Shown: positions 1-64,000 of the stretch, piece after piece
How positions within the stretch are numbered: position 1 is the first letter of the stretch
Layout of the letters: each line of letters begins with the position of its first letter
Virus record (IMG/VR): IMGVR_UViG_3300032562_000003
Coordinates: 124,001-188,000 of that record
DNA: 64,000 nucleotides
Origin: a virus
Reading direction: 5' to 3' (one strand)
Translations under genes and position numbers: made by a program
The notes under the pieces: model-generated
What the model was told of the DNA's origin: nothing
The model's input: only the letters and a program-made list of their open reading frames with translations
Databases searched by the model: none

Positions 1-135
1 ATCATAGTTTGGAACAGTGTTTTGTTTTTCAAGAAGTTCTTCGATTACTGCATTTGCCTGCTGATCGCATACTGCTAAATCAAAGTAGTATACCGTACCA
101 TCATCTAGAATTTCAATCACTTCATTGTCTTTCAT
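1..135 (-). CDS. Small protein, 3' end outside window (partial)
   Basis: An ORF starts with ATG at 135 and reads leftwards off the window without a stop. It shows 45 residues beginning MKDNEVIEILDDGTVYYF and ending near KQNTVPNYD. It is acidic and has no motif I recognise. It lies 22 bp after the kinase-like gene on the same strand, so it is probably the fourth gene of the late operon that starts at 1848. Function unknown. Confidence 0.55.
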   Translation of the reverse strand, partial: MKDNEVIEILDDGTVYYFDLAVCDQQANAVIEELLEKQNTVPNYD

Positions 136-157
136 TTTAATGCTTTCTTAGCTAAAA

Positions 158-736
158 TTACCTAGTGCGCTCATAACCAGTCACTGGATCAGTTATAACA
201 ATAGTTTTCCCACGCATCATGATATTACCTAAATGCATATCCATATTTACCTTAGGTAACGTAGCGATAAGATCACACGCTTCAGTTATACCAGGCTGCG
301 TCTGTTCTAAGACATACATAGCTTGAATATCACGCTCCAGATTGGCCGGCCAGCTTAGCAGCTTAGCACTATGCCATATATAACTCTCTAGCACACTCAC
401 CATATCGTACATGTCTCTAGTTCTAACTACAGGACTGAGCTTTTCCATTCGAATTGCGTTATAGTTATCATTGACTCTCATGAATGACCCACGAAACTTC
501 GGAAAATGCGGATTAGGATTGGACATGCACATTCTAACATATCTCGCATACGCTCTATCATCTGAGCTAACCAACTTTAATACGTAGGATTTGTCTTTTC
601 TCCACCAAACGTTAGCATACAACCCATGACCTAATTTTTGATATCCTGCTTTTTCTAGAATATCCTCAGCCGTCCGCTGATCGGGACGTGTTACTTCTGT
701 TAACTCTGATTCATTTAGGAGTTCTTGAATCTTCAT
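158..736 (-). CDS. Compact protein-kinase-like protein with capsid-targeting-like N-terminus
   Basis: The 192-residue product has the layout of a small protein-kinase-like phosphotransferase. It has a glycine-rich loop around residues 36-43 (GHGLYANV), a candidate ATP-binding lysine K54 (YVLKL), a catalytic-loop pattern at 166-171 (DMHLGN, with D166 and N171), and a DFG-like Asp at D183 (ITDP). All key residues are present although the protein is shorter than usual kinases. It begins MKIQELLNES, nearly the same as the next gene (MKIQELFESV); an L-x-E-S site at 7-10 resembles prohead protease sites. It overlaps the upstream methyltransferase gene region by adjacency (2 bp gap), so the two are translated from one message. 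Substrate unknown. It could also be a pseudokinase or a small-molecule kinase of the aminoglycoside-phosphotransferase type. Confidence 0.7.
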   Translation of the reverse strand: MKIQELLNESELTEVTRPDQRTAEDILEKAGYQKLGHGLYANVWWRKDKSYVLKLVSSDDRAYARYVRMCMSNPNPHFPKFRGSFMRVNDNYNAIRMEKLSPVVRTRDMYDMVSVLESYIWHSAKLLSWPANLERDIQAMYVLEQTQPGITEACDLIATLPKVNMDMHLGNIMMRGKTIVITDPVTGYERTR

Positions 737-738
737 GA

Positions 739-1320
739 CTATAACTTCTTGATCAGAACGCCGGCCGGTCCCAGCTTAAACGGAGAAACCTCAAATTTAT
801 CACCCAACACAGATTCTACATACTGCTGTAGTTCTTTTGTAGTAAATCCTTTTTGGTAAGTGCCGGTACTTGTAACAATGCTCATTGGCTCAGGACCCGG
901 TTTACCTTTAGCGTCAAGAACATCTCTTCCGCGCGTTGTAATCAGAGCTATGCCACCAGACTTCAACACTCTACCAATATGTTTTACGATTTCTTTTCTG
1001 GTCTTAGGTGGAACCACATTCAGTACATTGAAGTTCGTTACCTTTTCATAGCTGTCATTAGGAATGTCTGCTGCATGATCATACGTAGGCGTGAACTTAC
1101 CTTTAGGAAATGGTTCGTAAGTATCTGCACCAAGAATGTGACTACCGTGTCCTAACCCTGCACCGAAATCCAAAACTTTACCATGCGCAGAGTGAGTATC
1201 TAAATGTGCCTTAGCTTTTGTATAGGTAGGAGCGGTTCCACTAATCTGAGTTTTTTGTGATTTCTCAGGATCTGGAAATTCAAAATCTTCTACCGATTCA
1301 AATAGTTCTTGGATTTTCAT
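739..1320 (-). CDS. Class I SAM-dependent methyltransferase-like protein with capsid-targeting-like N-terminus
   Basis: The 193-residue product has the class I methyltransferase motif I at residues 49-57 (VLDFGAGLG), an acidic follow-on (GADTYEPF), a post-motif segment TNFNVLNVVPP near 95-104, and the typical RVLKSGGIALITTRG strand. No catalytic motif of DNA methylases (NPPY, PC) is visible, so a protein or small-molecule target is possible. The first ten residues, MKIQELFESV, match the start of the kinase-like gene and contain L-F-E-S, the form of a T4-type prohead protease site. It lies 15 bp after the sigma-like gene and 2 bp before the kinase-like gene, so it belongs to the same late transcription unit. 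Confidence 0.75.
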   Translation of the reverse strand: MKIQELFESVEDFEFPDPEKSQKTQISGTAPTYTKAKAHLDTHSAHGKVLDFGAGLGHGSHILGADTYEPFPKGKFTPTYDHAADIPNDSYEKVTNFNVLNVVPPKTRKEIVKHIGRVLKSGGIALITTRGRDVLDAKGKPGPEPMSIVTSTGTYQKGFTTKELQQYVESVLGDKFEVSPFKLGPAGVLIKKL

Positions 1321-1335
1321 GTATAACCGTTTACA

Positions 1336-1848
1336 TCATAACCCTGTGATTCTAGGATCACGGGCGGCGCCATATATCGGTTTATTGTTTCGAGACGGAC
1401 TTTTTATATTTGATTTCTTTGATATTCGGTACCTAATTTTTCTCAATGCTCTATCCAGTCGTTGGCGTATTCCTTCGCGGTTTATACCAAGCTTTTCTCC
1501 TATCTGCTCTAGAGACATTTCAGGGACTCCGATACCAAAAGCCATTCTAGCTAGGCGTTCTTCCAATGGATCTAGATCAAGCAAAATAGAATTGACTATT
1601 TTACGAACATCAGCAGCTTGGATGGCTGCGTTAGGATCTTCTTCAGAATCTGGAGTATTATAAGCTTTGTGTATTAGCGTAGTAATCTCTTGTGGATCGT
1701 CTACTATTTCCATTGGTTCTGGTAGTTGCGGTCCCTTACCAGAGAAAAAAGACCGTTGAAAGTTTGTGGGACCAAGCTTGCTGTCATCGTCAGGATTGTT
1801 GTTCTCATTGATTATGTCAATGTATGTTCTGAAAAGGTCTGCGCTCAT
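1336..1848 (-). CDS. Sigma-70 region-4-like DNA-binding protein with capsid-targeting-like N-terminus
   Basis: The 170-residue product carries a clear sigma-70 region 4 at about residues 88-141. The stretch LDPLEERLARMAFGIGVPE is followed by a helix-turn-helix SLEQIGEKLGINREGIRQR (112-130) and RALRKIR, closely like region 4.2 of housekeeping sigma factors. No region 2 is present, so alone it cannot melt promoters; it could bind the RNA polymerase flap, like T4 gp33, or a -35 element. The N-terminus MSADLFRTYIDIINENN is amphipathic with an I-N-E-N site and resembles capsid-targeting peptides of T4 internal proteins. A late-type promoter sits 19 bp upstream (1867-1874), so it is expressed late. 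Region 4 identity is strong; packaging is inference. Confidence 0.8.
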   Translation of the reverse strand: MSADLFRTYIDIINENNNPDDDSKLGPTNFQRSFFSGKGPQLPEPMEIVDDPQEITTLIHKAYNTPDSEEDPNAAIQAADVRKIVNSILLDLDPLEERLARMAFGIGVPEMSLEQIGEKLGINREGIRQRLDRALRKIRYRISKKSNIKSPSRNNKPIYGAARDPRITGL

Positions 1849-1866
1849 GAATAACCCCGTTTTAGT

Positions 1867-1874
1867 TATTTATC
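1867..1874 (-). promoter_or_regulatory. Late promoter GATAAATA for the sigma-like/methyltransferase/kinase operon
   Basis: On the minus strand the octamer GATAAATA lies 18 bases before the ATG at 1848. It differs from the T4 late consensus TATAAATA by one base and recurs before many late genes in this window. Confidence 0.6.
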
Positions 1875-1882
1875 GGTGTTTG

Positions 1883-1895
1883 CAGTTATCACCGT
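1883..1895 (-). repeat. 13-bp motif, possible scar of a homing endonuclease C-terminus
   Basis: The plus-strand sequence CAGTTATCACCGT recurs exactly at 2523-2535, inside the HNH gene where it encodes the tail residues HGDNC, and with one change at 3382-3394. Here the minus strand, in frame after the stop of the acetyltransferase-like gene, reads LYGDNCKHR then stop, which matches the zinc-ribbon tail of the HNH protein. Confidence 0.35.
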
Positions 1896-1899
1896 ACAA

Positions 1900-2457
1900 T
1901 TAATCAACATACGGTAAATATGATTCCATCACAAAACCATTTCCACTAAACATTGGCCAAGCTGAGAAGTCTCCGGTATTCTCTAGTATGAGGCGCCAAT
2001 CTGTTGGATTAAAATAACTATAATAATCATCTAATGTATCTAACGAGAACGGTTCTTTCTTATTAGTTTTGACATTATACCAATACTTGTCAAATCTACT
2101 CAATCCTTTAACTACTTCCTGCATCATTTTAGAATGTACTTGCCCTATCATTAACGGTGAACGGTTCAGCCTAGTTTTAAAAAACCATAACATCATGGAT
2201 AAAAGTTTATTACCCCTGTGTTCAGGACTGACATAAACATCATCGATGATGTTATCATTATCAGATAGTGAGCAACAAGCAATTAGGGTTGTATCATTCC
2301 ACATAGAATAATAAATTCCGTCTTGTAAAACCTTATAGTTTTCTATGTCGGCTATATGCTTTCCGTGTTTATACCAATGATCTTTGTTCTTGTTTGCAAA
2401 TTGTTCTGCTTGTAGCGAAAGATCCGGACCTTTCATGGTCATTTCAGAAATTTTCAT
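1900..2457 (-). CDS. GNAT-like N-acetyltransferase
   Basis: The product, 185 residues from the chosen ATG, contains the GNAT acetyl-CoA-binding core: a beta strand IIDDVYVSPEHRGNKL with V-x-P-E-x-R-G, followed by a helix (LLSMMLWFFKTRL). Upstream, YKVLQDGIYYSMWNDTTLIACCSLS fits the preceding strands. The open frame extends upstream to 2562, but that part lies over the 3' end of the HNH gene, where its codons are explained by the other frame. I therefore start at MKISEM (2457); a GGA lies about 8 bases before it. Substrate unknown. It follows the HNH gene directly and may be expressed with it. Confidence 0.7.
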   Translation of the reverse strand: MKISEMTMKGPDLSLQAEQFANKNKDHWYKHGKHIADIENYKVLQDGIYYSMWNDTTLIACCSLSDNDNIIDDVYVSPEHRGNKLLSMMLWFFKTRLNRSPLMIGQVHSKMMQEVVKGLSRFDKYWYNVKTNKKEPFSLDTLDDYYSYFNPTDWRLILENTGDFSAWPMFSGNGFVMESYLPYVD

Positions 2458-2503
2458 TAGAGGTTTCCAGTATTCGGTTATTGGTTCTTCTTCGTTATTC
2501 AGT

Positions 2504-3283
2504 TTACACGTCTTTCTGTTTACAGTTATCACCGTGCCAACGAGAATAGTTACTGGGACCAAAAGTTTTATGACAATGTGGGCAAATTTTCTTTAAGTCT
2601 TCTCTGTTATTAGGATTATTTTTTGAGAACTCTTCTTTCATCCTAACAGCAACTTTATCACCGAATCCTTCTGGTTTAGATACACCTTTTTGCTTTATTG
2701 AACGTTTTATCTTTTGTTCTTCGCTCATTGGTCCCTTAGGTTTTCCCTTGAGTGCTAAACTTTGTTTCAATTTGGTTTCTTCAGAGCGTTTTTGTCCAGT
2801 TACTTTAGCGATTCTTTTTAACTGTCCTTCAGCCTGTTTAACAGGATCTATCTTTCTGTTGCGTGTTCTTTCTCTATGTTTTTCTAACTCTTCACCTTCA
2901 AGTTTTTGACCTTTGTTCCAAGCTGGTTTACCTTTCATTCTTTCTGAATGAGTTTTTGCGTGTGCTATCCGATGTTTTTCATATGCTCTAGTTATGATAC
3001 GTGAGTGGTATCTTTGCTGAAACTCATTTTCAGCGTTCATCCCATTAAACGCATATGACATCTTGACGCGGTCTTCTCCTTCAGTCATCTTTAACAATGC
3101 CCAATGACAAAGTGCGTGTTCTCTTCCTGTTAGCCACACCTTATTATCTTTATCATCATTGCCTCCCATTGAACTAGGAATAATATGATGTCGTTCTTTG
3201 TATTGCCCTTTTGGCAATGTACGATTTTTTGCTTTCTCAATAAGGAGCATGTAGTGTTTAGTATATTTATTTTCTTTGAACAT
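2504..3283 (-). CDS. HNH homing endonuclease
   Basis: The 259-residue product has an HNH nuclease core at about residues 31-65 (ERHHIIPSSMGGNDDKDN, then HALCHW). It is followed by basic NUMOD3-like repeats with GKPAWNKGQ and SEETKLKQS, and a C-terminal zinc-ribbon pair, CPHC and HGDNC. This is the build of free-standing phage homing endonucleases. It is inserted after the major capsid gene and before the acetyltransferase gene, with its own late-type promoter (3305-3312). An SD-like AAAGGTG precedes the ATG. The frame is intact and probably functional. Confidence 0.88.
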   Translation of the reverse strand: MFKENKYTKHYMLLIEKAKNRTLPKGQYKERHHIIPSSMGGNDDKDNKVWLTGREHALCHWALLKMTEGEDRVKMSYAFNGMNAENEFQQRYHSRIITRAYEKHRIAHAKTHSERMKGKPAWNKGQKLEGEELEKHRERTRNRKIDPVKQAEGQLKRIAKVTGQKRSEETKLKQSLALKGKPKGPMSEEQKIKRSIKQKGVSKPEGFGDKVAVRMKEEFSKNNPNNREDLKKICPHCHKTFGPSNYSRWHGDNCKQKDV

Positions 3284-3304
3284 AATATCACCTTTCAGTA
3301 ATAT

Positions 3305-3312
3305 TATTTATC
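3305..3312 (-). promoter_or_regulatory. Late promoter GATAAATA for the HNH gene
   Basis: GATAAATA on the minus strand ends 21 bases before the ATG at 3283, the spacing seen at other late units here. Confidence 0.55.
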
Positions 3313-3334
3313 ATAACGGAATAAAAAGCAATAG

Positions 3335-3360
3335 AAAAGGGGACATTTCTGTCCCCTTTT
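3335..3360 (-). terminator. Rho-independent terminator after the capsid gene
   Basis: A perfect 11-bp stem AAAAGGGGACA / TGTCCCCTTTT with a TTTC loop is followed by a T-rich stretch on the minus strand (TTTTCTATTGCTTTTT). It lies 43 bp past the capsid stop and just before the HNH promoter, so it ends the head operon. The flanking A/T tracts could let it work in both directions. Confidence 0.85.
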
Positions 3361-3381
3361 CCACCTTGTATAACTTTCTAA

Positions 3382-3394
3382 CAGTTATCACTGT
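3382..3394 (-). repeat. Third copy of the 13-bp motif, after the capsid stop
   Basis: CAGTTATCACTGT differs by one base from the copies at 1883 and 2523. Read on the minus strand it gives SRYSDNC then stop, similar to SRWHGDNC at the end of the HNH protein. This suggests a decayed endonuclease tail, but it is short enough to be a regulatory repeat or chance. Confidence 0.3.
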
Positions 3395-3402
3395 AACGTG
3401 AT

Positions 3403-4599
3403 CTATTGGAATGTTAAATTTTGGACCGCAATTTCGCCAACGTAGTCAGCCGCATTACCAAACGAACTCGCGGTATTCGTCAATTCGATGTAGCCATATC
3501 TGGTCATGAATGAAACGACTGGCTCGAAAGTAGTCGGATCAAGAACGACGCCAGATGACATCAACGGAATGTATGGGCAGTAGAATGCTGCTGCGTCAGT
3601 TTCCGAAGAACCCTTGTAGCCTACGAGTACTGGCTGAGTGTCTGGAGCATAGCTGTTAACGAAAACGCGCATTGCACCGTTCAAAGTACCAACGAACTTA
3701 GTGTTAGTTGGGGCTTCGAAAGTACCTTCAGTAGTACGTGCGAAAGCTGAAGTAGTTGCTGACTGAAGAACAGTCAAGGAAGCTGGAGATACAACAGCCC
3801 AGTTACCTGCACCACGACGAGTGCGTTGTGCGATCAAGTTAGCAACACGGTTGATGAGTACTGCAAGAGCAGCGTGTTCGTCACCAACGTAAGTAGCTGT
3901 ACCTGATACAGTTGCTTGGTTGTAAGTATATTCAGTTGACGCAAGAGTTGCGAGTGAGAGCAAGATTTCTTGGTCGATTTCAGCAGTGATTTCTTGTGCA
4001 AGTGCTGCCATGATTTCTGCTTCAACGTCAATCCCGTGTTGTGATTGTGCGTCTTGTGCAGCTTCGAAAGTCCAGCGAGCTTGTAGCTTACGTGACTTTG
4101 CTTCAACAGCTTGTCTCAAGATTTGTACTGAGATTTGCTTTCCGCCATTACCTTCTAGAGAAGCAGTGTCGGCACCAGTGTAGTAGCTAGTGGAGGTTGC
4201 ATCATTAGGAACGCGAGAATAGGCTTGCGCGATCTTGAATGGTGAAAGTGCTTCTTCACCAGCAGTTACAGAAGTTGCTGCTGCTGAGTTGTCAGTCAAG
4301 CTATTTGCATAGCGAACACGAAGGGTGTGAATCTGACCGACTGGGCCGGTCATTGGTTGCACGCCAACAAGTTCGTTAGCAATAACAGTAGGCATAACAC
4401 GTCGAATTACTGGAAGAATAACGCGATTTAGAGTTGCGATATTACCAGCAGTTGTAGTGCCAGCTGAAGATTCAGCAAGAAGCTGCTTCTTCGTATTTTC
4501 AAACAATACGTTCATAGTTGAACGACGATTGCCTTTTAAGCCTTCAAGCAGGGCGCTTTTAGTTTCGTCCCAACGGCTTTCTAAGAGTACTTTTGACAT
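3403..4599 (-). CDS. 23: Major capsid protein, T4 gp23-like
   Basis: The 398-residue product is the gp23-type major head protein, shorter than the 521 residues of T4. Recognisable blocks are GNIATLNRVILPVIRRVMP, NELVGVQPMTGPVGQIHTLR, the helix with AAQDAQSQHGIDVEAEIM, and the C-terminal YIPLMSSG plus FMTRYGYIEL. The likely prohead-protease cleavage is LLAE/SSAG after residue 43, the standard L-x-E form, and the removed part carries two further such sites. An AGGAGA Shine-Dalgarno lies 7 bases before the ATG. It is the last gene of the 67-21-22-23 series, 28 bp after the scaffold gene and followed by a strong terminator. Confidence 0.97.
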   Translation of the reverse strand: MSKVLLESRWDETKSALLEGLKGNRRSTMNVLFENTKKQLLAESSAGTTTAGNIATLNRVILPVIRRVMPTVIANELVGVQPMTGPVGQIHTLRVRYANSLTDNSAAATSVTAGEEALSPFKIAQAYSRVPNDATSTSYYTGADTASLEGNGGKQISVQILRQAVEAKSRKLQARWTFEAAQDAQSQHGIDVEAEIMAALAQEITAEIDQEILLSLATLASTEYTYNQATVSGTATYVGDEHAALAVLINRVANLIAQRTRRGAGNWAVVSPASLTVLQSATTSAFARTTEGTFEAPTNTKFVGTLNGAMRVFVNSYAPDTQPVLVGYKGSSETDAAAFYCPYIPLMSSGVVLDPTTFEPVVSFMTRYGYIELTNTASSFGNAADYVGEIAVQNLTFQ

Positions 4600-4627
4600 T
4601 ATGTATATTCTCCTAAACTATGTCTAA

Positions 4628-5719
4628 TTAAAGCCCTGCCAGACGCTTGATGTCGATTACATTGTCTGTTTCAGACATATCGACTTCTTGTACTGTATTG
4701 GCAGTTTTATTACCAGTTGCTTCTACAATAACAGACTTAGAAGGCTTAGCTTCTGAACCTGTATTAAGAACGGCTGGCAAATACTTATCGAATGCGTTCT
4801 GTAGCTTTGCTGTTTGAACGCTTTCTAGTAAAGTCTTCATCACTTGAGCCTTTTCAGCGTTGAGACTTGACAATAGATTACCCATTACCTTCTCACGTTG
4901 ATTTGATTCTTTAATGATACGGACTTCACGATCCTTTGATTCTACTAACTTAGTTGCTTGTGCAAGCTTAGCTGTAGCTTCTGAGAGTTGACGGTCTTTG
5001 GCTGCAAGTGCCTTCATTACTTTACGATTTTCAGCCTTATCATTGAGATAAGTTACTGAGAATTCGCTAGCGAATGATTCGAAAATCTTGCGGCCGAAGC
5101 TGTTTTCTCTAGCAGATTTGATGTCTTCTTTAAGTTGTGATAGTTCACCCTTAAGTTGATTTCCAACAAGACCGCTAACCTTCTTAGCGCTTTCGGCAAT
5201 AAACTTTGCCTTGAGTGCTTCAAGTTGCTTGCGACCTTCTGCAACGAGCTTGACCTTAGCTTCTACTACTGCTTGTCTATCAACAGCGAATTCTTTGATT
5301 TCTCTTGATAGGGCGTGAACAATGAATTGTTCTAGCTTCTTTTGGTTTTCCATTTGAACCTTGCGATCAGCACGTAGTTCGCGGATTTCTTCGGCTAGCT
5401 TAGTAACCATGAAATCGTTGAACTTGGTTGCGTTTTCACGTAGTTTCAATTGAGACTTTACGCGGTCTTCGTTCATTGCTTGTCTTTCAGCGTTAAATTC
5501 TGCAATTTCTTCTGAAAGATTTTCTGTCATCATCTTATCTAGGGCTTCTACCATGACGTTACGATCATGCTCGTAACGTTGTGCAAATTCTTCATGAAGT
5601 TCTGCACGAACCTGAGCGCGAGCCTCAGTTAACTTAGATTCCCAGGCTTCGTTAAGTTCTCTGCCTACGTCTTCGTTAATGAGTCCACTTTCAAGTAATG
5701 GTTTGATAGCATCTAGCAT
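4628..5719 (-). CDS. 22: Prohead core scaffold protein, T4 gp22-like
   Basis: The 363-residue product is almost wholly alpha-helical and charged, with long heptad-like stretches such as EEIAEFNAERQAMNEDRV and AEEIRELRADRKVQ. This is the expected character of the internal scaffold that shapes the prohead and is then degraded. Many L/I-x-E sites for gp21 are present. The N-terminus MLDAIKPLLESGLINEDV is typical of the family. Position between protease and capsid genes matches T4 exactly. It starts 16 bp after the protease gene ends. Confidence 0.92.
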   Translation of the reverse strand: MLDAIKPLLESGLINEDVGRELNEAWESKLTEARAQVRAELHEEFAQRYEHDRNVMVEALDKMMTENLSEEIAEFNAERQAMNEDRVKSQLKLRENATKFNDFMVTKLAEEIRELRADRKVQMENQKKLEQFIVHALSREIKEFAVDRQAVVEAKVKLVAEGRKQLEALKAKFIAESAKKVSGLVGNQLKGELSQLKEDIKSARENSFGRKIFESFASEFSVTYLNDKAENRKVMKALAAKDRQLSEATAKLAQATKLVESKDREVRIIKESNQREKVMGNLLSSLNAEKAQVMKTLLESVQTAKLQNAFDKYLPAVLNTGSEAKPSKSVIVEATGNKTANTVQEVDMSETDNVIDIKRLAGL

Positions 5720-5735
5720 ATCTGTGATCCCTTTA

Positions 5736-6374
5736 TTATAACTTTAGATCATTGATGAGGCGTTTTACTTCCTCAGCCAAGTATCTTTGGACTTGTTTGT
5801 TGCCTTGAGCGTCTTTAGCAATCTCTAATACTTTATGTCCGTACTTCATGTTCTGAAGACCTTCATAAATTGCCTTAGGATATGCATTCGGAGCACTCGG
5901 TTGAGCAACGATATCTACAGTGATTATTTCAAAGTCACTGACTCGACCATCCATATCGTTAACGTTGCCGCTACCTCTACTGGACACACCGAGCTTCACT
6001 CCTGATTCCAACATTGTTCTTACGAGTTGACCCATTGGAGTAGGAAGAATCTTTAGTTTACCATAACCGTTTGGTCCGTCCATATACATATGAGTGATCA
6101 TATGAGAGACACGGTCTAGGTTTATTTTTAGATCGTCTGGGTGATCGACTTCACCAAGCACCGAGTAACCCTCGTGTATTTGCTTGTTGAGAGTATCTAC
6201 CGCAGTTTCAATTTCGTTGACGGGGTAAATACGCTCATTTGCGTTCTTAATTCCGCCCATGATGAAAATACCTTTCATGTAGAGCGTCTTAAGATCGGTG
6301 CCCTCATCCTTGACTGATTCGACCACCATACTAGCGCGATCAAAGGTCAAATTTTCTCTTAAATATAGAGCCAT
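5736..6374 (-). CDS. 21: Prohead maturation protease, T4 gp21-like
   Basis: The product is 212 residues from the chosen start. It has the serine-protease fold of the gp21/S78 type, with the catalytic His in GEVDHPDD and the nucleophile Ser in GVSSRGSG, plus GGIKNANERIYP near the N-terminus. It cleaves scaffold, core and capsid proteins at L/I-x-E sites during head maturation. I start at MALYLREN (6374), which has AGAGGTG upstream and overlaps the stop of the preceding small ORF as TAATG, pointing to translational coupling. A longer start at 6398 lies inside that small ORF and is less likely. Confidence 0.95.
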   Translation of the reverse strand: MALYLRENLTFDRASMVVESVKDEGTDLKTLYMKGIFIMGGIKNANERIYPVNEIETAVDTLNKQIHEGYSVLGEVDHPDDLKINLDRVSHMITHMYMDGPNGYGKLKILPTPMGQLVRTMLESGVKLGVSSRGSGNVNDMDGRVSDFEIITVDIVAQPSAPNAYPKAIYEGLQNMKYGHKVLEIAKDAQGNKQVQRYLAEEVKRLINDLKL

Positions 6375-6514
6375 TATAACACCTCTTTTGGTTTGCATTC
6401 AGAAGCGGGTTGTGGACTCACATACCTACCGTAAAGTGGCACGTGAGTCCAACCATAGAGATTCGGGACTGATTTTACGTTTGCCCGATTCTCACTTCTG
6501 ATGTACAAAGCCAT
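6374..6514 (-). CDS. 46-residue ORF coupled to the protease gene (gene 68 position)
   Basis: An ATG at 6514, with GAGAG just upstream, opens a 46-residue frame, MALYIRSENRANVKSVPN onwards, ending in ECKPKEVL. Its stop overlaps the gp21 start as TAATG. It fills the gap between the acidic core gene and gp21, the position of T4 gene 68, but shows no similarity I can recognise to gp68. Its first residues, MALYIRSEN, closely mimic the start of gp21 (MALYLREN), so it may be a relic of a duplicated gp21 start rather than a working gene. Reading it at least couples translation into gp21. Confidence 0.55.
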   Translation of the reverse strand: MALYIRSENRANVKSVPNLYGWTHVPLYGRYVSPQPASECKPKEVL

Positions 6515-6529
6515 TTGCTCTCAGATTCC

Positions 6530-7360
6530 TTATCGTGTTGGTCTACGAGCAGGAGCACGCTTGCGTGATTCTGCTACTGGGCTCTTGGTGTTTTGACCGT
6601 CATCACCGTGCTTTGGCTTAGGTGCTGCGCTCAAATCTTGTGACTTCTTTCCTGGTACGTTCTTGAACTGTCCTGCGCCCTTAAGATCCTTAGTAGGAGG
6701 AGCAGTACGACCCTTTTCATTACCGTCAGCAAACTTTACTGGCTTGCTGTCCATTCCAGCTTGTCCTGAATTGAAAGTAGTTGGGCTCTTAGTGTTCTGA
6801 CCATTGTCACCGTGAGTTACAGAAACCTTCTGAAGCTGAACTGCTTCCATCATGTCTTCTGCATCTTCTTCGTCTTCGTCGCCGAAATCTTCTTCGTCGC
6901 CGAAATCTTCTTCGTCTTCGTCGCCGAAATCTTCTTCGTCGCCGAAGTCTTCTTCTTCGCCTGAACCCATGATTTCTTCAAACTCTGCCATCAATTGGTC
7001 GAGCTTGTCTTCGATGCGAATTACTGCATCTTCAATTTCTTCGTGTTCTTCGCTTTCGTCGTGTTCTGCTTCTAGGTCGTGAGTGAAGTCTTCACCGTCT
7101 TCTTCAGCTTCATCATCAAATTCGATGTCGCTTTCGTCTTCTTCGGTAACACCTTCTTCTTCGGCGTTGATTTCGTCAAGTAGATCACCTACTTGTCCGC
7201 CCATACCTTCGTCCATATCATCGTCATCTTCTTCGGCCATAATTGACTCAAAGATTTCGCGTGACTTTTCTACTACGATTTCGTGAAAGAGTTCTGATGC
7301 TTGCTCGTGATCTTCATTGATTACGAGGTTGATCATTTGTTCGTATTTTCTGATATCCAT
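6530..7360 (-). CDS. 67: Acidic prohead core protein, T4 gp67-like
   Basis: The product is 276 residues. The N-terminal helix (YEQMINLVINEDHEQASELF, then EIVVEKSREIFESIMAEEDD) followed by a strongly acidic region is the plan of T4 gp67, but the acidic part is far longer. It includes EEDFGD units at about residues 135-165 that arise from a DNA repeat at 6870-6955. A basic, Pro-rich C-terminus repeats HGDNGQNTKSP / HGDDGQNTKSP. I use the ATG at 7360 because CAGGAGA lies 10 bases upstream; an upstream in-frame start at 7504 has no such signal. It should be packaged in the core and cut by gp21. Confidence 0.75.
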   Translation of the reverse strand: MDIRKYEQMINLVINEDHEQASELFHEIVVEKSREIFESIMAEEDDDDMDEGMGGQVGDLLDEINAEEEGVTEEDESDIEFDDEAEEDGEDFTHDLEAEHDESEEHEEIEDAVIRIEDKLDQLMAEFEEIMGSGEEEDFGDEEDFGDEDEEDFGDEEDFGDEDEEDAEDMMEAVQLQKVSVTHGDNGQNTKSPTTFNSGQAGMDSKPVKFADGNEKGRTAPPTKDLKGAGQFKNVPGKKSQDLSAAPKPKHGDDGQNTKSPVAESRKRAPARRPTR

Positions 7361-7482
7361 TAAATTGTCTCCTGAATAGAAATGGCTTTGTATATTATAC
7401 TTATGCAGTGAGACAAAAAACACCGTATTAAGTAGTCTTTTTTGCGTTTTTGGCGGTGCTATACAAAATAAATATGGAGAAA

Positions 7483-7490
7483 GATAAATA
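7483..7490 (+). promoter_or_regulatory. Late promoter GATAAATA for the HNH gene at 7551
   Basis: GATAAATA lies just before the leader hairpin of this homing gene, so the hairpin would be at the very 5' end of the transcript. Confidence 0.55.
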
Positions 7491-7495
7491 AAGAT

Positions 7496-7525
7496 GTAGT
7501 TCACGGTGCGCTAACACCCAACTAC
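7496..7525 (+). promoter_or_regulatory. Homing-endonuclease leader hairpin, copy 1
   Basis: The stem is GTAGTT/AACTAC with a 3-by-1 internal loop (CAC / C), then GGTG/CACC closing a six-base loop. Downstream is CTCTAATGCTA, then AAGGAG and the ATG. Copies at 8521-8550 and 18709-18739 keep the fold while changing both sides of the stems. TGCT/AGCA could also pair around the AAGG ribosome-binding site. Confidence 0.7.
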
Positions 7526-7550
7526 TCTAATGCTATAAGGAGCAATCAGC

Positions 7551-8186
7551 ATGTGTATTTATTGCGGCACTACCAAATACCGTAGAATCTACGAACAACA
7601 CAACGGACCTATTCCAAAAGAAGAGAATGATCGATCATATGAAATCCATCACATAGACGGTGATCATTCAAATAATGACCCGATAAACTTGAAGTGTGTA
7701 ACTATTCAAGAACATTATGATATTCATTATTCTCAAGGTGACTACGGTGCTTGTTTTTTACTAGGTAAAAAACAAAAAGTTTCACCTGAAAAACTATCCG
7801 ATTTGAATAGGCTACAGAACTTAACCAGAATACAGAATAATACCCACAACTTGATCAAAAGGGCAGATGGTAGTTCACATGCGTCGGACAGGGTAAAAAA
7901 CGGAACTCATCATTTCTTAGACAAAGAAGCCGCAAGTCTCAGAGGAAAAAAACGAGTAGAAAACGGAACTCATCATTTCTTGAAACAAAACAGGTCACTT
8001 GCTTTTGTAGATAAAGTTAATCAACCTGTATATAAATGGAAACACGTAAAAACTGGTGAAATAGAAATTTTAACAGCAAAAGATTTCATGATCAAACATG
8101 ATTTATCAAAGTATCAAGGGAACATAAGTTGGTTAATAAGTGGTAAACATAAATCGGTTAAAGGTTGGATAGTAATACGAGATTGA
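7551..8186 (+). CDS. HNH homing endonuclease, opposite strand to head genes
   Basis: The 211-residue product starts MCIYCGTTKYR, with CxxC giving half a zinc site, and contains an HNH core EIHHIDGDHSNNDPINL (about residues 41-57) with YDIHYS following. Two copies of NGTHHFL near 118 and 142 frame basic linker sequence. The C-terminus (KDFMIKHDLSKYQGN, then ISGKHKSVKGW) is a NUMOD1-like DNA-recognition helix module, also present in the decayed gene at 9300-9418. It is inserted between the acidic core gene and the small basic gene, against the direction of the head operon, with its own late promoter and leader hairpin. Confidence 0.88.
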   Translation: MCIYCGTTKYRRIYEQHNGPIPKEENDRSYEIHHIDGDHSNNDPINLKCVTIQEHYDIHYSQGDYGACFLLGKKQKVSPEKLSDLNRLQNLTRIQNNTHNLIKRADGSSHASDRVKNGTHHFLDKEAASLRGKKRVENGTHHFLKQNRSLAFVDKVNQPVYKWKHVKTGEIEILTAKDFMIKHDLSKYQGNISWLISGKHKSVKGWIVIRD

Positions 8187-8244
8187 CGAGTTTCTCCTAT
8201 ATAAATAGGACAAACGTCTCCTTCATATTCAGGTTTTACGATAA

Positions 8245-8478
8245 CTAGATGCTAGGTGCCCCGGCCGCAGCGTCAGGTTTAGCACCATACTGTTTACGTA
8301 ACTTTTCTAGGTACTGTTGCTTCTCGAATGTTCTTACATCCAGCATTCTACGAAGCTTTCGAATCTGTCTAAGCGTCAACTTAGTCTTGCGTGACGTTCT
8401 ATACACAGGTCTGCTGTTGTCAGAATTTACATCCTGTAGACCATTGACCGGCGGACTAAAAATATCTTCTAAAAGCAT
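8245..8478 (-). CDS. Small basic protein between portal and core genes
   Basis: The 77-residue product has a basic, helical central part (SRKTKLTLRQIRKLRRMLDV, continuing to EKLRKQYG) and an Ala/Pro tail. It lies between portal gene 20 and the gp67-like gene, on the same strand, so it is most likely a head or portal-vertex protein. I cannot tie it to a T4 protein with confidence; T4 has nothing between 20 and 67. A late promoter (8495-8502) lies 17 bases upstream and GAGGGTG precedes the ATG. Confidence 0.65.
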   Translation of the reverse strand: MLLEDIFSPPVNGLQDVNSDNSRPVYRTSRKTKLTLRQIRKLRRMLDVRTFEKQQYLEKLRKQYGAKPDAAAGAPSI

Positions 8479-8494
8479 GACACCCTCATCAATA

Positions 8495-8515
8495 TATTTA
8501 TCATTATGATAAATA
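8495..8515. promoter_or_regulatory. Palindromic pair of divergent late promoters
   Basis: TATTTATC (8495-8502) and GATAAATA (8508-8515) form an inverted repeat around CATTA. The minus copy serves the 77-residue gene and the plus copy serves the decayed GIY-YIG gene. Confidence 0.6.
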
Positions 8516-8520
8516 TAAAC

Positions 8521-8550
8521 GTAGTTCGCGGGTCAGCAAACCCCAACTAC
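8521..8550 (+). promoter_or_regulatory. Homing-endonuclease leader hairpin, copy 2
   Basis: GTAGTT/AACTAC, internal loop CGC/C, then GGGT/ACCC around the loop CAGCAA. The inner stem differs from copy 1 (GGTG/CACC) on both sides, so pairing is kept. The following CTCTAATGCTA is identical to the other copies, but the ribosome-binding part is changed to TTAGGAAAC. Confidence 0.7.
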
Positions 8551-8577
8551 TCTAATGCTATCTTAGGAAACATCAGC

Positions 8578-9418
8578 ATGACTATTTATCTATACAAGAA
8601 AACCCATAACATAACTGGATTAAAATACTTAGGTAAAACCGCACAATCTAATCCATATAAGTATCCAGGATCCGGAAAAATGTAGAGGTCGCATATAAAA
8701 ACACATGGGTATGATGTTACTACTGAAATATTACGAGAGTGTCACTCTAAAGAAGAGGTAGCAGAATGGGGTTATACTACTCTAAACTGTGGAATATAGT
8801 AGACGAGCGGGATAAGAATGGGAAGAAAACGTGGGCTAATCTAAAGTTTGAAGAGGGCGACGGAGGTGCAACTGTTTTTGGTGACAGCCATCATTCTAAA
8901 ACTATTGAATTTAAAAATAGAATTGATCACGCATGGACTCCCGAAAAAAGAAAAAAACAAGGTGATCTGTCTCGATCACGATTTTCGCACATGTCTACTG
9001 AAGACAAAAAACATATAAGAAAAAAAGCAATCGACACTAGAACTAAAAATAACCCAGATTGGAGGAAAGACTTATCTGATAGAATGTTAGGGAAAACAAT
9101 CCTTCAAAATCTAAAGAAGTAATAGAAAAGATAGCAGAAAGTAAATCAAACTGGAATGACTCCTTTCGAGAATATGTAATCAGTAAAAATTCTGGAATTA
9201 ATCATTACAGAAACAACCCTAATTACAAATCAACTCAATTTGGAAAGGGGCACCCTAATTATAACCCCAATGTATACTCATTTAAAAATAAAAATACACT
9301 AGAAGAAGTTAGAATGACAGTGTTTGATTTTATAAAAACATACAACCTACATCAAGGAAATGTAAGTTTATTAATGTCTGGAAAAAGAAAATCTGTACGC
9401 GGGTGGATGTTATCTTAG
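8578..9418 (+). pseudogene. Decayed GIY-YIG homing endonuclease
   Basis: The ATG at 8578 begins MTIYLYKKTHNITGLKYLGK, almost identical to the intact GIY-YIG protein at 17975-18682. The frame is broken by a TAG at about 8684, where the intact paralogue has Trp. It resumes (SHIKTHGYDVTTEIL, later KKTWANL), then shifts frame near 9085-9100. The shifted frame continues to 9418 with a NUMOD1-like end (YNLHQGNVSLLMSGKRKSVR). It lies convergent to the portal gene and overlaps its stop by a few bases. At least two disabling changes are present, so full-length product is not expected. Confidence 0.88.
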
Positions 9419-12400
9419 AAGCCGCCGCCCGGAGTTGCTCCAGGTCCGCCCATTGCTGATGGTTCTGCTGCTACATCGCCGCCTGAAACTGGCCCAGCAG
9501 TTTCCGGTGCTTCACCTTCCTGTTCGGAATTCTCAATCTGATCCGCAGTATTCATATCAGCATCAAAGTCTCCGCTGGATACACCTATGTTTCTAAGATC
9601 AGCACCCTGTGGTTCGCTAGTGACTTCTTCTCTGTTTTCTTCTTCCCAGAGCTTTTCGTTCTTCTTGATTTCTTCTTCTGAAAGACCTAAGAATCTTTCA
9701 AGGTTGAAGCGCTTTGACATGTATGGAATAGCATCCATAGCAGAGAACACTGATACTCGTGCATTATCTAACTCACTCTGACGGTAGGCTGCAAAGTTTT
9801 GCGGAGGATTAAAAGTTAGTTGGAAAAGACTAGTATCAATATTGAAGCCTCTCCAACGCAAGAATAACTTAAACTCTTCATCCAGCTTCAAGCAGATATA
9901 ATTCTGAAGTCTTTCACAGTATTGATTGAATCTAAATTCTTGAATCATCGCTGTGCCGACACGACCATCGTTCATGGGTGTAGTATTGTCGTCGGGACCA
10001 GTTGGTAAGTATGAAGACGGAACACGAAGTCCACGGGCAAGACGATTATTGAAGTACTTCAAGTCATCGATTTCACCTAGATTTTGTCCGCCCGGCAGAA
10101 CTTCAACAGATGATCCACGTCCTTCTGCTGTTACAGGGAAGAAATAGTCTTCGTTCATTGAGTTCTTTACAAATATACCAGCGTCGATAGCAAACGTATG
10201 ATAATCATGCCATTGATGACGCCCATCAATAGTTATAGTTCCAGTGTCTCTGTTACTTACCTTTTCAATCTTTACAATTCTATGGTTAAAATTGTCAATT
10301 TCTTTTACAAAATGTTTCCAATTTTTATATCCAAATTTAGAAAGAAGTCTGTCTAACTTACTGTACCCAAACTTATTAAAGTCTATTTTACATTGTGCAT
10401 TTTTATAATCCAATGGTGATGAATTAGCATTCTTAACCAAACTCAATAAGGTGCTATCATTATCACACCACTCCAGTACCTTATTTTTATTTTTATTACC
10501 TTGCTTAACCTGTTCTGCTACTCGTTGTACCATATCAAATGTCAAGATCAGTGGTTGATTTTTAATTTTAACTCTCTTTTCACAATTTGCACGAACTTTT
10601 TCCAAACCAACTGGATTACGATCAAAGTACTCTTTGCGCACTTGTTGCATACTAGATTTATATTTAGCCGCAGTTATAGGATCGTTCTTTCTAGCCCATA
10701 CAGCTTTTTGTTGCGCTGCTCTAATGTTCCAAAGACCGATTAGACGTTCTTCTTCGGTCATATTTTCCCAATTTTCTTTTAGAGTGGCCGAAGTTTTAGA
10801 CGTTATCTGCTTTCTATATTCATCTGACATCGTTTCCCAAAATTCTTTTTTCTGTGCAGCATGATATAAAACATGATCTGTTTTGTTCATGAATACTAGG
10901 TTTTTGGGTTCGTTATTAAATCTATTGTTATCTTTATGATGAATAACTGTTCTAGGTGCCATTGCGTATTCAGTTAGATAATTAAATTCTTGGTGCTTTC
11001 CTAAATTTCTAAAGAAATCCCCGACCATCCGATGAGTCCAAATCCATTTTTTACTCTCATGGTCCCATACCTGCTGGTAATCATTGGTTTTTCCGCCTGA
11101 AATATTTTTATTTTGAGTATTGAACGCAATTAGACTATCATTTTCAGTTAAATGTTGTGCTTCTACAAAGCCTTTATCAAACACAGGTATTTTATGGTCT
11201 GGTGTACAAACTAATGTTTTGCCGTTATCAAAAGTAAGTTTAATTACTTCTGTGTTTTTTCTAGTAATGCCAGCCCAATTAATTACTCCAGGTACTACTC
11301 TACCGGTTACTGGATCGCAGCTATACGCCCAATTTTCTTTTCCAGCTTCAAATTCAGTGATTATTTCTTGTAAAGACAAGGTTCTTCCATCTAAAAGTGG
11401 AATTTTAGTTTCTAAATCCAAACATAAAGGGTTATAAGAGGCGTCCACAATCGACTGTCCACCGTACGGTGAGGGAATTCTACGCTGGTGAATTTCGTTC
11501 TTTACTCGCTCAACAAATGCCATTGCTAAGTGACTTGGCATGTTACCAACATCGATCTTAAACATTCTACGTTCAGGTGCACGCTGCACACGATAGATAA
11601 GAACCGCATCTTCTAGTAGTTCTTTTTGCTTATAGACCTTAAAGATGTTTTCCAGTATAGATTGACCAAAAGGCCAAAATCTATCTAATCCTTCAGTTAA
11701 GGACAAGTGTACAATATGCTTACTGTCTACTGCTGATTCACTCTGACCTAATGTAAAACGACTTCCAGTCGTATTATATGGCATTGCCGGAACAGTGTAC
11801 GGGGTGTTAGTTCCGCCGCCACTACCACCTAAACCAGTTGCTGGGTTCGCAGCAAAGTCAGTATTGGTTTTCTGTGCTACTGATAAGTTTTGTAGATTGA
11901 TATTGATGTCTTTGATGACATACTGTTCCGGCTTCTTGCCCTCAGATTCGTTGACGATAACCTTAATGACCTTAACCATATCAACCCAGTATAGCTTAAA
12001 GTTTTCTGGGTCACGAACAAATACTTGGTCACCATACTTGACAACGTTTCTGAAAATCTTAAACATTCTCACGTCGAATTCATTTAGCTTGCACCACTGT
12101 TGTAGCTGCTTACCTAGCAATTCTACTTCACGTGGCGTAGGTTCTCCTTTGAATTCAAACGCAAACGGTGTCTTGTTATGTTCATTTCGCTGTGTAGAGA
12201 ACTCTGCTATGATGTCCAAACAAGCGTTGATTTCAGCATCAACGTCCATCATTTCGTATTGATTGTATCGTTCGATTCTGTTGGGGTGACCAGTGTAGAC
12301 TTCCGGTAGTCTACTTTGATAGTTTTTGTATCCAAATTCAGTATTGTTCCAACCACCAGTTGGCATACCGTTTTGTCCAGGCGACCCATTCCATGCTCCG

Positions 12401-12474
12401 GCATTACTGCTCGCACCAGAGATAGGACTCGAAACACCACTCTTGTTTAGAAATTTCTTCTTGTATCCAGACAT
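9415..12474 (-). CDS. 20: Portal vertex protein, T4 gp20-like, interrupted by an intein
   Basis: The precursor is 1019 residues; without the intein (residues 351-771) the portal is 598 residues, close to T4 gp20 (524). Portal blocks are NRIERYNQYEMMDVDAEINA, the wing region with KYGDQVFVRD, ERRMFKIDVGNMP, MNEDYFFPVTAEGRGSSVEV and DLKYFNNRLARGLRVPSSYL. The intein sits exactly between YNPL and SMNEDYFF, in the most conserved part of the protein, where imprecise splicing would be lethal. The C-terminus is acidic then Gly/Pro-rich. A late-type promoter (12498-12505) lies 23 bases upstream, overlapping the end of the preceding gene. Confidence 0.96.
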   Translation of the reverse strand: MSGYKKKFLNKSGVSSPISGASSNAGAWNGSPGQNGMPTGGWNNTEFGYKNYQSRLPEVYTGHPNRIERYNQYEMMDVDAEINACLDIIAEFSTQRNEHNKTPFAFEFKGEPTPREVELLGKQLQQWCKLNEFDVRMFKIFRNVVKYGDQVFVRDPENFKLYWVDMVKVIKVIVNESEGKKPEQYVIKDININLQNLSVAQKTNTDFAANPATGLGGSGGGTNTPYTVPAMPYNTTGSRFTLGQSESAVDSKHIVHLSLTEGLDRFWPFGQSILENIFKVYKQKELLEDAVLIYRVQRAPERRMFKIDVGNMPSHLAMAFVERVKNEIHQRRIPSPYGGQSIVDASYNPLCLDLETKIPLLDGRTLSLQEIITEFEAGKENWAYSCDPVTGRVVPGVINWAGITRKNTEVIKLTFDNGKTLVCTPDHKIPVFDKGFVEAQHLTENDSLIAFNTQNKNISGGKTNDYQQVWDHESKKWIWTHRMVGDFFRNLGKHQEFNYLTEYAMAPRTVIHHKDNNRFNNEPKNLVFMNKTDHVLYHAAQKKEFWETMSDEYRKQITSKTSATLKENWENMTEEERLIGLWNIRAAQQKAVWARKNDPITAAKYKSSMQQVRKEYFDRNPVGLEKVRANCEKRVKIKNQPLILTFDMVQRVAEQVKQGNKNKNKVLEWCDNDSTLLSLVKNANSSPLDYKNAQCKIDFNKFGYSKLDRLLSKFGYKNWKHFVKEIDNFNHRIVKIEKVSNRDTGTITIDGRHQWHDYHTFAIDAGIFVKNSMNEDYFFPVTAEGRGSSVEVLPGGQNLGEIDDLKYFNNRLARGLRVPSSYLPTGPDDNTTPMNDGRVGTAMIQEFRFNQYCERLQNYICLKLDEEFKLFLRWRGFNIDTSLFQLTFNPPQNFAAYRQSELDNARVSVFSAMDAIPYMSKRFNLERFLGLSEEEIKKNEKLWEEENREEVTSEPQGADLRNIGVSSGDFDADMNTADQIENSEQEGEAPETAGPVSGGDVAAEPSAMGGPGATPGGGF
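10162..11424 (-). mobile_element. HNH intein in the portal protein
   Basis: The element is 421 codons. It starts with Cys351 (CLDLETKIPLLDG, splicing block A). Block B reads GKTLVCTPDHKIPV with the T-x-x-H motif. An HNH homing domain follows (TVIHHKDNNRFNNEPKNL). The C-terminal blocks are WHDYHTFAIDAGIFVKN, followed by Ser as the +1 extein residue. The terminal Asn is kept, but the usual penultimate His is Lys. Intein type is therefore Cys1...Asn/Ser+1. The frame is intact through both exteins, so it is probably active in splicing. Confidence 0.93.
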
Positions 12475-12497
12475 ATGAACCAGTTCTCTTAATCTAA

Positions 12498-12505
12498 TAT
12501 TTAGT
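12498..12505 (-). promoter_or_regulatory. Late promoter variant ACTAAATA for the portal gene
   Basis: ACTAAATA on the minus strand lies 23 bases before the portal ATG and just beyond the stop of the upstream gene at 12507. Confidence 0.5.
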
Positions 12506-12506
12506 G

Positions 12507-15500
12507 CTATGCCATTGAATTACGTAATAACTTAGTCTGTGTACCGTGACTACTTTCAAGGACGGAGATTACTTTATCTAATTTATTTGCCATCATTCCA
12601 AACATTTCCGCTGTAATTTCTCCTGAATTACCAGAAGAATGAGGGTGTGCGGTTTTACCTTTAACTATAGTTTCTATTGCGGCCGCGTCAGTTGCAGGTG
12701 TTTTAGCTAATTTCATAAGCAAAGAATCTGGTCCTAAAGGTGCAACCAGTTCGCCGCCGTGCAATGTAGCCGGATATCCAGACAATGGCCCATCAAACAT
12801 TCCACCGTTTCTAGCTTGTAATTTTCCTTGTCTAAGTAGTGAAATATCCTCTTGCGCCCGACGCCCTACTTGTCCTGCCCACTTACTAGAAGATAATTGT
12901 GCGGCCGCGCCTTCAACATCACCAGCCGAAAGTGCAGCAGTTAAATGTGGCCACTTTTTGTACCAAGACGGGCCCATATTAAATGTCAAGTCTGTTAGCG
13001 CAGCTTGGCCTTTTTCATTTAATTTGTTGAATCCCGGAATATTGCTAGCAGCTTGTTTATGCTTGCCGAAATCCTGCTGGTAAAGTTTCATGACTTCATC
13101 CTTAGAGAACTCACGATTCCATTCAGGTGGTAAAGTACTACCGTCACCGATCAAATGACCCACCCCAATTGTCCATTTACCTAAGGAGTCTTTATATGGT
13201 TTAGTACGCACTCCTTCATGTCCTGCAATTAGATCCATTACCCAATTTCCAAATGACCCAATTGCACCTGCGGCGGCGCCACCGGCTTTTCCTAAGAAAC
13301 TTCCAGCTGCGCCCAACGCGCCGCCTGCTGCATGACCAGCTGCGCCCAACGCGCCTCCTGCTGCATGACCAGCTGCGCCCAACGCGCCTCCTGCTGCATG
13401 ACCAGCTGCGCCCAACGCGCCTCCTACTGCACCCACTGCTCCTGCCCCTAAAGCGGCGCCTGCTGCCATAGCTCCGCCGCCGCCGCCGGATGCTCCACCG
13501 CCTCGGAAGCTACCCATAGCAGTAGCGAACTTCAAGAATGCATCAGTGTTCTTGTCTGCATTAGGACCAAAATCCATCTTAGTGAACTTAAGGAATGCTT
13601 CAGTCGGGCTGTCTTGACCGAATAACTTGCTTAATCCGGAAACTGCTATATCTTTTATTGCTGTTCCCAAGCTTGGTCCGCCTTTATACTTAGACATCGC
13701 TTCCGAAAATGCTATTAATGCATCGGCGTTGGTTTTTACTTTGGCACCGTCGATAGGGAATGATTGGAAATACATTAGTTGCTTAGCAGCAATCTTTAGC
13801 GGATCTTCTTTACCTCCTCCAGTAAAGAAGTTGGCCATTCTACCCATTGCTCCAGCAACTTGTCCAGCGCCTATAGCAACGATGCCAACGCCTAATGCCG
13901 CCATACCTAAACCGGCTTTTTTAAGATTTTCGCCGTTAATGTCATTAAACGCTTTTAAACTCTTTCCCAAGCTTGGAAGCATTACGCTTATTAAGCCGCC
14001 GCCTATGGCCAAACCAGCACCGATACCGGTGATGATCGCAGCAAGAGCAACCCCTAATGCCACGCCGCCCTCCATAACCGCCGGCCCGGCCTTACCTGCT
14101 GCTGCTAGTGCTTCTACTAGACCCATAAGCATTCCGCCGCCGGCGGCTTTACTCATACCACCTACTGCCTCAGCGGCGCCGGCTGCTCCTTTCGGAGCAC
14201 CGCCTCCTAATAGACCCGCAAGTCCACCTGCTTTTCCTAATGCTGCTTTTCCTAAGTTAAATGTAACTAGCCCAAGAGCTCCTGCAAGTGCTACACCGGC
14301 TAAGGTTGCCAGAGTTAAACCATGTTGGAATGGATTCATACTATTAATTAACTCATCCATTCCAACTTTAGCTTTGATTTCTGCATTAGTTAACGCATTT
14401 CTCGCATCTTGTGCTGGATCTTCTGGTCCATTTTCAGCTACACTAGCTGGTTCATATCCAGCTAATTGGTTTGCTGTAGTGAGTGTTCCTGTATTAATAT
14501 TAGCCGCAGAAGCTAATCCTGAATTAACAGACAATGCTGTACTATTTTTAGTTGCAAAGTCTAATGTTTTATCAACCAAATCTTTTTGGAAGTCACCGGC
14601 CTCTTTAGTACCAAACGTTCCTGCGTTGACGGCTGACGCCGTTTTTGCATAATCCTGACCAGTACCTTGAAGTGCTAGAGCTTTTTGGAAAGGCCCGGAA
14701 ACAAAACCTTGTGTTATCTGTTGAGCCATGGCGGCGGCGGAGTCGGCGCCGCCTGTTCTTTGTGCAACTTGAACTGCGTTTTGCGCACTATCTATTTGCT
14801 TTTTTATAGCGTCCTTTTCAGCTTGAGTCTTTGCTGCGTCCATTTCTTTGTGTTTTTTAGCAAGAAATAGCTGGAATTGTATATTAGCCATCGACGCGGC
14901 TTGAGTTTTCTTCTCTTGTTCTACAGATTCTCCGGTAGCTGCGGACATCTCATTTAAATTTTTGATGTATGCAAGGGATGCACCTTGCAGACCACCGGTA
15001 GTCTTACTCAAATCTCGCAACGAAACACCACCTTCAGACATTAAGGTGTTGTAGTCAGCCTGAGCCTGCATTAGTTCGTCTACGCCATATCCCAATCTTT
15101 GAAATTGATTTCTAACCTTTTCGGTTACATGAACCTGTTCTGCAAACTTCTTAGTAGAATCGGCGGCTCCATTACCTAATGCATTGAAGGAATTACCCAT
15201 GCTTTGCATAGGTTTGAGCATTTTTTGAAAATCACCTGAGGCTAAACCAGCATTATTAGCCATCTTTTGAAGTTCGTTAGTGGTGAAAGTGTTAACAGCA
15301 CCTAACCTACTGATACCATCAGAAAATTTTAGTAAATTATCAGTTTGGGCGGTCGCTGCACTCACTACTTTAGTAAATGCAGCAGCTACTAAACCTGCAG
15401 CAACCCCAACGGGCCCCAAAGCTTTTCCTACTTGTATTGCGGCGGTTCCCATGCTATCTAAAGCTGATGTATATTTGTTTAACTCACCTGTACCGTTAAG

Positions 15501-15689
15501 TAATGCTTTAGCGAAGCTACCGGCAGCATCGTCTAACGATCTGAATGCTTTGTTGACGCTACCTACGCGAGTTGAAGCGTTATCAGAAGATTCGCTGAGA
15601 TTTTTTATTGCAGGAGAGGCGTCCCGGCTAATAATATCTGATAACTCTTTAAGCTGTGCGCTTAGCTCTGCTGCGATTTCTGGATCCAT
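12507..15689 (-). CDS. Tape-measure-like tail protein with C-terminal T4-type lysozyme domain
   Basis: The product is 1060 residues. The first ~450 are helical and tape-measure-like (ELSAQLKELSDIISRDAS onwards). A hydrophobic central region rich in Gly/Ala (about 450-620) could form membrane segments. A Gly/Ala repeat (GALGAAGHAAG, four copies) at about 752-795 is a linker. A GH24 lysozyme domain follows, with E825, D834 and T840 at exactly T4 lysozyme spacing (HEGVRTKPYKDSLGKWTIGVGH). The C-terminus resembles tape-measure ends. It probably enters the cell envelope during injection and cuts peptidoglycan. It lies divergent from gene 26. A role as gp29 equivalent is inference from length, composition and context. 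Confidence 0.8.
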   Translation of the reverse strand: MDPEIAAELSAQLKELSDIISRDASPAIKNLSESSDNASTRVGSVNKAFRSLDDAAGSFAKALLNGTGELNKYTSALDSMGTAAIQVGKALGPVGVAAGLVAAAFTKVVSAATAQTDNLLKFSDGISRLGAVNTFTTNELQKMANNAGLASGDFQKMLKPMQSMGNSFNALGNGAADSTKKFAEQVHVTEKVRNQFQRLGYGVDELMQAQADYNTLMSEGGVSLRDLSKTTGGLQGASLAYIKNLNEMSAATGESVEQEKKTQAASMANIQFQLFLAKKHKEMDAAKTQAEKDAIKKQIDSAQNAVQVAQRTGGADSAAAMAQQITQGFVSGPFQKALALQGTGQDYAKTASAVNAGTFGTKEAGDFQKDLVDKTLDFATKNSTALSVNSGLASAANINTGTLTTANQLAGYEPASVAENGPEDPAQDARNALTNAEIKAKVGMDELINSMNPFQHGLTLATLAGVALAGALGLVTFNLGKAALGKAGGLAGLLGGGAPKGAAGAAEAVGGMSKAAGGGMLMGLVEALAAAGKAGPAVMEGGVALGVALAAIITGIGAGLAIGGGLISVMLPSLGKSLKAFNDINGENLKKAGLGMAALGVGIVAIGAGQVAGAMGRMANFFTGGGKEDPLKIAAKQLMYFQSFPIDGAKVKTNADALIAFSEAMSKYKGGPSLGTAIKDIAVSGLSKLFGQDSPTEAFLKFTKMDFGPNADKNTDAFLKFATAMGSFRGGGASGGGGGAMAAGAALGAGAVGAVGGALGAAGHAAGGALGAAGHAAGGALGAAGHAAGGALGAAGSFLGKAGGAAAGAIGSFGNWVMDLIAGHEGVRTKPYKDSLGKWTIGVGHLIGDGSTLPPEWNREFSKDEVMKLYQQDFGKHKQAASNIPGFNKLNEKGQAALTDLTFNMGPSWYKKWPHLTAALSAGDVEGAAAQLSSSKWAGQVGRRAQEDISLLRQGKLQARNGGMFDGPLSGYPATLHGGELVAPLGPDSLLMKLAKTPATDAAAIETIVKGKTAHPHSSGNSGEITAEMFGMMANKLDKVISVLESSHGTQTKLLRNSMA
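13303..13434 (-). repeat. Four tandem 33-bp units encoding GALGAAGHAAG
   Basis: Units start at 13303, 13336, 13369 and 13402 and differ by only a few bases; the last is the most diverged. They encode the flexible linker before the lysozyme domain, so copy number can vary without breaking the frame. Confidence 0.9.
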
Positions 15690-15727
15690 AGTCGATTCCG
15701 TTAAATTAAATAATTGGGTTTTTTGAC

Positions 15728-15753
15728 CACTAAATATACGTATGTATTTAGTG
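15728..15753. promoter_or_regulatory. Palindromic pair of divergent late promoters (ACTAAATA)
   Basis: CACTAAATA (15728-15736) and TATTTAGTG (15745-15753) are perfect 9-bp arms around TACGTATG. Each arm carries ACTAAATA facing outwards. The plus copy is about 48 bases before gene 26 and the minus copy about 55 bases before the tape-measure-like gene. Confidence 0.6.
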
Positions 15754-15784
15754 TTAACTAAAAACCGAAAATTATGAGGAAATT

Positions 15785-16606
15785 ATGAACAATAACCCGC
15801 TAAGACAGTACTTCAGAAGACCTGCTGTTTACCTAAAACTCCCCTCAGGAACCACAAGCTACTCAGAGGACGTGATAAACATTCCAGTAACCGGCGAATT
15901 ACCAATCTATCCGATGACTGCTATTGATGAAATTACAGCCAGAACTCCGGATTCGTTGTTTAACGGTACTGCAATTGCTGAATTAATAAAAAGCTGTGTA
16001 CCTGACATCAAAGATCCATGGGCTATTAGTAGCAGTGATTTAGATGCTATCCTCATCGCAATTAAGTCTGCTTCCAACGGTGATCAATTGGACATAGATT
16101 CGATCTGTCCAAAATGTAACGAACTTTCTCCGTACGGCATCAGCTTAGTTGGTATATTGTCTACCCTTAAGGCAGGGGATTACAATAAGGAATTTGAAGT
16201 AGGTGATCTAAAAATTAAGTTTAGACCGTTGGTTTATAAAGAAATGAATGAAGCTTCTATAGCTCAGTTTGAAATGCAAAAACTGTTTGCCTCTATGGAA
16301 AATATGTCAGAAGAGGAAAAAAATAAAATAGGTGGTGATGCACTTGAACGGGTAACGTTGTTGACTATGAAATTATTAAGTTTAGGTATTGAATATATAG
16401 AAACACCAGAAATCAAGGTACAAGAAAATGAGTTTATTCTAGATTTTCTCAAGAACTGTGATCGAAATACTTTTACTTCTATTAGAGACTACGCTACAGA
16501 ACTTAAGAAAAGTTCCACACCACAGCCATTAAAGATAAAATGTGATAGCTGCGGACACGAATACGAGCAAGATTTCTCATTGAACCCTTCTGATTTTTTC
16601 GGCTAA
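15785..16606 (+). CDS. 26: Baseplate hub assembly protein, T4 gp26-like
   Basis: The 273-residue product matches the gp26-type baseplate family: N-terminal YFRRPAVYLKLPSGTTSY and LPIYPMTAIDEITARTPDSL, and two CxxC pairs, CPKC near residue 113 and CDSCGHEYE near 257, which could bind zinc. GAGGAA lies 6 bases before the ATG. It ends SDFFG with the stop only two codons after a slippery T TTT TTC. Ribosomes shifting -1 there would add 76 residues (see 16600-16830), giving about 348. In T4, 26 and 51 are adjacent separate genes; in lambda-like phages tail chaperones use the same trick. It is the first gene after a divergent late promoter. Confidence 0.88.
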   Translation: MNNNPLRQYFRRPAVYLKLPSGTTSYSEDVINIPVTGELPIYPMTAIDEITARTPDSLFNGTAIAELIKSCVPDIKDPWAISSSDLDAILIAIKSASNGDQLDIDSICPKCNELSPYGISLVGILSTLKAGDYNKEFEVGDLKIKFRPLVYKEMNEASIAQFEMQKLFASMENMSEEEKNKIGGDALERVTLLTMKLLSLGIEYIETPEIKVQENEFILDFLKNCDRNTFTSIRDYATELKKSSTPQPLKIKCDSCGHEYEQDFSLNPSDFFG

Positions 16607-16643
16607 AGCTTCTACGCTCTAAACCCGAAGAGATTCAGAAGCT
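16594..16643 (+). promoter_or_regulatory. Programmed -1 ribosomal frameshift signal
   Basis: The heptamer T TTT TTC (16594-16600) is in phase with gene 26. The zero-frame TAA follows at 16604. Six bases after the heptamer a stem begins: AGCTTCT (16607-16613) pairs with AGAAGCT (16637-16643), with an inner CTCT/AGAG (16617-16620 / 16629-16632). The -1 frame is closed by TGA at 16591, directly before the heptamer. Confidence 0.75.
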
Positions 16644-16830
16644 ACTAGATGAGTATGAAAAAGACGTAGCGGGTATACGCAAATCTGCACTTACTATGGC
16701 ATGGTACATGCGCGGTGGCGCTTCATATGAGGACATCCTCAACATGTCTATAGAGGAAAGAAAGGCTATCAACGATATAATTGATAGCAACCTAGAAACT
16801 ACAAAGAAATCCCAGCTACCATTCTTCTAA
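16600..16830 (+). CDS. -1 frame extension of gene 26 (gene 51 position), expressed by frameshift
   Basis: This frame runs 76 codons from the slip site to TAA at 16828 and reads RLKLLRSKPEEIQKLLDEYE, then DVAGIRKSALTMAWYMRGG, ASYEDILNMSIEERKAINDI and a final KKSQLPFF. It has no ATG, GTG or TTG start before the internal Met codons in the conserved-looking middle, so it needs the -1 slip to be read whole. Composition (helical, charged, ending in LPFF) fits a tail assembly chaperone extension. It is far shorter than T4 gp51 (249 residues) and I do not claim homology. The zero-frame and shifted products would be made in a fixed ratio. Confidence 0.72.
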   Translation, partial: RLKLLRSKPEEIQKLLDEYEKDVAGIRKSALTMAWYMRGGASYEDILNMSIEERKAINDIIDSNLETTKKSQLPFF

Positions 16831-16836
16831 CCGACA

Positions 16837-16866
16837 TAGAGAGAACTATTCATTTAATTCTCTCTA
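16837..16866 (+). terminator. Hairpin just after the 26/frameshift unit
   Basis: A perfect 9-bp stem TAGAGAGAA / TTCTCTCTA with a 12-base loop follows the stop by 6 bases and is followed by TTTCC. The stem is AU-rich and the T tract short, so it may be a weak terminator or the first helix of the structured region. Confidence 0.45.
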
Positions 16867-16886
16867 TTTCCATATCTACTTAGGTT

Positions 16887-16972
16887 AGAGTATCTTTTAG
16901 AGTTGTCCTTACGGACAACTTATATCTCACTACGTTCGATATATTCTTTTTAATTGTCTTAAAGAATACTCT
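16887..16972. ncRNA. Predicted three-way RNA junction
   Basis: AGAGTAT (16887-16893) pairs with ATACTCT (16966-16972), and the helix extends inwards with one bulge. Inside are a perfect 8-bp hairpin AGTTGTCC-TTAC-GGACAACT (16901-16920) and TATATC/GATATA (16921-16942). On the plus strand it is followed by AGGAG and an ATG at 16986 that opens only MPDWKPW. Confidence 0.5.
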
Positions 16973-16979
16973 CTAGGAG

Positions 16980-17362
16980 TTATACATGCCGGATTGGAAG
17001 CCATGGTAGTGCTATTCAGCACTACCAATGGTATTAGGGGCCATGCCATGGACCTTCCACCGTTGCTGTCTATCCCCCGTCAATCTAGCGTTTGTTGCTG
17101 ATTGACGCTACCGGTTGCACTGTAAAGTTTGCTAGGGCTGTAGTGAAGCTGACCACCCCTTAGGGGAAGTTCTTCTGCAACGCATGTTCTACACCTTCAA
17201 GACAGAATAGACGTGTAGACTCATTCAGGGTTCGCATTCTACCAAGCGAGAGCCCTGTCGGTATTCCCGAACATCATGGATTCCATGATGCTCAGCAGAC
17301 TCCAGATCCGCGCCATGATATCTCGCATGTCGCTCAAGGAGAGTCGAGGTACCCCGACCAAA
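16980..17362. ncRNA. Candidate large structured non-coding RNA
   Basis: About 380 bases without a credible gene on either strand, GC-richer by eye than flanking genes, and nearly all pairable. Hairpins seen: 17001-17031 (GGTAGTGCT/AGCACTACC), 17079-17106 (GTCAATC/GATTGAC), 17156-17166 (CCCC/GGGG), 17188-17219 (TCTACAC/GTGTAGA), 17226-17257 (CAGGG/CCCTG with TCGC/GCGA), 17258-17270 (TCGG/CCGA), 17272-17290 (CATCATGG/CCATGATG) and 17298-17345 (GACTC/GAGTC). GTTGCA (17114) can pair with TGCAAC (17176) to enclose some of these. It lies between convergent units. Strand and function are unknown; no tRNA, tmRNA or RNase P features and no convincing group I core were found. Confidence 0.55.
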
Positions 17363-17387
17363 CGCCAATATAGGGTTCTGTGATTTT

Positions 17388-17960
17388 TTAGATTTGAATG
17401 GAGATAATGTTGTCGGACGTGGTGTCGGGTGAGCCAGAAGAATTATTTGTAGATGAGCCTGAATATGCTTTAAGAAGGTCTTTGTTGAGTTTAAAAAAGT
17501 TATCGAATTCTATGAACACCCAATCGCCGTGTTTAGCTGAGGTGTAAAGAATGAAGTTGTCAGTAACCCACGTGTACTTTGTTTGAACGGCGACAAAGCG
17601 TCCTTTTCTATTAATCTTAAACATCAATATGTTTAGATTGTCAGGGTCAGATACTTCCATTAACTGATCTAACCAAGACTCGACCACTTTGCAATCACCT
17701 GAGAGCAAAAGATGAAAAGGGAAAGTAGCATAGCTCTTGCATTCAGAGTTAAAATTTACCCAATCATCAGGCGCAATTATGTCTCCTTTGAAAGACTTAG
17801 TTTGATTTGCATCAAGTATGTTTTTGCGATGAGAATTAGATCGTCCGATATACGCGCCTGAATTGGGAACACGCACAAATGAAGCGGAATACAACGCTGA
17901 CAAGAAGGCCGCGACCTCCCGCTCAAATGAACTTCCTTTTGCTTTAGATTTAGAAGGCAT
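17388..17960 (-). CDS. PD-(D/E)XK-like nuclease
   Basis: The 190-residue product has the order expected of a PD-(D/E)XK nuclease or Holliday-junction-resolvase-like fold: an N-terminal helix with conserved Glu (GSSFEREVAAFL, E13/E15), RVPNSGAYIG, then GD at 59-60 and E73-C-K75 (NSECKSY) as the metal-binding core. The Ser/Thr-rich tail is probably disordered. It lies in the recombination block upstream of gp46/47 in genome order and could process branched DNA before packaging. It starts MPSKSKAKG; an AATAAATA-like sequence is only ~16 bases upstream. The exact family is not certain. Confidence 0.68.
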   Translation of the reverse strand: MPSKSKAKGSSFEREVAAFLSALYSASFVRVPNSGAYIGRSNSHRKNILDANQTKSFKGDIIAPDDWVNFNSECKSYATFPFHLLLSGDCKVVESWLDQLMEVSDPDNLNILMFKINRKGRFVAVQTKYTWVTDNFILYTSAKHGDWVFIEFDNFFKLNKDLLKAYSGSSTNNSSGSPDTTSDNIISIQI

Positions 17961-17974
17961 ATGATATTTATTGT

Positions 17975-18682
17975 CTATATACGGTTGTTTTTATTTTTAC
18001 ACTTATCTCCGTGATATTTCACAAAGTTGTGTCTAGCGCAGGTTTTACTGCAATGTTCACACGTCATGGGCGGAGATGTTTTGCCATACCTTGGACTATG
18101 TTCTCCGATTTTGCCGAACATAGGATTGTTGTGGCCTGAAAGCTTTTCTGATCGTTTTCGTTTAGACTCGTCAGTGTGTTTTTTACCGAGATGGGATCTT
18201 CTAACACGGTCCGCTATTGCAGGGTCTTTCATCGGATTGTTATCTCCGGATATATCATCTCGCTTCTGTCCAAACATGTGATTTCCGAAACCTTTCCTCT
18301 GCTCACTCAACTTTGGGTTAGTAACATCGGTTTTGGCAATGCTTATGTTTTCTTTGTGAGAATCTGTTAACTTAAATCCCGGTAATCTACCTCCTCCGTC
18401 ACTGGTTTCTGGTCTTAAATTAGCCCATGTTTTCTTTCCGTTGGCATCTTTTTCTTCAACCACGTTCCATAAATTACTATAATACAATCCCCGCTCTTTT
18501 AATTCTTTAGTTGTTTTGCATTCTGCTAGTATCTCAGTCGTAACATCATATCCGTGAGTTTTAATATGATCTTTCCAATAGTCACCTGAGCCTTTATATT
18601 TGTGCGGGTCTTTGGCTGTTGTTTTACCTAGGTATTTAAGACCGGTTATGTTGTGGGTCTTTTTATATAGATAAATATTCAT
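17975..18682 (-). CDS. GIY-YIG homing endonuclease (Seg-like)
   Basis: The 235-residue product begins MNIYLYKKTHNITGLKYLGK, a GIY-YIG variant (IYLYK...KYLGKT), with HKYKGSGDYWKDHI and the Glu/Tyr-containing ERGLYYSNLWNVVEE completing the catalytic module (about residues 1-90). NUMOD3-like repeats (GKKHTDESKRKRSEKLSGHN) and a C-terminal zinc-ribbon pair CEHC / YHGDKC follow. It is the intact relative of the pseudogene at 8578-9418. Its own late promoter and leader hairpin lie upstream, the promoter overlapping the gp46 stop, so it sits at the 3' end of gene 46. Confidence 0.9.
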   Translation of the reverse strand: MNIYLYKKTHNITGLKYLGKTTAKDPHKYKGSGDYWKDHIKTHGYDVTTEILAECKTTKELKERGLYYSNLWNVVEEKDANGKKTWANLRPETSDGGGRLPGFKLTDSHKENISIAKTDVTNPKLSEQRKGFGNHMFGQKRDDISGDNNPMKDPAIADRVRRSHLGKKHTDESKRKRSEKLSGHNNPMFGKIGEHSPRYGKTSPPMTCEHCSKTCARHNFVKYHGDKCKNKNNRI

Positions 18683-18708
18683 TGCTGATTGCTCCTTCTA
18701 GCATTAGA

Positions 18709-18739
18709 GTGAGTGGGGATTCGTACTCCCGCGACTCAC
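18709..18739 (-). promoter_or_regulatory. Homing-endonuclease leader hairpin, copy 3
   Basis: Minus strand: GTGAGT/ACTCAC, internal loop CGC/C, then GGGA/TCCC around GTACGAA. Both stems differ from copies 1 and 2 with matching changes on the opposite side. The same CTCTAATGCTA and AAGGAGCAATCAGC follow to the ATG at 18682. Confidence 0.75.
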
Positions 18740-18742
18740 ATC

Positions 18743-18750
18743 TATTTATC
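18743..18750 (-). promoter_or_regulatory. Late promoter GATAAATA for the GIY-YIG gene
   Basis: GATAAATA on the minus strand overlaps the gp46 stop codon and directly precedes the leader hairpin, the same arrangement as at 7483 and 8508. Confidence 0.55.
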
Positions 18751-20827
18751 ATTCTTGTTCAGCATCATTTCGATAGGTTGTAAAACCATTCTCTTTCACA
18801 ACCTTAAGTACGCTAGGTACTCGACCCGCAAGTTCTTCGCGGTGAGAGACTAACCAGATTGACTTGCCGCGTCTTCTAGACAGGTCCTTAAGAATTGCCA
18901 TTGCGTTCTCGACACCTATAGTATCAAGTCCAGAATCTATCAATTCGTCAATGAACACGGTATTGATGGGATGATATAGATTTTCCCAAACGTCTCTGAA
19001 CGCAAACGACAGTCCTAATATCAATCGGTTCCGCTCGCCACGTGACAAATTATCAAAATCTAGTTCACGTCCGAGTTCAGTAATTTCAACCGAAAGATCA
19101 TTCTTAAACACTACTGTATGCGGCAAGCCAATCTTGTCTAGATAGTTCGTAAGTCTAGCATTAAGATATGATAGATTTTGATCTATAATCTTCTTTCTAA
19201 CAAACGAGTCTTTACTAGTTAGAAGGTCTACTAGAAACTTGTAGTGATCTCCTAATTTTGAAAGCTCATTTATTTTGTCAAAACTTATAACTTGCAGAGC
19301 CTTCTTTTCCATATCATCAATTTGCTCACTGTATGGATCAGCTTCAGCTACTTTGTTTTCGATTTGCTGAAGTAAGTTGGCAACTGTGCTACGATGTTCA
19401 ATCGCTTCGGCTTCAGTATCATAGTGTGTGATAGGCGCAGGACCAACAATCACACCAGAATGCTCCACTAATTGTTCAGCATATGGATCAGTTTCTGCCT
19501 GCTTTGAGTTAATTTGATTCTGAATGTTCTCAAGTTCTGAACTATGCTTGATAGCCTCAGTTTGTGTTTTGTAATAAGTAGTAGGAACCGCGCCCAAAAC
19601 AAACAAAGAATTTTTATTTTTTTCTAACTCAGTTTGGGTTTGGGCAAGATCAGATTGTGCAGTAGACAATAAGGCACGCTTGCTAGATAGGACCTCAACA
19701 TGACCGTCATCATGGAAATCTTGTCCACACGCATAACATCTGTTTTCCTCAAGAGTCTTAACCTCGCTTATCAGTTTTTCAACCGATAAACGTTCTTTTT
19801 TGAGTGTAGATTCTAAAGAGGCAATCGTTTTATTTACAGAGTCTAGTTCGATTTTTCTACGATTGTATTCTACCAAATCAATATGAGCCTGTAGCTCAGC
19901 TTCAATATCGATGTGGCTCAACTTGTCATAGGTAATTTGTAAATCAGCAATATCTTTGTCGCGCTTTTGCTTCCAGGCGATCTGCCGAGCCAATACAGCT
20001 TCATACTGCTCTTGCTTTTTCTTGTTGCTATTGTATGTTGTTAGCTCTTTGTGTGCTTGGAGTTCAGCCTCGATATCAATTTTGCTGAGTTCATCATAAT
20101 CAAGCGCTAACCTAGCCAAATCGTCGTCATGTTTGGCTTGCCACAGGCGCTGTCTGCGCTTAAGACCGTCAAGCTGTTCCTGAACACGCTTGTTAGCTTC
20201 CTCAATAGCTTTGACCTTATACTCTTCCAATTGAATGAGTTCTTTGTTGCCCTTGAGCTTTTCTTTGATTATCTCCGCTTTTTCGGAAAGCAGAGTTATG
20301 CCCAATAGTTGTTCAATGATCTTTCGTTGTTCGTTAGAACCTAATGCCAAAAACGGCTCAGAGTAGGTGTTAAGAGCAACGATGTGCTTGAACATGTCAG
20401 CGGACATTCCGATGGCACGCTCGATTGCAATCTGAGTTTCTTTATTTTCGCCTTGGGCGGCGTCTTCATCCGTAGAGGCCGCCGCATTATTGACAAAGAA
20501 ACGCAAAATGTTTGGTTTGCGACCTCTTTCGATCTTGTATTCAATTCCACCAGAACTGAATTCCAAAGTGACCATCATGCCCTTAGCATTGGTTCGATTG
20601 ATGAGATTGTCTTTACGAATACTGTTGATAGGAGTACCAAACAGAACGTAACTAAGACCTTGAATAAGGGTCGTCTTTCCGGTACCATTACGAGCGCCAT
20701 CACCACCTAAATCTAGATTTTCACCTAAGATCAGTGTAAGTTCTTTGCTATCGAAGTTTACTGATTGACAAACTGCGCCAATAGACAGAAAATTACGGAG
20801 AGTGATATTCTTTAGTACAGTACTCAT
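18749..20827 (-). CDS. 46: Recombination nuclease ATPase subunit, T4 gp46 (Rad50/SbcC-like)
   Basis: The 692-residue product is an SMC-type ATPase. It has Walker A at 44-53 (GARNGTGKTT), long coiled coils at about 170-560, a zinc hook CYAC at C364/C367, the signature NLSRGERNRL and Walker B NTVFIDELIDSGLD near the C-terminus, and a final SHREELA histidine. With gp47 it resects DNA ends for phage recombination-dependent replication. T4 gp46 is 560 residues; the extra length is in the coiled coil, which contains a repeated stretch (IDIEAELQAH occurs twice). Its ATG overlaps the gp47 stop by 4 bases (ATGA), so translation is coupled. Confidence 0.97.
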   Translation of the reverse strand: MSTVLKNITLRNFLSIGAVCQSVNFDSKELTLILGENLDLGGDGARNGTGKTTLIQGLSYVLFGTPINSIRKDNLINRTNAKGMMVTLEFSSGGIEYKIERGRKPNILRFFVNNAAASTDEDAAQGENKETQIAIERAIGMSADMFKHIVALNTYSEPFLALGSNEQRKIIEQLLGITLLSEKAEIIKEKLKGNKELIQLEEYKVKAIEEANKRVQEQLDGLKRRQRLWQAKHDDDLARLALDYDELSKIDIEAELQAHKELTTYNSNKKKQEQYEAVLARQIAWKQKRDKDIADLQITYDKLSHIDIEAELQAHIDLVEYNRRKIELDSVNKTIASLESTLKKERLSVEKLISEVKTLEENRCYACGQDFHDDGHVEVLSSKRALLSTAQSDLAQTQTELEKNKNSLFVLGAVPTTYYKTQTEAIKHSSELENIQNQINSKQAETDPYAEQLVEHSGVIVGPAPITHYDTEAEAIEHRSTVANLLQQIENKVAEADPYSEQIDDMEKKALQVISFDKINELSKLGDHYKFLVDLLTSKDSFVRKKIIDQNLSYLNARLTNYLDKIGLPHTVVFKNDLSVEITELGRELDFDNLSRGERNRLILGLSFAFRDVWENLYHPINTVFIDELIDSGLDTIGVENAMAILKDLSRRRGKSIWLVSHREELAGRVPSVLKVVKENGFTTYRNDAEQE

Positions 20828-21840
20828 AGGTTACGATAAATCTCTAGTAATAGTTTTGCGTCATAGAAATCACTCTCGATATTAGTGATTTGGTCTACAA
20901 CGATTTGATCAACACTTTCAAACTTGATTTCGCCAGGCGCCAAATCCTGTGAGTGCTGATCTTGCTTGATCGGAATCAATGCCATTTCACGAAGACTGTG
21001 TGCTGGTATAAGCGTCTCTCGAATAAAGTTTGCTTCTTCGTATGAAATGTCAATGTCAAGATGTACTCTAACATTAGATTTAGGTAAAAGCAAGCCGGTT
21101 GGGTTCTCTAATACTTGACTCAACTTGTATACCCTAAATAAAGGTTGCTTTGGCCAAGAATAGAATTCTGGATCTTTGCCCCACTCAAGAACCATCATAC
21201 CGCGAGCATCATCACCTGCATCTGCGTAGTTGTGAGGGAAAGCATTACCCATATACCAAATGTTCTTCCTAGACTGTCGCTTATGAAAATGACCAGAATA
21301 AACCTTCTCAAATCCAGCAACATGTTCTTCGTTTAGTTCACCATGATCCGGCATCTCGATCATTGCATTCATATAAAAATGAGGAAGCTCCATGTGCGAG
21401 AAAAGATACTTGCCGCTAAGCTTAGGTAGTTTCTTATAATCATCACCAACTAACCACGGAGCTATGACTACATCATCTTGCTTGAACCAATCATTTACTA
21501 TGACTACATTGTGTAAATGTTTTGCCCATTCAACTGAGTGAATATCCCGACGATCACGATAATATAAATCATGATTGCCGGGAATAAAGTAAACAACGTC
21601 AAACGCTGCGCTTAACTTCTCTAATGCCCGCAGTCCAAATTGCATAGTATGCATGTTGATGCTTGCTCTATGGTGATTGTAATCACCTAAAAAGAAACAA
21701 GTCTCACAGTTCTCTGTCTTAGCTTTAGTAATGAACCAATCAACGAAATCAGTACAGTCTTGGTTGTGCTGTAAACTATTGCTTTTAGCTCCGAAGTGCA
21801 GGTCTGTAAATACCGCAGCTTTTTTGAATAGATTTGCCAT
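20824..21840 (-). CDS. 47: Recombination nuclease subunit, T4 gp47 (Mre11/SbcD-like)
   Basis: The 338-residue product has all metallophosphoesterase motifs in order: FTDLHFG (D13, H15), FFLGDYNHH, FIPGNHDLYYRD, SHMELPH and YSGHFHKRQ. T4 gp47 is 339 residues. It forms the nuclease half of the complex with gp46, directly downstream. It starts at MANLFKKAAVF after a short gap from gp55, so 55-47-46 may be one early/middle unit. Confidence 0.97.
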   Translation of the reverse strand: MANLFKKAAVFTDLHFGAKSNSLQHNQDCTDFVDWFITKAKTENCETCFFLGDYNHHRASINMHTMQFGLRALEKLSAAFDVVYFIPGNHDLYYRDRRDIHSVEWAKHLHNVVIVNDWFKQDDVVIAPWLVGDDYKKLPKLSGKYLFSHMELPHFYMNAMIEMPDHGELNEEHVAGFEKVYSGHFHKRQSRKNIWYMGNAFPHNYADAGDDARGMMVLEWGKDPEFYSWPKQPLFRVYKLSQVLENPTGLLLPKSNVRVHLDIDISYEEANFIRETLIPAHSLREMALIPIKQDQHSQDLAPGEIKFESVDQIVVDQITNIESDFYDAKLLLEIYRNL

Positions 21841-21889
21841 AGTTAAGTTATACTACTTAATGAATACAATATCAATGAAATAGGTTACC

Positions 21890-22786
21890 TTATTCAGGAG
21901 CCTGTATTTTCATATCCTTCATTTGACGAGAGAATGACGGAGTTAACCCGTTAATTTCCAATATATCATCTCTGATATTCTGGTTGCGTTTTTCGATATT
22001 AAGTACTCTACAGAAGCTATTAGTAATGGCTGCTGTATAGTATGCAAACGGATTAGCAGATTTGGCTTCGTTAAATCGAAGTCCAACGTAAGTTAGCTGA
22101 AGAATAGCCGATCCGCGCATCTCATCATTATAAGTATAGCCGCGCCAATTGTACTTCATGGCATACTTCTCACAAAGCATCATATACATTCGAGCCAACT
22201 TATTAGTGATTTTGCCGTGATCCTTAGAAAACTCGCCGTTTTCTATGCCATTAATCCAATGTGACTTTCCTACACATCTAAACGTATTAGTTTCATCTAG
22301 TTTGAAATGTTGGAACGGTGGAAAATTTACTTTGACATGAACCATGTCATCCACATCATCTTTGGTTGTCTTGTCTTCTAAATCAGAAAAATCTAAGTCG
22401 TCATCGTCATCGAAGATGAGAATGTCTTTAGCAGTCTTCTTTTTTGCTGACTTTCTTGGTTGCTTTTGCGCAACTGGAATGTGATCCCATGTCATTATTC
22501 GAAAGATCAAATCTTGTGTTGGGATATCTTCAGGGTTCAGTTTTTCGCCAGTTTCTTGTGATAGTCTGGCTGCTCTGGCTTCTTTGGCTAGTTGAATTTG
22601 TTCTGGTTGGGCAGTATATTCGAGACACTTAGCTAGCTCGGTCGTTAGATCCAAATCAATGATAAGATCATATCGATGATATTCGGGTTGAGTGAAGTAA
22701 CAATAGGTAGTTTTGCTCGTATGAATCTCTTTAAGCATATCCTTGTTGTTTAGATAATTTATTGGTTTCTTTGGTTTTAATCCCAC
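21890..22786 (-). CDS. 55: Late-transcription sigma factor, T4 gp55-like
   Basis: The product is 298 residues against 185 in T4. The C-terminal half carries the sigma region 2-like core: NWRGYTYNDEMRGSAILQLT, then FNEAKSANPFAYYTAAITNS and RVLNIEKRNQNIRDDIL. It directs RNA polymerase to late promoters with the sliding clamp. The N-terminal ~170 residues are an addition, with a Lys-rich patch (PRKSAKKKTAKD) and an acidic stretch (FDDDDDLDFSDLED) that look disordered. The start is GTG with AGAGG 7 bases upstream. A host-type promoter lies upstream (22811-22839), as expected for a gene needed before late transcription. Confidence 0.9.
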   Translation of the reverse strand: MGLKPKKPINYLNNKDMLKEIHTSKTTYCYFTQPEYHRYDLIIDLDLTTELAKCLEYTAQPEQIQLAKEARAARLSQETGEKLNPEDIPTQDLIFRIMTWDHIPVAQKQPRKSAKKKTAKDILIFDDDDDLDFSDLEDKTTKDDVDDMVHVKVNFPPFQHFKLDETNTFRCVGKSHWINGIENGEFSKDHGKITNKLARMYMMLCEKYAMKYNWRGYTYNDEMRGSAILQLTYVGLRFNEAKSANPFAYYTAAITNSFCRVLNIEKRNQNIRDDILEINGLTPSFSRQMKDMKIQAPE

Positions 22787-22810
22787 TGGTAATCCTCTTT
22801 ACTATAGGGT

Positions 22811-22839
22811 ATTATACTATTACTGTTGCAGTATTGCAA
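22811..22839 (-). promoter_or_regulatory. Host sigma-70-type promoter for gp55
   Basis: On the minus strand TTGCAA (22834-22839) and a perfect TATAAT (22811-22816) are separated by exactly 17 bases. Transcription would start near 22804, about 18 bases before the gp55 GTG. Confidence 0.7.
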
Positions 22840-22844
22840 CAGTA
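22821..22844. promoter_or_regulatory. 10-bp inverted repeat over the gp55 promoter (possible operator)
   Basis: TACTGTTGCA and TGCAACAGTA are perfect arms around GTAT. The repeat covers the -35 element and most of the spacer of the gp55 promoter, a typical place for a repressor. It could also form an RNA hairpin. Confidence 0.55.
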
Positions 22845-22873
22845 TACGGGTAAATTTGACGATTTTTTGAAAC

Positions 22874-22881
22874 GATAAATA
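22874..22881 (+). promoter_or_regulatory. Late promoter GATAAATA for the baseplate operon
   Basis: GATAAATA lies 41 bases before the ATG at 22923, the first gene of a long plus-strand structural operon. Confidence 0.6.
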
Positions 22882-22922
22882 CAATCAGAGTATTGTATAT
22901 TTATCATAGGAATCTCTGTTAC

Positions 22923-24392
22923 ATGGCAACCGTACAACTTAGTCCTAATGTTAAAATTGAGGCGATTACCCCAGAAGGGCCCGGCACCGCACCTATCTGG
23001 TATACTTTAACTATCGGAGACAGTGACCTTAGCACGAGAAACCCTACACAGTTTCAAGACGAAATTACTAATGCGGTCAACACCGGAAAAATATCGGCAG
23101 CAGAAGGCGCCACTGCAACCGCCGGATTGAGTCAGGCAATTACCGAAGTGCAGCAACAGCTATCATCTAGTGCAACCACAACGCAACCTTCATCAGATCC
23201 GGCTACAACACAGACCGTAACGGCCGAAACAGCCGCAGCCACTGCACCTCAAGGTTCAATTGCAGATGCACCCACACCTGTTTCAGAAGTAGTGGTTAAC
23301 GGTTCCCCTGCTCCAGGTTCAGTAACTATAGTTCCGCAACCACCAATAATTGATGAACCGATAGTAAATCAACCGCAAGTAACTATAGTTCCGCAACCAC
23401 CAATAATTGACCAACCTGTAGTAAGTTCAGTACAGAATACTATTGTAGATACACCACCTGTAATCACGGATGGACCATCAATTCCACCAAATCAGCCGGC
23501 TGTTCTTCCGGCAGACTTTTCTACTGATCCTTCTGCTCAAGGCAGTTCTAAAGGATTGCAAGGTTTGGTCGCAAATACACAGTCACAGGCAACACAGTCA
23601 ATTGCTGCAAATGCCGCAGGCCAAGGTGACTGGCGAGTAAGACTTGCATTGGCTCCGGGAGCAACATATCTGTATAAAACAAGCTCAGATCCTGGTATTT
23701 TAGCACCACTGGTGGATACTGATGGTGTTATATTTCCATATACTCCTGCTATTTCGGTAAATTATGCGGCTAGCTATGATGCGGCTAGCTTAGTACACAC
23801 CAACTATAAAATGTTCCAGTATACTAGCAGTTCAGTTGATTCGATCACACTCACCTGCGAATTTACTTGTCAGGATGTTGCTGAAGCTAACTATGTACTG
23901 GCTGTAATACATTTCTTTAGATCGATGACTAAAATGTTTTATGGACAAGATCAAAACCCTAAAGCAGGTACTCCTCCTCCGTTATGCTTTATATACGGTA
24001 TGGGAAGTTACCAATTTTCAAATCATCCGTTAGCTATTACTGGATTTAACTATGCTCTTCCAGCTGATGTAGACTATATTAAAACTACAGCACCTTCTGT
24101 ACCCGGAACACGTCCGGCATCCCCTACTAATAATACTAATTTAAAGTCAAGCCCTACATCGGCTAGGTTGTCAACTACTGGAGTTTCTCCGGGCGGAGCC
24201 ACCCCACCACCACAATTCTCTACACCCACATCAGCTAGTACAGTGACTTGGGTACCGTCAAAGATTCAGTTGTCAGTAAGCTGTGTTCCGATTGTCAGTA
24301 GAAACCAAGTGTCTAATATTTTCAGCCTTGCTGATTATGCGTCTGGTAAAATATATGACGGAACAAATAATTCAAATGGAGGATTTTGGTAA
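22923..24392 (+). CDS. Baseplate tail-tube-associated protein (gp48/gp54-like)
   Basis: The product is 489 residues from the chosen start. The first ~235 are Pro/Thr/Ala-rich and repetitive (TIVPQPPIIDEP and TIVPQPPIIDQP). The C-terminal domain (about 236-490) reads WRVRLALAPGATYLYKTSSD, DGVIFPYTPAISVNYAASYD, ANYVLAVIHFFRSMTKMFYG and GFNYALPADVDYIK, a pattern I associate with cyanophage baseplate proteins of the gp48/gp54 type that cap or start the tail tube. I start at ATG 22923 because AGGAAT lies upstream; the frame is open 10 codons further back without such a site. It overlaps gp53 as TAATG. Confidence 0.65.
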   Translation: MATVQLSPNVKIEAITPEGPGTAPIWYTLTIGDSDLSTRNPTQFQDEITNAVNTGKISAAEGATATAGLSQAITEVQQQLSSSATTTQPSSDPATTQTVTAETAAATAPQGSIADAPTPVSEVVVNGSPAPGSVTIVPQPPIIDEPIVNQPQVTIVPQPPIIDQPVVSSVQNTIVDTPPVITDGPSIPPNQPAVLPADFSTDPSAQGSSKGLQGLVANTQSQATQSIAANAAGQGDWRVRLALAPGATYLYKTSSDPGILAPLVDTDGVIFPYTPAISVNYAASYDAASLVHTNYKMFQYTSSSVDSITLTCEFTCQDVAEANYVLAVIHFFRSMTKMFYGQDQNPKAGTPPPLCFIYGMGSYQFSNHPLAITGFNYALPADVDYIKTTAPSVPGTRPASPTNNTNLKSSPTSARLSTTGVSPGGATPPPQFSTPTSASTVTWVPSKIQLSVSCVPIVSRNQVSNIFSLADYASGKIYDGTNNSNGGFW

Positions 24393-24718
24393 TGGCCGCA
24401 TCGACGCAAAATCAAAGATTGTATTCGGCATCGAGTCCGTATTTTAATACAAATATAGTGAATAACAATTATTTGGATGTTCTTGCATATAGACCACTTC
24501 CTATGAATCCTACAGATGTTTATATGCAAATTACAGCAGTGTACGAATATAGACCCGACTTATTAGCGTTTGACTTGTATCAAAATGCAAGCCTTTGGTG
24601 GGTGTTTGCAGTTAGAAATCCTAATTTACTCGGCCCGGACCCGTACTTCAACTTTACGGCAGGTACTGGGATCTATGTACCAACATTGTCTACTCTAAAG
24701 ACGGTACTGGGAATCTAA
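24392..24718 (+). CDS. 53: Baseplate wedge protein, T4 gp53-like
   Basis: The 108-residue product has the gp53-family core YEYRPDLLAFDLYQNASLWW and VFAVRNPNLLGPDPYFNF, then AGTGIYVPTLSTLK. It joins the wedge to the hub in T4. It is shorter than T4 gp53 (196), as in cyanophage-type relatives. ATG at 24392 overlaps the upstream stop; AATGGAGGA upstream supplies the ribosome-binding site. Confidence 0.85.
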   Translation: MAASTQNQRLYSASSPYFNTNIVNNNYLDVLAYRPLPMNPTDVYMQITAVYEYRPDLLAFDLYQNASLWWVFAVRNPNLLGPDPYFNFTAGTGIYVPTLSTLKTVLGI

Positions 24719-24719
24719 T

Positions 24720-27383
24720 ATGGTCGATAGTGTGACAACTACTATTAATGGGTATACTGTTATCGCTCAATATAATCCTGAGTATCAAAGGGTTTCCTAT
24801 GTTATTAATAATCCAAACGGGTCTCTTTTATTAAGTGCAGGGAATGCGCAAGCGGCCATGTCGGGCGTGAGGAGTTTGGCGAATGAAGCAATAGATGCCG
24901 GTAATAGTGCATTGGCTTCTAGTCTATCAGCATTGAATATGAATCTTGTTATGCAATCCCCCTCAATAGACGCACAGGCCATGGCTCAATATAAACCTAC
25001 ACCACCAGAACCTACGCCTACAGATAACTCCGCCGCACTAACCCCAACAGCGACAAATGATAAACCTCTTCCTCCGATATCAGATGATGATAGCGGTAAC
25101 ACGCAGTCAAATCCTGCAGGATCATCTGGTGCACCTCCTTCGTCACCGGCAAATCCGTCCGGATCAGTAACAAATCCAACTCCCGCAAGCGTGTCTGCTG
25201 CGGCAGCAGCAGCGCCGACGCCACCCAACGGAGACCTACCTGGAAAACGCCTGTACAATCCATTAAGTCAGCTTTCTAGTTATACATATCAATTAAGTTT
25301 ATATATGATAACACCTGATGCATACAGTGCATTTTTAGCGAGCGGAAAACAAAGTATAAATGTGATTCCTCAGTCACTGGCGAACAGCCCTTCTATAAAC
25401 ACCGCCGCGCAAACAAATACATTTATAAATTCCAATACGGGTCAACCGATAATCGGCGGCGCCTACCTAATAGCACAGAGCGGGGGAAGCGGTAATCCTG
25501 CCAATCGCGCCCCCGGAATTGATTTTGATTATGGTATTGACAATCTATCCTTTGATCATGTAGTGTCTACTAATGGGTCTGGCGCCGCCGCGGTAAACTC
25601 TGATATAAAATTTACTATTACAGAACCATATGGTTTCTCGCTTATTGATAAAATAAAAACAGCACAAACTGTTATAAACAACTACAGTTCGGCCATTAAT
25701 ATACCTGACAATCCGACAAAAAGTCTTTTTATTTTGGGTATTAGATTTTTTGGATATCTACCAGATGGAACACTAGCAACTGGCAAAGAAATATTTAATG
25801 GTATTCCACTAGATCCTAATGCTGGCGGCGTCGGCGCCCTTTTTGAAACTTATTATGATATTAATATAAACACATTCGGGTTTAAGCTTGGTGCAGGCAC
25901 CACTACGTATGACATAGAAGCAACTTACCTAGCAAGCTCTACCGGATTCGGTACAAAATACGGATACCTAAACGGTAGTCCCAATTTTACATGTAAAGGT
26001 TCGACCGTTGGTGAAGTTTTGAGCGACCTTGCTAGTCAGTTGAACGCAAAACAGCAACAACTAACTAATACCAGTAATGGTCAAAAACCATCACAACAAT
26101 ATCCTATAGCCTACACATTTGAATATCAAGGTAACGCAGCAACCACTGTTGCGAATGCTTCTATGATTAATCCAGCCGATAATAACAAAGCAAAAGCAGC
26201 GATGTCTGGTGCAACAAATAGCGCACAATCTAATCCTAAGGCTGAGGTTACCGGAGTTTACAATCCCAACATAAAGACTATTACTTTTGCTTCCCAGCCT
26301 ATTTTACAGTGCATAGACCAAACAATAACATCCAGTACTTATGTAACAGACGCATTGTCTTCTAATACGACCAACTCAACTAACGGGGATAATACAGTTA
26401 TACCAAACCCTAACCCTACTTATCCGGTTTGGTATAACTGTAGTGTCCGGGTAGAAAATCCTAGATGGGATAATATTATTCATGATTGGATATTTGATAT
26501 AGTATATGTTATCCGGGAATATCAAACACCTCTCGTTAACAGTCCAGCTATTAGTACAACTCAACCATATTATGGTCCTTATAAAAGATATCAGTATTGG
26601 TATACAGGAAAAAATTCAGAGATTACAGAATATTCACATACTATTAATAATGGATATTTTTTGGCTGCACTAAATCAACCTGGCCCAGACCCTTTAAAGG
26701 GTGCACCTAATACTGCTACTACTGCTCCCGCGCAAAGCACGCCCCAATCCAGCACCAACACTCAAGGTAACGGAGCAGAAGCAGTAGCTAGCTACAAAGA
26801 CAGTTTATACAATCCAGTAGCCTATTCAGACGTTCACGTATCTGTTTTGGGTGATCCAGATTTCCTAATACAAGATACGGCTAATCAAGACAATCATTTT
26901 AATACACACTATTCTCCGAATGGATATAGTATTGCACCCAATGGTGGTCAGGTGTTTGTTGAAATAAATTTCAATGAAGCGATAGATTATGATACTACTA
27001 GTAACGGGACTGGACTAATGAATCTAAATGACAAAGTATATTTTCAAACATATCCGAATTCGGTGAATATTCTCAAAGATGCTAACGGAAATCCTTTAGT
27101 TCAAGGGGTTAGTTACCAAGTAAACACAGTAAAAAATACTTTTTCTGGCGGAAAATTTACTCAATCATTTGAGATGACAGTGAATCCGTTCAACGGGGTT
27201 CCAGTAGATTCTAACGCAGCGTCATCTGCATCACAGTCTTCAAATCCAGGTCCATCACCGACTAATGCGAGCAAACAAGCGCCTACTACTGGATTAAAGC
27301 CTGCTCCGCAAACTGATGCCCAAAACGGCACAGTAAGCCAACCTCAACCAGCACAACAAAAACCAGCCGAAGCTACAACTTAA
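24720..27383 (+). CDS. Large baseplate-associated virion protein of unknown role
   Basis: The 887-residue product has a folded N-terminus (about 1-85), a Pro/Ser/Ala/Asn linker (about 90-175), a long folded central part starting RLYNPLSQLSSYTYQLSLYM and including FDYGIDNLSFDHVVSTNGSG, and a low-complexity end with Ser/Pro/Gln. The body could be a hub protein (gp27 has no other candidate here), but I see no decisive motif. It lies 1 bp after gp53 and 15 bp before the gp5-like gene, so it is co-expressed with baseplate genes and almost surely structural. Confidence 0.6.
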   Translation: MVDSVTTTINGYTVIAQYNPEYQRVSYVINNPNGSLLLSAGNAQAAMSGVRSLANEAIDAGNSALASSLSALNMNLVMQSPSIDAQAMAQYKPTPPEPTPTDNSAALTPTATNDKPLPPISDDDSGNTQSNPAGSSGAPPSSPANPSGSVTNPTPASVSAAAAAAPTPPNGDLPGKRLYNPLSQLSSYTYQLSLYMITPDAYSAFLASGKQSINVIPQSLANSPSINTAAQTNTFINSNTGQPIIGGAYLIAQSGGSGNPANRAPGIDFDYGIDNLSFDHVVSTNGSGAAAVNSDIKFTITEPYGFSLIDKIKTAQTVINNYSSAINIPDNPTKSLFILGIRFFGYLPDGTLATGKEIFNGIPLDPNAGGVGALFETYYDININTFGFKLGAGTTTYDIEATYLASSTGFGTKYGYLNGSPNFTCKGSTVGEVLSDLASQLNAKQQQLTNTSNGQKPSQQYPIAYTFEYQGNAATTVANASMINPADNNKAKAAMSGATNSAQSNPKAEVTGVYNPNIKTITFASQPILQCIDQTITSSTYVTDALSSNTTNSTNGDNTVIPNPNPTYPVWYNCSVRVENPRWDNIIHDWIFDIVYVIREYQTPLVNSPAISTTQPYYGPYKRYQYWYTGKNSEITEYSHTINNGYFLAALNQPGPDPLKGAPNTATTAPAQSTPQSSTNTQGNGAEAVASYKDSLYNPVAYSDVHVSVLGDPDFLIQDTANQDNHFNTHYSPNGYSIAPNGGQVFVEINFNEAIDYDTTSNGTGLMNLNDKVYFQTYPNSVNILKDANGNPLVQGVSYQVNTVKNTFSGGKFTQSFEMTVNPFNGVPVDSNAASSASQSSNPGPSPTNASKQAPTTGLKPAPQTDAQNGTVSQPQPAQQKPAEATT

Positions 27384-27398
27384 TAACGAGAAACCAGT

Positions 27399-30300
27399 AT
27401 GCCAATTGATACATTTAAACCAAGAGGTCAGATAGCAGCAGACAAACCTGGTAAAGGTGGGTCTGGTGTACAAACTGTACCACTAATAGGCGTAGTTAGA
27501 GATAATGTTGACCCGACACGATCTGGTCGTATTAGAGTATCTTTGGTACAACCTAACAGCTCCAGCAAACCAGAAGACTCTACAAATTGGATTACTGTAA
27601 GCTATCTAAGTAGCTTTTTTGGTAAGGTGCAAGCAACTGCGAATAGTGACGGTTACGGTACTTACAAATCTAATTCTAGCTCATACGGACAATGGCAAGC
27701 TCCGCCTGACATCGGTACTCAGGTAATCTGCATATTTGTTAATGGTGATAAAAACTACGGGTACTACATCGGTGCTATTCCGGAAGCAGAATCATTACAG
27801 ATGGTTCCTGCAATCGGATCATCAGATAATATTCTCACTAACGAGGGTGAAGCAAACAGTTATGGAGGCGCAACTCGTCTTCCTGTAACTAATATGAACA
27901 CTAACGACAAGAAGAAGTCAGATAGTGCAGAATTTTTAAATACTGCCCGGCCGGTTCACAGCTATACCGCAGCAATCATGAATCAACAGGGTATAATTCG
28001 TGACCCTATTCGCGGACCTATATCATCCTCTGCATCACGCGAGACTGTATCTCGTGTTGGTTGGGGAGTATCTACTCCGGGCAGACCCATATATACAGGT
28101 GGATACGATGATACTACACTACCTGCATCATTGCAACAAGATAATCCGCAAGGACTTCAGGTTGTAGCACGCAGAGGCGGCCACTCAATTGTTATGGACG
28201 ACGGCGACATTATCGGCCGCGACCAGCTAGTTCGAATTCGAACAGCTTTGGGTCATCAGATTCTTATGAGCGACGACGGTCAGACATTAATGATTCTGCA
28301 CTCTAATGGTCAATCGTATATTGAATTAGGAAAAGAGGGTACCATTGACATGTACTCAACCAATTCAGTGAACATTCGAACACAAGGTGACCTGAACTTA
28401 CATGCGGATCGTGACGTTAACATTCATGCAATGGAAAATTTAAATATCCAAGCAAAACAAATTCATACCAATTCTGAAGACGACACTATGATGCGTTCGG
28501 GCGGCGACTTTAAAACTTCTGCGACCGGTGACATAACTGGATTAGCAGCCGGCGCCATTGCATTTGCTGCGGGCGGCGACGCTTCGTTAGCAGCATCAGG
28601 TCAGGCATACGTTAACGGCACCAAAGTAAACCTTAATTCAGGAAAATCAAGCACGACACCTGAGGCAGTGGACAATATTCCACTAAATGCACAAACTGAC
28701 ACCTTATACGATGAAGAAAAAGGATTCCTTGCTGCACCCGGTAAACTACTTACGATTGCCTCAAGGGCACCAGCACATGCGCCATGGGCTAATGCAGGTC
28801 AAGGTGTAGATGTGAAAACCAGCCTTAGCGCTTCAGATAATCTTCCCGCAGCACCAACTCCGGCTGCAACAGCCGCAAGCTCTGCTGGCGCAGCGACCGG
28901 CGCCACGCCTCCTGCGGTAGCAACAGTAGCGTCAGCGCCTACAAACGCACCTAACATCTCAACTGCACTGGATAAAGGTACTACCAATGCAATGCTTGGT
29001 GCAACAGCTACAGCAGCAGCTACCGGGCCGCTAGCAGCAGCGACAAAGCAGGGCGCTGCCGTTGTAGAAACTGCAACCGGAAAAGTAGGAGCAATTGGTT
29101 CATTTGCACTCACGCCTTCGTCATTGGCTAGTGCTGGTGTACTTAAACCCGGAGCAGATACCCTTGTAAATGGGCTAGTTAAGAACGGTGTTGATTTGAC
29201 GAATGCGATGCCGTCTTCTCTCTTTACTGGTGCACCTGGAGCAAAAGATTTAACAAACCTAACCCAAAATATTACTGCACAAACAAATACCGTAATTACC
29301 AACATGCAAAAGTCACAAACTGCATTAGGAGCAGCCGGCGTTCTAACCGGAGCAGAATCTCCGGCAACGGTTGCTGGTTTAGTCCAGTCCGCGACAACGA
29401 ACGGAGTAGAGGCCACAACTGATGCTGTAAAACAAGTGAGCGGTGTAGCAGGCGCAGCATTGGGCAACATTACGGGAGCACTACAGTCTATTGGATCTGG
29501 TATAGCAGCAGCAGGTTTGGCTACTTCCTTAGGTGGATTGGGCGGCATTTCAAATGCATTAACTGCGATGGGTAAAATTCCATCCTTGGCTGGTTTAATA
29601 GACCAAGCTAAAGGTATTGCAGGTTCAGCGTTCGATGCGATCAAGAATTCATTTAAACCTCTTAAACCAAATGTCCCACAGAATCTCACACAAATTGCAA
29701 AAGATAATGCTGCTACTGCTGCTGGATTGTCAGAGCAAACTGGTCAACTAAGCACTACGGTAAGTTCGGATGCCTCTAGCATCTTTGGCTCAAACGGTAT
29801 TAGTGCAAACTTTACTACGTTGACTGGATCGCTTGCAGGCGCGGCCGGCGCACTAACGTCATTGACTAAAATTGCAGGTTCAGTCAACGGAGCAGTAGGC
29901 TCTATCAACAATTCAGTGGGCGGAATAACTGGTTCTATCGCGGCCGTATCTACTCTCGCAAGCAAAGCCACAAATATCGTTAACGCTGCAACTAGTTCAT
30001 ATGGTTCTGTCACAACTACTATCGGCGGCGTAACCGGTGTATCTAGTACGACGGCTACAGTTACACTATCTTCAGTTACTAGCAATCCTCTTAATCCTAC
30101 TTCAAGCGGAGTGCAAACGGCCGTAAACTCAGTAAGCGCAATTGCGGGCGCCGGAGCAACTATAGCTAGCGGAGGCATAGGCGGACTATCTACAGCAGCC
30201 TCGATTGTTCAGCAAGGTTCAGCAGCATCGACCTCATCTACTATAGCTAGCGGGTTAAGCAATTTACCTGGAGGAATAAGTGCAGTGTCATCGGTATTCA

Positions 30301-31190
30301 ATAATGCTAAAAATGCAGTAAATGCAATTCCGGGTGTAGGACAGTTGACTGGTGCAATCAATGCTGCTACGGCAAGTGTGATGGGAGGATTAAATCTTTC
30401 TCCTATTAGTTTACCTAATAGTCTAAACAGTTTAACCAGCTTAGCATCTTCAGGGCTATCAGTTGGTGCAGCAGCGGACCTACAATCGGCAATCGCTGCG
30501 TTGTCGTCAGGACCAAGCGGCATCAAGTTGCCTGTTATAGGTTTCAACACCACAGACAGAACAAGTATAACCTCACAAATTACTAACGTATTAGGTGATC
30601 CTGGCATACCGATGCCAAATTTAGTTGGTGGAATTCCTAGTAGTGCAGTAAATGACGCACAGTCACTCGTTGATCAAGGAAATAAGTTATATGACGTAAT
30701 TGATCAATTGGATGCGTACAATAAAAAAGCAGAGGCTGCGAGAAAGGCATACGAGTCTGCTCGACAAACCCTTCCGGCCGGCGATCCACAATTAGCGGTT
30801 CTGCTTGCTCAGTGGAATAGTGTAATTAATGATCCAACATATTTGGCGTTGCTACAAGAGGGTGATGGAACAGCAGCAGCGGTGTCTGACCAAACAAGCA
30901 ACACCGCTTCTGCACCTACTGGTCTTCCTAACCCACCTTCTACTATCAACACAGGAATTCCTCTTTCTACTGCAGGACTGAAAAGCACAGTTCAGGGCAT
31001 AGTATCTACAATTACAGGGGCTGGCACGTCATTAATTAATCTAGCACAAACAACACCTGTAACAGTATCTACTACTCCTATAACTCAAACAGCTACCGCA
31101 ATCAAAGCATTGCAACTCTCGACTGCAAATAACATTGCGTCTCTGAACAATTCACTTGATGGTATTACGGGACCAACAAATAATGCATAA
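27399..31190 (+). CDS. 5: Baseplate hub spike protein, gp5-like without lysozyme domain
   Basis: The product is 1263 residues. The N-terminal OB-fold (about 20-150: PLIGVVRDNVDPTRSGRIRV, PPDIGTQVICIFVNGD) matches the gp5/VgrG type. A beta-helix needle follows (about 275-345: GHQILMSDDGQTLMI, IELGKEGTIDMYSTNSVNIR, DLNLHADRDVNIHAMENLNI), with the short repeating strands of gp5C. The lysozyme domain of T4 gp5 is absent. The last ~850 residues are Ala/Ser/Gly/Thr-rich and low-complexity, far longer than in T4, possibly a fibrous or tape-like extension. It pierces the outer envelope as part of the central spike. Confidence 0.85.
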   Translation: MPIDTFKPRGQIAADKPGKGGSGVQTVPLIGVVRDNVDPTRSGRIRVSLVQPNSSSKPEDSTNWITVSYLSSFFGKVQATANSDGYGTYKSNSSSYGQWQAPPDIGTQVICIFVNGDKNYGYYIGAIPEAESLQMVPAIGSSDNILTNEGEANSYGGATRLPVTNMNTNDKKKSDSAEFLNTARPVHSYTAAIMNQQGIIRDPIRGPISSSASRETVSRVGWGVSTPGRPIYTGGYDDTTLPASLQQDNPQGLQVVARRGGHSIVMDDGDIIGRDQLVRIRTALGHQILMSDDGQTLMILHSNGQSYIELGKEGTIDMYSTNSVNIRTQGDLNLHADRDVNIHAMENLNIQAKQIHTNSEDDTMMRSGGDFKTSATGDITGLAAGAIAFAAGGDASLAASGQAYVNGTKVNLNSGKSSTTPEAVDNIPLNAQTDTLYDEEKGFLAAPGKLLTIASRAPAHAPWANAGQGVDVKTSLSASDNLPAAPTPAATAASSAGAATGATPPAVATVASAPTNAPNISTALDKGTTNAMLGATATAAATGPLAAATKQGAAVVETATGKVGAIGSFALTPSSLASAGVLKPGADTLVNGLVKNGVDLTNAMPSSLFTGAPGAKDLTNLTQNITAQTNTVITNMQKSQTALGAAGVLTGAESPATVAGLVQSATTNGVEATTDAVKQVSGVAGAALGNITGALQSIGSGIAAAGLATSLGGLGGISNALTAMGKIPSLAGLIDQAKGIAGSAFDAIKNSFKPLKPNVPQNLTQIAKDNAATAAGLSEQTGQLSTTVSSDASSIFGSNGISANFTTLTGSLAGAAGALTSLTKIAGSVNGAVGSINNSVGGITGSIAAVSTLASKATNIVNAATSSYGSVTTTIGGVTGVSSTTATVTLSSVTSNPLNPTSSGVQTAVNSVSAIAGAGATIASGGIGGLSTAASIVQQGSAASTSSTIASGLSNLPGGISAVSSVFNNAKNAVNAIPGVGQLTGAINAATASVMGGLNLSPISLPNSLNSLTSLASSGLSVGAAADLQSAIAALSSGPSGIKLPVIGFNTTDRTSITSQITNVLGDPGIPMPNLVGGIPSSAVNDAQSLVDQGNKLYDVIDQLDAYNKKAEAARKAYESARQTLPAGDPQLAVLLAQWNSVINDPTYLALLQEGDGTAAAVSDQTSNTASAPTGLPNPPSTINTGIPLSTAGLKSTVQGIVSTITGAGTSLINLAQTTPVTVSTTPITQTATAIKALQLSTANNIASLNNSLDGITGPTNNA

Positions 31191-31210
31191 TACAGGGGCT
31201 AAATAGAAGT

Positions 31211-31660
31211 ATGGCACAGTATATTGGATTTAGCACGATTGATGCATGTCTACCAAAGACCACAAATGTCCTAAATGGGCCTGATGGTGGTCCTGGCGGA
31301 ACAGTAACTTCTTTAGTAATCGGCAAGAAGTTCCGTATGGTAGATGTTCAATTAGTTATAAGAGATTTCATAAATGCACTAAACATACCGTACGGTCAAA
31401 AAGTAGGACAGCCACAGTACGGTACCTTTCTCTGGGATTTTGTTTTTGAACCTAACACGACGGACACACAAGTTCAATTGCAAAACGAAATCAGACGTAT
31501 AGCATCATTGGATCCAAGACTTTCCTTAGGGTATGTCAACGTATACCCGCAATTAAATGGTATTCTAGTAGAAGTTGAAATTGCAGTCGTGCCGTTCAAT
31601 CAGCCGTCGGTGTTGAACGTATTCTTTAATACACAGACAGGTATAGCTGCCATACAATAA
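31211..31660 (+). CDS. 25: Baseplate wedge protein, T4 gp25-like
   Basis: The 149-residue product belongs to the GPW/gp25 family. It has VQLVIRDFINALNIPYGQKV, then GTFLWDFVFEPNTTDTQVQL, the family's E-P-x core (usually EPR), and RRIASLDPRLSLGYVNVYP. T4 gp25 is 132 residues. It clamps gp6 to the tail sheath start and triggers contraction. It lies 20 bp after the spike gene and before gp6. Confidence 0.95.
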   Translation: MAQYIGFSTIDACLPKTTNVLNGPDGGPGGTVTSLVIGKKFRMVDVQLVIRDFINALNIPYGQKVGQPQYGTFLWDFVFEPNTTDTQVQLQNEIRRIASLDPRLSLGYVNVYPQLNGILVEVEIAVVPFNQPSVLNVFFNTQTGIAAIQ

Positions 31661-31681
31661 CAAATCCACCTTTTTGGTAAT

Positions 31682-31689
31682 GATAAATA
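31682..31689 (+). promoter_or_regulatory. Late promoter GATAAATA for gp6
   Basis: GATAAATA ends 25 bases before the gp6 ATG and lies in the short gap after gp25. Confidence 0.6.
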
Positions 31690-31714
31690 TATCTATATCA
31701 AAAAGAGTGTACAC

Positions 31715-34700
31715 ATGGCAACAAGTTCAAGACAGTCAGCGTTATTTGGATTAAATGATTGGAAAACCATTTATCAAACCTTCCAACAAGCGGACTTTCG
31801 CAGTTACGACTATGAAACTCTGCGCAAAAGTTTCATTGACTACTTGCAACTATACTACCCTGAAACGTTCAATGATTATACTGAATCGTCTGAATATATT
31901 GCATTACTCGATGTTATCGCGTTTATGGGACAAGGGCTTGCTTTCCGTGATGATCTAAACACTCGTGAAAACTTCATTGATACTGCCGAGCGCCGCGACT
32001 CTGTTATTAAACTAGCTAACCTAGTAAGCTACACACCAAAGCGCAACATTGCAGGTCAGGGTTGGCTGAAAGTCTCAAGTCTTTCTACTACACAAAACAT
32101 TACCGACATTAATGGAACAAATCTAAGTAATATTCCTATACTATGGAATGACCCAGCTAATCCGAATTGGTTGGAACAGATGAATACAATCTGGAACGCC
32201 GCACTTGTTTCAACACAACGTATCGGTAAGCCAGGTAATATTGCAGACTTGCTAGGAGTTACTACGAGTGAGTACGCTATTCAAATTCCTCCTACTGTTC
32301 TACCGATCGTACCATTCACGTCAACTATTGACGGTGTAACTATGAATTTTGAACTATGCAGTGTCACTTCGTTAAATGAGGATTACATATATGAGATTCC
32401 ACCTGCACCGTCCGGCAAATTCAATATGGTATATCGAAATGATACACTGGGCTTCGGATCACCTGCAACTGGATTTTTCTTCTATTTCAAGCAAGGCACG
32501 CTACAGAACTATGACTTCACTTTGCAGCAGCAGATTTCAAATCAAATAATTCCAATTGGCGCAATTCAAGGGGTCAATAATACCGACACTTGGTTGTACC
32601 AAATTAATTCTGATGGAACTACAACACCATGGATTCAAGTGGAAAACATCTATGCTGATGCATATCTACAAACGACTACATCAAACAAAACAATCTTTTC
32701 TGTGAACTCCGGCTTCAACGATCAAGTATCCTACATTTTCGGTGACGGCGTATTTTCTAAGATTCCAGTAGGAACGTATAGATCATATGTTCGTGCAGGT
32801 AATGCGCTGACCTACACAATCTCTCCTAGTGAAATGAATGGTATTTCGGTTTCGTTCACGTATATTGACAGTACAGGGAAGGCACAAACACTGACTATAG
32901 GGTTGACGCTTCCTCAGACGGTTTCTACTGCACAGGCTCGTGAGTCACTGGCTGACATTAAGCAACGTGCACCAACTCGTTACTATACACAAAATAGAAT
33001 GGTTAATGGTGAAGATTATAATAACTTCCCATATACGCTTTACAGTTCTATAATTAAATCAAAATCTATTAATAGAGCATCTGTTGGTGTATCTAAAAAT
33101 CTAGATTTACTCGATCCTACTGGAAAGTATTCAAGTACCAATTCATTTGGTAGTGACGGTGGACTATATCAAACTACAGTGGACGGTGTACTGACGTTAA
33201 CGATCAATAGTACGAATGATATTATTGCGTTCTTTAGTGACACACTATCTTCGGTATTATCACTAAACAGAGCTAACCAGTATTATATTCAAAATTATAC
33301 TAGATATCCAGTAGTAGCTCCTACTCCAACTAGTGATAACTTAGTTTACTGGAATACAAGTTCAGTCGATTCTGGATCGGAAACTGGATACTTTTATACC
33401 AAAGCCGGTAGCCAACTTAATCCTATATCCATTGGTACTTATGGAAGCACTAATGGAATCATGTACATTACTACTGGCGCTATATGTAAATTCCAAGCGC
33501 CGACTGGTTATTATTTTGACATTAATAATCGTTTGGTTGCAGGTATACCGGGCGCGACAGACTCGACTTATATTTGGTCTACTGTACTAAATGTAGTAGG
33601 CGATGGGTCAAATAACGGTGCTGGCACGTTTGCAAACGGAGTTGGTCCGGTTAGCATTAATGGTTATGTACCAGACGGCGTTACCGTCAGTGAAGTGATC
33701 CCGGTATTTGGTAATGCACTGTCCACAGCAATCATTCAAGAATGTATATTTAAAATGGAGTTGCAGCAAGATTTTACTCTGGTGTTTAACAACGCTCTAC
33801 AGATAAATCAAGATCGTTGGTCAGTAAGCACTGCCGGCGATCCAAATTATTTCGTAAAATTCACCAGTCAAGGTGGCAATAGATACATAGTTACATACAA
33901 ATCATTAACATACTATTTTGGTTCAGTTGCAGATACTAGATTTACTTTCTCAAAAGACGGAATCGTGTATGACCCTTATTCAGGTAAACTTATACAAGAC
34001 TTTGTAAACGTGCTGTCAGTAAACAGTCAATTTAACTCTACTACCGCATTGGGTAGAGACTACAAAATAAACATTGTGGGACAAACGACTCAAACTGACG
34101 GTTATGTAAACGATTTCCAAATAGAAGTTGCTGCAACTGACGTTAACAACAAACAATTAATATTAAATCCAGACTTCTTTAATGAAATTACTGGATATGT
34201 TAACGGATCTTCAAACACTGGTGTGTACGCTTTCTTTGAAACGGTACAAGATCCAATCAATCTAACAAGACAATATCTTATACCATCAAGTTCTGTAGTA
34301 TACCAGTATCCAACAGTTACTAACATCGAAGTAGTAAAGTACGATTATCCTTTAGGTCAACTATTTTATGCGTATTCAGAAGGTAACTTTTATACTAGTG
34401 TTCAAGATCAAACAGTGACCACACCCTCATATATTTTGGTTGTTCAGAACCAATATTCTGTGTTGTTTGGTAGACAAGGGCTGTCCTTCCAATATAGACA
34501 CAACTCAAATGATACCAATCGTATAGATCCTATCACGACCAATATTATTGATTTGTACGTCGTTCCTCAGGCATACTATACTGCATATACCAATTGGATT
34601 ACTGATACCACAAATACTGTTCCTGAACCCACAGTACCTACTATAACTGAACTTACCCAAGAATACGGTAAAGTTCAAGATTATAAAATGCTATCGGATT

Positions 34701-35092
34701 CTGTGATTGTAAATAGTGTTGTCTTTAAACCGCTCTTCGGTCCTAAAGCAGATGAGAACTTACGTGGAACAATTAAGGTTATTAAAACAAGTAATACCAA
34801 TGCAAGTGACAGTGAAATTAGAAGTGCTGTACTAGCTGCTATGAATAATTACTTTAGCATCAATAATTGGAATTTCGGAGATACTTTCTATTTCTCAGAA
34901 TTAAGTGCGTATCTTCATGCGCAATGCGGAGATTTAATTAGTTCTGCGGTACTCGTATCTAATGACCCAACACAACCGTTCGGCACACTGTATGAAATCA
35001 AGTGTCTACCGTATGAAATCTTCGTATCCGCCGCCACCGCAAATGACGTACTAGTAGTTCCGGCCCTCACACCCGCCGAATTACAGTATTGA
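31715..35092 (+). CDS. 6: Baseplate wedge protein, T4 gp6-like
   Basis: The product is 1125 residues against 660 in T4. The conserved N-terminus is LRKSFIDYLQLYYPETFNDY, SSEYIALLDVIAFMGQGLAF and RENFIDTAERRDSVIKLANL, the gp6/baseplate-J hallmark. The C-terminal part has FKPLFGPKADENLRGTIKVI and AQCGDLISSAVLVS. Two gp6 copies per wedge form the ring that joins wedges. The insert in the middle (about residues 450-680) is probably an exposed decoration. Its stop overlaps the next late promoter. Confidence 0.94.
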   Translation: MATSSRQSALFGLNDWKTIYQTFQQADFRSYDYETLRKSFIDYLQLYYPETFNDYTESSEYIALLDVIAFMGQGLAFRDDLNTRENFIDTAERRDSVIKLANLVSYTPKRNIAGQGWLKVSSLSTTQNITDINGTNLSNIPILWNDPANPNWLEQMNTIWNAALVSTQRIGKPGNIADLLGVTTSEYAIQIPPTVLPIVPFTSTIDGVTMNFELCSVTSLNEDYIYEIPPAPSGKFNMVYRNDTLGFGSPATGFFFYFKQGTLQNYDFTLQQQISNQIIPIGAIQGVNNTDTWLYQINSDGTTTPWIQVENIYADAYLQTTTSNKTIFSVNSGFNDQVSYIFGDGVFSKIPVGTYRSYVRAGNALTYTISPSEMNGISVSFTYIDSTGKAQTLTIGLTLPQTVSTAQARESLADIKQRAPTRYYTQNRMVNGEDYNNFPYTLYSSIIKSKSINRASVGVSKNLDLLDPTGKYSSTNSFGSDGGLYQTTVDGVLTLTINSTNDIIAFFSDTLSSVLSLNRANQYYIQNYTRYPVVAPTPTSDNLVYWNTSSVDSGSETGYFYTKAGSQLNPISIGTYGSTNGIMYITTGAICKFQAPTGYYFDINNRLVAGIPGATDSTYIWSTVLNVVGDGSNNGAGTFANGVGPVSINGYVPDGVTVSEVIPVFGNALSTAIIQECIFKMELQQDFTLVFNNALQINQDRWSVSTAGDPNYFVKFTSQGGNRYIVTYKSLTYYFGSVADTRFTFSKDGIVYDPYSGKLIQDFVNVLSVNSQFNSTTALGRDYKINIVGQTTQTDGYVNDFQIEVAATDVNNKQLILNPDFFNEITGYVNGSSNTGVYAFFETVQDPINLTRQYLIPSSSVVYQYPTVTNIEVVKYDYPLGQLFYAYSEGNFYTSVQDQTVTTPSYILVVQNQYSVLFGRQGLSFQYRHNSNDTNRIDPITTNIIDLYVVPQAYYTAYTNWITDTTNTVPEPTVPTITELTQEYGKVQDYKMLSDSVIVNSVVFKPLFGPKADENLRGTIKVIKTSNTNASDSEIRSAVLAAMNNYFSINNWNFGDTFYFSELSAYLHAQCGDLISSAVLVSNDPTQPFGTLYEIKCLPYEIFVSAATANDVLVVPALTPAELQY

Positions 35093-35098
35093 TAAATA
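35091..35098 (+). promoter_or_regulatory. Late promoter GATAAATA for the gp7-like giant
   Basis: GATAAATA overlaps the gp6 stop and lies 57 bases before the ATG at 35156. A small hairpin TAGCAG-TAGT-CTGCTA follows in the leader. Confidence 0.55.
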
Positions 35099-35155
35099 CA
35101 CTTGACTAGCAGTAGTCTGCTATGTGCAGTAAAAACAAAGTAGAGAACCATTATA

Positions 35156-38100
35156 ATGGCCCGAATTCGGACAATAACTTTTCTTCCTGAGATTTTTCAA
35201 ACCTCAACTAACGCGGAATTTTTGTCAGCGACCCTAGATCAGATCGTAAATCCACCGAATACGATGAAGATTCAAGGCTATGTAGGTAGCAAGTTTGGAT
35301 ATGGTGTAAATGCAACTGACAATTATGTAGTTGAACCAACAAAAACTCGGGTGAACTATCAGTTAGATCCGGGTGTAGTTTTTACTAAGCCAAACGAATC
35401 TGTAGCAAACGACTTTATCTCGTATCCAGGCATCATCGACTCTATTGCAATGCAAGATAGTATTACGGATAACAACAGTCGTCTATTCAAAAGTCAGTTT
35501 TATTCATGGGACTCCTTCACTAACCTCGACAAGCTCATTAACTTTAATGAATATTACTGGTTGCCAGTCGGGCCGCCGGCTGTTACTATCTCAGCAGCAA
35601 CCGTGTACTCTACTGAAAATTATGCAGTCACATCACTACCTAATGGATATGAAATTGCTCTAGTCGGACAACCTATCGGTAGCATCAATCCTACACTTGG
35701 ATTGATCCGCGGAGGAACCTATACTTTTGCTGTAAATCAATCGTCTCAGTTTTGGATTCAGACGGATCCGGGTACCTCAGGATATTCGCCATTCCAATCG
35801 AATCTTACTACTAGACAAGTATACGGAGTAGACAACAATGGCGCAAGTCAAGGTGTTGTTACGTTTACTGTTCCGCAAAAAAATGCACAAGATCAATATA
35901 TTTTTCCAGGTAACAACACTGTCGATCTAGTCAGCACTAAATTGTTTGACCAAGTAAATGGAGCAGTTTTAAAGACATTTACTGACACGGATGGCGTAAC
36001 ATATCAAGGACTTAATGACATTGATGGCGTGACTGCGCTTGAAGGGTTACGCATCATGTTCTATTATGATGGTATTCCGGCAGAGAAGGGAAACACAGAG
36101 ACCTTCTTGAGCGAGACACCGCTGGACATCAATAGTGATGTTCTCGTCGCACCAATCGTTATAAATGTAACTAGCTGTGATGCTTCTGCGTTTACTACAG
36201 ATAGTACCTCTCAATTAGTAGTCGGTCAAACTGTAACCTTTAACAACCCAACATTCGGTGGAGTTACTGCAGGGGAAGTCTATTATGTTCATAGTATTCC
36301 TACTTCAGGTACATTTACTATCGCGTTGACTCTAGATGCTTCGTCTCCGTTAACTTTGGTTCCTGGATCAGGTACTATGGTTGCCAATATCAATCAGGGT
36401 CTATATGAAGAAAGTGTCGCATCAACGGTGTTTGAATACTATTACTTGATTGAATACATCGGTGATCCAAAGAACCCAACTATTCGTTTAGTTCCAGATG
36501 GTACTATTCCTGTAAATCAAACAATTACTCCATTATATGGTACTCAATGGAACAATATACCATTTTATCGTTCACCTACCGGAGTAATTAATCCAATTCC
36601 TGTTATCACTGCTCCGTTAGATGTTCTATATTATCAAGACGGTACATCTGCTGATTCTGTCGGCGTGATTAAAATCATTGACAGCAATACTACAAATACT
36701 ATTAATGTTGTGACTGAAATCTTGGGTAACCCTAATTATACGTCATCTAGTGGAGTAGTATTTACTAATGGATTGAAAGTTAACTTTCAAGGTGACATTA
36801 TTCCTACAAGTTATTTACAGGGACAATACTATGTACAGGGTGTAGGAACTGCAATTGAGTTAGTTCCAGTAAGCTCTCTAGTCTGTACTGAAGATTTTAC
36901 ACATGGTAATTACATTCCATATGATTCTACACCATATGACATTAGCAATTACGATTCGGACCTTTTTATTCCAACAGATAAAGACTATATTACTATTGCT
37001 AGAAACGCAATCAATAAAAATGCTTGGTCCAGAAGCAATCGTTGGTTCCACATCGATGTCATCAACGCAACTGCAAAATACAATAACGACCCTAATATCG
37101 CAACTACTTACGCGACACAAGCAAACAAAGCAGTCCGCCCTATAATCGAGTTTTATCCTAATCTAAAATTATACAATTCGGGTTCTGTAGGCGCCGCAGG
37201 AATCGATTTTATCGATACCCATAACACTGATGCATTGTCAACAGTAGCAGGATCTTACAATTATTACCCAGATACAGAAGTACTTACTACAGCATCGGCG
37301 TCGGTTGTAGGAGTAACCGCCGCAACATCAACTACCTTTAGTGTAGACGCTGCTAACGTTTCGGGTACATTCCAAATTGGAATGTATGTTGCAGATTCTT
37401 CAAGCATTCTTCCTAATAATACACAAATTACCGACATTACTGGTACTACTACGCTAACTGTAACAGTTTCATGGCCCGGCGCAAAAAACATATCCTCTGC
37501 TTCAAACTTGTCTATTGTGGGTTCAGACACTACTTTAGATAACTATGCTTTGTTTCCGGAAGCAAGAATCGTATTTGCTGCTGACTCTAGCTCTACTGTA
37601 AGAAACAAAATCTATGTCGTAAACTTCTCGGTAATTGATCCTAATACTAGACCTGTAATTACACTCACGGTAGCAGAAGACGGAAATATTGTCCCTGATG
37701 AACAATTAGCAATTAAGCGTGGTTATTATCACCAAGGCACTAGTTACTATTATGATGGTATAAAGTGGATACAGGCACAACAAAAGGTTACGGTTAACCA
37801 ACCACCGCTGTTTGACGTTTTTGATGCCAACGGTATTTCTTTTGGGGATTCTTCGGTCTATCAAAGTACTTCGTTCAAGGGGTGTAAACTTTTCGCATAC
37901 AGTGTTGGTAGCGGAGTCAATGACCCTATATTAGGCTTTCCAATCGCATATTCTGGTATAGATAACGTAGGGGATATTAGTTTCGACGTATCACTGAATT
38001 TGGATACATTTAATTATGTGTCTGGATATAATCCTATTAATCAAAAGGTAAATACTGGCTACGTATATAATTATACATCAGGTACATCATATGTAAGACA

Positions 38101-41100
38101 GCTTGGTTGGCAAACCGCAATTGCTGATAGCACGCAATATCAATTATTCAGTTTTGACTTTGATCCTACAAATCCAACATTAAGTTTCCAGTGTGACGTT
38201 GCAGCATTGCCTGCTTTAGCAACGGGAGAAACTGGTTGGCCGAGAGTTAAGGTATACATCAACAATGTATATCAAGCACCAACATCATATGCTACGGTAG
38301 TTGGTACCAATACTACCACAATTACATTTAACAGTAGCAGTTCACTACCAACAACTAGCACGGTAGTTCAAGTATTAGTATTGAGTGATCAAGTAAGCCA
38401 AATCGGTTACTACGACATTCCTATTAATTTAAATAATAATCCATTAAATGCTGATTTAACTACAGCCAATGTTGGTGATATCCGTGCACAGTATAGAGAC
38501 ATTTTTATTAATTCACCAAACACGACAGGTGAAATTTTCGGCGCAAATAATTTTAGAGATTGCGGTAACTTAGTACCATATGGTACAGAGATAATTCAAA
38601 ACTCTGCGTCATTAGTACTGCCGGGAACCTTTTTCCGAAACACGCAGCACAACTTGTTTGACGCATTGATGTTTAACAGCCGTGAATATATAAAGTATAA
38701 ACAATTACTAGTATATACGGTACAAAACACAGATTACGTTCAGCGATACACTCCGTCGCAAATTCTGGATAGCGCACTAGACCAGATTACTGCTGCAAAG
38801 AGCGAAATCAACGCATTCTTTTGGTCGGACATGTTACCGTCAAAGGCTCCGTACCGCACCAACACGTACACGTTCAATAATCAACTGGATACTTCTGTTT
38901 ATCCATTAAGCAATGTTTATAATTTTGAAACTGCTAACTATAGCGGCGTTCTTGTTTATGTGTTGAGAACAGTCGCTGGTGTAGTAGTTGAACGACAACT
39001 TACTAGTGGCATAGATTATATAATAAGTCCGGATGCCCCTTCGCTCACTATCATTAGCCCGCTTGGTGATGGCGATAAGGTCATCATTAAAGAATACAAC
39101 CAAACATACGGCTCATATATTCCTAATACACCAACTAAGTTGGGACTATATCCTTCATTTTATCCAGAAGTAGTTTTGGATTCAGATTACACAGTTCCTA
39201 CTTACTTCATCAAAGGACATGACGGATCGTTCACTAAGTTATACGGTGACTATGACGAAACATTAGGAGTATTGATTGATTTCAGAGACCAGGCTCTGCT
39301 TGAGTTTGAACTAAGAATTTACAATAATTTAAAATTAAGCACAACTGTTCCTATCGAGCGATACGAAGTTGTACCTGGTTACTTCAGAAGTTCTACATCA
39401 ACATATTCATGGAATGAATTTATACAGATGTACGAACCTACGTTCTTGAACTGGATTGGTCAAAATCGTCTCGATTATAAGTCCCAGTACTATCAAAAGA
39501 ACAACGAGTTCAGTTATAACTATACAAATTCAGGTAATAAACTAGACCAAGCTGCTATTCAGCAAGGTTATTGGAGAGGGGTCTATGAATATTTCTATGA
39601 CACAACTACTCCAAACGAAACTCCATGGGAGATGTTAGGATTTGCTAATGAACCAACCTGGTGGGCTGATCGTTACGGACCTACTCCTTATACGAGCGAT
39701 AACGGTATTCTATGGGGTGATTTAGAAGCTGGTTATATTTGGAATAACGGTAATCCCTACACCGTACCTGAGTTAGCACGTCCTGGACTATCTAAAATTA
39801 TTCCGGTTGACTCCAACGGCGATTTGTTGTCTCCGCTAATCGCAATTGTAGGCAACTATAATCCAAGTACGTTCCAAAAAGATTGGGTAGTAGGAGATGA
39901 TGCACCTGTGGAGTTGAGCTATCGACGTAGTTCAACTTGGCCATTTGATTTAATGAGACTATTTGCACTGACTAGACCAGCTGAATTTTTCAATTTGGCC
40001 GTCGACCTTGACAATTACAAATACAATGCTGAATTTAATCAATATTTGGTTAATGACAGAAGCCATTTAGTTCCTGCAAATATTGAAATTTATGGTAATG
40101 GTACTGCAAAAACCAGCTACATTAACTGGATTGTAGATTATGAAAAGCAACAAGGGGTTGACGCAACTACTAACATTACAACCCTTTTGAATAACCTTGA
40201 TGTTCGTCTGGTTTATCGTCTTGCTGGATACAGTGACAAAACATTGCTTCAATTCTATGTGGAAAAGGGTTCGCCTAATAGCAATAACGCAACACTATTG
40301 ATTCCTAACGAAAGTTATTCAGTGTTGTTATATGACAATCAGCCCTTCGATCAGATTATGTTCAGTGGCGTGGTCATTCAGAAAAATCAAGGCTATTGGA
40401 CTGTATACGGTAATTCACAAACATTTGCATACTTTAAAACACTAAAACCTATCAATAACGGTACATACGGTAGTGTTGACGTTTTAGGTACTACAGTTAA
40501 GTATGCTAAAAACTATACTGATCAAGTAGTTCTTGTTCCATACGGTACCAAATTCTACAGCACTCAGGGAGTAGTTCAATTCCTAATGAGCTATGGTGCC
40601 GAACTTGAAAGCCAGGGCATGTTGTTCAATGAAGTTGAACAAGGAATTGAAGTCACTTGGGCACAGATGGCAGCAGAATTCTTGTATTGGTCAATGTCCG
40701 GATGGGAAGTAGGAAGTCTGATAACACTAAATCCGTCTGCTACTGCAATAAACATTGATAGACCAAGCGCGATAGTTCAGCCGCTTACGGTTCAGCAAAC
40801 TAACTTTATACTAAATCAAAATCTCTATCCGATACAACTAAATGATCTTTGCGTTGAACGTGACGATACATTATTCCATGCGCACACCTTGAATCAGGGT
40901 GATTCTATGTCTTATGCTCAATTTAACGTAAGTAATTTCGAGCATGGTATCGTATTCGATAATGTCACTTTGTTTAATGATATTATCTATAATCTAACTA
41001 CTGGACTAAGACAAAACCGCATCTACGCTCGCGGGGTCAAGACTGCTGATTGGAACGGAACCGTAAACGCCTGGGGCTTCATTTTAAATCAAGACAACGT

Positions 41101-44100
41101 ATTAGAATGGAATGGTAATCTAAAGTATACTAAAGGTGTTATCGTACAATATAAGAATAAGTATTGGACTGCACTTAAAGTAATAGAACCATCCGCGACA
41201 TTCAACGAGCAAGATTGGAAGCTCGTGAATTACAATGACATTCAAAAAGGAATGTTATCAAACGCTTCTACTCGTGCATACGAAAGCACACTATACTATG
41301 ATGTTTACCAAGCAAATCTTGAACAAGATGCCGACTTGCTTGCGTTCTCACTTATTGGATATAGACCACGCGACTATCTTGCTCTGGTAGACCTTACAGA
41401 TTCTACTCAAGTTCAAGTCTATCAAAATTTGATCAAGAACAAGGGAACCCGCAATGCAGTAGATGCATTCCAAGGTGCTACTTTCCCACAAGGTAGTATA
41501 TCTTATGATTTCTACGAAAACTGGTCTATTTTAACTAAACAATATGGTGGAGTGCTGAATGAAAACTTCGTTGACTTCAGAATAAACCAAACAAATCTTA
41601 TGGGTAATCCATCAATTGTTAGTTTGACAAATGGAGTATACACGGTTGGTTCAGACCAAGAAGTTCCACTATACAATTTATTCAATTATAACACACCACC
41701 AGCATCACCGAATGTATTGTCAACACTAGACACTACGGTTAATTCACAACTGTACCCATCCGCCGGATACATCAACGTAAATGATGTTAAGATGTCATCA
41801 TATTTCTTCTCTGGATTGCCTTCTGCGGTTGACAGTACCGGTGCAGTTGTTCCTATTAATAATTTCTACGTAGGTGAATATTTTTGGTTAGCTAACTTTA
41901 AAAATAAATGGGACGTATTTAGATGGACCAATATTGGTCAAGTAATTCAAGTTAGAAATAATACTAACGGAACAGCAACCATAACGTTCAGTTCTCCGCA
42001 TTCTCTCAATAAGCTAGATCCGATGGCCATCATTAACTTCGCGCAGAATGTTGATGGATATTATATAGTCGCTGATGTTCTAAATCTTTATGAAGTTGTA
42101 ATAAATCTATCTGCACTAAATGCAAATCAAAATTCAATTCAAGGCAGAGGGTTAGCCTTTGGGTTCGTGTCGCAACGAGTAGCATCACCTGCAGGAATAA
42201 TTCCGTTAGCATCTGCTGAAAACGAATTTATCAAAAACACTGTTTGGGTAGACGAAAACACTGACGGCAACTGGGCAGTCTATCGCAAGAGTTTAAATTA
42301 TGCTTATCAGAACCAATTTGAACAGGCCGATGGCGGCACATTTGGTTCTGCTGTCGCATATACATCTGATATGGGTTACCTGATAGGTGATTCCGGCACA
42401 GGGATTTTGTATAGATACATATACGACAGTTTAGCTCAAGCGTACCTTCTGAAGGAAAACAAGACCGGCGGAACATCGTTTGGTTCAACAATAAAGTACG
42501 CCCAAAATCTATATGCAGTATCTCAACCTTCTGGCGTATCGCCAGCAGTAACGTTGTACACCTTAAATCATACGGTTGTTACTGATCGTATGTTAACATA
42601 CCAAACCATAGCCGCGCCCGGAGGAGTAACCGACTGGGGCAGTGCATTAGCTATTTCGGGTGACACTAATTGGCTTTACATCTCTGATGCGCAAAACAAC
42701 AATGTATATGTATATCGCAAGCAAAATATTCCTCTAATTGCAGGATACTTTGTGACCGGTGAAACATATGTTATCACGTCATTGGGTAGTACAGACTTCA
42801 CTGCTATCGGTGCAGTAGACAACAAAGTAGGTATTACTTTTGTTGCAACTGGCGCCGGCGCCGGCACCGGTACTGCGACCCAGATTACATACAAGCAATC
42901 CACTATCATAAGCGGGTCATCTTTGTTCAGTCTAGGGGCCGGTGACGGATTCGGGACTGCGCTTGCAACATCATATGACGGTAGCACTCTAGCGGTAACC
43001 GCACCGTTTATCGACTATAGCCCAACGATAACAAATTGGGGTACAACATTTGTGCTACAACGCACGATGCAAAATTTTGAAGCAAAACAAAATTCGCTCC
43101 CTGAGCAGACAACTTCTTTCTCATTGTCTTGGACTCCAGCTGCTGGCGCCACTATAACAGCAAGTGCAACCTCTTCGGTAACAAATAGAATTACTTGCAG
43201 CGGATCAATGACTGGATTCCAAATCAATCAACCAGTAGTATTTGCAGGTAGCAATTTTGGTTCAAGCAATGTTTCACCTAATCAAGTCTACTACATTCAC
43301 GGTATTTCGGGTAGCGAAATATCAATAAAAACATCACGATCAAGCACCACTCCTGTAAATCTAACTACTGCGGCTGGTCTATCGTTCTCTGTTTATGTAC
43401 AAGTTGATCCTCTTTATGTGTATCTCAACGGTAAATTGGTTACTGATGACAATTACGCAGTAATTGGTACATCGTTTATCTATTACAGTTCATTGATTGC
43501 AGGTGACATTTTAACTGTGAGCGACAATCAATACTTCCCTGCGCAACAAATCAATTCTGATTATATTGACAGAACAGATATTGAATTTGGTTATGCGGTT
43601 GATATGTACAAAACCGGGTCAACACTTCTAATTGGTTCACCGTACGAAGTTGATGCAAATGATGTCGAAGGTGCAGTATACTCTTATGTTAACGGTGGCG
43701 CCGAATATGGCGTAGTGATCGGAACGAATGAATGTAACGTAACTACCAACCGCACGTTGTTGATCAATGGATTCGCAGTAAATCTCTCTGCTGGAAACGC
43801 ACAATCAGTTGCGAACACGATCAATTCTAGTAAGATTATCAATGTACAAGCAGCAGCGACTAGTGATAATAAATTGATTATTCAAGTAATCAATCAAAAT
43901 ATCGCTCAGATTAATCAAAAGTTAACTGTGTATGCATATGATAGTGGTACTACGCTTTCTGAACTCGGTATAAACCTGTACACTAAAACTCAGATTATTC
44001 AGTCTCCTCACGAGCAAGGTGCATCTAGATTCGGGTCTGCAATCAAGATCAATGAATTCGATAGCGTTATAATTTCGGCTCCGGTAGGAACACGATATGA

Positions 44101-47100
44101 AGGCACCTTCTTTGACTTTACTGATGACGAGAATTTAGACAATGATACGGTCTTCGATAACAATGCAACTCAATTCGTAGATTCCTACGTTAATGCAGGC
44201 GCAGTTTACATGTTCGACTATATTGGTCTATACAATGAGAGTCTAGCAAATCCGGGCGCATACGTATATGCACAGAGCGTAAACAGCAAAAACATTCCAT
44301 ATGGTCAACAGCCTCTTTATGGAACAGCGATTGATTTTAATGAAAATGTCGTAGTTGTAGGTAGTCCTAATTTCTATCCAGTAGCCGTTGGCGGACAAGT
44401 AGTAGTTTACAACAATGCAACTGGTGTTTCTGACTGGTCAGTATACAGAAATTCTGCACCTATCGTTGATATCAGTAAAATTCAAAATACTCAAATTTTC
44501 AGTGCTTCTACTAATCAAACGCTAATCAATTTGGATTATATGGATCCTTTACAAGGTAAACTGCTGGGCGCAGCAAGAGAAAACCTAGACTTTGTTTCTG
44601 GAACTGATCCGGCACGATATAACAGTGATCTATCAACCATCATCGGTTCGGTCTGGGGTGCAGAGCACGTTGGTCAACTATGGTTCAACACAAACAATGT
44701 TCGTTGGATGAATTATCATCAGAATGATAATGTTTATAATAGCAAATATTGGGGTGCAGTATTTCCGGGCTCAGATGTTGCAGTTTACACTTGGGTAGCA
44801 AGCTTTGTTCCGCCCAATTCATATCCAGGCCCCGGCGCAGTTTATAACCCTAATCTATATGTAGTGAGCACGGTATTAAATGCATCAAATAATGCAGTCC
44901 CTGTATATTACTTCTGGGTTAGCAATACTAATATAATATTTGAACAGACCGGTAAAACATTATCCGATTCGGTTGTTGCATCTTATATTTCAAATCCAAA
45001 AGGATCCGGTATTGCATATATGGCACCGCTGCTACCTAATACATTTGCATTATATAACTCAGTAGATTACTTTAATGCGAATGACAGTGTTTTCCATATT
45101 GGATTTGCAAATGGAACAACAGATGACGTTGCTCACCAAGAGTACGCATTGATTCGTGAGAATTATCAGGATGACTTCTTGCCAGGTCTACCTCACGGCG
45201 GAACTTCGGCGCACACATTAGCAATTCAAGGCGGATATACTATTTCTGAAACAGACGTACCGTATTCATTGTACGCAAAACTTCTAGACTCTTTGGCAGG
45301 CTGCGACGGCGCAGGAGCAGTTGTCCCTAACCCATGGTTACCACTAGCTGTTCAGTCGGGAATTCGAAGCCGCCCAAACCAAAGTTTCTTCTATGATAGA
45401 TACCTTGCAATTAACAACTACTTGACGTATGCAAATACTGTTCTAGCACAATATCCTATTGCAGAAATTAGACCAGACGCAACATTCTTGTTCCAATCCG
45501 GTACATACTTCAATACTGCTGATTATTGGTCATACGTCAATTGGTGGGCAACAGGATATAGCGATAGCACCAAATCTTCGCTTCAAGTGCCAAACTATGC
45601 AGATTTGGCAGCGTTAAATGTTGCAGTCAACACTATCGTAACAGTAGAACAAAACGGCGCAGGTAAGTTTGAAGTATATCGATATGATGGTTACGGTGTT
45701 TGGACACGTATCGGTCTTCAAAACGGTACTATTGCATTCGATACTAGCCTCTGGGATTACTCCTCAGCTAAGATTGGTTATGGTGATAATTTCTTTGATA
45801 CAACACCTTATGATCAATATCCAAGCGAAGAAACTCGATATATCGTCCGCGCATTAACTGAGCAAATTTATATCAGCGACTTGCTAATATATCGAAACAC
45901 GAGCCTAATTCTGTTGTTCGACTACATCCAGAGCGAGACTACTCAATCTCAAAATTTCTTGCCTTGGTTGAATAAGACGTCCTTGGCTGATGTATCGCAT
46001 ACTATTCGTGAGCTAATACCATATGAAGTTTATCAAACAGATAATACTGCATTCCTGTCAGGATACATCAATGAAGTAAAACCTTATCACGTTGTAATCA
46101 AGGATTTCGTGTTTAAATATACCGGAACTGACGTATATCAAGGTAACATCACAGACTTTGACCTGCCTGCAACTTACAATTCGTCGTACCAGCAGTATAT
46201 TTCACCTCAGTTAGTGTATAGTAATCCTAACAGTCAGTATGAATATCTTCCTACTGACAGCATTTGGTCTACGGCTCCGTATACACAATGGTTCCAAAAT
46301 CACGGTGTATCTATTACAGGTCAACCAAACTATAACATCACAGTAACTACTTCCTATGTGAGCACAAGCTCAACCTACATCGTAGTTGACAATGCACACG
46401 GTTTCCCAATTAACGGTACCATTAATATCGGAAATGAAATCATCGGATATTCATTTGTAGATAGAGCATTGAATGTACTAAGTGGATTGGTTAGAGGTGT
46501 AAACGGAACTCCTATTGAAAATCATATAACCGGCGCCCAAATTTATATTGATTTACCAGCTGCATTGGTACTATTCGGAGGCCGCGGCTACGTTGAACCA
46601 CCTAAGGTTACTGCATATATCGATACAAGTATATATCCTGCACCGAAAACTCCGGCAGTTCTAGAAGCAGTAATGAACCTCGATTCTGTGTTACAGATCA
46701 ATGTAATTGATCCTGGCGAAGGATACGCAGTTCTTCCTGAAATTGTTATTGATCCGGCAGAAGTAATTGCGTTTGACAATACCGCAGTTAACGGAACGTT
46801 TCACACTATTAGACTTTATGCTCCTAATCTACAGACTGGTGACGCCGTTCTATATAAATCCGGAATAACAGCATCAGTGGGTGCATTGGCAAACAATCAA
46901 TGGTACTACATTAATGTATTAGAGACAGTTCCTACAGCTATCATTGCTCTCTACACAACCTATAGTGATGCGATAAATGATAAAGCTAGAGTTAAAATTT
47001 ACCCAATTGGAATTGGAAGTGATATGACTCTAAGTTCAGGCGCGAGAGCATCCGCTATCACGACGGCATTGCCGATTAGAGAAAACAATACTACAATACG

Positions 47101-50100
47101 TTTTGACAGAACTACATATGGTTCTCAGGTACAAGATTGGGAGGCTGGCGCATATTACGGATCGTTCTTTGCTGGTACGCTAGACAACAGTAGCACAACT
47201 TCAAGCTCATCCATTGGATTAGAAAGCACTGAACCACCAATCGACAGTATTTTGGCTAGTGCCCAAGGCGCAGTATTTGAAATTACCGACATAAGCAACG
47301 ATCAGCAGCTTACCTGGTCTTCATTTATAAGATATGTATCCGGAACAACAGCAAGCAATCATTCTATTACTCTGATTCCACAAGATAACGGAGGAGGACA
47401 ACCAAACGCATCTGGTACTACCATCGGTTTCTATATTGGTATGCCGGTCAAATTCCAGTCGACCTTGTCGTTTGGTGGACTAGTGTCCAATCAAATATAC
47501 TATGTGAATACTATTCTTAGTGAAACTGAATTTACAGTGTCAACTACCGTCGGTGGTCCAATATTTGGTGTAACTGACTCTGTGGTAGGTGTCTACACAA
47601 TGGAATGTTTTGTTGGTGAGGTAACTAATACTGCGGTAATGTCTATTAATTATCCTGGCATTCTACAAGTTACTGCCACCACAGCAACAACTAATGCATT
47701 GACTGTTCCAACTAGTTTGGTTGGTACCGGTGGAACTTTAGGTTTCTATACCAACTTACCGGTCTTCTTCACTGAAGATGTATTCGGTGGAATTGTAGCT
47801 AATAAAACATACTACGTTACAAGTGTGATAGATAATCAAACATTTACTATGTCTGCGACTACCAATCCAGTATCTACCACTGCATATTCTGTCGATGGTT
47901 CTACCGATAGAGTCGCAGTAAATGATGGCACTAACTTTAACATCAATGATATTGTGGTCTTTACTGATATGGTTATTGCAGGAACAAGCACTACTAATTT
48001 CGGTGGCTTAGTAGCTGGTACATTCTATTATGTCAGTGGAGTTTATCTCTCAAGTAAAGAAATAACTCTCTCTGCTACAAAGAACGGAGCAGTATTAAAT
48101 CTTACTACAGTTGTTGCTGCTTCTGATACCAGTGCAATAATGACAAATCAAAAGGACACGGTTGCACTAACAACTGCGGTTGGTTCAGCAACTATGAATG
48201 TGTCTTTACCAATAAGCCCTGGACAAATTAACGGACAACTGTTTACCATTTATGAAACTTCGGGCCAATACCCTAATAATATTGTATCCGCAGGTGAAGT
48301 TTCTTCGCTTATATCTCGCAGCATTAACGCAACGATTTCAGCAGTTAATAGAATTGCAGTCAGTGCTTCACTGGGTGGAACAGATTTCTTCTACAAGAAT
48401 ATGCCTATTAGAGTTACTACTAACATAGGTAACCTAGTAGCGGGTACAACATACTATATTAGAGAGTACACTGGCGACGGCACAAACACTGTAATTGAAG
48501 TAACTGTAACTAATACATCAAGTTCTGGTAATGTACTAAGTTGCGGTTCAACTGCTTCTCTGTATATAGGAATGCCAATAGTATTTTCGGGACAATCGTT
48601 GGGTGGTATCTTTGTAACAGAGACGTACTATATTCAGGATATTCCTAGTAGTACAACGTTCACCTTGTCTCTGACCGTCAGCGGCCCGGCAATTACGTTG
48701 ACAAATGATAATGGAGTCATGACCGGCGCTGGTGATCCATTCTTTACGGTTTCTACTACAGTTAATGGCAGCGAGTTTGCACTGTCATCTGATCACACTA
48801 CGGTATCAACTGCAACACAATATGTAACTGGTTATACTACATTCGATTTGTCATACAAGTTAGGTGGGTACAGTGCAGTTCCAACAAATGCAGGATCCGG
48901 ATTTGCAGTCAATAATATAATTACTATTCCGGGTACAGCAGTCGGAGGAACGTCACCGGCTAATGATATTACTCTTGAAGTCAATTCGGTTGATGCATTA
49001 GGTGGAATCATTAATGTTATTGCATCGGGTAATGTACCATCTACATCTACTAAGTACTACCTAAAAGTTATCTCATCAAATCAATTAGAAGTCTACAGCA
49101 ATCCTCTGTTAACTGTTCCAGTAAGCGGTATCAACTTCCCATTCAATGGGTATACCACTACTACAGTTCAGAGTGTATCATCAAATATAATCACAGTTAA
49201 TAGTACAACTGGATTCAATGTGAATGATGCAGTAGTGTTTACTGGAAATGTGTCCGCCGGCATTGTTGCAGGGCAAACGTATTACATTGTAAATAATGTA
49301 AACTTCACATCCAACACCTTACAGATAAGCAGCACCCCTGGCGGAACAGCTATCACCTTGTCTAATGCATCTAGTTTGTCATATACTATGGCCAAATCAG
49401 GTAGTTATGCGTTCTTACCTGAACCATTCTACTTTAATCAATCGATTGTGAAATTCAACAATAAAGTCTATATCTGTGTCATATCTAACAACGATAAAGA
49501 ATTTGTTATAGGCAAGTGGGAGGAATTGGATTCAGGTGATCGTAGACTTAATGCGATGGACAGAGTTATGGGTTACTATAAACCAACTGTCAATATGCCT
49601 GGTGTGGATCTAACTCAGCTATTCGATGGGGTAACTTATCCGAATTCAATATACCTGGGTAATGCATTCCAACCTAATCAACAATTTGCGTTAGATGTGG
49701 TTGTACAAGATCAGCCATTCTATCCATCACAAGTCAACATTACTGCGGTAGAGTACCATAACAATGTATACCATGCAGTTGCCAACTTACCTACATATTC
49801 TGCACTTCTTACTAGTGCCGATGGTATAACATGGGCTATAACTCAACTAGCAAATACTGATATAAATGTAACTAATATTGTATACAACAATGGTACTTAC
49901 TTAATTTCCGCCGCTAACAATGCAACTCCTATTCTTACTAGTGTGGATGGTCTAGTTTGGACAGTAGCAAATACTACTGAACATTCCTCGCAAGCGGCTG
50001 CATACGGTAATGGTTGCTGGATATCAGTAGGAGACAATATCGTTCGTAGTACCGATGCAATAACATGGAATACAGTACACACGTTTGATTCTATTTTTGA

Positions 50101-53100
50101 AGTAGAACTCTATGGAGTAAGTTTTGTTCAAACTGCCTCGTTTACTGGATTTGTAGCAGTAGGTAACGGATTAAGATATGATTATTCAACAGGTGTCACT
50201 CAGTTGGTCCCTACAGACATCATCATAACTAGTGCGGATGGCATTACTTGGACTCAAGTTGCACCACTTACTAATAAGAGCTTAAATTCTGTAGTAAGTA
50301 ACGGAACCACTATAGTGGCTCTGGGCGAAAATAATGTTCAGTATACTAGCACTGATGCAATTAATTGGTTCGGAAATGAGGCTTTAGTAACTACATTTAG
50401 TAGTACTAACTACATAATCAGTACTGCACCAAATGCATTCACAGTAAATGCAGCAGTACAATTTAGTAATTCTTTTTCAAGTATCAATGCAGGGACAACT
50501 TACTATGTAAAGTCCATAGTATCACCGACTCTAGTGACTATATCAGATACTTTGGGTGGATCGACTAAAACACTATCAGCAGATACAGTACCAATCAATA
50601 CACTGATGTATGAGTACGACGCAAATCCAAGTACTGTACGTGACTCTGTTTATGTTGGTGGTACGTTTGTGAGCGTAGGTGACAATGGCCTGATCAAGAC
50701 TTCTACAGATGGGTATGTTTGGACACTTCGTTCTTCCGGAACAACACAGAACTTGAATGGCATAACATATGATACTGACGGAATAACTACCTTTACTGTA
50801 GTAGGTGACAACAATACAGTTCTAACTAGCACTGACACAATTATTTGGACCGACAATTCAGTGTTCACTGTTCCACCTACTGTATACGATGTTAAGGGCG
50901 CGGATTTCCCATATGGTTACGGCCCTGAAGAATTAGTTCCAGGCGTCGTTACTGATAATCTTGCGCTGACAGTAGTTACTCGTCCCGGCAGCAATTGGGA
51001 CGTAACTGAATACTCACATACCGGATTTAATGTTGTATCTCTTGAATTAGCTCCAACTTTCGGTACACAAACAGTTTATACTTTTGCAGGTGCAGTACAA
51101 GTACCGGCACAGCTTACCGTGCAAATCATAGATCCGGTAACTGGTTTAGGTACTGGTATTACAGAGGGTATAGATTATACTATTAATTGGTTGAATAAAA
51201 CAGTTATACTTTCGACACCACTACAATTTTCACCTAAAAAAATATTAAGAATTGACGTTTATGAAGTAGGCAACGGTGATCAACTAGTGCAATCTAGCAC
51301 GGATGTAAATCCTATTAGAGTCGATGATGTTACTGGCTTTAATGAAGTATATGTTGACTGTAATTACAGCGCATCTGTTTATCAAGGTAGCGGTGTAATT
51401 AGACCAGGTACCAGCGCAATCGAATCACAAGTTCTTTCTACTGATTCTACGACAAATAGATTGACTTGCACGGATATTTCCAAATTTATTCTTAATGGTC
51501 CTGTAACTTTCTTAGGTGTTCTGTTCGGCGGAGTAGTTTCCGAGACCACATACTACGTTAAGTCGATTAGTACAGCTACAGATTCTATAATTATATCTGC
51601 GTCAATTGACCCAGTGACTGGTTTAGCCGGCCCGGCATTTGATCTAGTCACTGCATCGGGCGATGCAATGTATGTAAGCATTCAATCTGGTAATGGCCAA
51701 GTTTGGACTACTCCTATCATGTATCATAATGGTAATAAACTAGTGTTAGGTGCGACTAATATTGTTATTAGAACACAATCTATTAATAATTCATTAACTA
51801 CGAATTCAACATTTGGTTTCGTACCGGGCACACGCATCACCTTCTCCAATACAATGTTTGCTGGAATTTCTCCTCAAACAACGTATTACGTCTCGTCTGT
51901 TATAAACAATAACGAATTCACTATTTCTGCAACTAATGGTGGCCCTGTTCTACCGTTGCCGGATACAACCGGAGGCGCGATCTTTGTTACTAATGATTAT
52001 GCGTTTGGAACTCAGCCAAATGGCATCGCTGCAAAAATTATATTTGCATCAGACGCATATACAACTGAAACTGACTACATCGTCTACTCGCTGTTCGGTG
52101 AAACTACACCACAGTACGGTTATGCAGTTCCAGAAATTCAATACTTTACTGGTACTGGATCACAAACCGCGTTCACCTTGTCTAACTATGTAGGAGAAAA
52201 TAACCCTAATAACGCAGTTGTTGAAGTTAATGGTGTTAGAAAAACAGTAACTACTGATTACAGTATTAATCCTAACACCAACGTTATAACATTCACGTCT
52301 GCTCCTGTGTCAAATTCGTCTATCTCAGTATTGACATACAACGATACTCAGCAACAGTATCTCACTAGTCAATACGGATTAACTGGAACCACAGTTGCAC
52401 CAATCCTATCGATTAATACTACACTAAGTCCGATACTAGCAACTACTACTGTCACCGCAACATCGTCTACTGGAAATCTAATTACAGCTACTAGTACCGC
52501 TGGTTTTGTTGTAGGACAACAAATTCAGTTCTTTGGCATCGCCCCGCTCGGTGGAATTAAAGTTGATGGTACAATGTATTGGGTTGGATCAATCATCAGT
52601 AATACGTTCACTATAAAAGATCAATACGGAGTTGCAGTACCGCTGTCGAATGCATCAGGTACGTTGCTCGCTGAGGTAGGTGGAATTTCTACTACTAGGG
52701 TGACTACTACTATTCCACACGGATTCGCTGAAAACTCTCTAGTTAGAATTGACGGTACAGTTGGGTCTATTCAGCTTAACAACAATATTTACTATGCTAG
52801 AGTGATCACTGATACTGTATTTGACTTGTATCAGAGTGATGTTTCGGGATACACTGGATATAATCCAACGTTGGGGGCAACTAATTATCCAGTAATCGGC
52901 GTATCTACTTATATTTCTGGTGGATATACTTGGTTAACGGGCTCGTTCAACATCACAACTACGACTGCTACTGCAACAACAAGCTCAAACAATACGATCA
53001 CGGTTGCCTCTACTGCAAATCTGATCGTAAACACTCCAGTTTACTTTAGCGAAAACTACACATTGAATGGCACTGACTTAAGTTTCGGTGGACTAGTATC

Positions 53101-54049
53101 AGGAACAGAATACTATGTTAGCGAAATAGTTAACGGCACCACATTTGTGGTGTCTGACACATATGATGGTCCATCTAAGACGCTAACGACATCAGGTCCC
53201 GCCACTATCAACGTAACACAATGGTCACAACAATACACTGATCGTATCTGGGTAACAGTTAATGGATTGAGAGTACCATCATCTAAGTTAAGAATAAATC
53301 CTGCAAATGAGGTCAGTATTCTAGCTGAGATTCAATCAACTGATAAAGTAATTATTACTAGTATGATTGCACACTGGACACCAGAAGAAATGACTTATAT
53401 GAATTTCGTAGACAAGAATGGAGTAGCATCGGTTTATAGATCAAATACGTTAACTAGAACTTGGTTAACTGAATCTATTCAAGACTTGACTACGGTGATT
53501 TACGTTAATGATGTAAACAGCGTTATCCAGGATGTAGTCTTTACTGCAACGGTACCTACTGTATCCGTCGACGGTTACTACTATATTGGATTGCCGGCGG
53601 ACAAGAGAATTCTCACTGCTGTATCTGTTGTAAATATTTCAACTACACCAAATCAAACTATCAGCAGCAATGATTATGAGGTTGTACTAGTAGATACTGC
53701 ACCAACACTAAAGATCACTCCAGGAAGCTACATTTCAACTGGCAACACCTTAACTATTAATGTACTTGAAGGAGATATCATCTACGTTAACGGAGAAGCT
53801 ATTAGATTTAATGCAGTTGATATTGCAAGTAATTCGTTGCTTGGTATTCAACGCGGGGTTAACGGTACTGCTAAACAATCTTATATACCAGCGTACACTG
53901 AAGTATTTGGATTATTGACTAGCAACAAGCTAGACGATGTTTACTATAATCAAACTTGGAACTCCTACACCTTCAATACAATAGACGGGGATCCACTACA
54001 AATCAGCACTACGACACCTGCATTATTCTTACAAACGGACATCACGTAA
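35156..54049 (+). CDS. 7: Giant baseplate protein in the gp7 position (6297 residues)
   Basis: A single uninterrupted frame of 18.9 kb. The N-terminus (TITFLPEIFQTSTNAEFLSA, then TKTRVNYQLDPGVVFTKP, FKSQFYSWDSFTNLDKLINF) is of the large wedge-protein type that follows gp6 in cyanophage-like phages; T4 gp7 has 1032 residues. Residues about 2390-3060 contain FG-GAP-like repeats (GGTFGSAVAYTSDMGYLIGD). About 13 copies of a ~65-residue module (F-x-x-G-x-P-V-x-F ... FGGLV-x-G-T-x-YYV ... FTIS) occur from 36160 to 53210. BNR-like propeller repeats (S-x-D-G-x-x-W-T) lie at about 4860-5240. It probably forms a wedge plus long outward arms that contact the host surface. Position and N-terminus support gp7; most of the length is unassigned. 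Confidence 0.8.
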   Translation: MARIRTITFLPEIFQTSTNAEFLSATLDQIVNPPNTMKIQGYVGSKFGYGVNATDNYVVEPTKTRVNYQLDPGVVFTKPNESVANDFISYPGIIDSIAMQDSITDNNSRLFKSQFYSWDSFTNLDKLINFNEYYWLPVGPPAVTISAATVYSTENYAVTSLPNGYEIALVGQPIGSINPTLGLIRGGTYTFAVNQSSQFWIQTDPGTSGYSPFQSNLTTRQVYGVDNNGASQGVVTFTVPQKNAQDQYIFPGNNTVDLVSTKLFDQVNGAVLKTFTDTDGVTYQGLNDIDGVTALEGLRIMFYYDGIPAEKGNTETFLSETPLDINSDVLVAPIVINVTSCDASAFTTDSTSQLVVGQTVTFNNPTFGGVTAGEVYYVHSIPTSGTFTIALTLDASSPLTLVPGSGTMVANINQGLYEESVASTVFEYYYLIEYIGDPKNPTIRLVPDGTIPVNQTITPLYGTQWNNIPFYRSPTGVINPIPVITAPLDVLYYQDGTSADSVGVIKIIDSNTTNTINVVTEILGNPNYTSSSGVVFTNGLKVNFQGDIIPTSYLQGQYYVQGVGTAIELVPVSSLVCTEDFTHGNYIPYDSTPYDISNYDSDLFIPTDKDYITIARNAINKNAWSRSNRWFHIDVINATAKYNNDPNIATTYATQANKAVRPIIEFYPNLKLYNSGSVGAAGIDFIDTHNTDALSTVAGSYNYYPDTEVLTTASASVVGVTAATSTTFSVDAANVSGTFQIGMYVADSSSILPNNTQITDITGTTTLTVTVSWPGAKNISSASNLSIVGSDTTLDNYALFPEARIVFAADSSSTVRNKIYVVNFSVIDPNTRPVITLTVAEDGNIVPDEQLAIKRGYYHQGTSYYYDGIKWIQAQQKVTVNQPPLFDVFDANGISFGDSSVYQSTSFKGCKLFAYSVGSGVNDPILGFPIAYSGIDNVGDISFDVSLNLDTFNYVSGYNPINQKVNTGYVYNYTSGTSYVRQLGWQTAIADSTQYQLFSFDFDPTNPTLSFQCDVAALPALATGETGWPRVKVYINNVYQAPTSYATVVGTNTTTITFNSSSSLPTTSTVVQVLVLSDQVSQIGYYDIPINLNNNPLNADLTTANVGDIRAQYRDIFINSPNTTGEIFGANNFRDCGNLVPYGTEIIQNSASLVLPGTFFRNTQHNLFDALMFNSREYIKYKQLLVYTVQNTDYVQRYTPSQILDSALDQITAAKSEINAFFWSDMLPSKAPYRTNTYTFNNQLDTSVYPLSNVYNFETANYSGVLVYVLRTVAGVVVERQLTSGIDYIISPDAPSLTIISPLGDGDKVIIKEYNQTYGSYIPNTPTKLGLYPSFYPEVVLDSDYTVPTYFIKGHDGSFTKLYGDYDETLGVLIDFRDQALLEFELRIYNNLKLSTTVPIERYEVVPGYFRSSTSTYSWNEFIQMYEPTFLNWIGQNRLDYKSQYYQKNNEFSYNYTNSGNKLDQAAIQQGYWRGVYEYFYDTTTPNETPWEMLGFANEPTWWADRYGPTPYTSDNGILWGDLEAGYIWNNGNPYTVPELARPGLSKIIPVDSNGDLLSPLIAIVGNYNPSTFQKDWVVGDDAPVELSYRRSSTWPFDLMRLFALTRPAEFFNLAVDLDNYKYNAEFNQYLVNDRSHLVPANIEIYGNGTAKTSYINWIVDYEKQQGVDATTNITTLLNNLDVRLVYRLAGYSDKTLLQFYVEKGSPNSNNATLLIPNESYSVLLYDNQPFDQIMFSGVVIQKNQGYWTVYGNSQTFAYFKTLKPINNGTYGSVDVLGTTVKYAKNYTDQVVLVPYGTKFYSTQGVVQFLMSYGAELESQGMLFNEVEQGIEVTWAQMAAEFLYWSMSGWEVGSLITLNPSATAINIDRPSAIVQPLTVQQTNFILNQNLYPIQLNDLCVERDDTLFHAHTLNQGDSMSYAQFNVSNFEHGIVFDNVTLFNDIIYNLTTGLRQNRIYARGVKTADWNGTVNAWGFILNQDNVLEWNGNLKYTKGVIVQYKNKYWTALKVIEPSATFNEQDWKLVNYNDIQKGMLSNASTRAYESTLYYDVYQANLEQDADLLAFSLIGYRPRDYLALVDLTDSTQVQVYQNLIKNKGTRNAVDAFQGATFPQGSISYDFYENWSILTKQYGGVLNENFVDFRINQTNLMGNPSIVSLTNGVYTVGSDQEVPLYNLFNYNTPPASPNVLSTLDTTVNSQLYPSAGYINVNDVKMSSYFFSGLPSAVDSTGAVVPINNFYVGEYFWLANFKNKWDVFRWTNIGQVIQVRNNTNGTATITFSSPHSLNKLDPMAIINFAQNVDGYYIVADVLNLYEVVINLSALNANQNSIQGRGLAFGFVSQRVASPAGIIPLASAENEFIKNTVWVDENTDGNWAVYRKSLNYAYQNQFEQADGGTFGSAVAYTSDMGYLIGDSGTGILYRYIYDSLAQAYLLKENKTGGTSFGSTIKYAQNLYAVSQPSGVSPAVTLYTLNHTVVTDRMLTYQTIAAPGGVTDWGSALAISGDTNWLYISDAQNNNVYVYRKQNIPLIAGYFVTGETYVITSLGSTDFTAIGAVDNKVGITFVATGAGAGTGTATQITYKQSTIISGSSLFSLGAGDGFGTALATSYDGSTLAVTAPFIDYSPTITNWGTTFVLQRTMQNFEAKQNSLPEQTTSFSLSWTPAAGATITASATSSVTNRITCSGSMTGFQINQPVVFAGSNFGSSNVSPNQVYYIHGISGSEISIKTSRSSTTPVNLTTAAGLSFSVYVQVDPLYVYLNGKLVTDDNYAVIGTSFIYYSSLIAGDILTVSDNQYFPAQQINSDYIDRTDIEFGYAVDMYKTGSTLLIGSPYEVDANDVEGAVYSYVNGGAEYGVVIGTNECNVTTNRTLLINGFAVNLSAGNAQSVANTINSSKIINVQAAATSDNKLIIQVINQNIAQINQKLTVYAYDSGTTLSELGINLYTKTQIIQSPHEQGASRFGSAIKINEFDSVIISAPVGTRYEGTFFDFTDDENLDNDTVFDNNATQFVDSYVNAGAVYMFDYIGLYNESLANPGAYVYAQSVNSKNIPYGQQPLYGTAIDFNENVVVVGSPNFYPVAVGGQVVVYNNATGVSDWSVYRNSAPIVDISKIQNTQIFSASTNQTLINLDYMDPLQGKLLGAARENLDFVSGTDPARYNSDLSTIIGSVWGAEHVGQLWFNTNNVRWMNYHQNDNVYNSKYWGAVFPGSDVAVYTWVASFVPPNSYPGPGAVYNPNLYVVSTVLNASNNAVPVYYFWVSNTNIIFEQTGKTLSDSVVASYISNPKGSGIAYMAPLLPNTFALYNSVDYFNANDSVFHIGFANGTTDDVAHQEYALIRENYQDDFLPGLPHGGTSAHTLAIQGGYTISETDVPYSLYAKLLDSLAGCDGAGAVVPNPWLPLAVQSGIRSRPNQSFFYDRYLAINNYLTYANTVLAQYPIAEIRPDATFLFQSGTYFNTADYWSYVNWWATGYSDSTKSSLQVPNYADLAALNVAVNTIVTVEQNGAGKFEVYRYDGYGVWTRIGLQNGTIAFDTSLWDYSSAKIGYGDNFFDTTPYDQYPSEETRYIVRALTEQIYISDLLIYRNTSLILLFDYIQSETTQSQNFLPWLNKTSLADVSHTIRELIPYEVYQTDNTAFLSGYINEVKPYHVVIKDFVFKYTGTDVYQGNITDFDLPATYNSSYQQYISPQLVYSNPNSQYEYLPTDSIWSTAPYTQWFQNHGVSITGQPNYNITVTTSYVSTSSTYIVVDNAHGFPINGTINIGNEIIGYSFVDRALNVLSGLVRGVNGTPIENHITGAQIYIDLPAALVLFGGRGYVEPPKVTAYIDTSIYPAPKTPAVLEAVMNLDSVLQINVIDPGEGYAVLPEIVIDPAEVIAFDNTAVNGTFHTIRLYAPNLQTGDAVLYKSGITASVGALANNQWYYINVLETVPTAIIALYTTYSDAINDKARVKIYPIGIGSDMTLSSGARASAITTALPIRENNTTIRFDRTTYGSQVQDWEAGAYYGSFFAGTLDNSSTTSSSSIGLESTEPPIDSILASAQGAVFEITDISNDQQLTWSSFIRYVSGTTASNHSITLIPQDNGGGQPNASGTTIGFYIGMPVKFQSTLSFGGLVSNQIYYVNTILSETEFTVSTTVGGPIFGVTDSVVGVYTMECFVGEVTNTAVMSINYPGILQVTATTATTNALTVPTSLVGTGGTLGFYTNLPVFFTEDVFGGIVANKTYYVTSVIDNQTFTMSATTNPVSTTAYSVDGSTDRVAVNDGTNFNINDIVVFTDMVIAGTSTTNFGGLVAGTFYYVSGVYLSSKEITLSATKNGAVLNLTTVVAASDTSAIMTNQKDTVALTTAVGSATMNVSLPISPGQINGQLFTIYETSGQYPNNIVSAGEVSSLISRSINATISAVNRIAVSASLGGTDFFYKNMPIRVTTNIGNLVAGTTYYIREYTGDGTNTVIEVTVTNTSSSGNVLSCGSTASLYIGMPIVFSGQSLGGIFVTETYYIQDIPSSTTFTLSLTVSGPAITLTNDNGVMTGAGDPFFTVSTTVNGSEFALSSDHTTVSTATQYVTGYTTFDLSYKLGGYSAVPTNAGSGFAVNNIITIPGTAVGGTSPANDITLEVNSVDALGGIINVIASGNVPSTSTKYYLKVISSNQLEVYSNPLLTVPVSGINFPFNGYTTTTVQSVSSNIITVNSTTGFNVNDAVVFTGNVSAGIVAGQTYYIVNNVNFTSNTLQISSTPGGTAITLSNASSLSYTMAKSGSYAFLPEPFYFNQSIVKFNNKVYICVISNNDKEFVIGKWEELDSGDRRLNAMDRVMGYYKPTVNMPGVDLTQLFDGVTYPNSIYLGNAFQPNQQFALDVVVQDQPFYPSQVNITAVEYHNNVYHAVANLPTYSALLTSADGITWAITQLANTDINVTNIVYNNGTYLISAANNATPILTSVDGLVWTVANTTEHSSQAAAYGNGCWISVGDNIVRSTDAITWNTVHTFDSIFEVELYGVSFVQTASFTGFVAVGNGLRYDYSTGVTQLVPTDIIITSADGITWTQVAPLTNKSLNSVVSNGTTIVALGENNVQYTSTDAINWFGNEALVTTFSSTNYIISTAPNAFTVNAAVQFSNSFSSINAGTTYYVKSIVSPTLVTISDTLGGSTKTLSADTVPINTLMYEYDANPSTVRDSVYVGGTFVSVGDNGLIKTSTDGYVWTLRSSGTTQNLNGITYDTDGITTFTVVGDNNTVLTSTDTIIWTDNSVFTVPPTVYDVKGADFPYGYGPEELVPGVVTDNLALTVVTRPGSNWDVTEYSHTGFNVVSLELAPTFGTQTVYTFAGAVQVPAQLTVQIIDPVTGLGTGITEGIDYTINWLNKTVILSTPLQFSPKKILRIDVYEVGNGDQLVQSSTDVNPIRVDDVTGFNEVYVDCNYSASVYQGSGVIRPGTSAIESQVLSTDSTTNRLTCTDISKFILNGPVTFLGVLFGGVVSETTYYVKSISTATDSIIISASIDPVTGLAGPAFDLVTASGDAMYVSIQSGNGQVWTTPIMYHNGNKLVLGATNIVIRTQSINNSLTTNSTFGFVPGTRITFSNTMFAGISPQTTYYVSSVINNNEFTISATNGGPVLPLPDTTGGAIFVTNDYAFGTQPNGIAAKIIFASDAYTTETDYIVYSLFGETTPQYGYAVPEIQYFTGTGSQTAFTLSNYVGENNPNNAVVEVNGVRKTVTTDYSINPNTNVITFTSAPVSNSSISVLTYNDTQQQYLTSQYGLTGTTVAPILSINTTLSPILATTTVTATSSTGNLITATSTAGFVVGQQIQFFGIAPLGGIKVDGTMYWVGSIISNTFTIKDQYGVAVPLSNASGTLLAEVGGISTTRVTTTIPHGFAENSLVRIDGTVGSIQLNNNIYYARVITDTVFDLYQSDVSGYTGYNPTLGATNYPVIGVSTYISGGYTWLTGSFNITTTTATATTSSNNTITVASTANLIVNTPVYFSENYTLNGTDLSFGGLVSGTEYYVSEIVNGTTFVVSDTYDGPSKTLTTSGPATINVTQWSQQYTDRIWVTVNGLRVPSSKLRINPANEVSILAEIQSTDKVIITSMIAHWTPEEMTYMNFVDKNGVASVYRSNTLTRTWLTESIQDLTTVIYVNDVNSVIQDVVFTATVPTVSVDGYYYIGLPADKRILTAVSVVNISTTPNQTISSNDYEVVLVDTAPTLKITPGSYISTGNTLTINVLEGDIIYVNGEAIRFNAVDIASNSLLGIQRGVNGTAKQSYIPAYTEVFGLLTSNKLDDVYYNQTWNSYTFNTIDGDPLQISTTTPALFLQTDIT

Positions 54050-54214
54050 ATGATAAATAATGAGATGAACGAATATAAGTCAAATAGTGAAGGGAATCAG
54101 GCCCGCCCTGAACGCAAGCCTGATGAAGTTAGTGGTTACTATTTTTCCTCTAGCATAAAGATTTTTGATCCAAATTCGAAGGAAGTAATAGTACATAAAA
54201 GAGGCGATATATAA
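54050..54214 (+). pseudogene. Displaced N-terminal fragment of the 8-like gene
   Basis: A 54-residue frame follows the gp7 stop by overlap-free adjacency and ends FSSSIKIFDPNSKEVIVHK-RGDI. This end aligns by eye with the start of the 8-like protein (VKGHITITDVTEPDNHIVLV-DKDNSI). The homing gene begins in the same frame right after its TAA. I read it as the original 5' end of the 8-like gene, cut off by the insertion. It could also be a small gene in its own right; a late promoter (54052-54059) overlaps its first codons, so an internal start at 54065 would be leaderless. Confidence 0.5.
54052..54059 (+). promoter_or_regulatory. Late promoter GATAAATA before the split 8-like locus
   Basis: GATAAATA lies just after the gp7 stop. 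Transcription would begin near 54066 and cover the GIY-YIG gene and the 8-like gene. Confidence 0.5.
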
Positions 54215-54883
54215 GTGGGTATTATCTACATCACAGAAAATTTATACAACAAAGCGCACGGTATTATGCCATGGCGGTATATAGGAAGTGAGCAATACAA
54301 CAATGATAACTACTTAGGGTCAAGTATTGACCTAAAAAAAGACATAGCAGCGTTAGGTGCAGAAAACTTCAAGAAGATAATACTAGCCGATTTAGGTGAC
54401 ATTGATAACAAAGAGCTTCGCAGAATCGAGTCAATTGAATATTTGCAGCCGAACAATGTCCCCGCGGATGAAACGTACTACAACAACACAGATAAGTATG
54501 CGCCGGCCGGCGCACGACTGGGCATGAAGCATACTAAAGTTTTTAAACGAACACAAGCATGGAAAGATAGTAGACGAGGCTACAGGCATACCGATGATGC
54601 CAAAGCAAGCATGGCATTGAAAAAAATTGGCACTACAGCAAGCAAACAAACCAAACAGTTAATGTCAGCAGCCCGATCAGGTGAAAACAACCCGAATGCA
54701 TTGAGTTGGACTATAACCTCCCCCGCCGGTGAAACCTTCAATGTTAAGGGACTTGCTAAGTGGGCAAAGGACAACAACTATAAATACAGAGATATATATC
54801 ATAATAAAAACGGTTGGACCGCAGTAAAACACGGGGTTGGATTAGGCGGCCGAAAGAAAAGGGATCATATCAGTGGAATTTAA
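54215..54883 (+). CDS. GIY-YIG homing endonuclease inserted in the 8-like locus
   Basis: The 222-residue product has a GIY-YIG module at 1-90 (MGIIYITEN ... WRYIGSEQYNNDNYLGSS, ELRRIESIEYLQPNN), NUMOD3-like sequence (TDDAKASMALKKIGTTASKQ, RSGENNPNAL) and a NUMOD1-like recognition helix (TFNVKGLAKWAKDNNYKYRD). The start is GTG, immediately after the stop of the 54-residue fragment and in its frame, with GAGG about 10 bases upstream. Its 3' end overlaps the GTG start of the 8-like gene by 11 bases. It lacks the leader hairpin and zinc ribbon of the 18 kb relative, so it is a separate lineage. Confidence 0.88.
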   Translation: MGIIYITENLYNKAHGIMPWRYIGSEQYNNDNYLGSSIDLKKDIAALGAENFKKIILADLGDIDNKELRRIESIEYLQPNNVPADETYYNNTDKYAPAGARLGMKHTKVFKRTQAWKDSRRGYRHTDDAKASMALKKIGTTASKQTKQLMSAARSGENNPNALSWTITSPAGETFNVKGLAKWAKDNNYKYRDIYHNKNGWTAVKHGVGLGGRKKRDHISGI

Positions 54884-55499
54884 CATGAGGGTGTCGGTTA
54901 AAGGGCACATTACAATAACTGATGTCACAGAACCGGATAATCACATTGTATTAGTTGACAAAGATAACAGCATTAATTATGAAAACATGTCAGAAGCTAT
55001 TGCAGACACGCTAAGCAGTCGCGGCTATGGCGAAATCTACCAAATGGCATTTGGTGACGGGGGAGCGTCCGTCGATGAGACTGGTGTAATTACCTATCTT
55101 CCACCTAATACTACCGGTCAAAATGCGGCGCTATACAATCAAACTTATGCAAAAATAGTAGATGATACTAGTGTATTCAACCTTGATCCTACTAGAAATA
55201 AGATGACGGTGTATCACACTACAGGCAACCTATACACTGATATTTTAGTTCAATGCTTACTTGACTACGGTGAACCATCTGGACAAGCTGCATTTGACAA
55301 CAGCACTCAAACTACATCCAGTTATGTTTTTGATGAATTAGGTTTACTAGCTAACTACGGTACTGACAGTAGCGGTAATGTAATAACTAAACTACTAACT
55401 CACGTAATTTTTCACCCTATACAAAAGTCGCTGAATAGACAGATTCAGATCGACTACACTGTGAGAATTCAGAGCCTAACTAATTTGATAACCATATAA
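54873..55499 (+). CDS. Baseplate wedge-proximal protein in the gp8 position
   Basis: The 208-residue product reads MEFNMRVSVKGHITITDV, then INYENMSEAIADTLSSRG, YQMAFGDGGASVDETGVITY, FDELGLLANYG and THVIFHPIQKSLNRQIQIDY. It matches a pattern I associate with the protein encoded after gp7 in cyanophage-like phages, the place of T4 gp8, but homology to T4 gp8 is not shown. The GTG at 54873 has AAGGGA 8 bases upstream and is preferred over the ATG at 54885. Both starts lie in or next to the homing gene, which therefore now supplies the ribosome-binding site and part of the N-terminus. Confidence 0.72.
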   Translation: MEFNMRVSVKGHITITDVTEPDNHIVLVDKDNSINYENMSEAIADTLSSRGYGEIYQMAFGDGGASVDETGVITYLPPNTTGQNAALYNQTYAKIVDDTSVFNLDPTRNKMTVYHTTGNLYTDILVQCLLDYGEPSGQAAFDNSTQTTSSYVFDELGLLANYGTDSSGNVITKLLTHVIFHPIQKSLNRQIQIDYTVRIQSLTNLITI

Positions 55500-55522
55500 A
55501 ACAGTATAATTAGGGGACAATA

Positions 55523-57304
55523 GTGTCGTATACTATTTACAAATCGGACGGAACTTTATTGACGACTATTCCAGATGGTGTCGTCAACATAACCAGCACG
55601 CCGCTAAGTCTGCCAGGCCGCAACTACGCAGGTTACGGGCAAGTATTCGACACAAACTATGTACATCAACTAGAAAATTTTGCAAATAGTACTTTACCTG
55701 CAAACGCTCTGAGAGGTCAGTTGTGGTTTAATACTACCAATAGCACGCTGTATGTTTGTCCGACTGACGGTGAAACCAATCAAAGCAATTGGATCGCGCT
55801 CCTTACCGCTAACAATAGCGGAAATATTAATACAGGAAATTTGAACGCTTCTAGCAACATATATGCAAACAACGCCTCATTAACTAATAATCTTAATTCC
55901 AATGTAATATATACCAACTACTTAACCGTAAATGTACAAGCACAGATAGCAAATGCAAATATATCAAATGCAAATATAGCAAATTCTAATCTCACTGGTA
56001 CTGCAAATATAGTAACATTGCGGACAAATAATATTACTACAGGATCAACATCTACCAATGGTAATATAATCGGTACATGGACTGCAAATGGAACAGGAAC
56101 TGCTAACGGTGTATCTGGAACTGCACTGTGGGTTACTGGTGGAAATTTAGTAATCAGCGGCCCGGGCTCGCTGGGCATTAGTACTGATAATTATTATTAC
56201 GCGAACGGAGTACCCATTTCTTTTGCGGGAACCTATTCTAACTCAAATGTTAATTCATATTTACCTACATATACTGGTAATGTTGGCGCACCTAGCGGAG
56301 CAACGACTTTCAATGGTGTATCTCTAAATTCGGGATCAAACTTGATTGCAGGTACAATTACGGGCAACTGGACTCTTTCTGCTGGATCAAATATTAATGG
56401 TGTGATCGTTTCCGGTGGAAACGTAGTTGGACCAGTAGCGTCTGCGACATCTGCAGGTACAGCGACAACTGCTACGTCAGCGATCACGGCCGGCACTGTT
56501 ACTACTGCTGCGCAACCTAATATAACTTCTGTAGGTACACTATCATCTCTATCTGTGTTAGGCACGATCACTAGCGGGTCTTGGAACGGTAATATCGTCA
56601 CACCAAATTACGGTGGTACAGGGTTGGCAGCAACTCCAAGCAATGGTCAGTTGCTTATAGGTAATGGATCTGGCTTCTCGCTTAGTGGGCTTACAGCAGG
56701 GTCTGGAGTAACCATCACTAACACGCCGGGCGGAATAACTATTTCGGTTACCGGATCATCTGTTCCTTCAGGTCTCATATCGATGTGGTCCGGTTCTATT
56801 GCTTCTATTCCATCTGGGTGGGTCCTTTGTAACGGACAAAACGGAACTCCGGATCTTAGAGATAGGTTTGTGATAGGCGCAGGAGGCTCTTACTCTCCGG
56901 GTTCTGCCGGCGGCTCAACTACACTAAGCACTTCGGTATCGGTAAACGGGCACACATTAACCGTAGATGAAATACCCGGTCACCAGCATACCTTCGATAC
57001 CAATAGCAGTTATACTGGGATTTCGGTTAGCGATTCTGGACACGCACATCCTCTATATAATATAGTTGATAATAATGGTCCGTGGGCAGTCAATAGAGCT
57101 TTTGGACAATACAATGGTCAACTAGAAATAATAGACACAGCTACTGGTGTTAGTTATGCAGCCATCAGCACGTCTGACCCTTCACACTATCATAGTGGAA
57201 CTACCAACAGTACAGGATCAGGCTACGCTCACAATCACACTGCATCAGCTACTACAACCGGTATTCCTCCGTACTACGCATTAGCATTCATAATGAAAAC
57301 CTAA
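55523..57304 (+). CDS. Tail fibre with phage collar domain
   Basis: The product is 593 residues. The N-terminal ~95 residues (SLPGRNYAGYGQVFDTNYVH, LRGQLWFNTTNSTLYVCP) are a virion-attachment domain shared with the next gene. The middle is a Asn/Thr/Gly-rich repetitive shaft (NANISNANIANSNL). The C-terminus has a phage tail collar domain (GLISMWSGSIASIPSGWVLC, NGTPDLRDRFVIGAGGSYSP), His-rich strands (GHQH, GHAHPLY, HYHSG, HNHTA) that could bind metal ions in a trimer, and the typical end PPYYALAFIMKT. It is a likely receptor-binding fibre. The start is GTG with AGGGGA upstream. Confidence 0.85.
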   Translation: MSYTIYKSDGTLLTTIPDGVVNITSTPLSLPGRNYAGYGQVFDTNYVHQLENFANSTLPANALRGQLWFNTTNSTLYVCPTDGETNQSNWIALLTANNSGNINTGNLNASSNIYANNASLTNNLNSNVIYTNYLTVNVQAQIANANISNANIANSNLTGTANIVTLRTNNITTGSTSTNGNIIGTWTANGTGTANGVSGTALWVTGGNLVISGPGSLGISTDNYYYANGVPISFAGTYSNSNVNSYLPTYTGNVGAPSGATTFNGVSLNSGSNLIAGTITGNWTLSAGSNINGVIVSGGNVVGPVASATSAGTATTATSAITAGTVTTAAQPNITSVGTLSSLSVLGTITSGSWNGNIVTPNYGGTGLAATPSNGQLLIGNGSGFSLSGLTAGSGVTITNTPGGITISVTGSSVPSGLISMWSGSIASIPSGWVLCNGQNGTPDLRDRFVIGAGGSYSPGSAGGSTTLSTSVSVNGHTLTVDEIPGHQHTFDTNSSYTGISVSDSGHAHPLYNIVDNNGPWAVNRAFGQYNGQLEIIDTATGVSYAAISTSDPSHYHSGTTNSTGSGYAHNHTASATTTGIPPYYALAFIMKT

Positions 57305-57325
57305 ACGACGCAACACGAATTTTAA

Positions 57326-57333
57326 GATAAATA
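57326..57333 (+). promoter_or_regulatory. Late promoter GATAAATA for the second fibre
   Basis: GATAAATA lies 22 bases before the ATG at 57356, separating the two fibre genes into different transcripts. Confidence 0.6.
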
Positions 57334-57355
57334 AGGATAACGGAGTAACTTAACT

Positions 57356-58579
57356 ATGGCATATACAATCGTAAAAAGTGATGGTACGACTCTCACTACT
57401 ATCGCTGACGGTACAATCAACACGACTAGTACTAGTCTGGGTTTGCCGGGCCGAAACTATGCAGGATATGGTCAACAATTAGACACAAACTTTGTTCATC
57501 AGCTAGAAAATTTTGCATTCAGCCAACCTCCGTCTAATCCCATCAGAGGCCAACTCTGGTTCAACACAGTATCAAATACCCTCTTGGTCTGTCCGGCCGA
57601 CGGAACTACTAATGCTGCTGCTTGGCTGTCTCTTGCGCAATCAGGTTCAGCCGGTACTACAACGTTTGGCAGTATATCAGTAACTGGCAATGCTGCTGCA
57701 AACAACATGGCTGTTACAAACAATCTTACTGCCACGACCGGTACGTTCTTCAATCTAACAGCCACCGCAAACGCAAACGTTGCTAATCTAAACGTATCAT
57801 CTACTGCAAACATTAGTACTTTGGTGACAACTGCAATCACATCAGGTAGCGCATCTACTAATGGAACACTAACTGGTGTTTGGACCGCAAACGGAACCGG
57901 AACTGCAAATGGTGTTGCGGGAACATCGATGTGGGTTACCGGCGGCAACCTAGTGATTACCGGATCTGGAATTGGTATTCGTACTGATAATTATTATTAT
58001 GCAAACGGTGCATCTATTCCGATCGGCGGCTCATATGGCAATTCTAATGTCGCATCATACTTGCCAACGTATAACGGTGCGATATTAACTACAACTACGC
58101 AAGCTACTACATTAACTACTGGAGCAAACACAACCGCCGGAACGCTTACAGGTACCTGGACACTATCATCGGGTTCACAACTACAAGCGACTTACGCTGA
58201 CTTGGCCGAAAGATTTGCAGCAGACGATGTATATTCTCCAGGTACAGTAGTACAATTAGGCGGAACCAAAGAAATAACAGCAGTGCAGTATGAACTTTCT
58301 GAAGATGTATTCGGTGTTATTTCCGATACTGCTGCATATCTAATGAATGCCGGCGCCGGCAATGATACTACTCATCCCCCTGTTGCAGTTTCCGGTAGAG
58401 TAGAGGTTAAAGTTACTGGTAAAGTACTAAAAGGACAGCGATTAGTAAGTGCAGGTAACGGTATTGCTCGTGCTGCTCACTCCGGTGAAGCAACCGCATT
58501 TAATACTATAGGAAGAGCATTAGCAGATAAAACCACAGATGGCGAAGGTGTTGTAGAAGCTATCGTTATGATTCGATAA
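57356..58579 (+). CDS. Tail fibre paralogue with a different C-terminal domain
   Basis: The product is 407 residues. The first ~95 residues closely match those of the upstream fibre (SLGLPGRNYAGYGQQLDTNF, IRGQLWFNTVSNTLLVCP), as do shaft motifs (GVWTANGTGTANGVAGTSMW, TDNYYYANG). The C-terminal ~130 residues differ: YADLAERFAADDVYSPGTVV, FGVISDTAAYLMNAGAGND, VSGRVEVKVTGKVLKGQRLV. This is the compact domain often found at the end of cyanophage fibres, possibly an assembly or self-processing domain. It lacks the collar domain. Confidence 0.82.
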   Translation: MAYTIVKSDGTTLTTIADGTINTTSTSLGLPGRNYAGYGQQLDTNFVHQLENFAFSQPPSNPIRGQLWFNTVSNTLLVCPADGTTNAAAWLSLAQSGSAGTTTFGSISVTGNAAANNMAVTNNLTATTGTFFNLTATANANVANLNVSSTANISTLVTTAITSGSASTNGTLTGVWTANGTGTANGVAGTSMWVTGGNLVITGSGIGIRTDNYYYANGASIPIGGSYGNSNVASYLPTYNGAILTTTTQATTLTTGANTTAGTLTGTWTLSSGSQLQATYADLAERFAADDVYSPGTVVQLGGTKEITAVQYELSEDVFGVISDTAAYLMNAGAGNDTTHPPVAVSGRVEVKVTGKVLKGQRLVSAGNGIARAAHSGEATAFNTIGRALADKTTDGEGVVEAIVMIR

Positions 58580-58591
58580 TAAGGAATAGAG

Positions 58592-59545
58592 ATGACTTAC
58601 TCACAGTATGGAACTATACAGGCTTCTGACTATAATACCTTTGTAGGGGGCAATCCTACTGGAAACTCGTCATTAAATGCTGTTTGGGCGACCGGATCAG
58701 GTTCAGCGGGGTATGGACAAACTGCTCTCGCTAATGTTGCTGTAGGTGCAACTGTAGCAGCATCAGATTGGGCAAACTTAGTCAACAAAACATCTAACTC
58801 AGCAAGTCACCAAGGAACATCAATTTCGGCAGTAACGGCACCATCTACTGGTGGTATAGTAACATACCTATCTGGTATTCCCACGAACATAACTTCAATA
58901 TTTAGCAACAGATTTAACGCCGCATCGCAAGGTAGCACGTCAGCCAATACTGCAACGTATGGATCATCTTGGTCACATGCCATTACTTTTGCACATACAG
59001 TTTCATTTGCTAATGGTGACGCTGCTCGGTACTTCTTTAACTCCGGTGGACAAATTAAATTGACAATGAGTCATTCTCCTACCACAACTACTATGGATAC
59101 GGTATTTCACAATCTAGCATCAAATGTGGGCACTATTGTAATGTCATCCCCCACTTCCGGCACTGTGACAATCGTAGGTGTTAGTTATAACGGCATTACT
59201 AAAATAGGTGGTGGAGGCAATTCTCCAACCCTTCTAGCCAACACCGGATATTATGCACTTACTACGTCTAACGCAGCAGTGTTCACTCAAGTTGCAACAG
59301 GTGCACCTACTCACTATACAAATACTGATATAGTAGTAAATATCAAGTCAAACGGTACGCAAGGATCAAATGGTGATGTCGGCAACATTATAACTATCTA
59401 TTCAACATGGGGCGAATTAGCGAATACCGGACTTACTGTTTCTTCTGGTTCAGCTGTCAGTTGTACGGCAGTGGCACCAGAAACAACTTATATAGCCAAT
59501 ACATGGGGCGCTATTACTCTTTCGGGCACCGTAACCGGTTCATAA
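58592..59545 (+). CDS. Probable tail or fibre protein
   Basis: The 317-residue product is Ser/Thr/Gly/Asn-rich with predicted beta strands and starts MTYSQYGTIQASDYNTFVGG. An internal block (FNSGGQIKLTMSHSPTTTTM and TIVGVSYNGITKIGGGGNSP) resembles virion proteins of T4-like phages from aquatic hosts. It lies 12 bp after the second fibre in the same direction, so it is probably a fibre partner or another appendage. No catalytic motif seen. Confidence 0.65.
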   Translation: MTYSQYGTIQASDYNTFVGGNPTGNSSLNAVWATGSGSAGYGQTALANVAVGATVAASDWANLVNKTSNSASHQGTSISAVTAPSTGGIVTYLSGIPTNITSIFSNRFNAASQGSTSANTATYGSSWSHAITFAHTVSFANGDAARYFFNSGGQIKLTMSHSPTTTTMDTVFHNLASNVGTIVMSSPTSGTVTIVGVSYNGITKIGGGGNSPTLLANTGYYALTTSNAAVFTQVATGAPTHYTNTDIVVNIKSNGTQGSNGDVGNIITIYSTWGELANTGLTVSSGSAVSCTAVAPETTYIANTWGAITLSGTVTGS

Positions 59546-59591
59546 TTATTTTGCATCTATGGCGTCTATCTAAATACTTTAGGAGTATAAG

Positions 59592-59897
59592 ATGGACACT
59601 AAGACACTACTTGCTGATGCTAAAGCAAGATTTAACCACAATTCAGCCAAAGCATATCTAGAAGAAAAGTACACAGCTAAACTTATTGTAGCTGCGCAAG
59701 GTGGCCTCTGGAAGGCAGATGCAGAAACTATTAGTTTTCTGAGTTCATTTGATACCGAAACCCTGGTTTTAATAGATACCTTTAATAATCCAGTAGAAGT
59801 AAATCGTGCTGAATTGCTGAAAACATTGCGTCTCGCATATATAGAAGCCACTATGCAATGGTATGCTGAATGGAAAGCTCTAGAAAGTAACAGATGA
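59592..59897 (+). CDS. Small helical protein after the fibre genes, possible fibre assembly factor
   Basis: The 101-residue product (MDTKTLLADAKARFNHNSAK at the start, ETLVLIDTFNNPVEVNRAEL in the middle, ATMQWYAEWKALES at the end) is helical and charged. AGGAG lies 8 bases upstream. Its place directly behind fibre genes suggests a chaperone, but I do not recognise a family. Its stop overlaps the next start (ATGACGCG). Confidence 0.6.
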   Translation: MDTKTLLADAKARFNHNSAKAYLEEKYTAKLIVAAQGGLWKADAETISFLSSFDTETLVLIDTFNNPVEVNRAELLKTLRLAYIEATMQWYAEWKALESNR

Positions 59898-60712
59898 CGC
59901 GAGGTATAATACTCTTTGCCTTCAATTCTATCAAATACAACTACTATGAAATGGCAGAGTTCACAGCTAAAAGAGTAAATCATTTTTTAGGATTGCCAGT
60001 TACACTAGTTACTGACGAAGAATCATTGCCAACTAAAACAACCTATGTTTGGGATAAGGTAATTACAGTAACTCCAAATAAAGATAATTTTCGTACATGG
60101 GGCCAGTGGATCAACAAAGGCAGGTATCAAGCATATGAGTTGAGTCCATATGATGAAACAATACTACTTGATGTAGACTACGTGGTTAATTCTGACAAGC
60201 TACTAAAAACTTTTGAAGTATACGATGACTTTTGTTGTCACAATACTACTAAATTTTTAATGCAGCCAGCTGCACCGCAAGATTATCTCTCTGATTATAG
60301 CTATCCAATACTATGGGCTACGGTTATTGCTTTTAAAAAGACCGATAGAGCAAATCAAATCTTTAATACTATTAAAATGATACAGAATAACTACCAACAC
60401 TATGAAAATATCCATCGATTCGTCGGTGGAACATATCGTAATGACTTTGCATTAACGCTGGCATTAAGAATAGTTAATGGACATTCTAATCCAATCACTG
60501 ATTATCTTCCATGGAACTTAGTTCATATTGGAAATAACACACAGATATATGCTAACAACGATACTTCGTTAAACACTGAATACACAGTAATGTTTGACAG
60601 CACTAAAAACGGTAAGAATAAAAAAGAATACATGCTTATTAAGGATATGGATTTTCACATTCTTGTTAAAGAAATATACATCGATATGATAAAAGGAAAA
60701 GATCATGAGTAA
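59894..60712 (+). CDS. Glycosyltransferase-like protein 1
   Basis: The 272-residue product has a GT-A-like layout: an N-terminal Rossmann-type strand (RGIILFAFNSIKYNYYEMAE), LPVTLVTDEES, and a DxD motif in DETILLDVDYVV that would bind a nucleotide sugar through a metal ion. YPILWATVIAFKKTD and FVGGTYRNDFALTLALRIVN follow. It overlaps both neighbours by 4-8 bases in a compact operon that contains two more DxD proteins. Targets could be tail fibres, virion proteins or cell-surface sugars; none can be chosen from sequence. Confidence 0.72.
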   Translation: MTRGIILFAFNSIKYNYYEMAEFTAKRVNHFLGLPVTLVTDEESLPTKTTYVWDKVITVTPNKDNFRTWGQWINKGRYQAYELSPYDETILLDVDYVVNSDKLLKTFEVYDDFCCHNTTKFLMQPAAPQDYLSDYSYPILWATVIAFKKTDRANQIFNTIKMIQNNYQHYENIHRFVGGTYRNDFALTLALRIVNGHSNPITDYLPWNLVHIGNNTQIYANNDTSLNTEYTVMFDSTKNGKNKKEYMLIKDMDFHILVKEIYIDMIKGKDHE

Positions 60713-60947
60713 ACCAATCATTGACGCTGCCACATATGAAGTGGCCAAACAGTATGGTGTGGCTGTAGCCAACTTACATTTAGTAGAACAGTCCCGAGAT
60801 AAAACGATAGAAGTAGCCACCCGTAGAGCCTTAGTAGAAAAATATCATGAATTATTGATCATGAAAGTGCAAGAATGTATTAAGGATCAAGAAGATGAAC
60901 TAGACGATCAAACTAGAGTATTTGAAAAATTCGGAATTTCTTTCTAA
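60705..60947 (+). CDS. Small unknown protein in the glycosyltransferase operon
   Basis: The 80-residue product (MSKPIIDAATYEVAKQYGVA start, ARRALVEKYHELLIMKVQEC-like middle, acidic DQEDELDDQTRVF end) is predicted helical. It overlaps the preceding gene by 8 bases and the next by 1, so it is translationally coupled on both sides. No family recognised. Confidence 0.6.
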   Translation: MSKPIIDAATYEVAKQYGVAVANLHLVEQSRDKTIEVATRRALVEKYHELLIMKVQECIKDQEDELDDQTRVFEKFGISF

Positions 60948-61702
60948 TGAATAGAGGATTTGTGATTATGGCACAGGGTGACAAATATGTCACATGTGCT
61001 AAAGCATTGGAAGCAAGCATTAAACTAACGATGCCCGATACCAACGTGACCATAATCACAACTGACATGTTGCCATATGGAGATCAGGCACCAAATACGA
61101 ATTGGAAACTGCAAAACGATTGGCAAGTATACGACGCCTCTCCGTATGAGTACACCATCAAGTTGGAAGCTGATATGTACATTCCGCAATCGATTGATTA
61201 CTGGTGGGACGTTCTTAAGGAACGTGATGTTGTAGTATCTACTCATGTCAGAAATTTCAAGCAAGAAATATCTGATGTTACTTACTATCGTAAGTTTATC
61301 GTTGACAACAATCTTCCTGACTGTTACAATGCGATCACATATTTTAGAAAATCGGATTTGGCTAAACAGTTTTTTGATATAGTACGAAAAGTCTTTGAAA
61401 ATTGGGACGAAATTCGTGGCACTTTAAAGTGCAACGTTGATGAACCTGCTACCACAGACTGGGTATATGCGATTGCATGTCATGTGATAGGCGCGGAGAA
61501 AACTACTTTGCCTCAGTTCAAGCCTTATGGGATGGTGCACATGAAGCAGTTCATCAACGGACTATTTACAGACAACTGGACAGATACTCTAATATATGAG
61601 ATTCTACCACATACATTTAGAATCAACACTATCGCACAGATGTATCCAGTTCACTATTATAATAAAGAATTCGCTAATACTATATTAGAGAATATAAAAT
61701 GA
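60947..61702 (+). CDS. Glycosyltransferase-like protein 2
   Basis: The 251-residue product begins RGFVIMAQGDKYVTCAKALE and has SIKLTMPDTNVTIITTD, typical of GT-A enzymes of the glycogenin/GT8-like type, with the acidic metal site in YTIKLEADMYIPQS. Later CYNAITYFRKSDLAKQFFDI and YGMVHMKQF fit the acceptor half. It is a distant relative of the first enzyme in this operon by layout. It overlaps the next gene by 4 bases. Confidence 0.75.
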   Translation: MNRGFVIMAQGDKYVTCAKALEASIKLTMPDTNVTIITTDMLPYGDQAPNTNWKLQNDWQVYDASPYEYTIKLEADMYIPQSIDYWWDVLKERDVVVSTHVRNFKQEISDVTYYRKFIVDNNLPDCYNAITYFRKSDLAKQFFDIVRKVFENWDEIRGTLKCNVDEPATTDWVYAIACHVIGAEKTTLPQFKPYGMVHMKQFINGLFTDNWTDTLIYEILPHTFRINTIAQMYPVHYYNKEFANTILENIK

Positions 61703-62022
61703 ACGAAGAACATATAATCATCTGGGAGCCGCCGGTAATAGTTCCTCCTACGTTTAGATTATACTATGATGATAGGGGAAAGGTACTGTTCTATACATGT
61801 GAAAAGCCTGAAGGTAACTTCATAGAAATCGATGCTCAAACGTATGCAGAATGCCGACATGATTTAAGAGTAATCGATGGTAAGTTAGTTAGACAAGGTG
61901 CTACTACAGTTTCACGATTGCGCAAGAGTGACAAAGGAACGCTGTGCGAGCAAGAAGATATGAGTATTATTACGACTGACAATGACGGACAATATTGGGA
62001 ATTAGAAACATATGAACTCTAA
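61699..62022 (+). CDS. Small unknown protein, predicted beta-rich
   Basis: The 107-residue product (HIIIWEPPVIVPPTFRLYYD start; NFIEIDAQTYAECRHDLRVI middle) has alternating hydrophobic strands and no catalytic motif. It overlaps both neighbours by a few bases. Similar small proteins are common next to tail fibre genes in T4-like phages of aquatic hosts, but I cannot name its role. Confidence 0.6.
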   Translation: MNEEHIIIWEPPVIVPPTFRLYYDDRGKVLFYTCEKPEGNFIEIDAQTYAECRHDLRVIDGKLVRQGATTVSRLRKSDKGTLCEQEDMSIITTDNDGQYWELETYEL

Positions 62023-62212
62023 AGAATTAGACATCAAACCTGGAATGAAGATTAAATTTGATGGACCATGGTGGAATAATAAAGATATACACTATACTGT
62101 AGTAGAAGCATCCTGGTATAACAAAGAAAAGGAATCTACCGCAGTACAACTCAAGCTTGAGGAAATTGATCATATTACAGTTGTTTCTAGAAACGGTATA
62201 AAGATTGTATGA
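62012..62212 (+). CDS. Small unknown protein
   Basis: A 66-residue product (MNSKELDIKPGMKIKFDGPW start, LKLEEIDHITVVSRNG near the end) of beta-strand character that may form an SH3-like barrel (KPGMKIKFDG ... YTVVEASW). It overlaps the preceding gene by 11 bases and the following by 4. Function unknown. Confidence 0.55.
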   Translation: MNSKELDIKPGMKIKFDGPWWNNKDIHYTVVEASWYNKEKESTAVQLKLEEIDHITVVSRNGIKIV

Positions 62213-63150
62213 GTGACATAGTAGACATTGCCGACTTAGACGTAATCTACTTAAGTTACGATGAACCCCAGAAAGAGGAATTCTGGCTCAAGATTAAGAA
62301 CATGGTTCCGTGGGCCAAGAGAGTCGATGGAGTAAAGGGCAGCGATGCGGCACACAAGGCAGCAGCAGAAGCTTCCGACACTGAACGCTTCATTCTAATT
62401 GACGGTGACAATCTTCCTAACGAAGACTTCTTCAACATTCAGTTAGATTTTACAGATAAGGATCCTAGCTACAAGTTAGCACAATATCGTTGGCGAGCTA
62501 TTAATGCTATTAACGGTCTTCGTTACGGTAACGGTGGTATCTCTAGCTGGACTAAGACATATGTAGCGAACATGCACACACATGAAAGTTCAGACGGTGA
62601 TCCAACCACTACGGTAGATTTCTGCATGGATTCCAGTAACAATCTGTATTGGGCAATGCACGACTGTTATTCAGTAACTTACCCAAACTATACCCCTTTC
62701 CAAGCCTGGAGAGCCGGATTTAGGGAGGGCGTAAAGATGGTTCTCGATAAGGGTGCAAAGCCCAGCATTGATGATTTTAAAGCTAGAGTGTCAAGTCGCA
62801 ATCTAAACAATCTGACAATCTGGCACAACGTAGGTGCGGACGTAGAGAATGGTTATTGGGCAATATACGGTGCTCGGCTCGGAACGCAGATGACGATGCT
62901 GACTGACTGGGATCACACCAATGTCATGTGGTTCGACAACTTTCCTGAGTTATGGGACAAGCACAAGAATAATCCGCATCATTACGCAGAAGTTATCGGA
63001 GAAGAACTTCAAGACAAGTTGGATTTGCCAATCTGTACGCTAAGTGCAGACCAAAGTAAGTTCTTCAAGAGACATTATAATGCAGATAAGTATAATTTAG
63101 GTCCTTTAGTTAAAGAGATGGACGTGATTCGTAAAATTGAAGGATGGTAA
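62209..63150 (+). CDS. Glycosyltransferase-like protein 3
   Basis: The 313-residue product starts with DLDVIYLSYDEPQKEEFWLK, has AKRVDGVKGSDAAHKAAAEA, and a DGD metal-binding site in ERFILIDGDNLPNEDF. These are the marks of a GT-A glycosyltransferase. The rest includes RWRAINAINGLRYGNGGISS and YGARLGTQMTMLTDWDHTN. It overlaps the previous gene as ATGA and lies 3 bp before the radical SAM gene. It may act on the same substrate as the other two. Confidence 0.72.
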   Translation: MSDIVDIADLDVIYLSYDEPQKEEFWLKIKNMVPWAKRVDGVKGSDAAHKAAAEASDTERFILIDGDNLPNEDFFNIQLDFTDKDPSYKLAQYRWRAINAINGLRYGNGGISSWTKTYVANMHTHESSDGDPTTTVDFCMDSSNNLYWAMHDCYSVTYPNYTPFQAWRAGFREGVKMVLDKGAKPSIDDFKARVSSRNLNNLTIWHNVGADVENGYWAIYGARLGTQMTMLTDWDHTNVMWFDNFPELWDKHKNNPHHYAEVIGEELQDKLDLPICTLSADQSKFFKRHYNADKYNLGPLVKEMDVIRKIEGW

Positions 63151-63153
63151 AAT

Positions 63154-64000
63154 ATGTCAAATAATGGTTATCAACAACATTTAGAAAATGTTAAAAATGA
63201 ACTAGATTCTGTTAGCAAAACATTCTGTGCTGCTAAGTGGAAACAAGTAACTATGCATCTACAAAATGGACACACGCATAGTTGCCACCATCCTAAAACG
63301 CATCATGTTCCTGTACAAGAAATTCAAATAAATCCTACTGCACTGCACAATAGTAATTATAAAAAATTACAAAGGAAGATGATGCTTGAAGGTGAGCGTC
63401 CAGCAGAATGTGATTATTGCTGGCGAGTAGAGGATCAAGGTGATAGCCATAGTGACAGAATATACAAGAGTGCAGATAAATGGGCTAATCCTTTTATACA
63501 GGATATCGCCAATAAGCCATGGGATGATGATGTTGATCCAAGCTATGTAGAAGTAAGCTTTGGTAATGTATGCAATTTCAAATGCAGTTATTGTGCACCT
63601 CATATCAGTAGTCAATGGATGGAAGAGATCGAACGGTTCGGACCTTATCCTACCACAGATAGGTTCAATAATCTAGATTGGTTGAAAAGCCAAAATATGA
63701 TGCCTATTCTCAATAGAGAAGAAAATCCATATGTAGAGGCTTTCTGGAAGTGGTGGCCAAAGATGTATAATAGTCTACAGCACTTCAGAATTACCGGAGG
63801 CGAGCCGCTACTAAACAAGAACACCTTCAAGGTGCTGGATTATATCATCGATAACCCTAATCCAAATCTAGAAGTTGCCATCAATACGAACATGAATGTT
63901 CCTGATGATATTTTCAATAGGTTCTTAGAAAAGATCAAGATAATATCTGAAGAAAAAAAACTGAAAAACATCAAGATATTCACAAGTGCTGAAGCACACG
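63154..64000 (+). CDS. Radical SAM protein (3' end outside window)
   Basis: An open frame from ATG 63154 runs off the window with no stop (282 residues visible). The radical SAM cluster motif C-x3-C-x2-C is C140/C144/C147 (VCNFKCSYC), and HFRITGGEPLLN is the SAM-binding GGEP motif. The N-terminal part has CAAKW, HSCHHPK and ECDYCWRVEDQG, the extra Cys seen in twitch-type radical SAM proteins of marine phages. Sharing the operon with three glycosyltransferase-like genes suggests it alters a sugar or peptide; the substrate is unknown. Confidence 0.88.
   Translation, partial: MSNNGYQQHLENVKNELDSVSKTFCAAKWKQVTMHLQNGHTHSCHHPKTHHVPVQEIQINPTALHNSNYKKLQRKMMLEGERPAECDYCWRVEDQGDSHSDRIYKSADKWANPFIQDIANKPWDDDVDPSYVEVSFGNVCNFKCSYCAPHISSQWMEEIERFGPYPTTDRFNNLDWLKSQNMMPILNREENPYVEAFWKWWPKMYNSLQHFRITGGEPLLNKNTFKVLDYIIDNPNPNLEVAINTNMNVPDDIFNRFLEKIKIISEEKKLKNIKIFTSAEAH

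Follow-up and report, generated by a model that had tools for sequence, protein, structure and literature searches.

A mobile family of covarying leader hairpins before homing endonuclease genes of giant T4-like phages, with its fold conserved on the opposite strand

Results

Leaders and genes in the window

The DNA analysed here (the window) comprises 64,000 nucleotides of a 259-kb phage genome, positions 124,001 to 188,000 of IMG/VR record IMGVR_UViG_3300032562_000003. It contains three copies of a leader in which a hairpin, P2, lies between the motif GATAAATA and CTCTAATGCTA with a Shine-Dalgarno sequence, as read directly from the sequence (Table 1). A preliminary description of this DNA had reported these three hairpins, and their positions and stems are as it gave them; its late-promoter context and its association of the hairpin with both HNH and GIY-YIG genes are likewise borne out. 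It also counted three nuclease genes, which holds for the leaders but not for the second gene, which is no longer intact. CTCTAATGCTA, which had been called fixed, is constant in some copies but varies with compensation elsewhere, because it supplies the 5′ side of a further hairpin, P3. This second covarying hairpin, with the Shine-Dalgarno sequence in its loop, had been missed. Exact copies of GATAAATA number 14 in the window against 4.5 expected, and a leader is absent from two free-standing nuclease genes of the window (2504-3283, minus strand; 54215-54883, plus strand).

Table 1. Features of the three leader copies and their genes (window coordinates)
Feature	Position	Strand	Basis or remark
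Sense late promoter GATAAATA, copy 1	7483..7490	+	Exact motif
P2 hairpin (P2′ on antisense strand), copy 1	7496..7525	-	Sequence, covariation; outer stem of 6 bp and inner stem of 4 bp, separated by an R-Y pair flanked by two bulged C/G
P3 hairpin (P3′ on antisense strand), copy 1	7527..7549	-	Loop contains the Shine-Dalgarno complement
Shine-Dalgarno AAGGAG of HNH nuclease gene, in or adjoining P3 loop	7537..7542	+	Sequence
Predicted antisense RNA, copy 1	7483..7550	-	Predicted; +1 is the complement of C7550
Predicted 3′ end of antisense RNA, copy 1	near U-rich tract	-	Predicted
Antisense late-promoter-like element TATTTATT (AATAAATA on minus strand), copy 1	7556..7563	-	5 nt from predicted antisense +1
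HNH homing endonuclease gene	7551..8186	+	HNH_3, E 5.5e-13
Inserted segment at site 1 (approximate)	7457..8235	+	Absent from relative L044
Sense late promoter GATAAATA, copy 2	8508..8515	+	Exact motif
P2 hairpin, copy 2	8521..8550	-	Covariance model; terminator-like match 8542-8523 on minus strand
P3 hairpin, copy 2	8552..8576	-	
Putative antisense late promoter GATAAATA, copy 2	8583..8590	-	5 nt from predicted +1 at 8577
Broken GIY-YIG homing endonuclease gene	8578..9390 (end approximate)	+	Several stops, frameshifts
Sense late promoter GATAAATA, copy 3	18743..18750	-	Overlaps stop codon of gp46-like gene
P2 hairpin, copy 3	18709..18739	+ (antisense strand is plus)	Covariance model
P3 hairpin, copy 3	18685..18707	+	
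Putative antisense late promoter GATAAATA, copy 3	18670..18677	+	6 nt from predicted +1 at 18684
GIY-YIG/NUMOD3 homing endonuclease gene	17975..18682	-	Inserted between gp46-like gene and next gene

Structure and covariation

Double changes occur at 10/10 pairs of P2 in a MAFFT alignment of 44 copies, with a covariation score of 0.63 compared to 0.18 ± 0.02 after shuffling (0/500) and no more than 0.09 with the partners slid. This covariation supports the earlier proposal of selection on structure. The internal loop of P2, described as CRC/C, is where it was placed but is not unpaired: an R with C/T pair covaries inside it (G-C in 222, A.C in 33, A-T in 6 and never G.T among 261 copies), with a nearly invariant bulged C on either side (a G on the opposite strand). 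The bulged G's and the GCUG/UAGA flanks are nearly invariant while the stems drift.

From the antisense alignment, RNAalifold recovers both P3′ and P2′ (16 pairs, -15.2 kcal/mol), whereas the sense alignment yields only P2 (10 pairs, -12.3 kcal/mol). Among 53 copies from five genomes, located by model and not by pattern, 98.3% of antisense cells pair and covariation is 0.535 compared to 0.204 shuffled.

The selected strand

Across 261 distinct copies, with the loop-closing pair excluded, the non-Watson-Crick cells of P2 comprise 49 A.C, 1 G.U and 1 other. Counted once per distinct stem, A.C outnumbers G.U by 28 to 1 in P2 (p 1e-7), and the distinct stems of P3 give the same 28 to 1 (p 1e-7); one further P3 pair is A.C in 43/45, which is G.U on the opposite strand. 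The control, tRNA acceptor stems at the same loci, has G.U 28 and A.C 2. A.C on one strand is G.U on the other, and therefore selection acts on the antisense RNA: what is conserved is a fold of the strand opposite the nuclease gene, and not of the nuclease mRNA to which it had been assigned. A single-stranded DNA structure of the minus strand would show an identical G.T preference, covariation is silent on what the RNA does, and the bit scores of sense and antisense covariance models are not enough on their own to tell the strands apart. The structure is equally intact whether the upstream gene is codirectional (0 G.U, 5 A.C) or divergent (1 G.U, 7 A.C), and thus it is not the neighbour's leader.

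Family size, distribution and mobility

The leader hairpins are members of a large, previously undescribed family, for which we gathered 261 distinct copies from IMG/VR contigs. The preliminary reading depended on further copies with compensatory changes, and these were found in large numbers. The covariance model, whose seeds included the three window copies themselves, scores these at 81-87 bits (E 2e-19 to 6e-18) and detects 8 copies in this genome and up to 16 in one relative. The gene behind the leader is nearly always homing-nuclease-like (GIY-YIG, HNH and a few other types), and many giant T4-like lake phages apparently bear several homing nuclease genes with this module over the start. 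Consensus blastn found no leader copy in 50,697 isolate-phage records, and a pattern scan found none in 84,980 GTDB genomes. Nothing in Rfam 15 exceeded the curated threshold on either strand, a relaxed E giving only weak unrelated matches, and we found no leader of this kind described in the open-licence literature.

The relative L044 lacks the insertion at site 1, and its flank matches with 91.6% identity over 370 nt. Empty sites, plus different nucleases behind one leader at one site, bear out the suggestion that the hairpin travels as a cassette: the leader moves as a unit with its nuclease, and behind one leader unrelated nucleases replace each other.

Promoter-like motifs on both strands

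Almost every relative has the sense TAAATA, most commonly 5 nt ahead of the hairpin. On the far side of the leader, 212/251 copies have TATTTAT (the late-promoter motif read backwards) at a distance of 5 nt from CAGC, and a few carry TACTTAT in its place. The start codon falls between the two at offset 0, 1 or 2, giving M-x-I-Y, M-I-F or M-Y-L, and TATTTAT overlaps nuclease codons 2-4 in all three reading frames, which indicates that the nucleotides and not the peptide are conserved. A protein constraint on TATTTAT (the GIY strand) is ruled out by the three frames and by the HNH proteins. Unrelated nucleases may start M-x-I-Y because these codons double as an antisense promoter, which is putative, being recognized from a short AT-rich motif.

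The predicted antisense +1 is G in 247/251 copies, and this G abuts P3. In the parsed copies, the predicted antisense RNA reaches from mRNA +1 to the nucleotide that precedes the start codon or to one close by. P2′ is followed by at least 5 U within 9 nt in 80% of copies, a tract for which the sense promoter on the opposite strand is partly responsible; a terminator scan of copies 1 and 2 flagged copy 2 alone. A late promoter duplicated behind the nuclease (21/120 versus a 5% background) is a minority feature only. We also considered pairing between the sense promoter and TATTTAT as a three-way junction in read-through transcripts, which is not supported, as it is predicted to form only rarely (median 0.009); association at the two variable positions was weak (p 0.008/0.06 with G.U and 0.03/0.045 without), and C stood opposite G in 0/16.

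Discussion

We propose that the leader is a two-strand cassette in which convergent late promoters yield the nuclease mRNA and an antisense RNA that limits nuclease translation, and we assign this reading a probability of about 0.6. Structure, covariation, selected strand, conserved promoter-like motifs, nuclease association and mobility are supported directly; we infer transcription, the antisense 3′ end and repression. Hypothetically, a T4-type late promoter, N[AC]TAAATA, drives the nuclease mRNA, which would start at or next to P2. A second late promoter, ATAAATA, lying over nuclease codons 2-4, would drive an antisense RNA of ~60-75 nt that begins at a G 5 nt from its promoter. This RNA is predicted to fold into P3′, whose loop is the Shine-Dalgarno complement, and the terminator-like P2′ with its two bulged G's, and it may terminate in the U-rich stretch complementary to the sense promoter. 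Being exactly complementary to the nuclease mRNA between about +1 and the nucleotides just ahead of the start codon, it would bind that mRNA, the P3′ loop pairing first with the Shine-Dalgarno sequence, and nuclease translation would be limited late in infection. On this model, translational control through the antisense RNA is likely.

A minus-strand RNA might instead act in trans, with the mRNAs of other nucleases, of the phage or of the host as targets, or by way of a protein that binds the bulged G's. The anti-Shine-Dalgarno exposed in the P3′ loop and the constancy of the bulged G's and their flanks amid drifting stems would suit such a role. Copies within one genome also show no avoidance of resemblance, the apical hairpin being identical in 5/313 pairs within genomes and 7/1227 between. 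Copy-specific antisense recognition was therefore not seen, and the lack of any excess of within-genome divergence counts against each antisense RNA serving only its own mRNA. However, the RNA is always placed exactly over a nuclease leader, and its anti-Shine-Dalgarno loop is an automatic consequence of the nuclease's own Shine-Dalgarno sequence, so that we regard action in trans as unlikely.

It is also rather unlikely that the hairpins work on the sense strand, with P2 protecting or insulating the mRNA 5′ end, P3 holding the Shine-Dalgarno sequence and the mRNA controlling itself. P2 does begin where the mRNA is predicted to start, and sense folding predicts this hairpin with a mean probability of 0.81 (median 0.94), and ribosome-binding-site (RBS) hairpins of the T4 type provide precedents (PMC2988022, PMC3014915). 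Yet P3 is only half formed in the sense fold, and the near absence of G.U with tolerance of A.C is the opposite of what the tRNA control indicates for a sense RNA. Access to the Shine-Dalgarno sequence barely differs between late and read-through transcripts (unpaired 0.57 versus 0.53 by sense folding); an RBS-hiding hairpin that differs between the two was accordingly rejected.

Folding of the minus strand as single-stranded DNA, for recombination or nuclease mobility and with RNA irrelevant, would agree with an element that is mobile and with G.T being also the best tolerated DNA mismatch. We judge it improbable, as each side has a promoter-like motif at the distance expected between a promoter and its start, the nuclease genes differ in orientation with respect to the upstream gene, and three or more unrelated nuclease types would need one DNA structure.

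Promoters embedded in T4 homing genes serve neighbouring genes, and the longest upstream ORF here is divergent in 83/141 loci, with another late-promoter motif in between in only 19/74; nevertheless, that the antisense promoter mainly serves a divergent neighbour displaced by the insertion is very improbable, since TATTTAT is kept as well in codirectional loci (44/56 versus 48/74, p 0.12), as is the structure, and a terminator-like hairpin separates promoter from neighbour. TATTTAT as a replacement promoter for divergent neighbours was rejected, as it is not enriched there.

If the two-strand cassette is correct, selfish nucleases share one antisense regulator. How homing endonucleases are kept from damaging the phages that bear them is understood, to our knowledge, in only a few T4 cases, every one with a separate hairpin. 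Here a single module, recognizable by covariance model, occurs up to 16 times per genome before GIY-YIG, HNH and other nucleases. We consider it about an even chance that this is a new mobile family of cis-antisense RNAs restraining homing endonucleases of at least three unrelated types, recombined between them, and that it represents a general self-restraint of selfish DNA in giant T4-like phages. More generally, the ratio of A.C to G.U departures reveals the functional RNA strand of a covarying hairpin, and reading from the coding strand alone would misassign such a hairpin.

Comparison with known systems

The leaders of I-TevI, I-TevII, I-TevIII, segB and Aeh1 mobE use single mRNA hairpins that hide the RBS in early or middle read-through transcripts (PMC2988022, PMC3014915). 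Shared with these are a late promoter directly upstream, RNA structure at the translation start, and the occurrence with both GIY-YIG and HNH genes. In contrast, the present leaders form one two-hairpin family, common to hundreds of nuclease genes and selected on the opposite strand, and their predicted folding does not hide the RBS in read-through but not late transcripts. Homology to T4-type leaders was not detected either: the strand models R1 and R2 had no match in Aeh1 or phage 25, and in T4 model R1 gave only an unconvincing E of 0.1.

The free-standing GIY-YIG gene seg43 of Aeromonas phage 25 has a stable hairpin just upstream of the RBS that does not hide it (PMC2988022). A hairpin upstream of a nuclease RBS is thus common to both, but phage 25 matches neither strand model. 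CfrI of cyanophage S-PM2 is an antisense RNA of ~225 nt linking psbA and a nuclease gene (Millard et al. 2010, cited in PMC2984593, PMC9602691). It resembles the RNA proposed here in being an antisense RNA of a T4-like phage that adjoins a homing nuclease gene, but its length and neighbours differ, and a search of S-PM2 with R2 gave no match.

The traits of cis-encoded antisense RNAs found here are a fold on the opposite strand and coverage, by the predicted RNA, of the target's leader or translation start; the place of their own promoter is taken by a putative one, a late-promoter motif whose 5-nt spacing is constant whichever of three reading frames it falls in. The plasmid copy-control RNAs RNAI and CopA, and type I antitoxin RNAs such as Sok, are small, strongly folded cis-antisense RNAs that pair loop first and restrain a costly product. 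The RNA predicted here would be like them in lying in cis over a translation start or leader. It would differ in that its predicted target of regulation is a phage homing endonuclease and that late-phage promoters would serve both strands.

Extent of the leader family

G000, the T4-like phage record from IMG/VR (258,859 bases; window, C1:124001-188000), encodes a major capsid protein ~66% identical to its counterpart in the Pseudomonas PA5oct group. On re-inspection of the sequence, the three hairpins of the preliminary description lie exactly where it had placed them. Across the entire record there are exactly five occurrences of the 11-mer CTCTAATGCTA and none of its reversed pattern, and every examined copy is positioned behind a hairpin. 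In IMG/VR scans, the family pattern CTCTAATGCTA..GGA..ATCAGC matched at least 116 stretches, the stem of the hairpin (P2) alone at least 119, and the ribosome-binding site plus TATTTAT alone at least 117. The family pattern had no match among 84,980 GTDB genomes, blastn with the leader consensus returned nothing relevant among 50,697 phage records, and Rfam 15 holds no family corresponding to this leader. The covariance-model search for further copies that had been suggested found them: R1, a model of the leader, located eight in G000 (E below 1e-10) and 1 to 16 per contig in a further ten large viral contigs; Aeh1, phage 25 and PA5oct contained none, and T4 gave a single match at E 0.1. R2, the antisense-strand model, had no match in S-PM2 or four further isolates.

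Two covarying hairpins

P2 has an outer stem of 6 bp, then C-R-C opposite a single Y, then an inner stem of 4 bp. Because the R in the middle pairs with the lone Y (G-C, A-T or A.C), two bulged C's flank an R-Y pair. Stem combinations among the 146 non-redundant copies number 20 for the outer stem and more than 30 for the inner, almost every cell is paired, and the covariation score in an independent MAFFT alignment is 0.63, against 0.18 when shuffled. Although CTCTAATGCTA is indeed present behind the hairpins, it is fixed in some copies only and forms the 5' arm of another hairpin, P3, with the layout CU-A-NNNNN-loop-N'N'N'N'N'-C-AG. Its arms show many compensating pairs (TGATT/AATCA, ACATA/TATGT, TTACT/AGTAA, ATGTC/GACAT and others), and their complementarity exceeds that of 1000/1000 permutations. 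The P3 loop holds the Shine-Dalgarno AAGG, and the start codon lies immediately downstream.

The selected strand

An RNA of the sense (nuclease-coding) strand tolerates G.U but not A.C. Across 261 distinct copies, the non-Watson-Crick cells of P2 are 49 A.C, 1 G.U and 1 other (loop-closing pair excluded), or 28 A.C versus 1 G.U when each distinct stem is counted once. P3 likewise has 28 A.C versus 1 G.U, setting aside one pair at which A.C recurs (43/45); on the other strand this is a G.U, making P3', the antisense counterpart, a continuous helix. The copy filter favours neither mismatch, because only Watson-Crick pairs were counted. A.C is spread over 5/6 outer pairs, 3/3 of the counted inner pairs, 5/5 P3 arm pairs and the R-Y pair, and therefore does not represent a single inherited event. 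Control tRNA acceptor stems from the same loci contain 28 G.U and 2 A.C. RNAalifold recovered both P2 and P3 from the antisense alignment but P2 only from the sense alignment, and 98.3% of antisense cells are paired in 53 model-located copies from five genomes, in an alignment fitted to that model. Taken together, this evidence indicates that the selected RNA is that of the antisense strand. The earlier claim of selection on structure is thus supported, but its placement on the nuclease mRNA is not, as A.C outnumbers G.U by 28 to 1 in each hairpin.

Promoters and proposed mechanism

As previously described, the hairpin follows a late promoter: [ACGT][ACG]TAAATA stands 5 nt ahead of the first stem G in 205/261 copies and 3 nt ahead in 38/261. 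Beyond the start codon, TATTTAT lies 5 nt from the P3 end in 212/251, with the start codon between the two at offset 0, 1 or 2, and this region gives the peptides M-x-I-Y, M-I-F and M-Y-L in both GIY-YIG and HNH proteins. On the other strand TATTTAT reads ATAAATA, the same late promoter motif as on the sense side, and it too stands 5 nt from a G (247/251). Two of the three antisense elements in the window are exact GATAAATA. The phage late promoter appears to be GATAAATA (14 found in the window, 4.5 expected) rather than TATAAATA (2 found, 6.2 expected).

We infer transcription from the putative antisense promoter, which would yield P3' first, then P2', then a U-rich tract. Five or more U follow P2' within 9 nt in 80% of cases, and this tract is complementary in sequence to the sense promoter plus its spacer; P2' with the tract is a plausible candidate intrinsic terminator. 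The predicted antisense RNA most likely binds the overlapping nuclease leader, pairing through its anti-Shine-Dalgarno loop first, which would reduce nuclease translation. The A.C/G.U asymmetry would leave P3 weak in the mRNA and P3' strong, and we propose that the mRNA would therefore be translatable until the antisense RNA binds. That the minus-strand RNA instead acts in trans is unlikely, and that the minus strand functions as a DNA hairpin is more improbable still.

Linked genes and mobility

The preliminary description placed the leader before both HNH and GIY-YIG genes, and the 134 linked ORFs of at least 60 aa agree, with ~90 GIY-YIG-like and ~41 HNH-like by classes based in part on ad hoc motif patterns; one of the 134 matches DUF7487 and a TnsA-like nuclease. 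Among sampled copies in G000 and one relative, 19/20 lie upstream of homing-nuclease-like genes; at the exception, L404, the leader has possibly been taken over by another gene.

Leader hairpins and other features (window positions unless a locus is named; strand of hairpins, that of the nuclease gene)
Feature	Position	Strand	Remarks
P2, copy 1	7496-7525	+	
P2, copy 2	8521-8550	+	
P2, copy 3	18709-18739	-	
Free-standing HNH homing nuclease gene	2504-3283	-	No leader; only GATAAATA, 22 nt upstream
Broken GIY-YIG homing gene	8578-9390	+	Stops and frameshifts; leader intact
gp20, T4-type portal protein gene	9415-12474	-	In-frame intein with HNH domain; Portal_T4, Intein_splicing and HNH_3 matches
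ORF in structural-gene region	35156-54049	+	6297 codons; repeated domains
Free-standing GIY-YIG/NUMOD3 homing nuclease gene	54215-54883	+	No leader
Leader copy L404	G007:C1:103336-103416		Next ORF 106 aa, no Pfam match
Truncated leader, L253	near 1274	reverse	Sense promoter and half of P2; no P3 or nuclease

Relatives without leader and nuclease at corresponding sites were found. Window site 1 and the related locus L044 are 91.6% identical over 370 flanking bases, and ~7457-8235 is absent from L044. The site after a gp46-like gene is empty in several relatives and is occupied in others by different nucleases behind the same leader. Two related loci, L027 and L102, have flank and leader in common, followed by unrelated GIY-YIG and HNH genes, and similarity resumes directly behind the nuclease. 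The empty site in L044 and the exchange of nucleases behind one leader bear out the movement as a cassette proposed earlier.

A codirectional upstream gene often has a stop codon that overlaps the leader's promoter, and in related loci this promoter often provides that stop; the stop ends at +2, +5 or +9 relative to GATAAATAA. The truncated leader of L253 adjoins a duplicated gene end and looks like a deletion scar.

Comparison with known systems

T4 homing genes are repressed by mRNA hairpins that conceal the ribosome-binding site (PMC2988022, PMC3014915). The leader resembles these in position and promoter, but differs in that no hiding of the ribosome-binding site is predicted in read-through transcripts and no homology appears in the R1/R2 search. 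An antisense RNA close to a homing gene, CfrI of S-PM2, has been described (PMC2984593). CfrI is longer than the RNA predicted here and placed differently, and S-PM2 has no R2 match. The closest functional analogues of the proposed antisense RNA are copy-control RNAs and type I antitoxin RNAs.

Follow-up and report, generated by a model that had tools for sequence, protein, structure and literature searches.

The closest described systems are the G/GT genes of phage lambda and the tail chaperone genes of the T4-like phages. In lambda, both the short and the extended form made from G/GT attach to the tape measure protein, with the tail tube subunits being recruited by the extension (PMC5009743). 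T4 was named in the same 2016 review as an exception to the conserved G-T frameshifting (PMC5009743), and its gp26 and gp51 have been tabulated as hub assembly chaperones, gp51 being absent from the virion (PMC3004832). The tail assembly chaperone genes of T4-like phages were identified by Vladimirov, Gautam and Davidson (2022, Virology 566:9-15; cited in PMC10885494 and PMC12846349). The citing papers describe some T4-like phages in which a short gene and a longer, fused gene take the place of frameshifting (PMC10885494), and poly-T slippery sites in the TAC-N genes of T4-like phages (PMC12846349).

We analysed a stretch of 64,000 nt, here called the window, which covers positions 124,001-188,000 of the IMG/VR virus record IMGVR_UViG_3300032562_000003 (258,859 bases). 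The locus studied belongs to a large (jumbo) T4-related phage of an aquatic jumbo-phage clade. Our analysis suggests that it very probably yields two chaperone lengths from one mRNA by a programmed -1 ribosomal frameshift. As in lambda G/GT, a small tail gene would yield a C-terminally extended chaperone when a minority of ribosomes slip into the -1 frame close to its 3' end. Unlike in lambda, the N-terminal protein is larger and the candidate tape measure gene is divergent, while that of lambda lies downstream; no sequence relation between the two systems is shown. The slippery heptamer of lambda also differs from the T_TTT_TTC found here. The features, in positions of the window, are as follows.

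12507-15689, minus strand: divergent 1060-aa neighbour with a lysozyme domain (Phage_lysozyme, E=1e-16), a candidate for the tape measure protein
15785-16606, plus strand: gene 26 homologue of 273 aa, the short tail assembly chaperone form (TAC-N), from PF12322, phrog_150 and BFVD
16594-16600, plus strand: slippery heptamer T_TTT_TTC in phase with gene 26 (classical X_XXY_YYZ phase), from sequence and conservation
16600-16830, plus strand: -1 frame extension (TAC-C), 76 codons plus TAA at 16828-16830, from the -1 frame reading, conservation and gp51 homology
16604-16606, plus strand: zero-frame stop TAA, one sense codon (GGC) past the heptamer
16607-16613, plus strand: 5' arm of the lower helix of the predicted stimulator stem, 6 nt past the heptamer, from pairing and compensatory changes
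16617-16620, plus strand: 5' arm of the upper helix, from covariation among relatives
16629-16632, plus strand: 3' arm of the upper helix, from covariation among relatives
16637-16643, plus strand: 3' arm of the lower helix, pairing with its 5' arm

The product of gene 26 is recognized by several searches. It matches PF12322 (T4_baseplate) in the Pfam scan with E=3e-18 and 66.8 bits (curated cut-off 24.5) and phrog_150 in the PHROG scan with E=5e-17, and its fold matches in BFVD are T4-like baseplate hub assembly proteins (best E 2e-23). A fold search of the short form against the PDB gave no matches. The PF12322 gene is single-copy in the record by profile search. The 1060-aa neighbour is the obvious candidate for the tape measure protein, judging from its length, its Ala/Gly-rich composition and its position upstream of gene 26, and its Phage_lysozyme domain is internal, near the C-terminus. 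No tape-measure profile matched this neighbour in the Pfam and PHROG scans, and pairwise comparison with the gene 26-neighbour proteins of PA5oct and 121Q gave no significant match. The window also holds a gp20-like portal protein gene (9415-12474, minus strand), split by an intein that contains an HNH endonuclease domain, and, in the tail region, one uninterrupted reading frame of 18.9 kb or 6297 codons (35156-54049, plus strand).

The slippery heptamer is conserved at the level of its codons. The 3' end of gene 26 reads ..GAT TTT TTC GGC TAA. When IMG/VR was scanned with gene 26, the matches listed, which are a sample of the best ones, contained 70 loci that are distinct at the join; TTTTTTC is in phase in all 70 and stands one codon ahead of the stop in 69 of them. 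A further scan, with the extension as the query, gave 66 distinct loci, many on contigs that overlap the first set, and again all 66 have TTTTTTC in phase. Across 37 divergent sequences, gene 26 has 29 columns whose amino acid is two-fold degenerate and never changes. Just three of these columns are also fixed at the codon level, and they are the slip-site codons GAT, TTT and TTC; the mean top-codon share, for comparison, is 0.70. On these comparisons, the arrangement of the heptamer and the -1 frame is not due to chance.

The -1 frame is under protein selection without a start codon of its own. A TGA (16591-16593) abuts the heptamer. With the codon after the slip numbered 0, no ATG, GTG or TTG occurs in this frame until the ATG of codon 32, leaving 31 start-free codons. 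Reading on from gene 26 into the -1 frame at 16600 gives a predicted fused product of 348 aa. The extension is exactly 76 codons long in all 69 complete gene 26 relatives among the matches listed (the 70th runs off its contig), and the complete extensions among the 66 loci found through it likewise all have 76 codons. Over this region the -1 frame has zero stops, against about 7 per sequence in each other frame, and the sequence variation is concentrated at -1-frame third positions. By mean column identity, the extension (78%) is no less conserved than gene 26 (72%). The frame is closed directly ahead of the heptamer in 36 of the 70 relatives listed. A search of bacterial genomes did not find the extension. 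The AlphaFold model of the extension is mostly helical with low confidence (pLDDT 69). The extension is separated from the next gene by about 550 bases (16831-17387) that contain no plausible gene; about 0.8 kb is also unannotated in the equivalent place in 121Q, XbC2, CBB and GAP32, and an Rfam search that included 16831-17387 gave no match.

That the break between the two frames falls at a T run could point to a sequencing error in a single true frame or to a decayed gene with the extension as its relic. The initial annotation had itself listed an error at the T run among the findings that would overturn its reading. Such an error is excluded by the identical join sequence in contigs from five separate metagenomes; moreover, the same structure is seen in all relatives and in isolate genomes, and a relic would hardly be kept at the identity given above. 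We regard the probability of an error or decay as negligible.

Comparison with T4 supplies the identity of the extension. Scanned by itself against Pfam and PHROG, the extension matched nothing above chance level, and the phrog_634 profile had no match in the studied phage, PA5oct or 121Q, so that a profile-profile comparison was needed to establish homology. With hhalign, the alignment of the extension matches the C-terminus of T4 gp51 with a probability of 87% (E=4e-6), and the fused full length matches gp51 with a probability of 99% (E=1e-20). By these alignments the -1 extension is homologous to the C-terminus of T4 gp51. T4 gp26 and gp51 are themselves paralogues and both full members of PF12322 (E = 9e-64 and 4e-52, respectively), and of the two only gp51 has the extra C-terminal piece. 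T4 gp26 aligns with the short form found here and stops at the equivalent of the slip site (..LKEFFELL), but T4 gene 26 has no heptamer. Since gp51 is a gp26 paralogue carrying the extension, the unshifted product would be the equivalent of T4 gp26 (TAC-N) and the fused product that of the entire gp51 (TAC-NC). The abstract of the 2022 study reportedly treats T4 genes 26 and 51 as separate short and long forms; our paralogy and C-terminal comparison give the same assignment independently.

In T4, genes 26 and 51 are two separate genes that diverge on opposite strands, in contrast to the one frameshift gene here. The initial annotation had put a startless ORF in the position of gene 51, which needs correction, since T4 gp51 is a whole gp26 paralogue plus the extension and lies on the opposite strand. 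It had further proposed that a fused form would link the two arrangements. The link is real but not new, as it was published by Vladimirov et al. (2022). Compared with the T4-like systems of that study, as far as the citing papers describe them, the protein family and the short/long logic are the same, while the extension here is longer, at 76 codons versus about 50-60, and its early part is free of start codons. The general arrangement in T4-like phages is thus already in print in those accounts, and the aquatic jumbo clade is an unusually clean start-free case with a covarying stem.

The heptamer and the extension are widespread among named phages. T_TTT_TTC followed by a -1 extension is found in Atu_ph07, Phosso, PA5oct, 121Q, XbC2, CBB, GAP32 and fEgEco12 and also in P-SSM2, S-PM2, KVP40, PhiW-14 and Vibrio phage 2.275.O. 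The extension is likewise present with the heptamer variants T_TTT_TTT (HTVC008M and Cr30) and T_TTT_TTG (phiM9). CBA120 (Ackermannviridae) has a -1 extension after gene 26, but ATTTTC and no T6 heptamer at the equivalent place, and may use another slip site or initiation mechanism. Each of the 12 jumbo-phage records searched has one PF12322 copy, duplicates having been sought in these records and none found, versus two copies in T4, RB43 and CPt10. In the Campylobacter phage CPt10 the two separate PF12322 genes are about 10 kb apart, and one has a gp51-type C-terminus.

Alternatively, stop-start coupling or reinitiation could lead to translation of the extension as a small gene in its own right. 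The extension is annotated as a separate gene in 121Q (gene 595), in P-SSM2 and S-PM2 (gp51) and in KVP40, and in these four phages an ATG overlaps or closely follows the gene 26 stop, where independent initiation could contribute. However, 46 of the 70 relatives listed lack an ATG, GTG or TTG over the opening 15 codons of the extension, and PA5oct lacks one throughout its extension. The conserved residues already begin at the codon immediately past the slip site, and the heptamer is codon-frozen even in the relatives that have an ATG. In addition, T4, RB43 and CPt10 carry the same extension fused in frame to a gp26-like body. Separate translation is hence quite improbable as the general explanation.

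A stem with two helices starts 6 nt past the heptamer, and it is predicted to be a downstream stimulatory RNA structure; such structures are common, though not universal, in frameshift sites of the lambda G/GT type. The lower helix consists of the A16607-U16643 pair and the pairing of 16608-16613 with 16637-16642 (GCUUCU/AGAAGC). Over 67 distinct sequences, 98.8% of its cells are paired, and seven cells are compensatory: in six sequences U-A replaces C-G, and in one A-U replaces G-C. When the partner strand was slid along as a control, the pairing fell to 39-67%. The upper helix, in which 16617-16620 pair with 16629-16632, covaries too, in two registers that differ by a shift of one between groups of relatives. 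The stem of the studied sequence is only modestly more stable than those of its shuffles (z -1.65). As the fold energy in the window is itself unremarkable, the case for the stem is a comparative one, built on covariation. In several named relatives, the downstream structure is predicted to be weak or absent.

The site being a homopolymer run, with a longer T run in HTVC008M, a shifted mRNA could in principle arise through transcriptional slippage on the T6 run and not through ribosomal frameshifting. Transcriptional slippage usually needs runs longer than six. Throughout the clade the run has merely six Ts and is interrupted by a C, and its codon phase is invariant. Such a phase, together with a stem that is both spaced and covarying, fits ribosomal slippage. 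We therefore consider slippage in transcription very unlikely, somewhat more so than separate translation of the extension.

The ribosomal frameshift had been put forward in the initial annotation as one of the lambda G/GT type. That reading, made from a single sequence, described an in-phase T TTT TTC with a zero-frame stop soon after it, a two-part stem from 6 bases past the heptamer and a 76-codon -1 frame closed by a TGA before the slip site and startless before its middle; its coordinates and description proved accurate. It also called for a comparison of the gene 26 3' ends of relatives, in which the heptamer and the -1 frame are conserved as given above. The comparative evidence from the slip site, the stem and the -1 frame strongly supports the proposal.

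The observed slip site, stem, conserved -1 coding frame and short/long homology to gp26 and gp51 are best explained by the following mechanism. Most ribosomes would stop at the gene 26 TAA and release TAC-N, the short form of 273 aa. In a minority, the stem-loop that starts 6 nt past the heptamer would cause a pause; these ribosomes would slip back by a single base while both tRNAs sit on U_UUU_UUC and then read on through 76 codons, giving the 348-aa long form (TAC-NC). Both the slippage and its rate are inferred. The role as chaperones is suggested by the lambda pair gpG/gpGT. On that model, the tape measure protein may be coated with many copies of the short form and a few of the long one, whose extension may bring in subunits of the tail tube or hub; neither form would remain in the finished tail.

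We speculate, giving it an even chance, that the single-gene frameshift is ancestral in the tail chaperones of the T4 superfamily, from marine cyanophages to 490-kb jumbo phages, that the two-gene form of T4, RB43 and CPt10 arose through a duplication, after which an in-frame fusion took place and the slip site was lost, and that the covarying stem sets the short:long ratio in the jumbo clade. For T4 these steps would then fall within the Straboviridae, because KVP40 still has the slip site.

Our analysis adds weight to the view of T4 gp26 and gp51 as the short and the long version of a tail assembly chaperone; their long-standing labels are baseplate hub subunit and hub assembly catalyst. If this view holds, T4 would be no exception to the G/GT rule. 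The downstream ORFs annotated as gp51 or hypothetical in many jumbo phages and cyanophages are probably the C-terminal parts of a frameshift product. With its start-free extension and frozen slip codons, the aquatic jumbo clade makes a clean test system.
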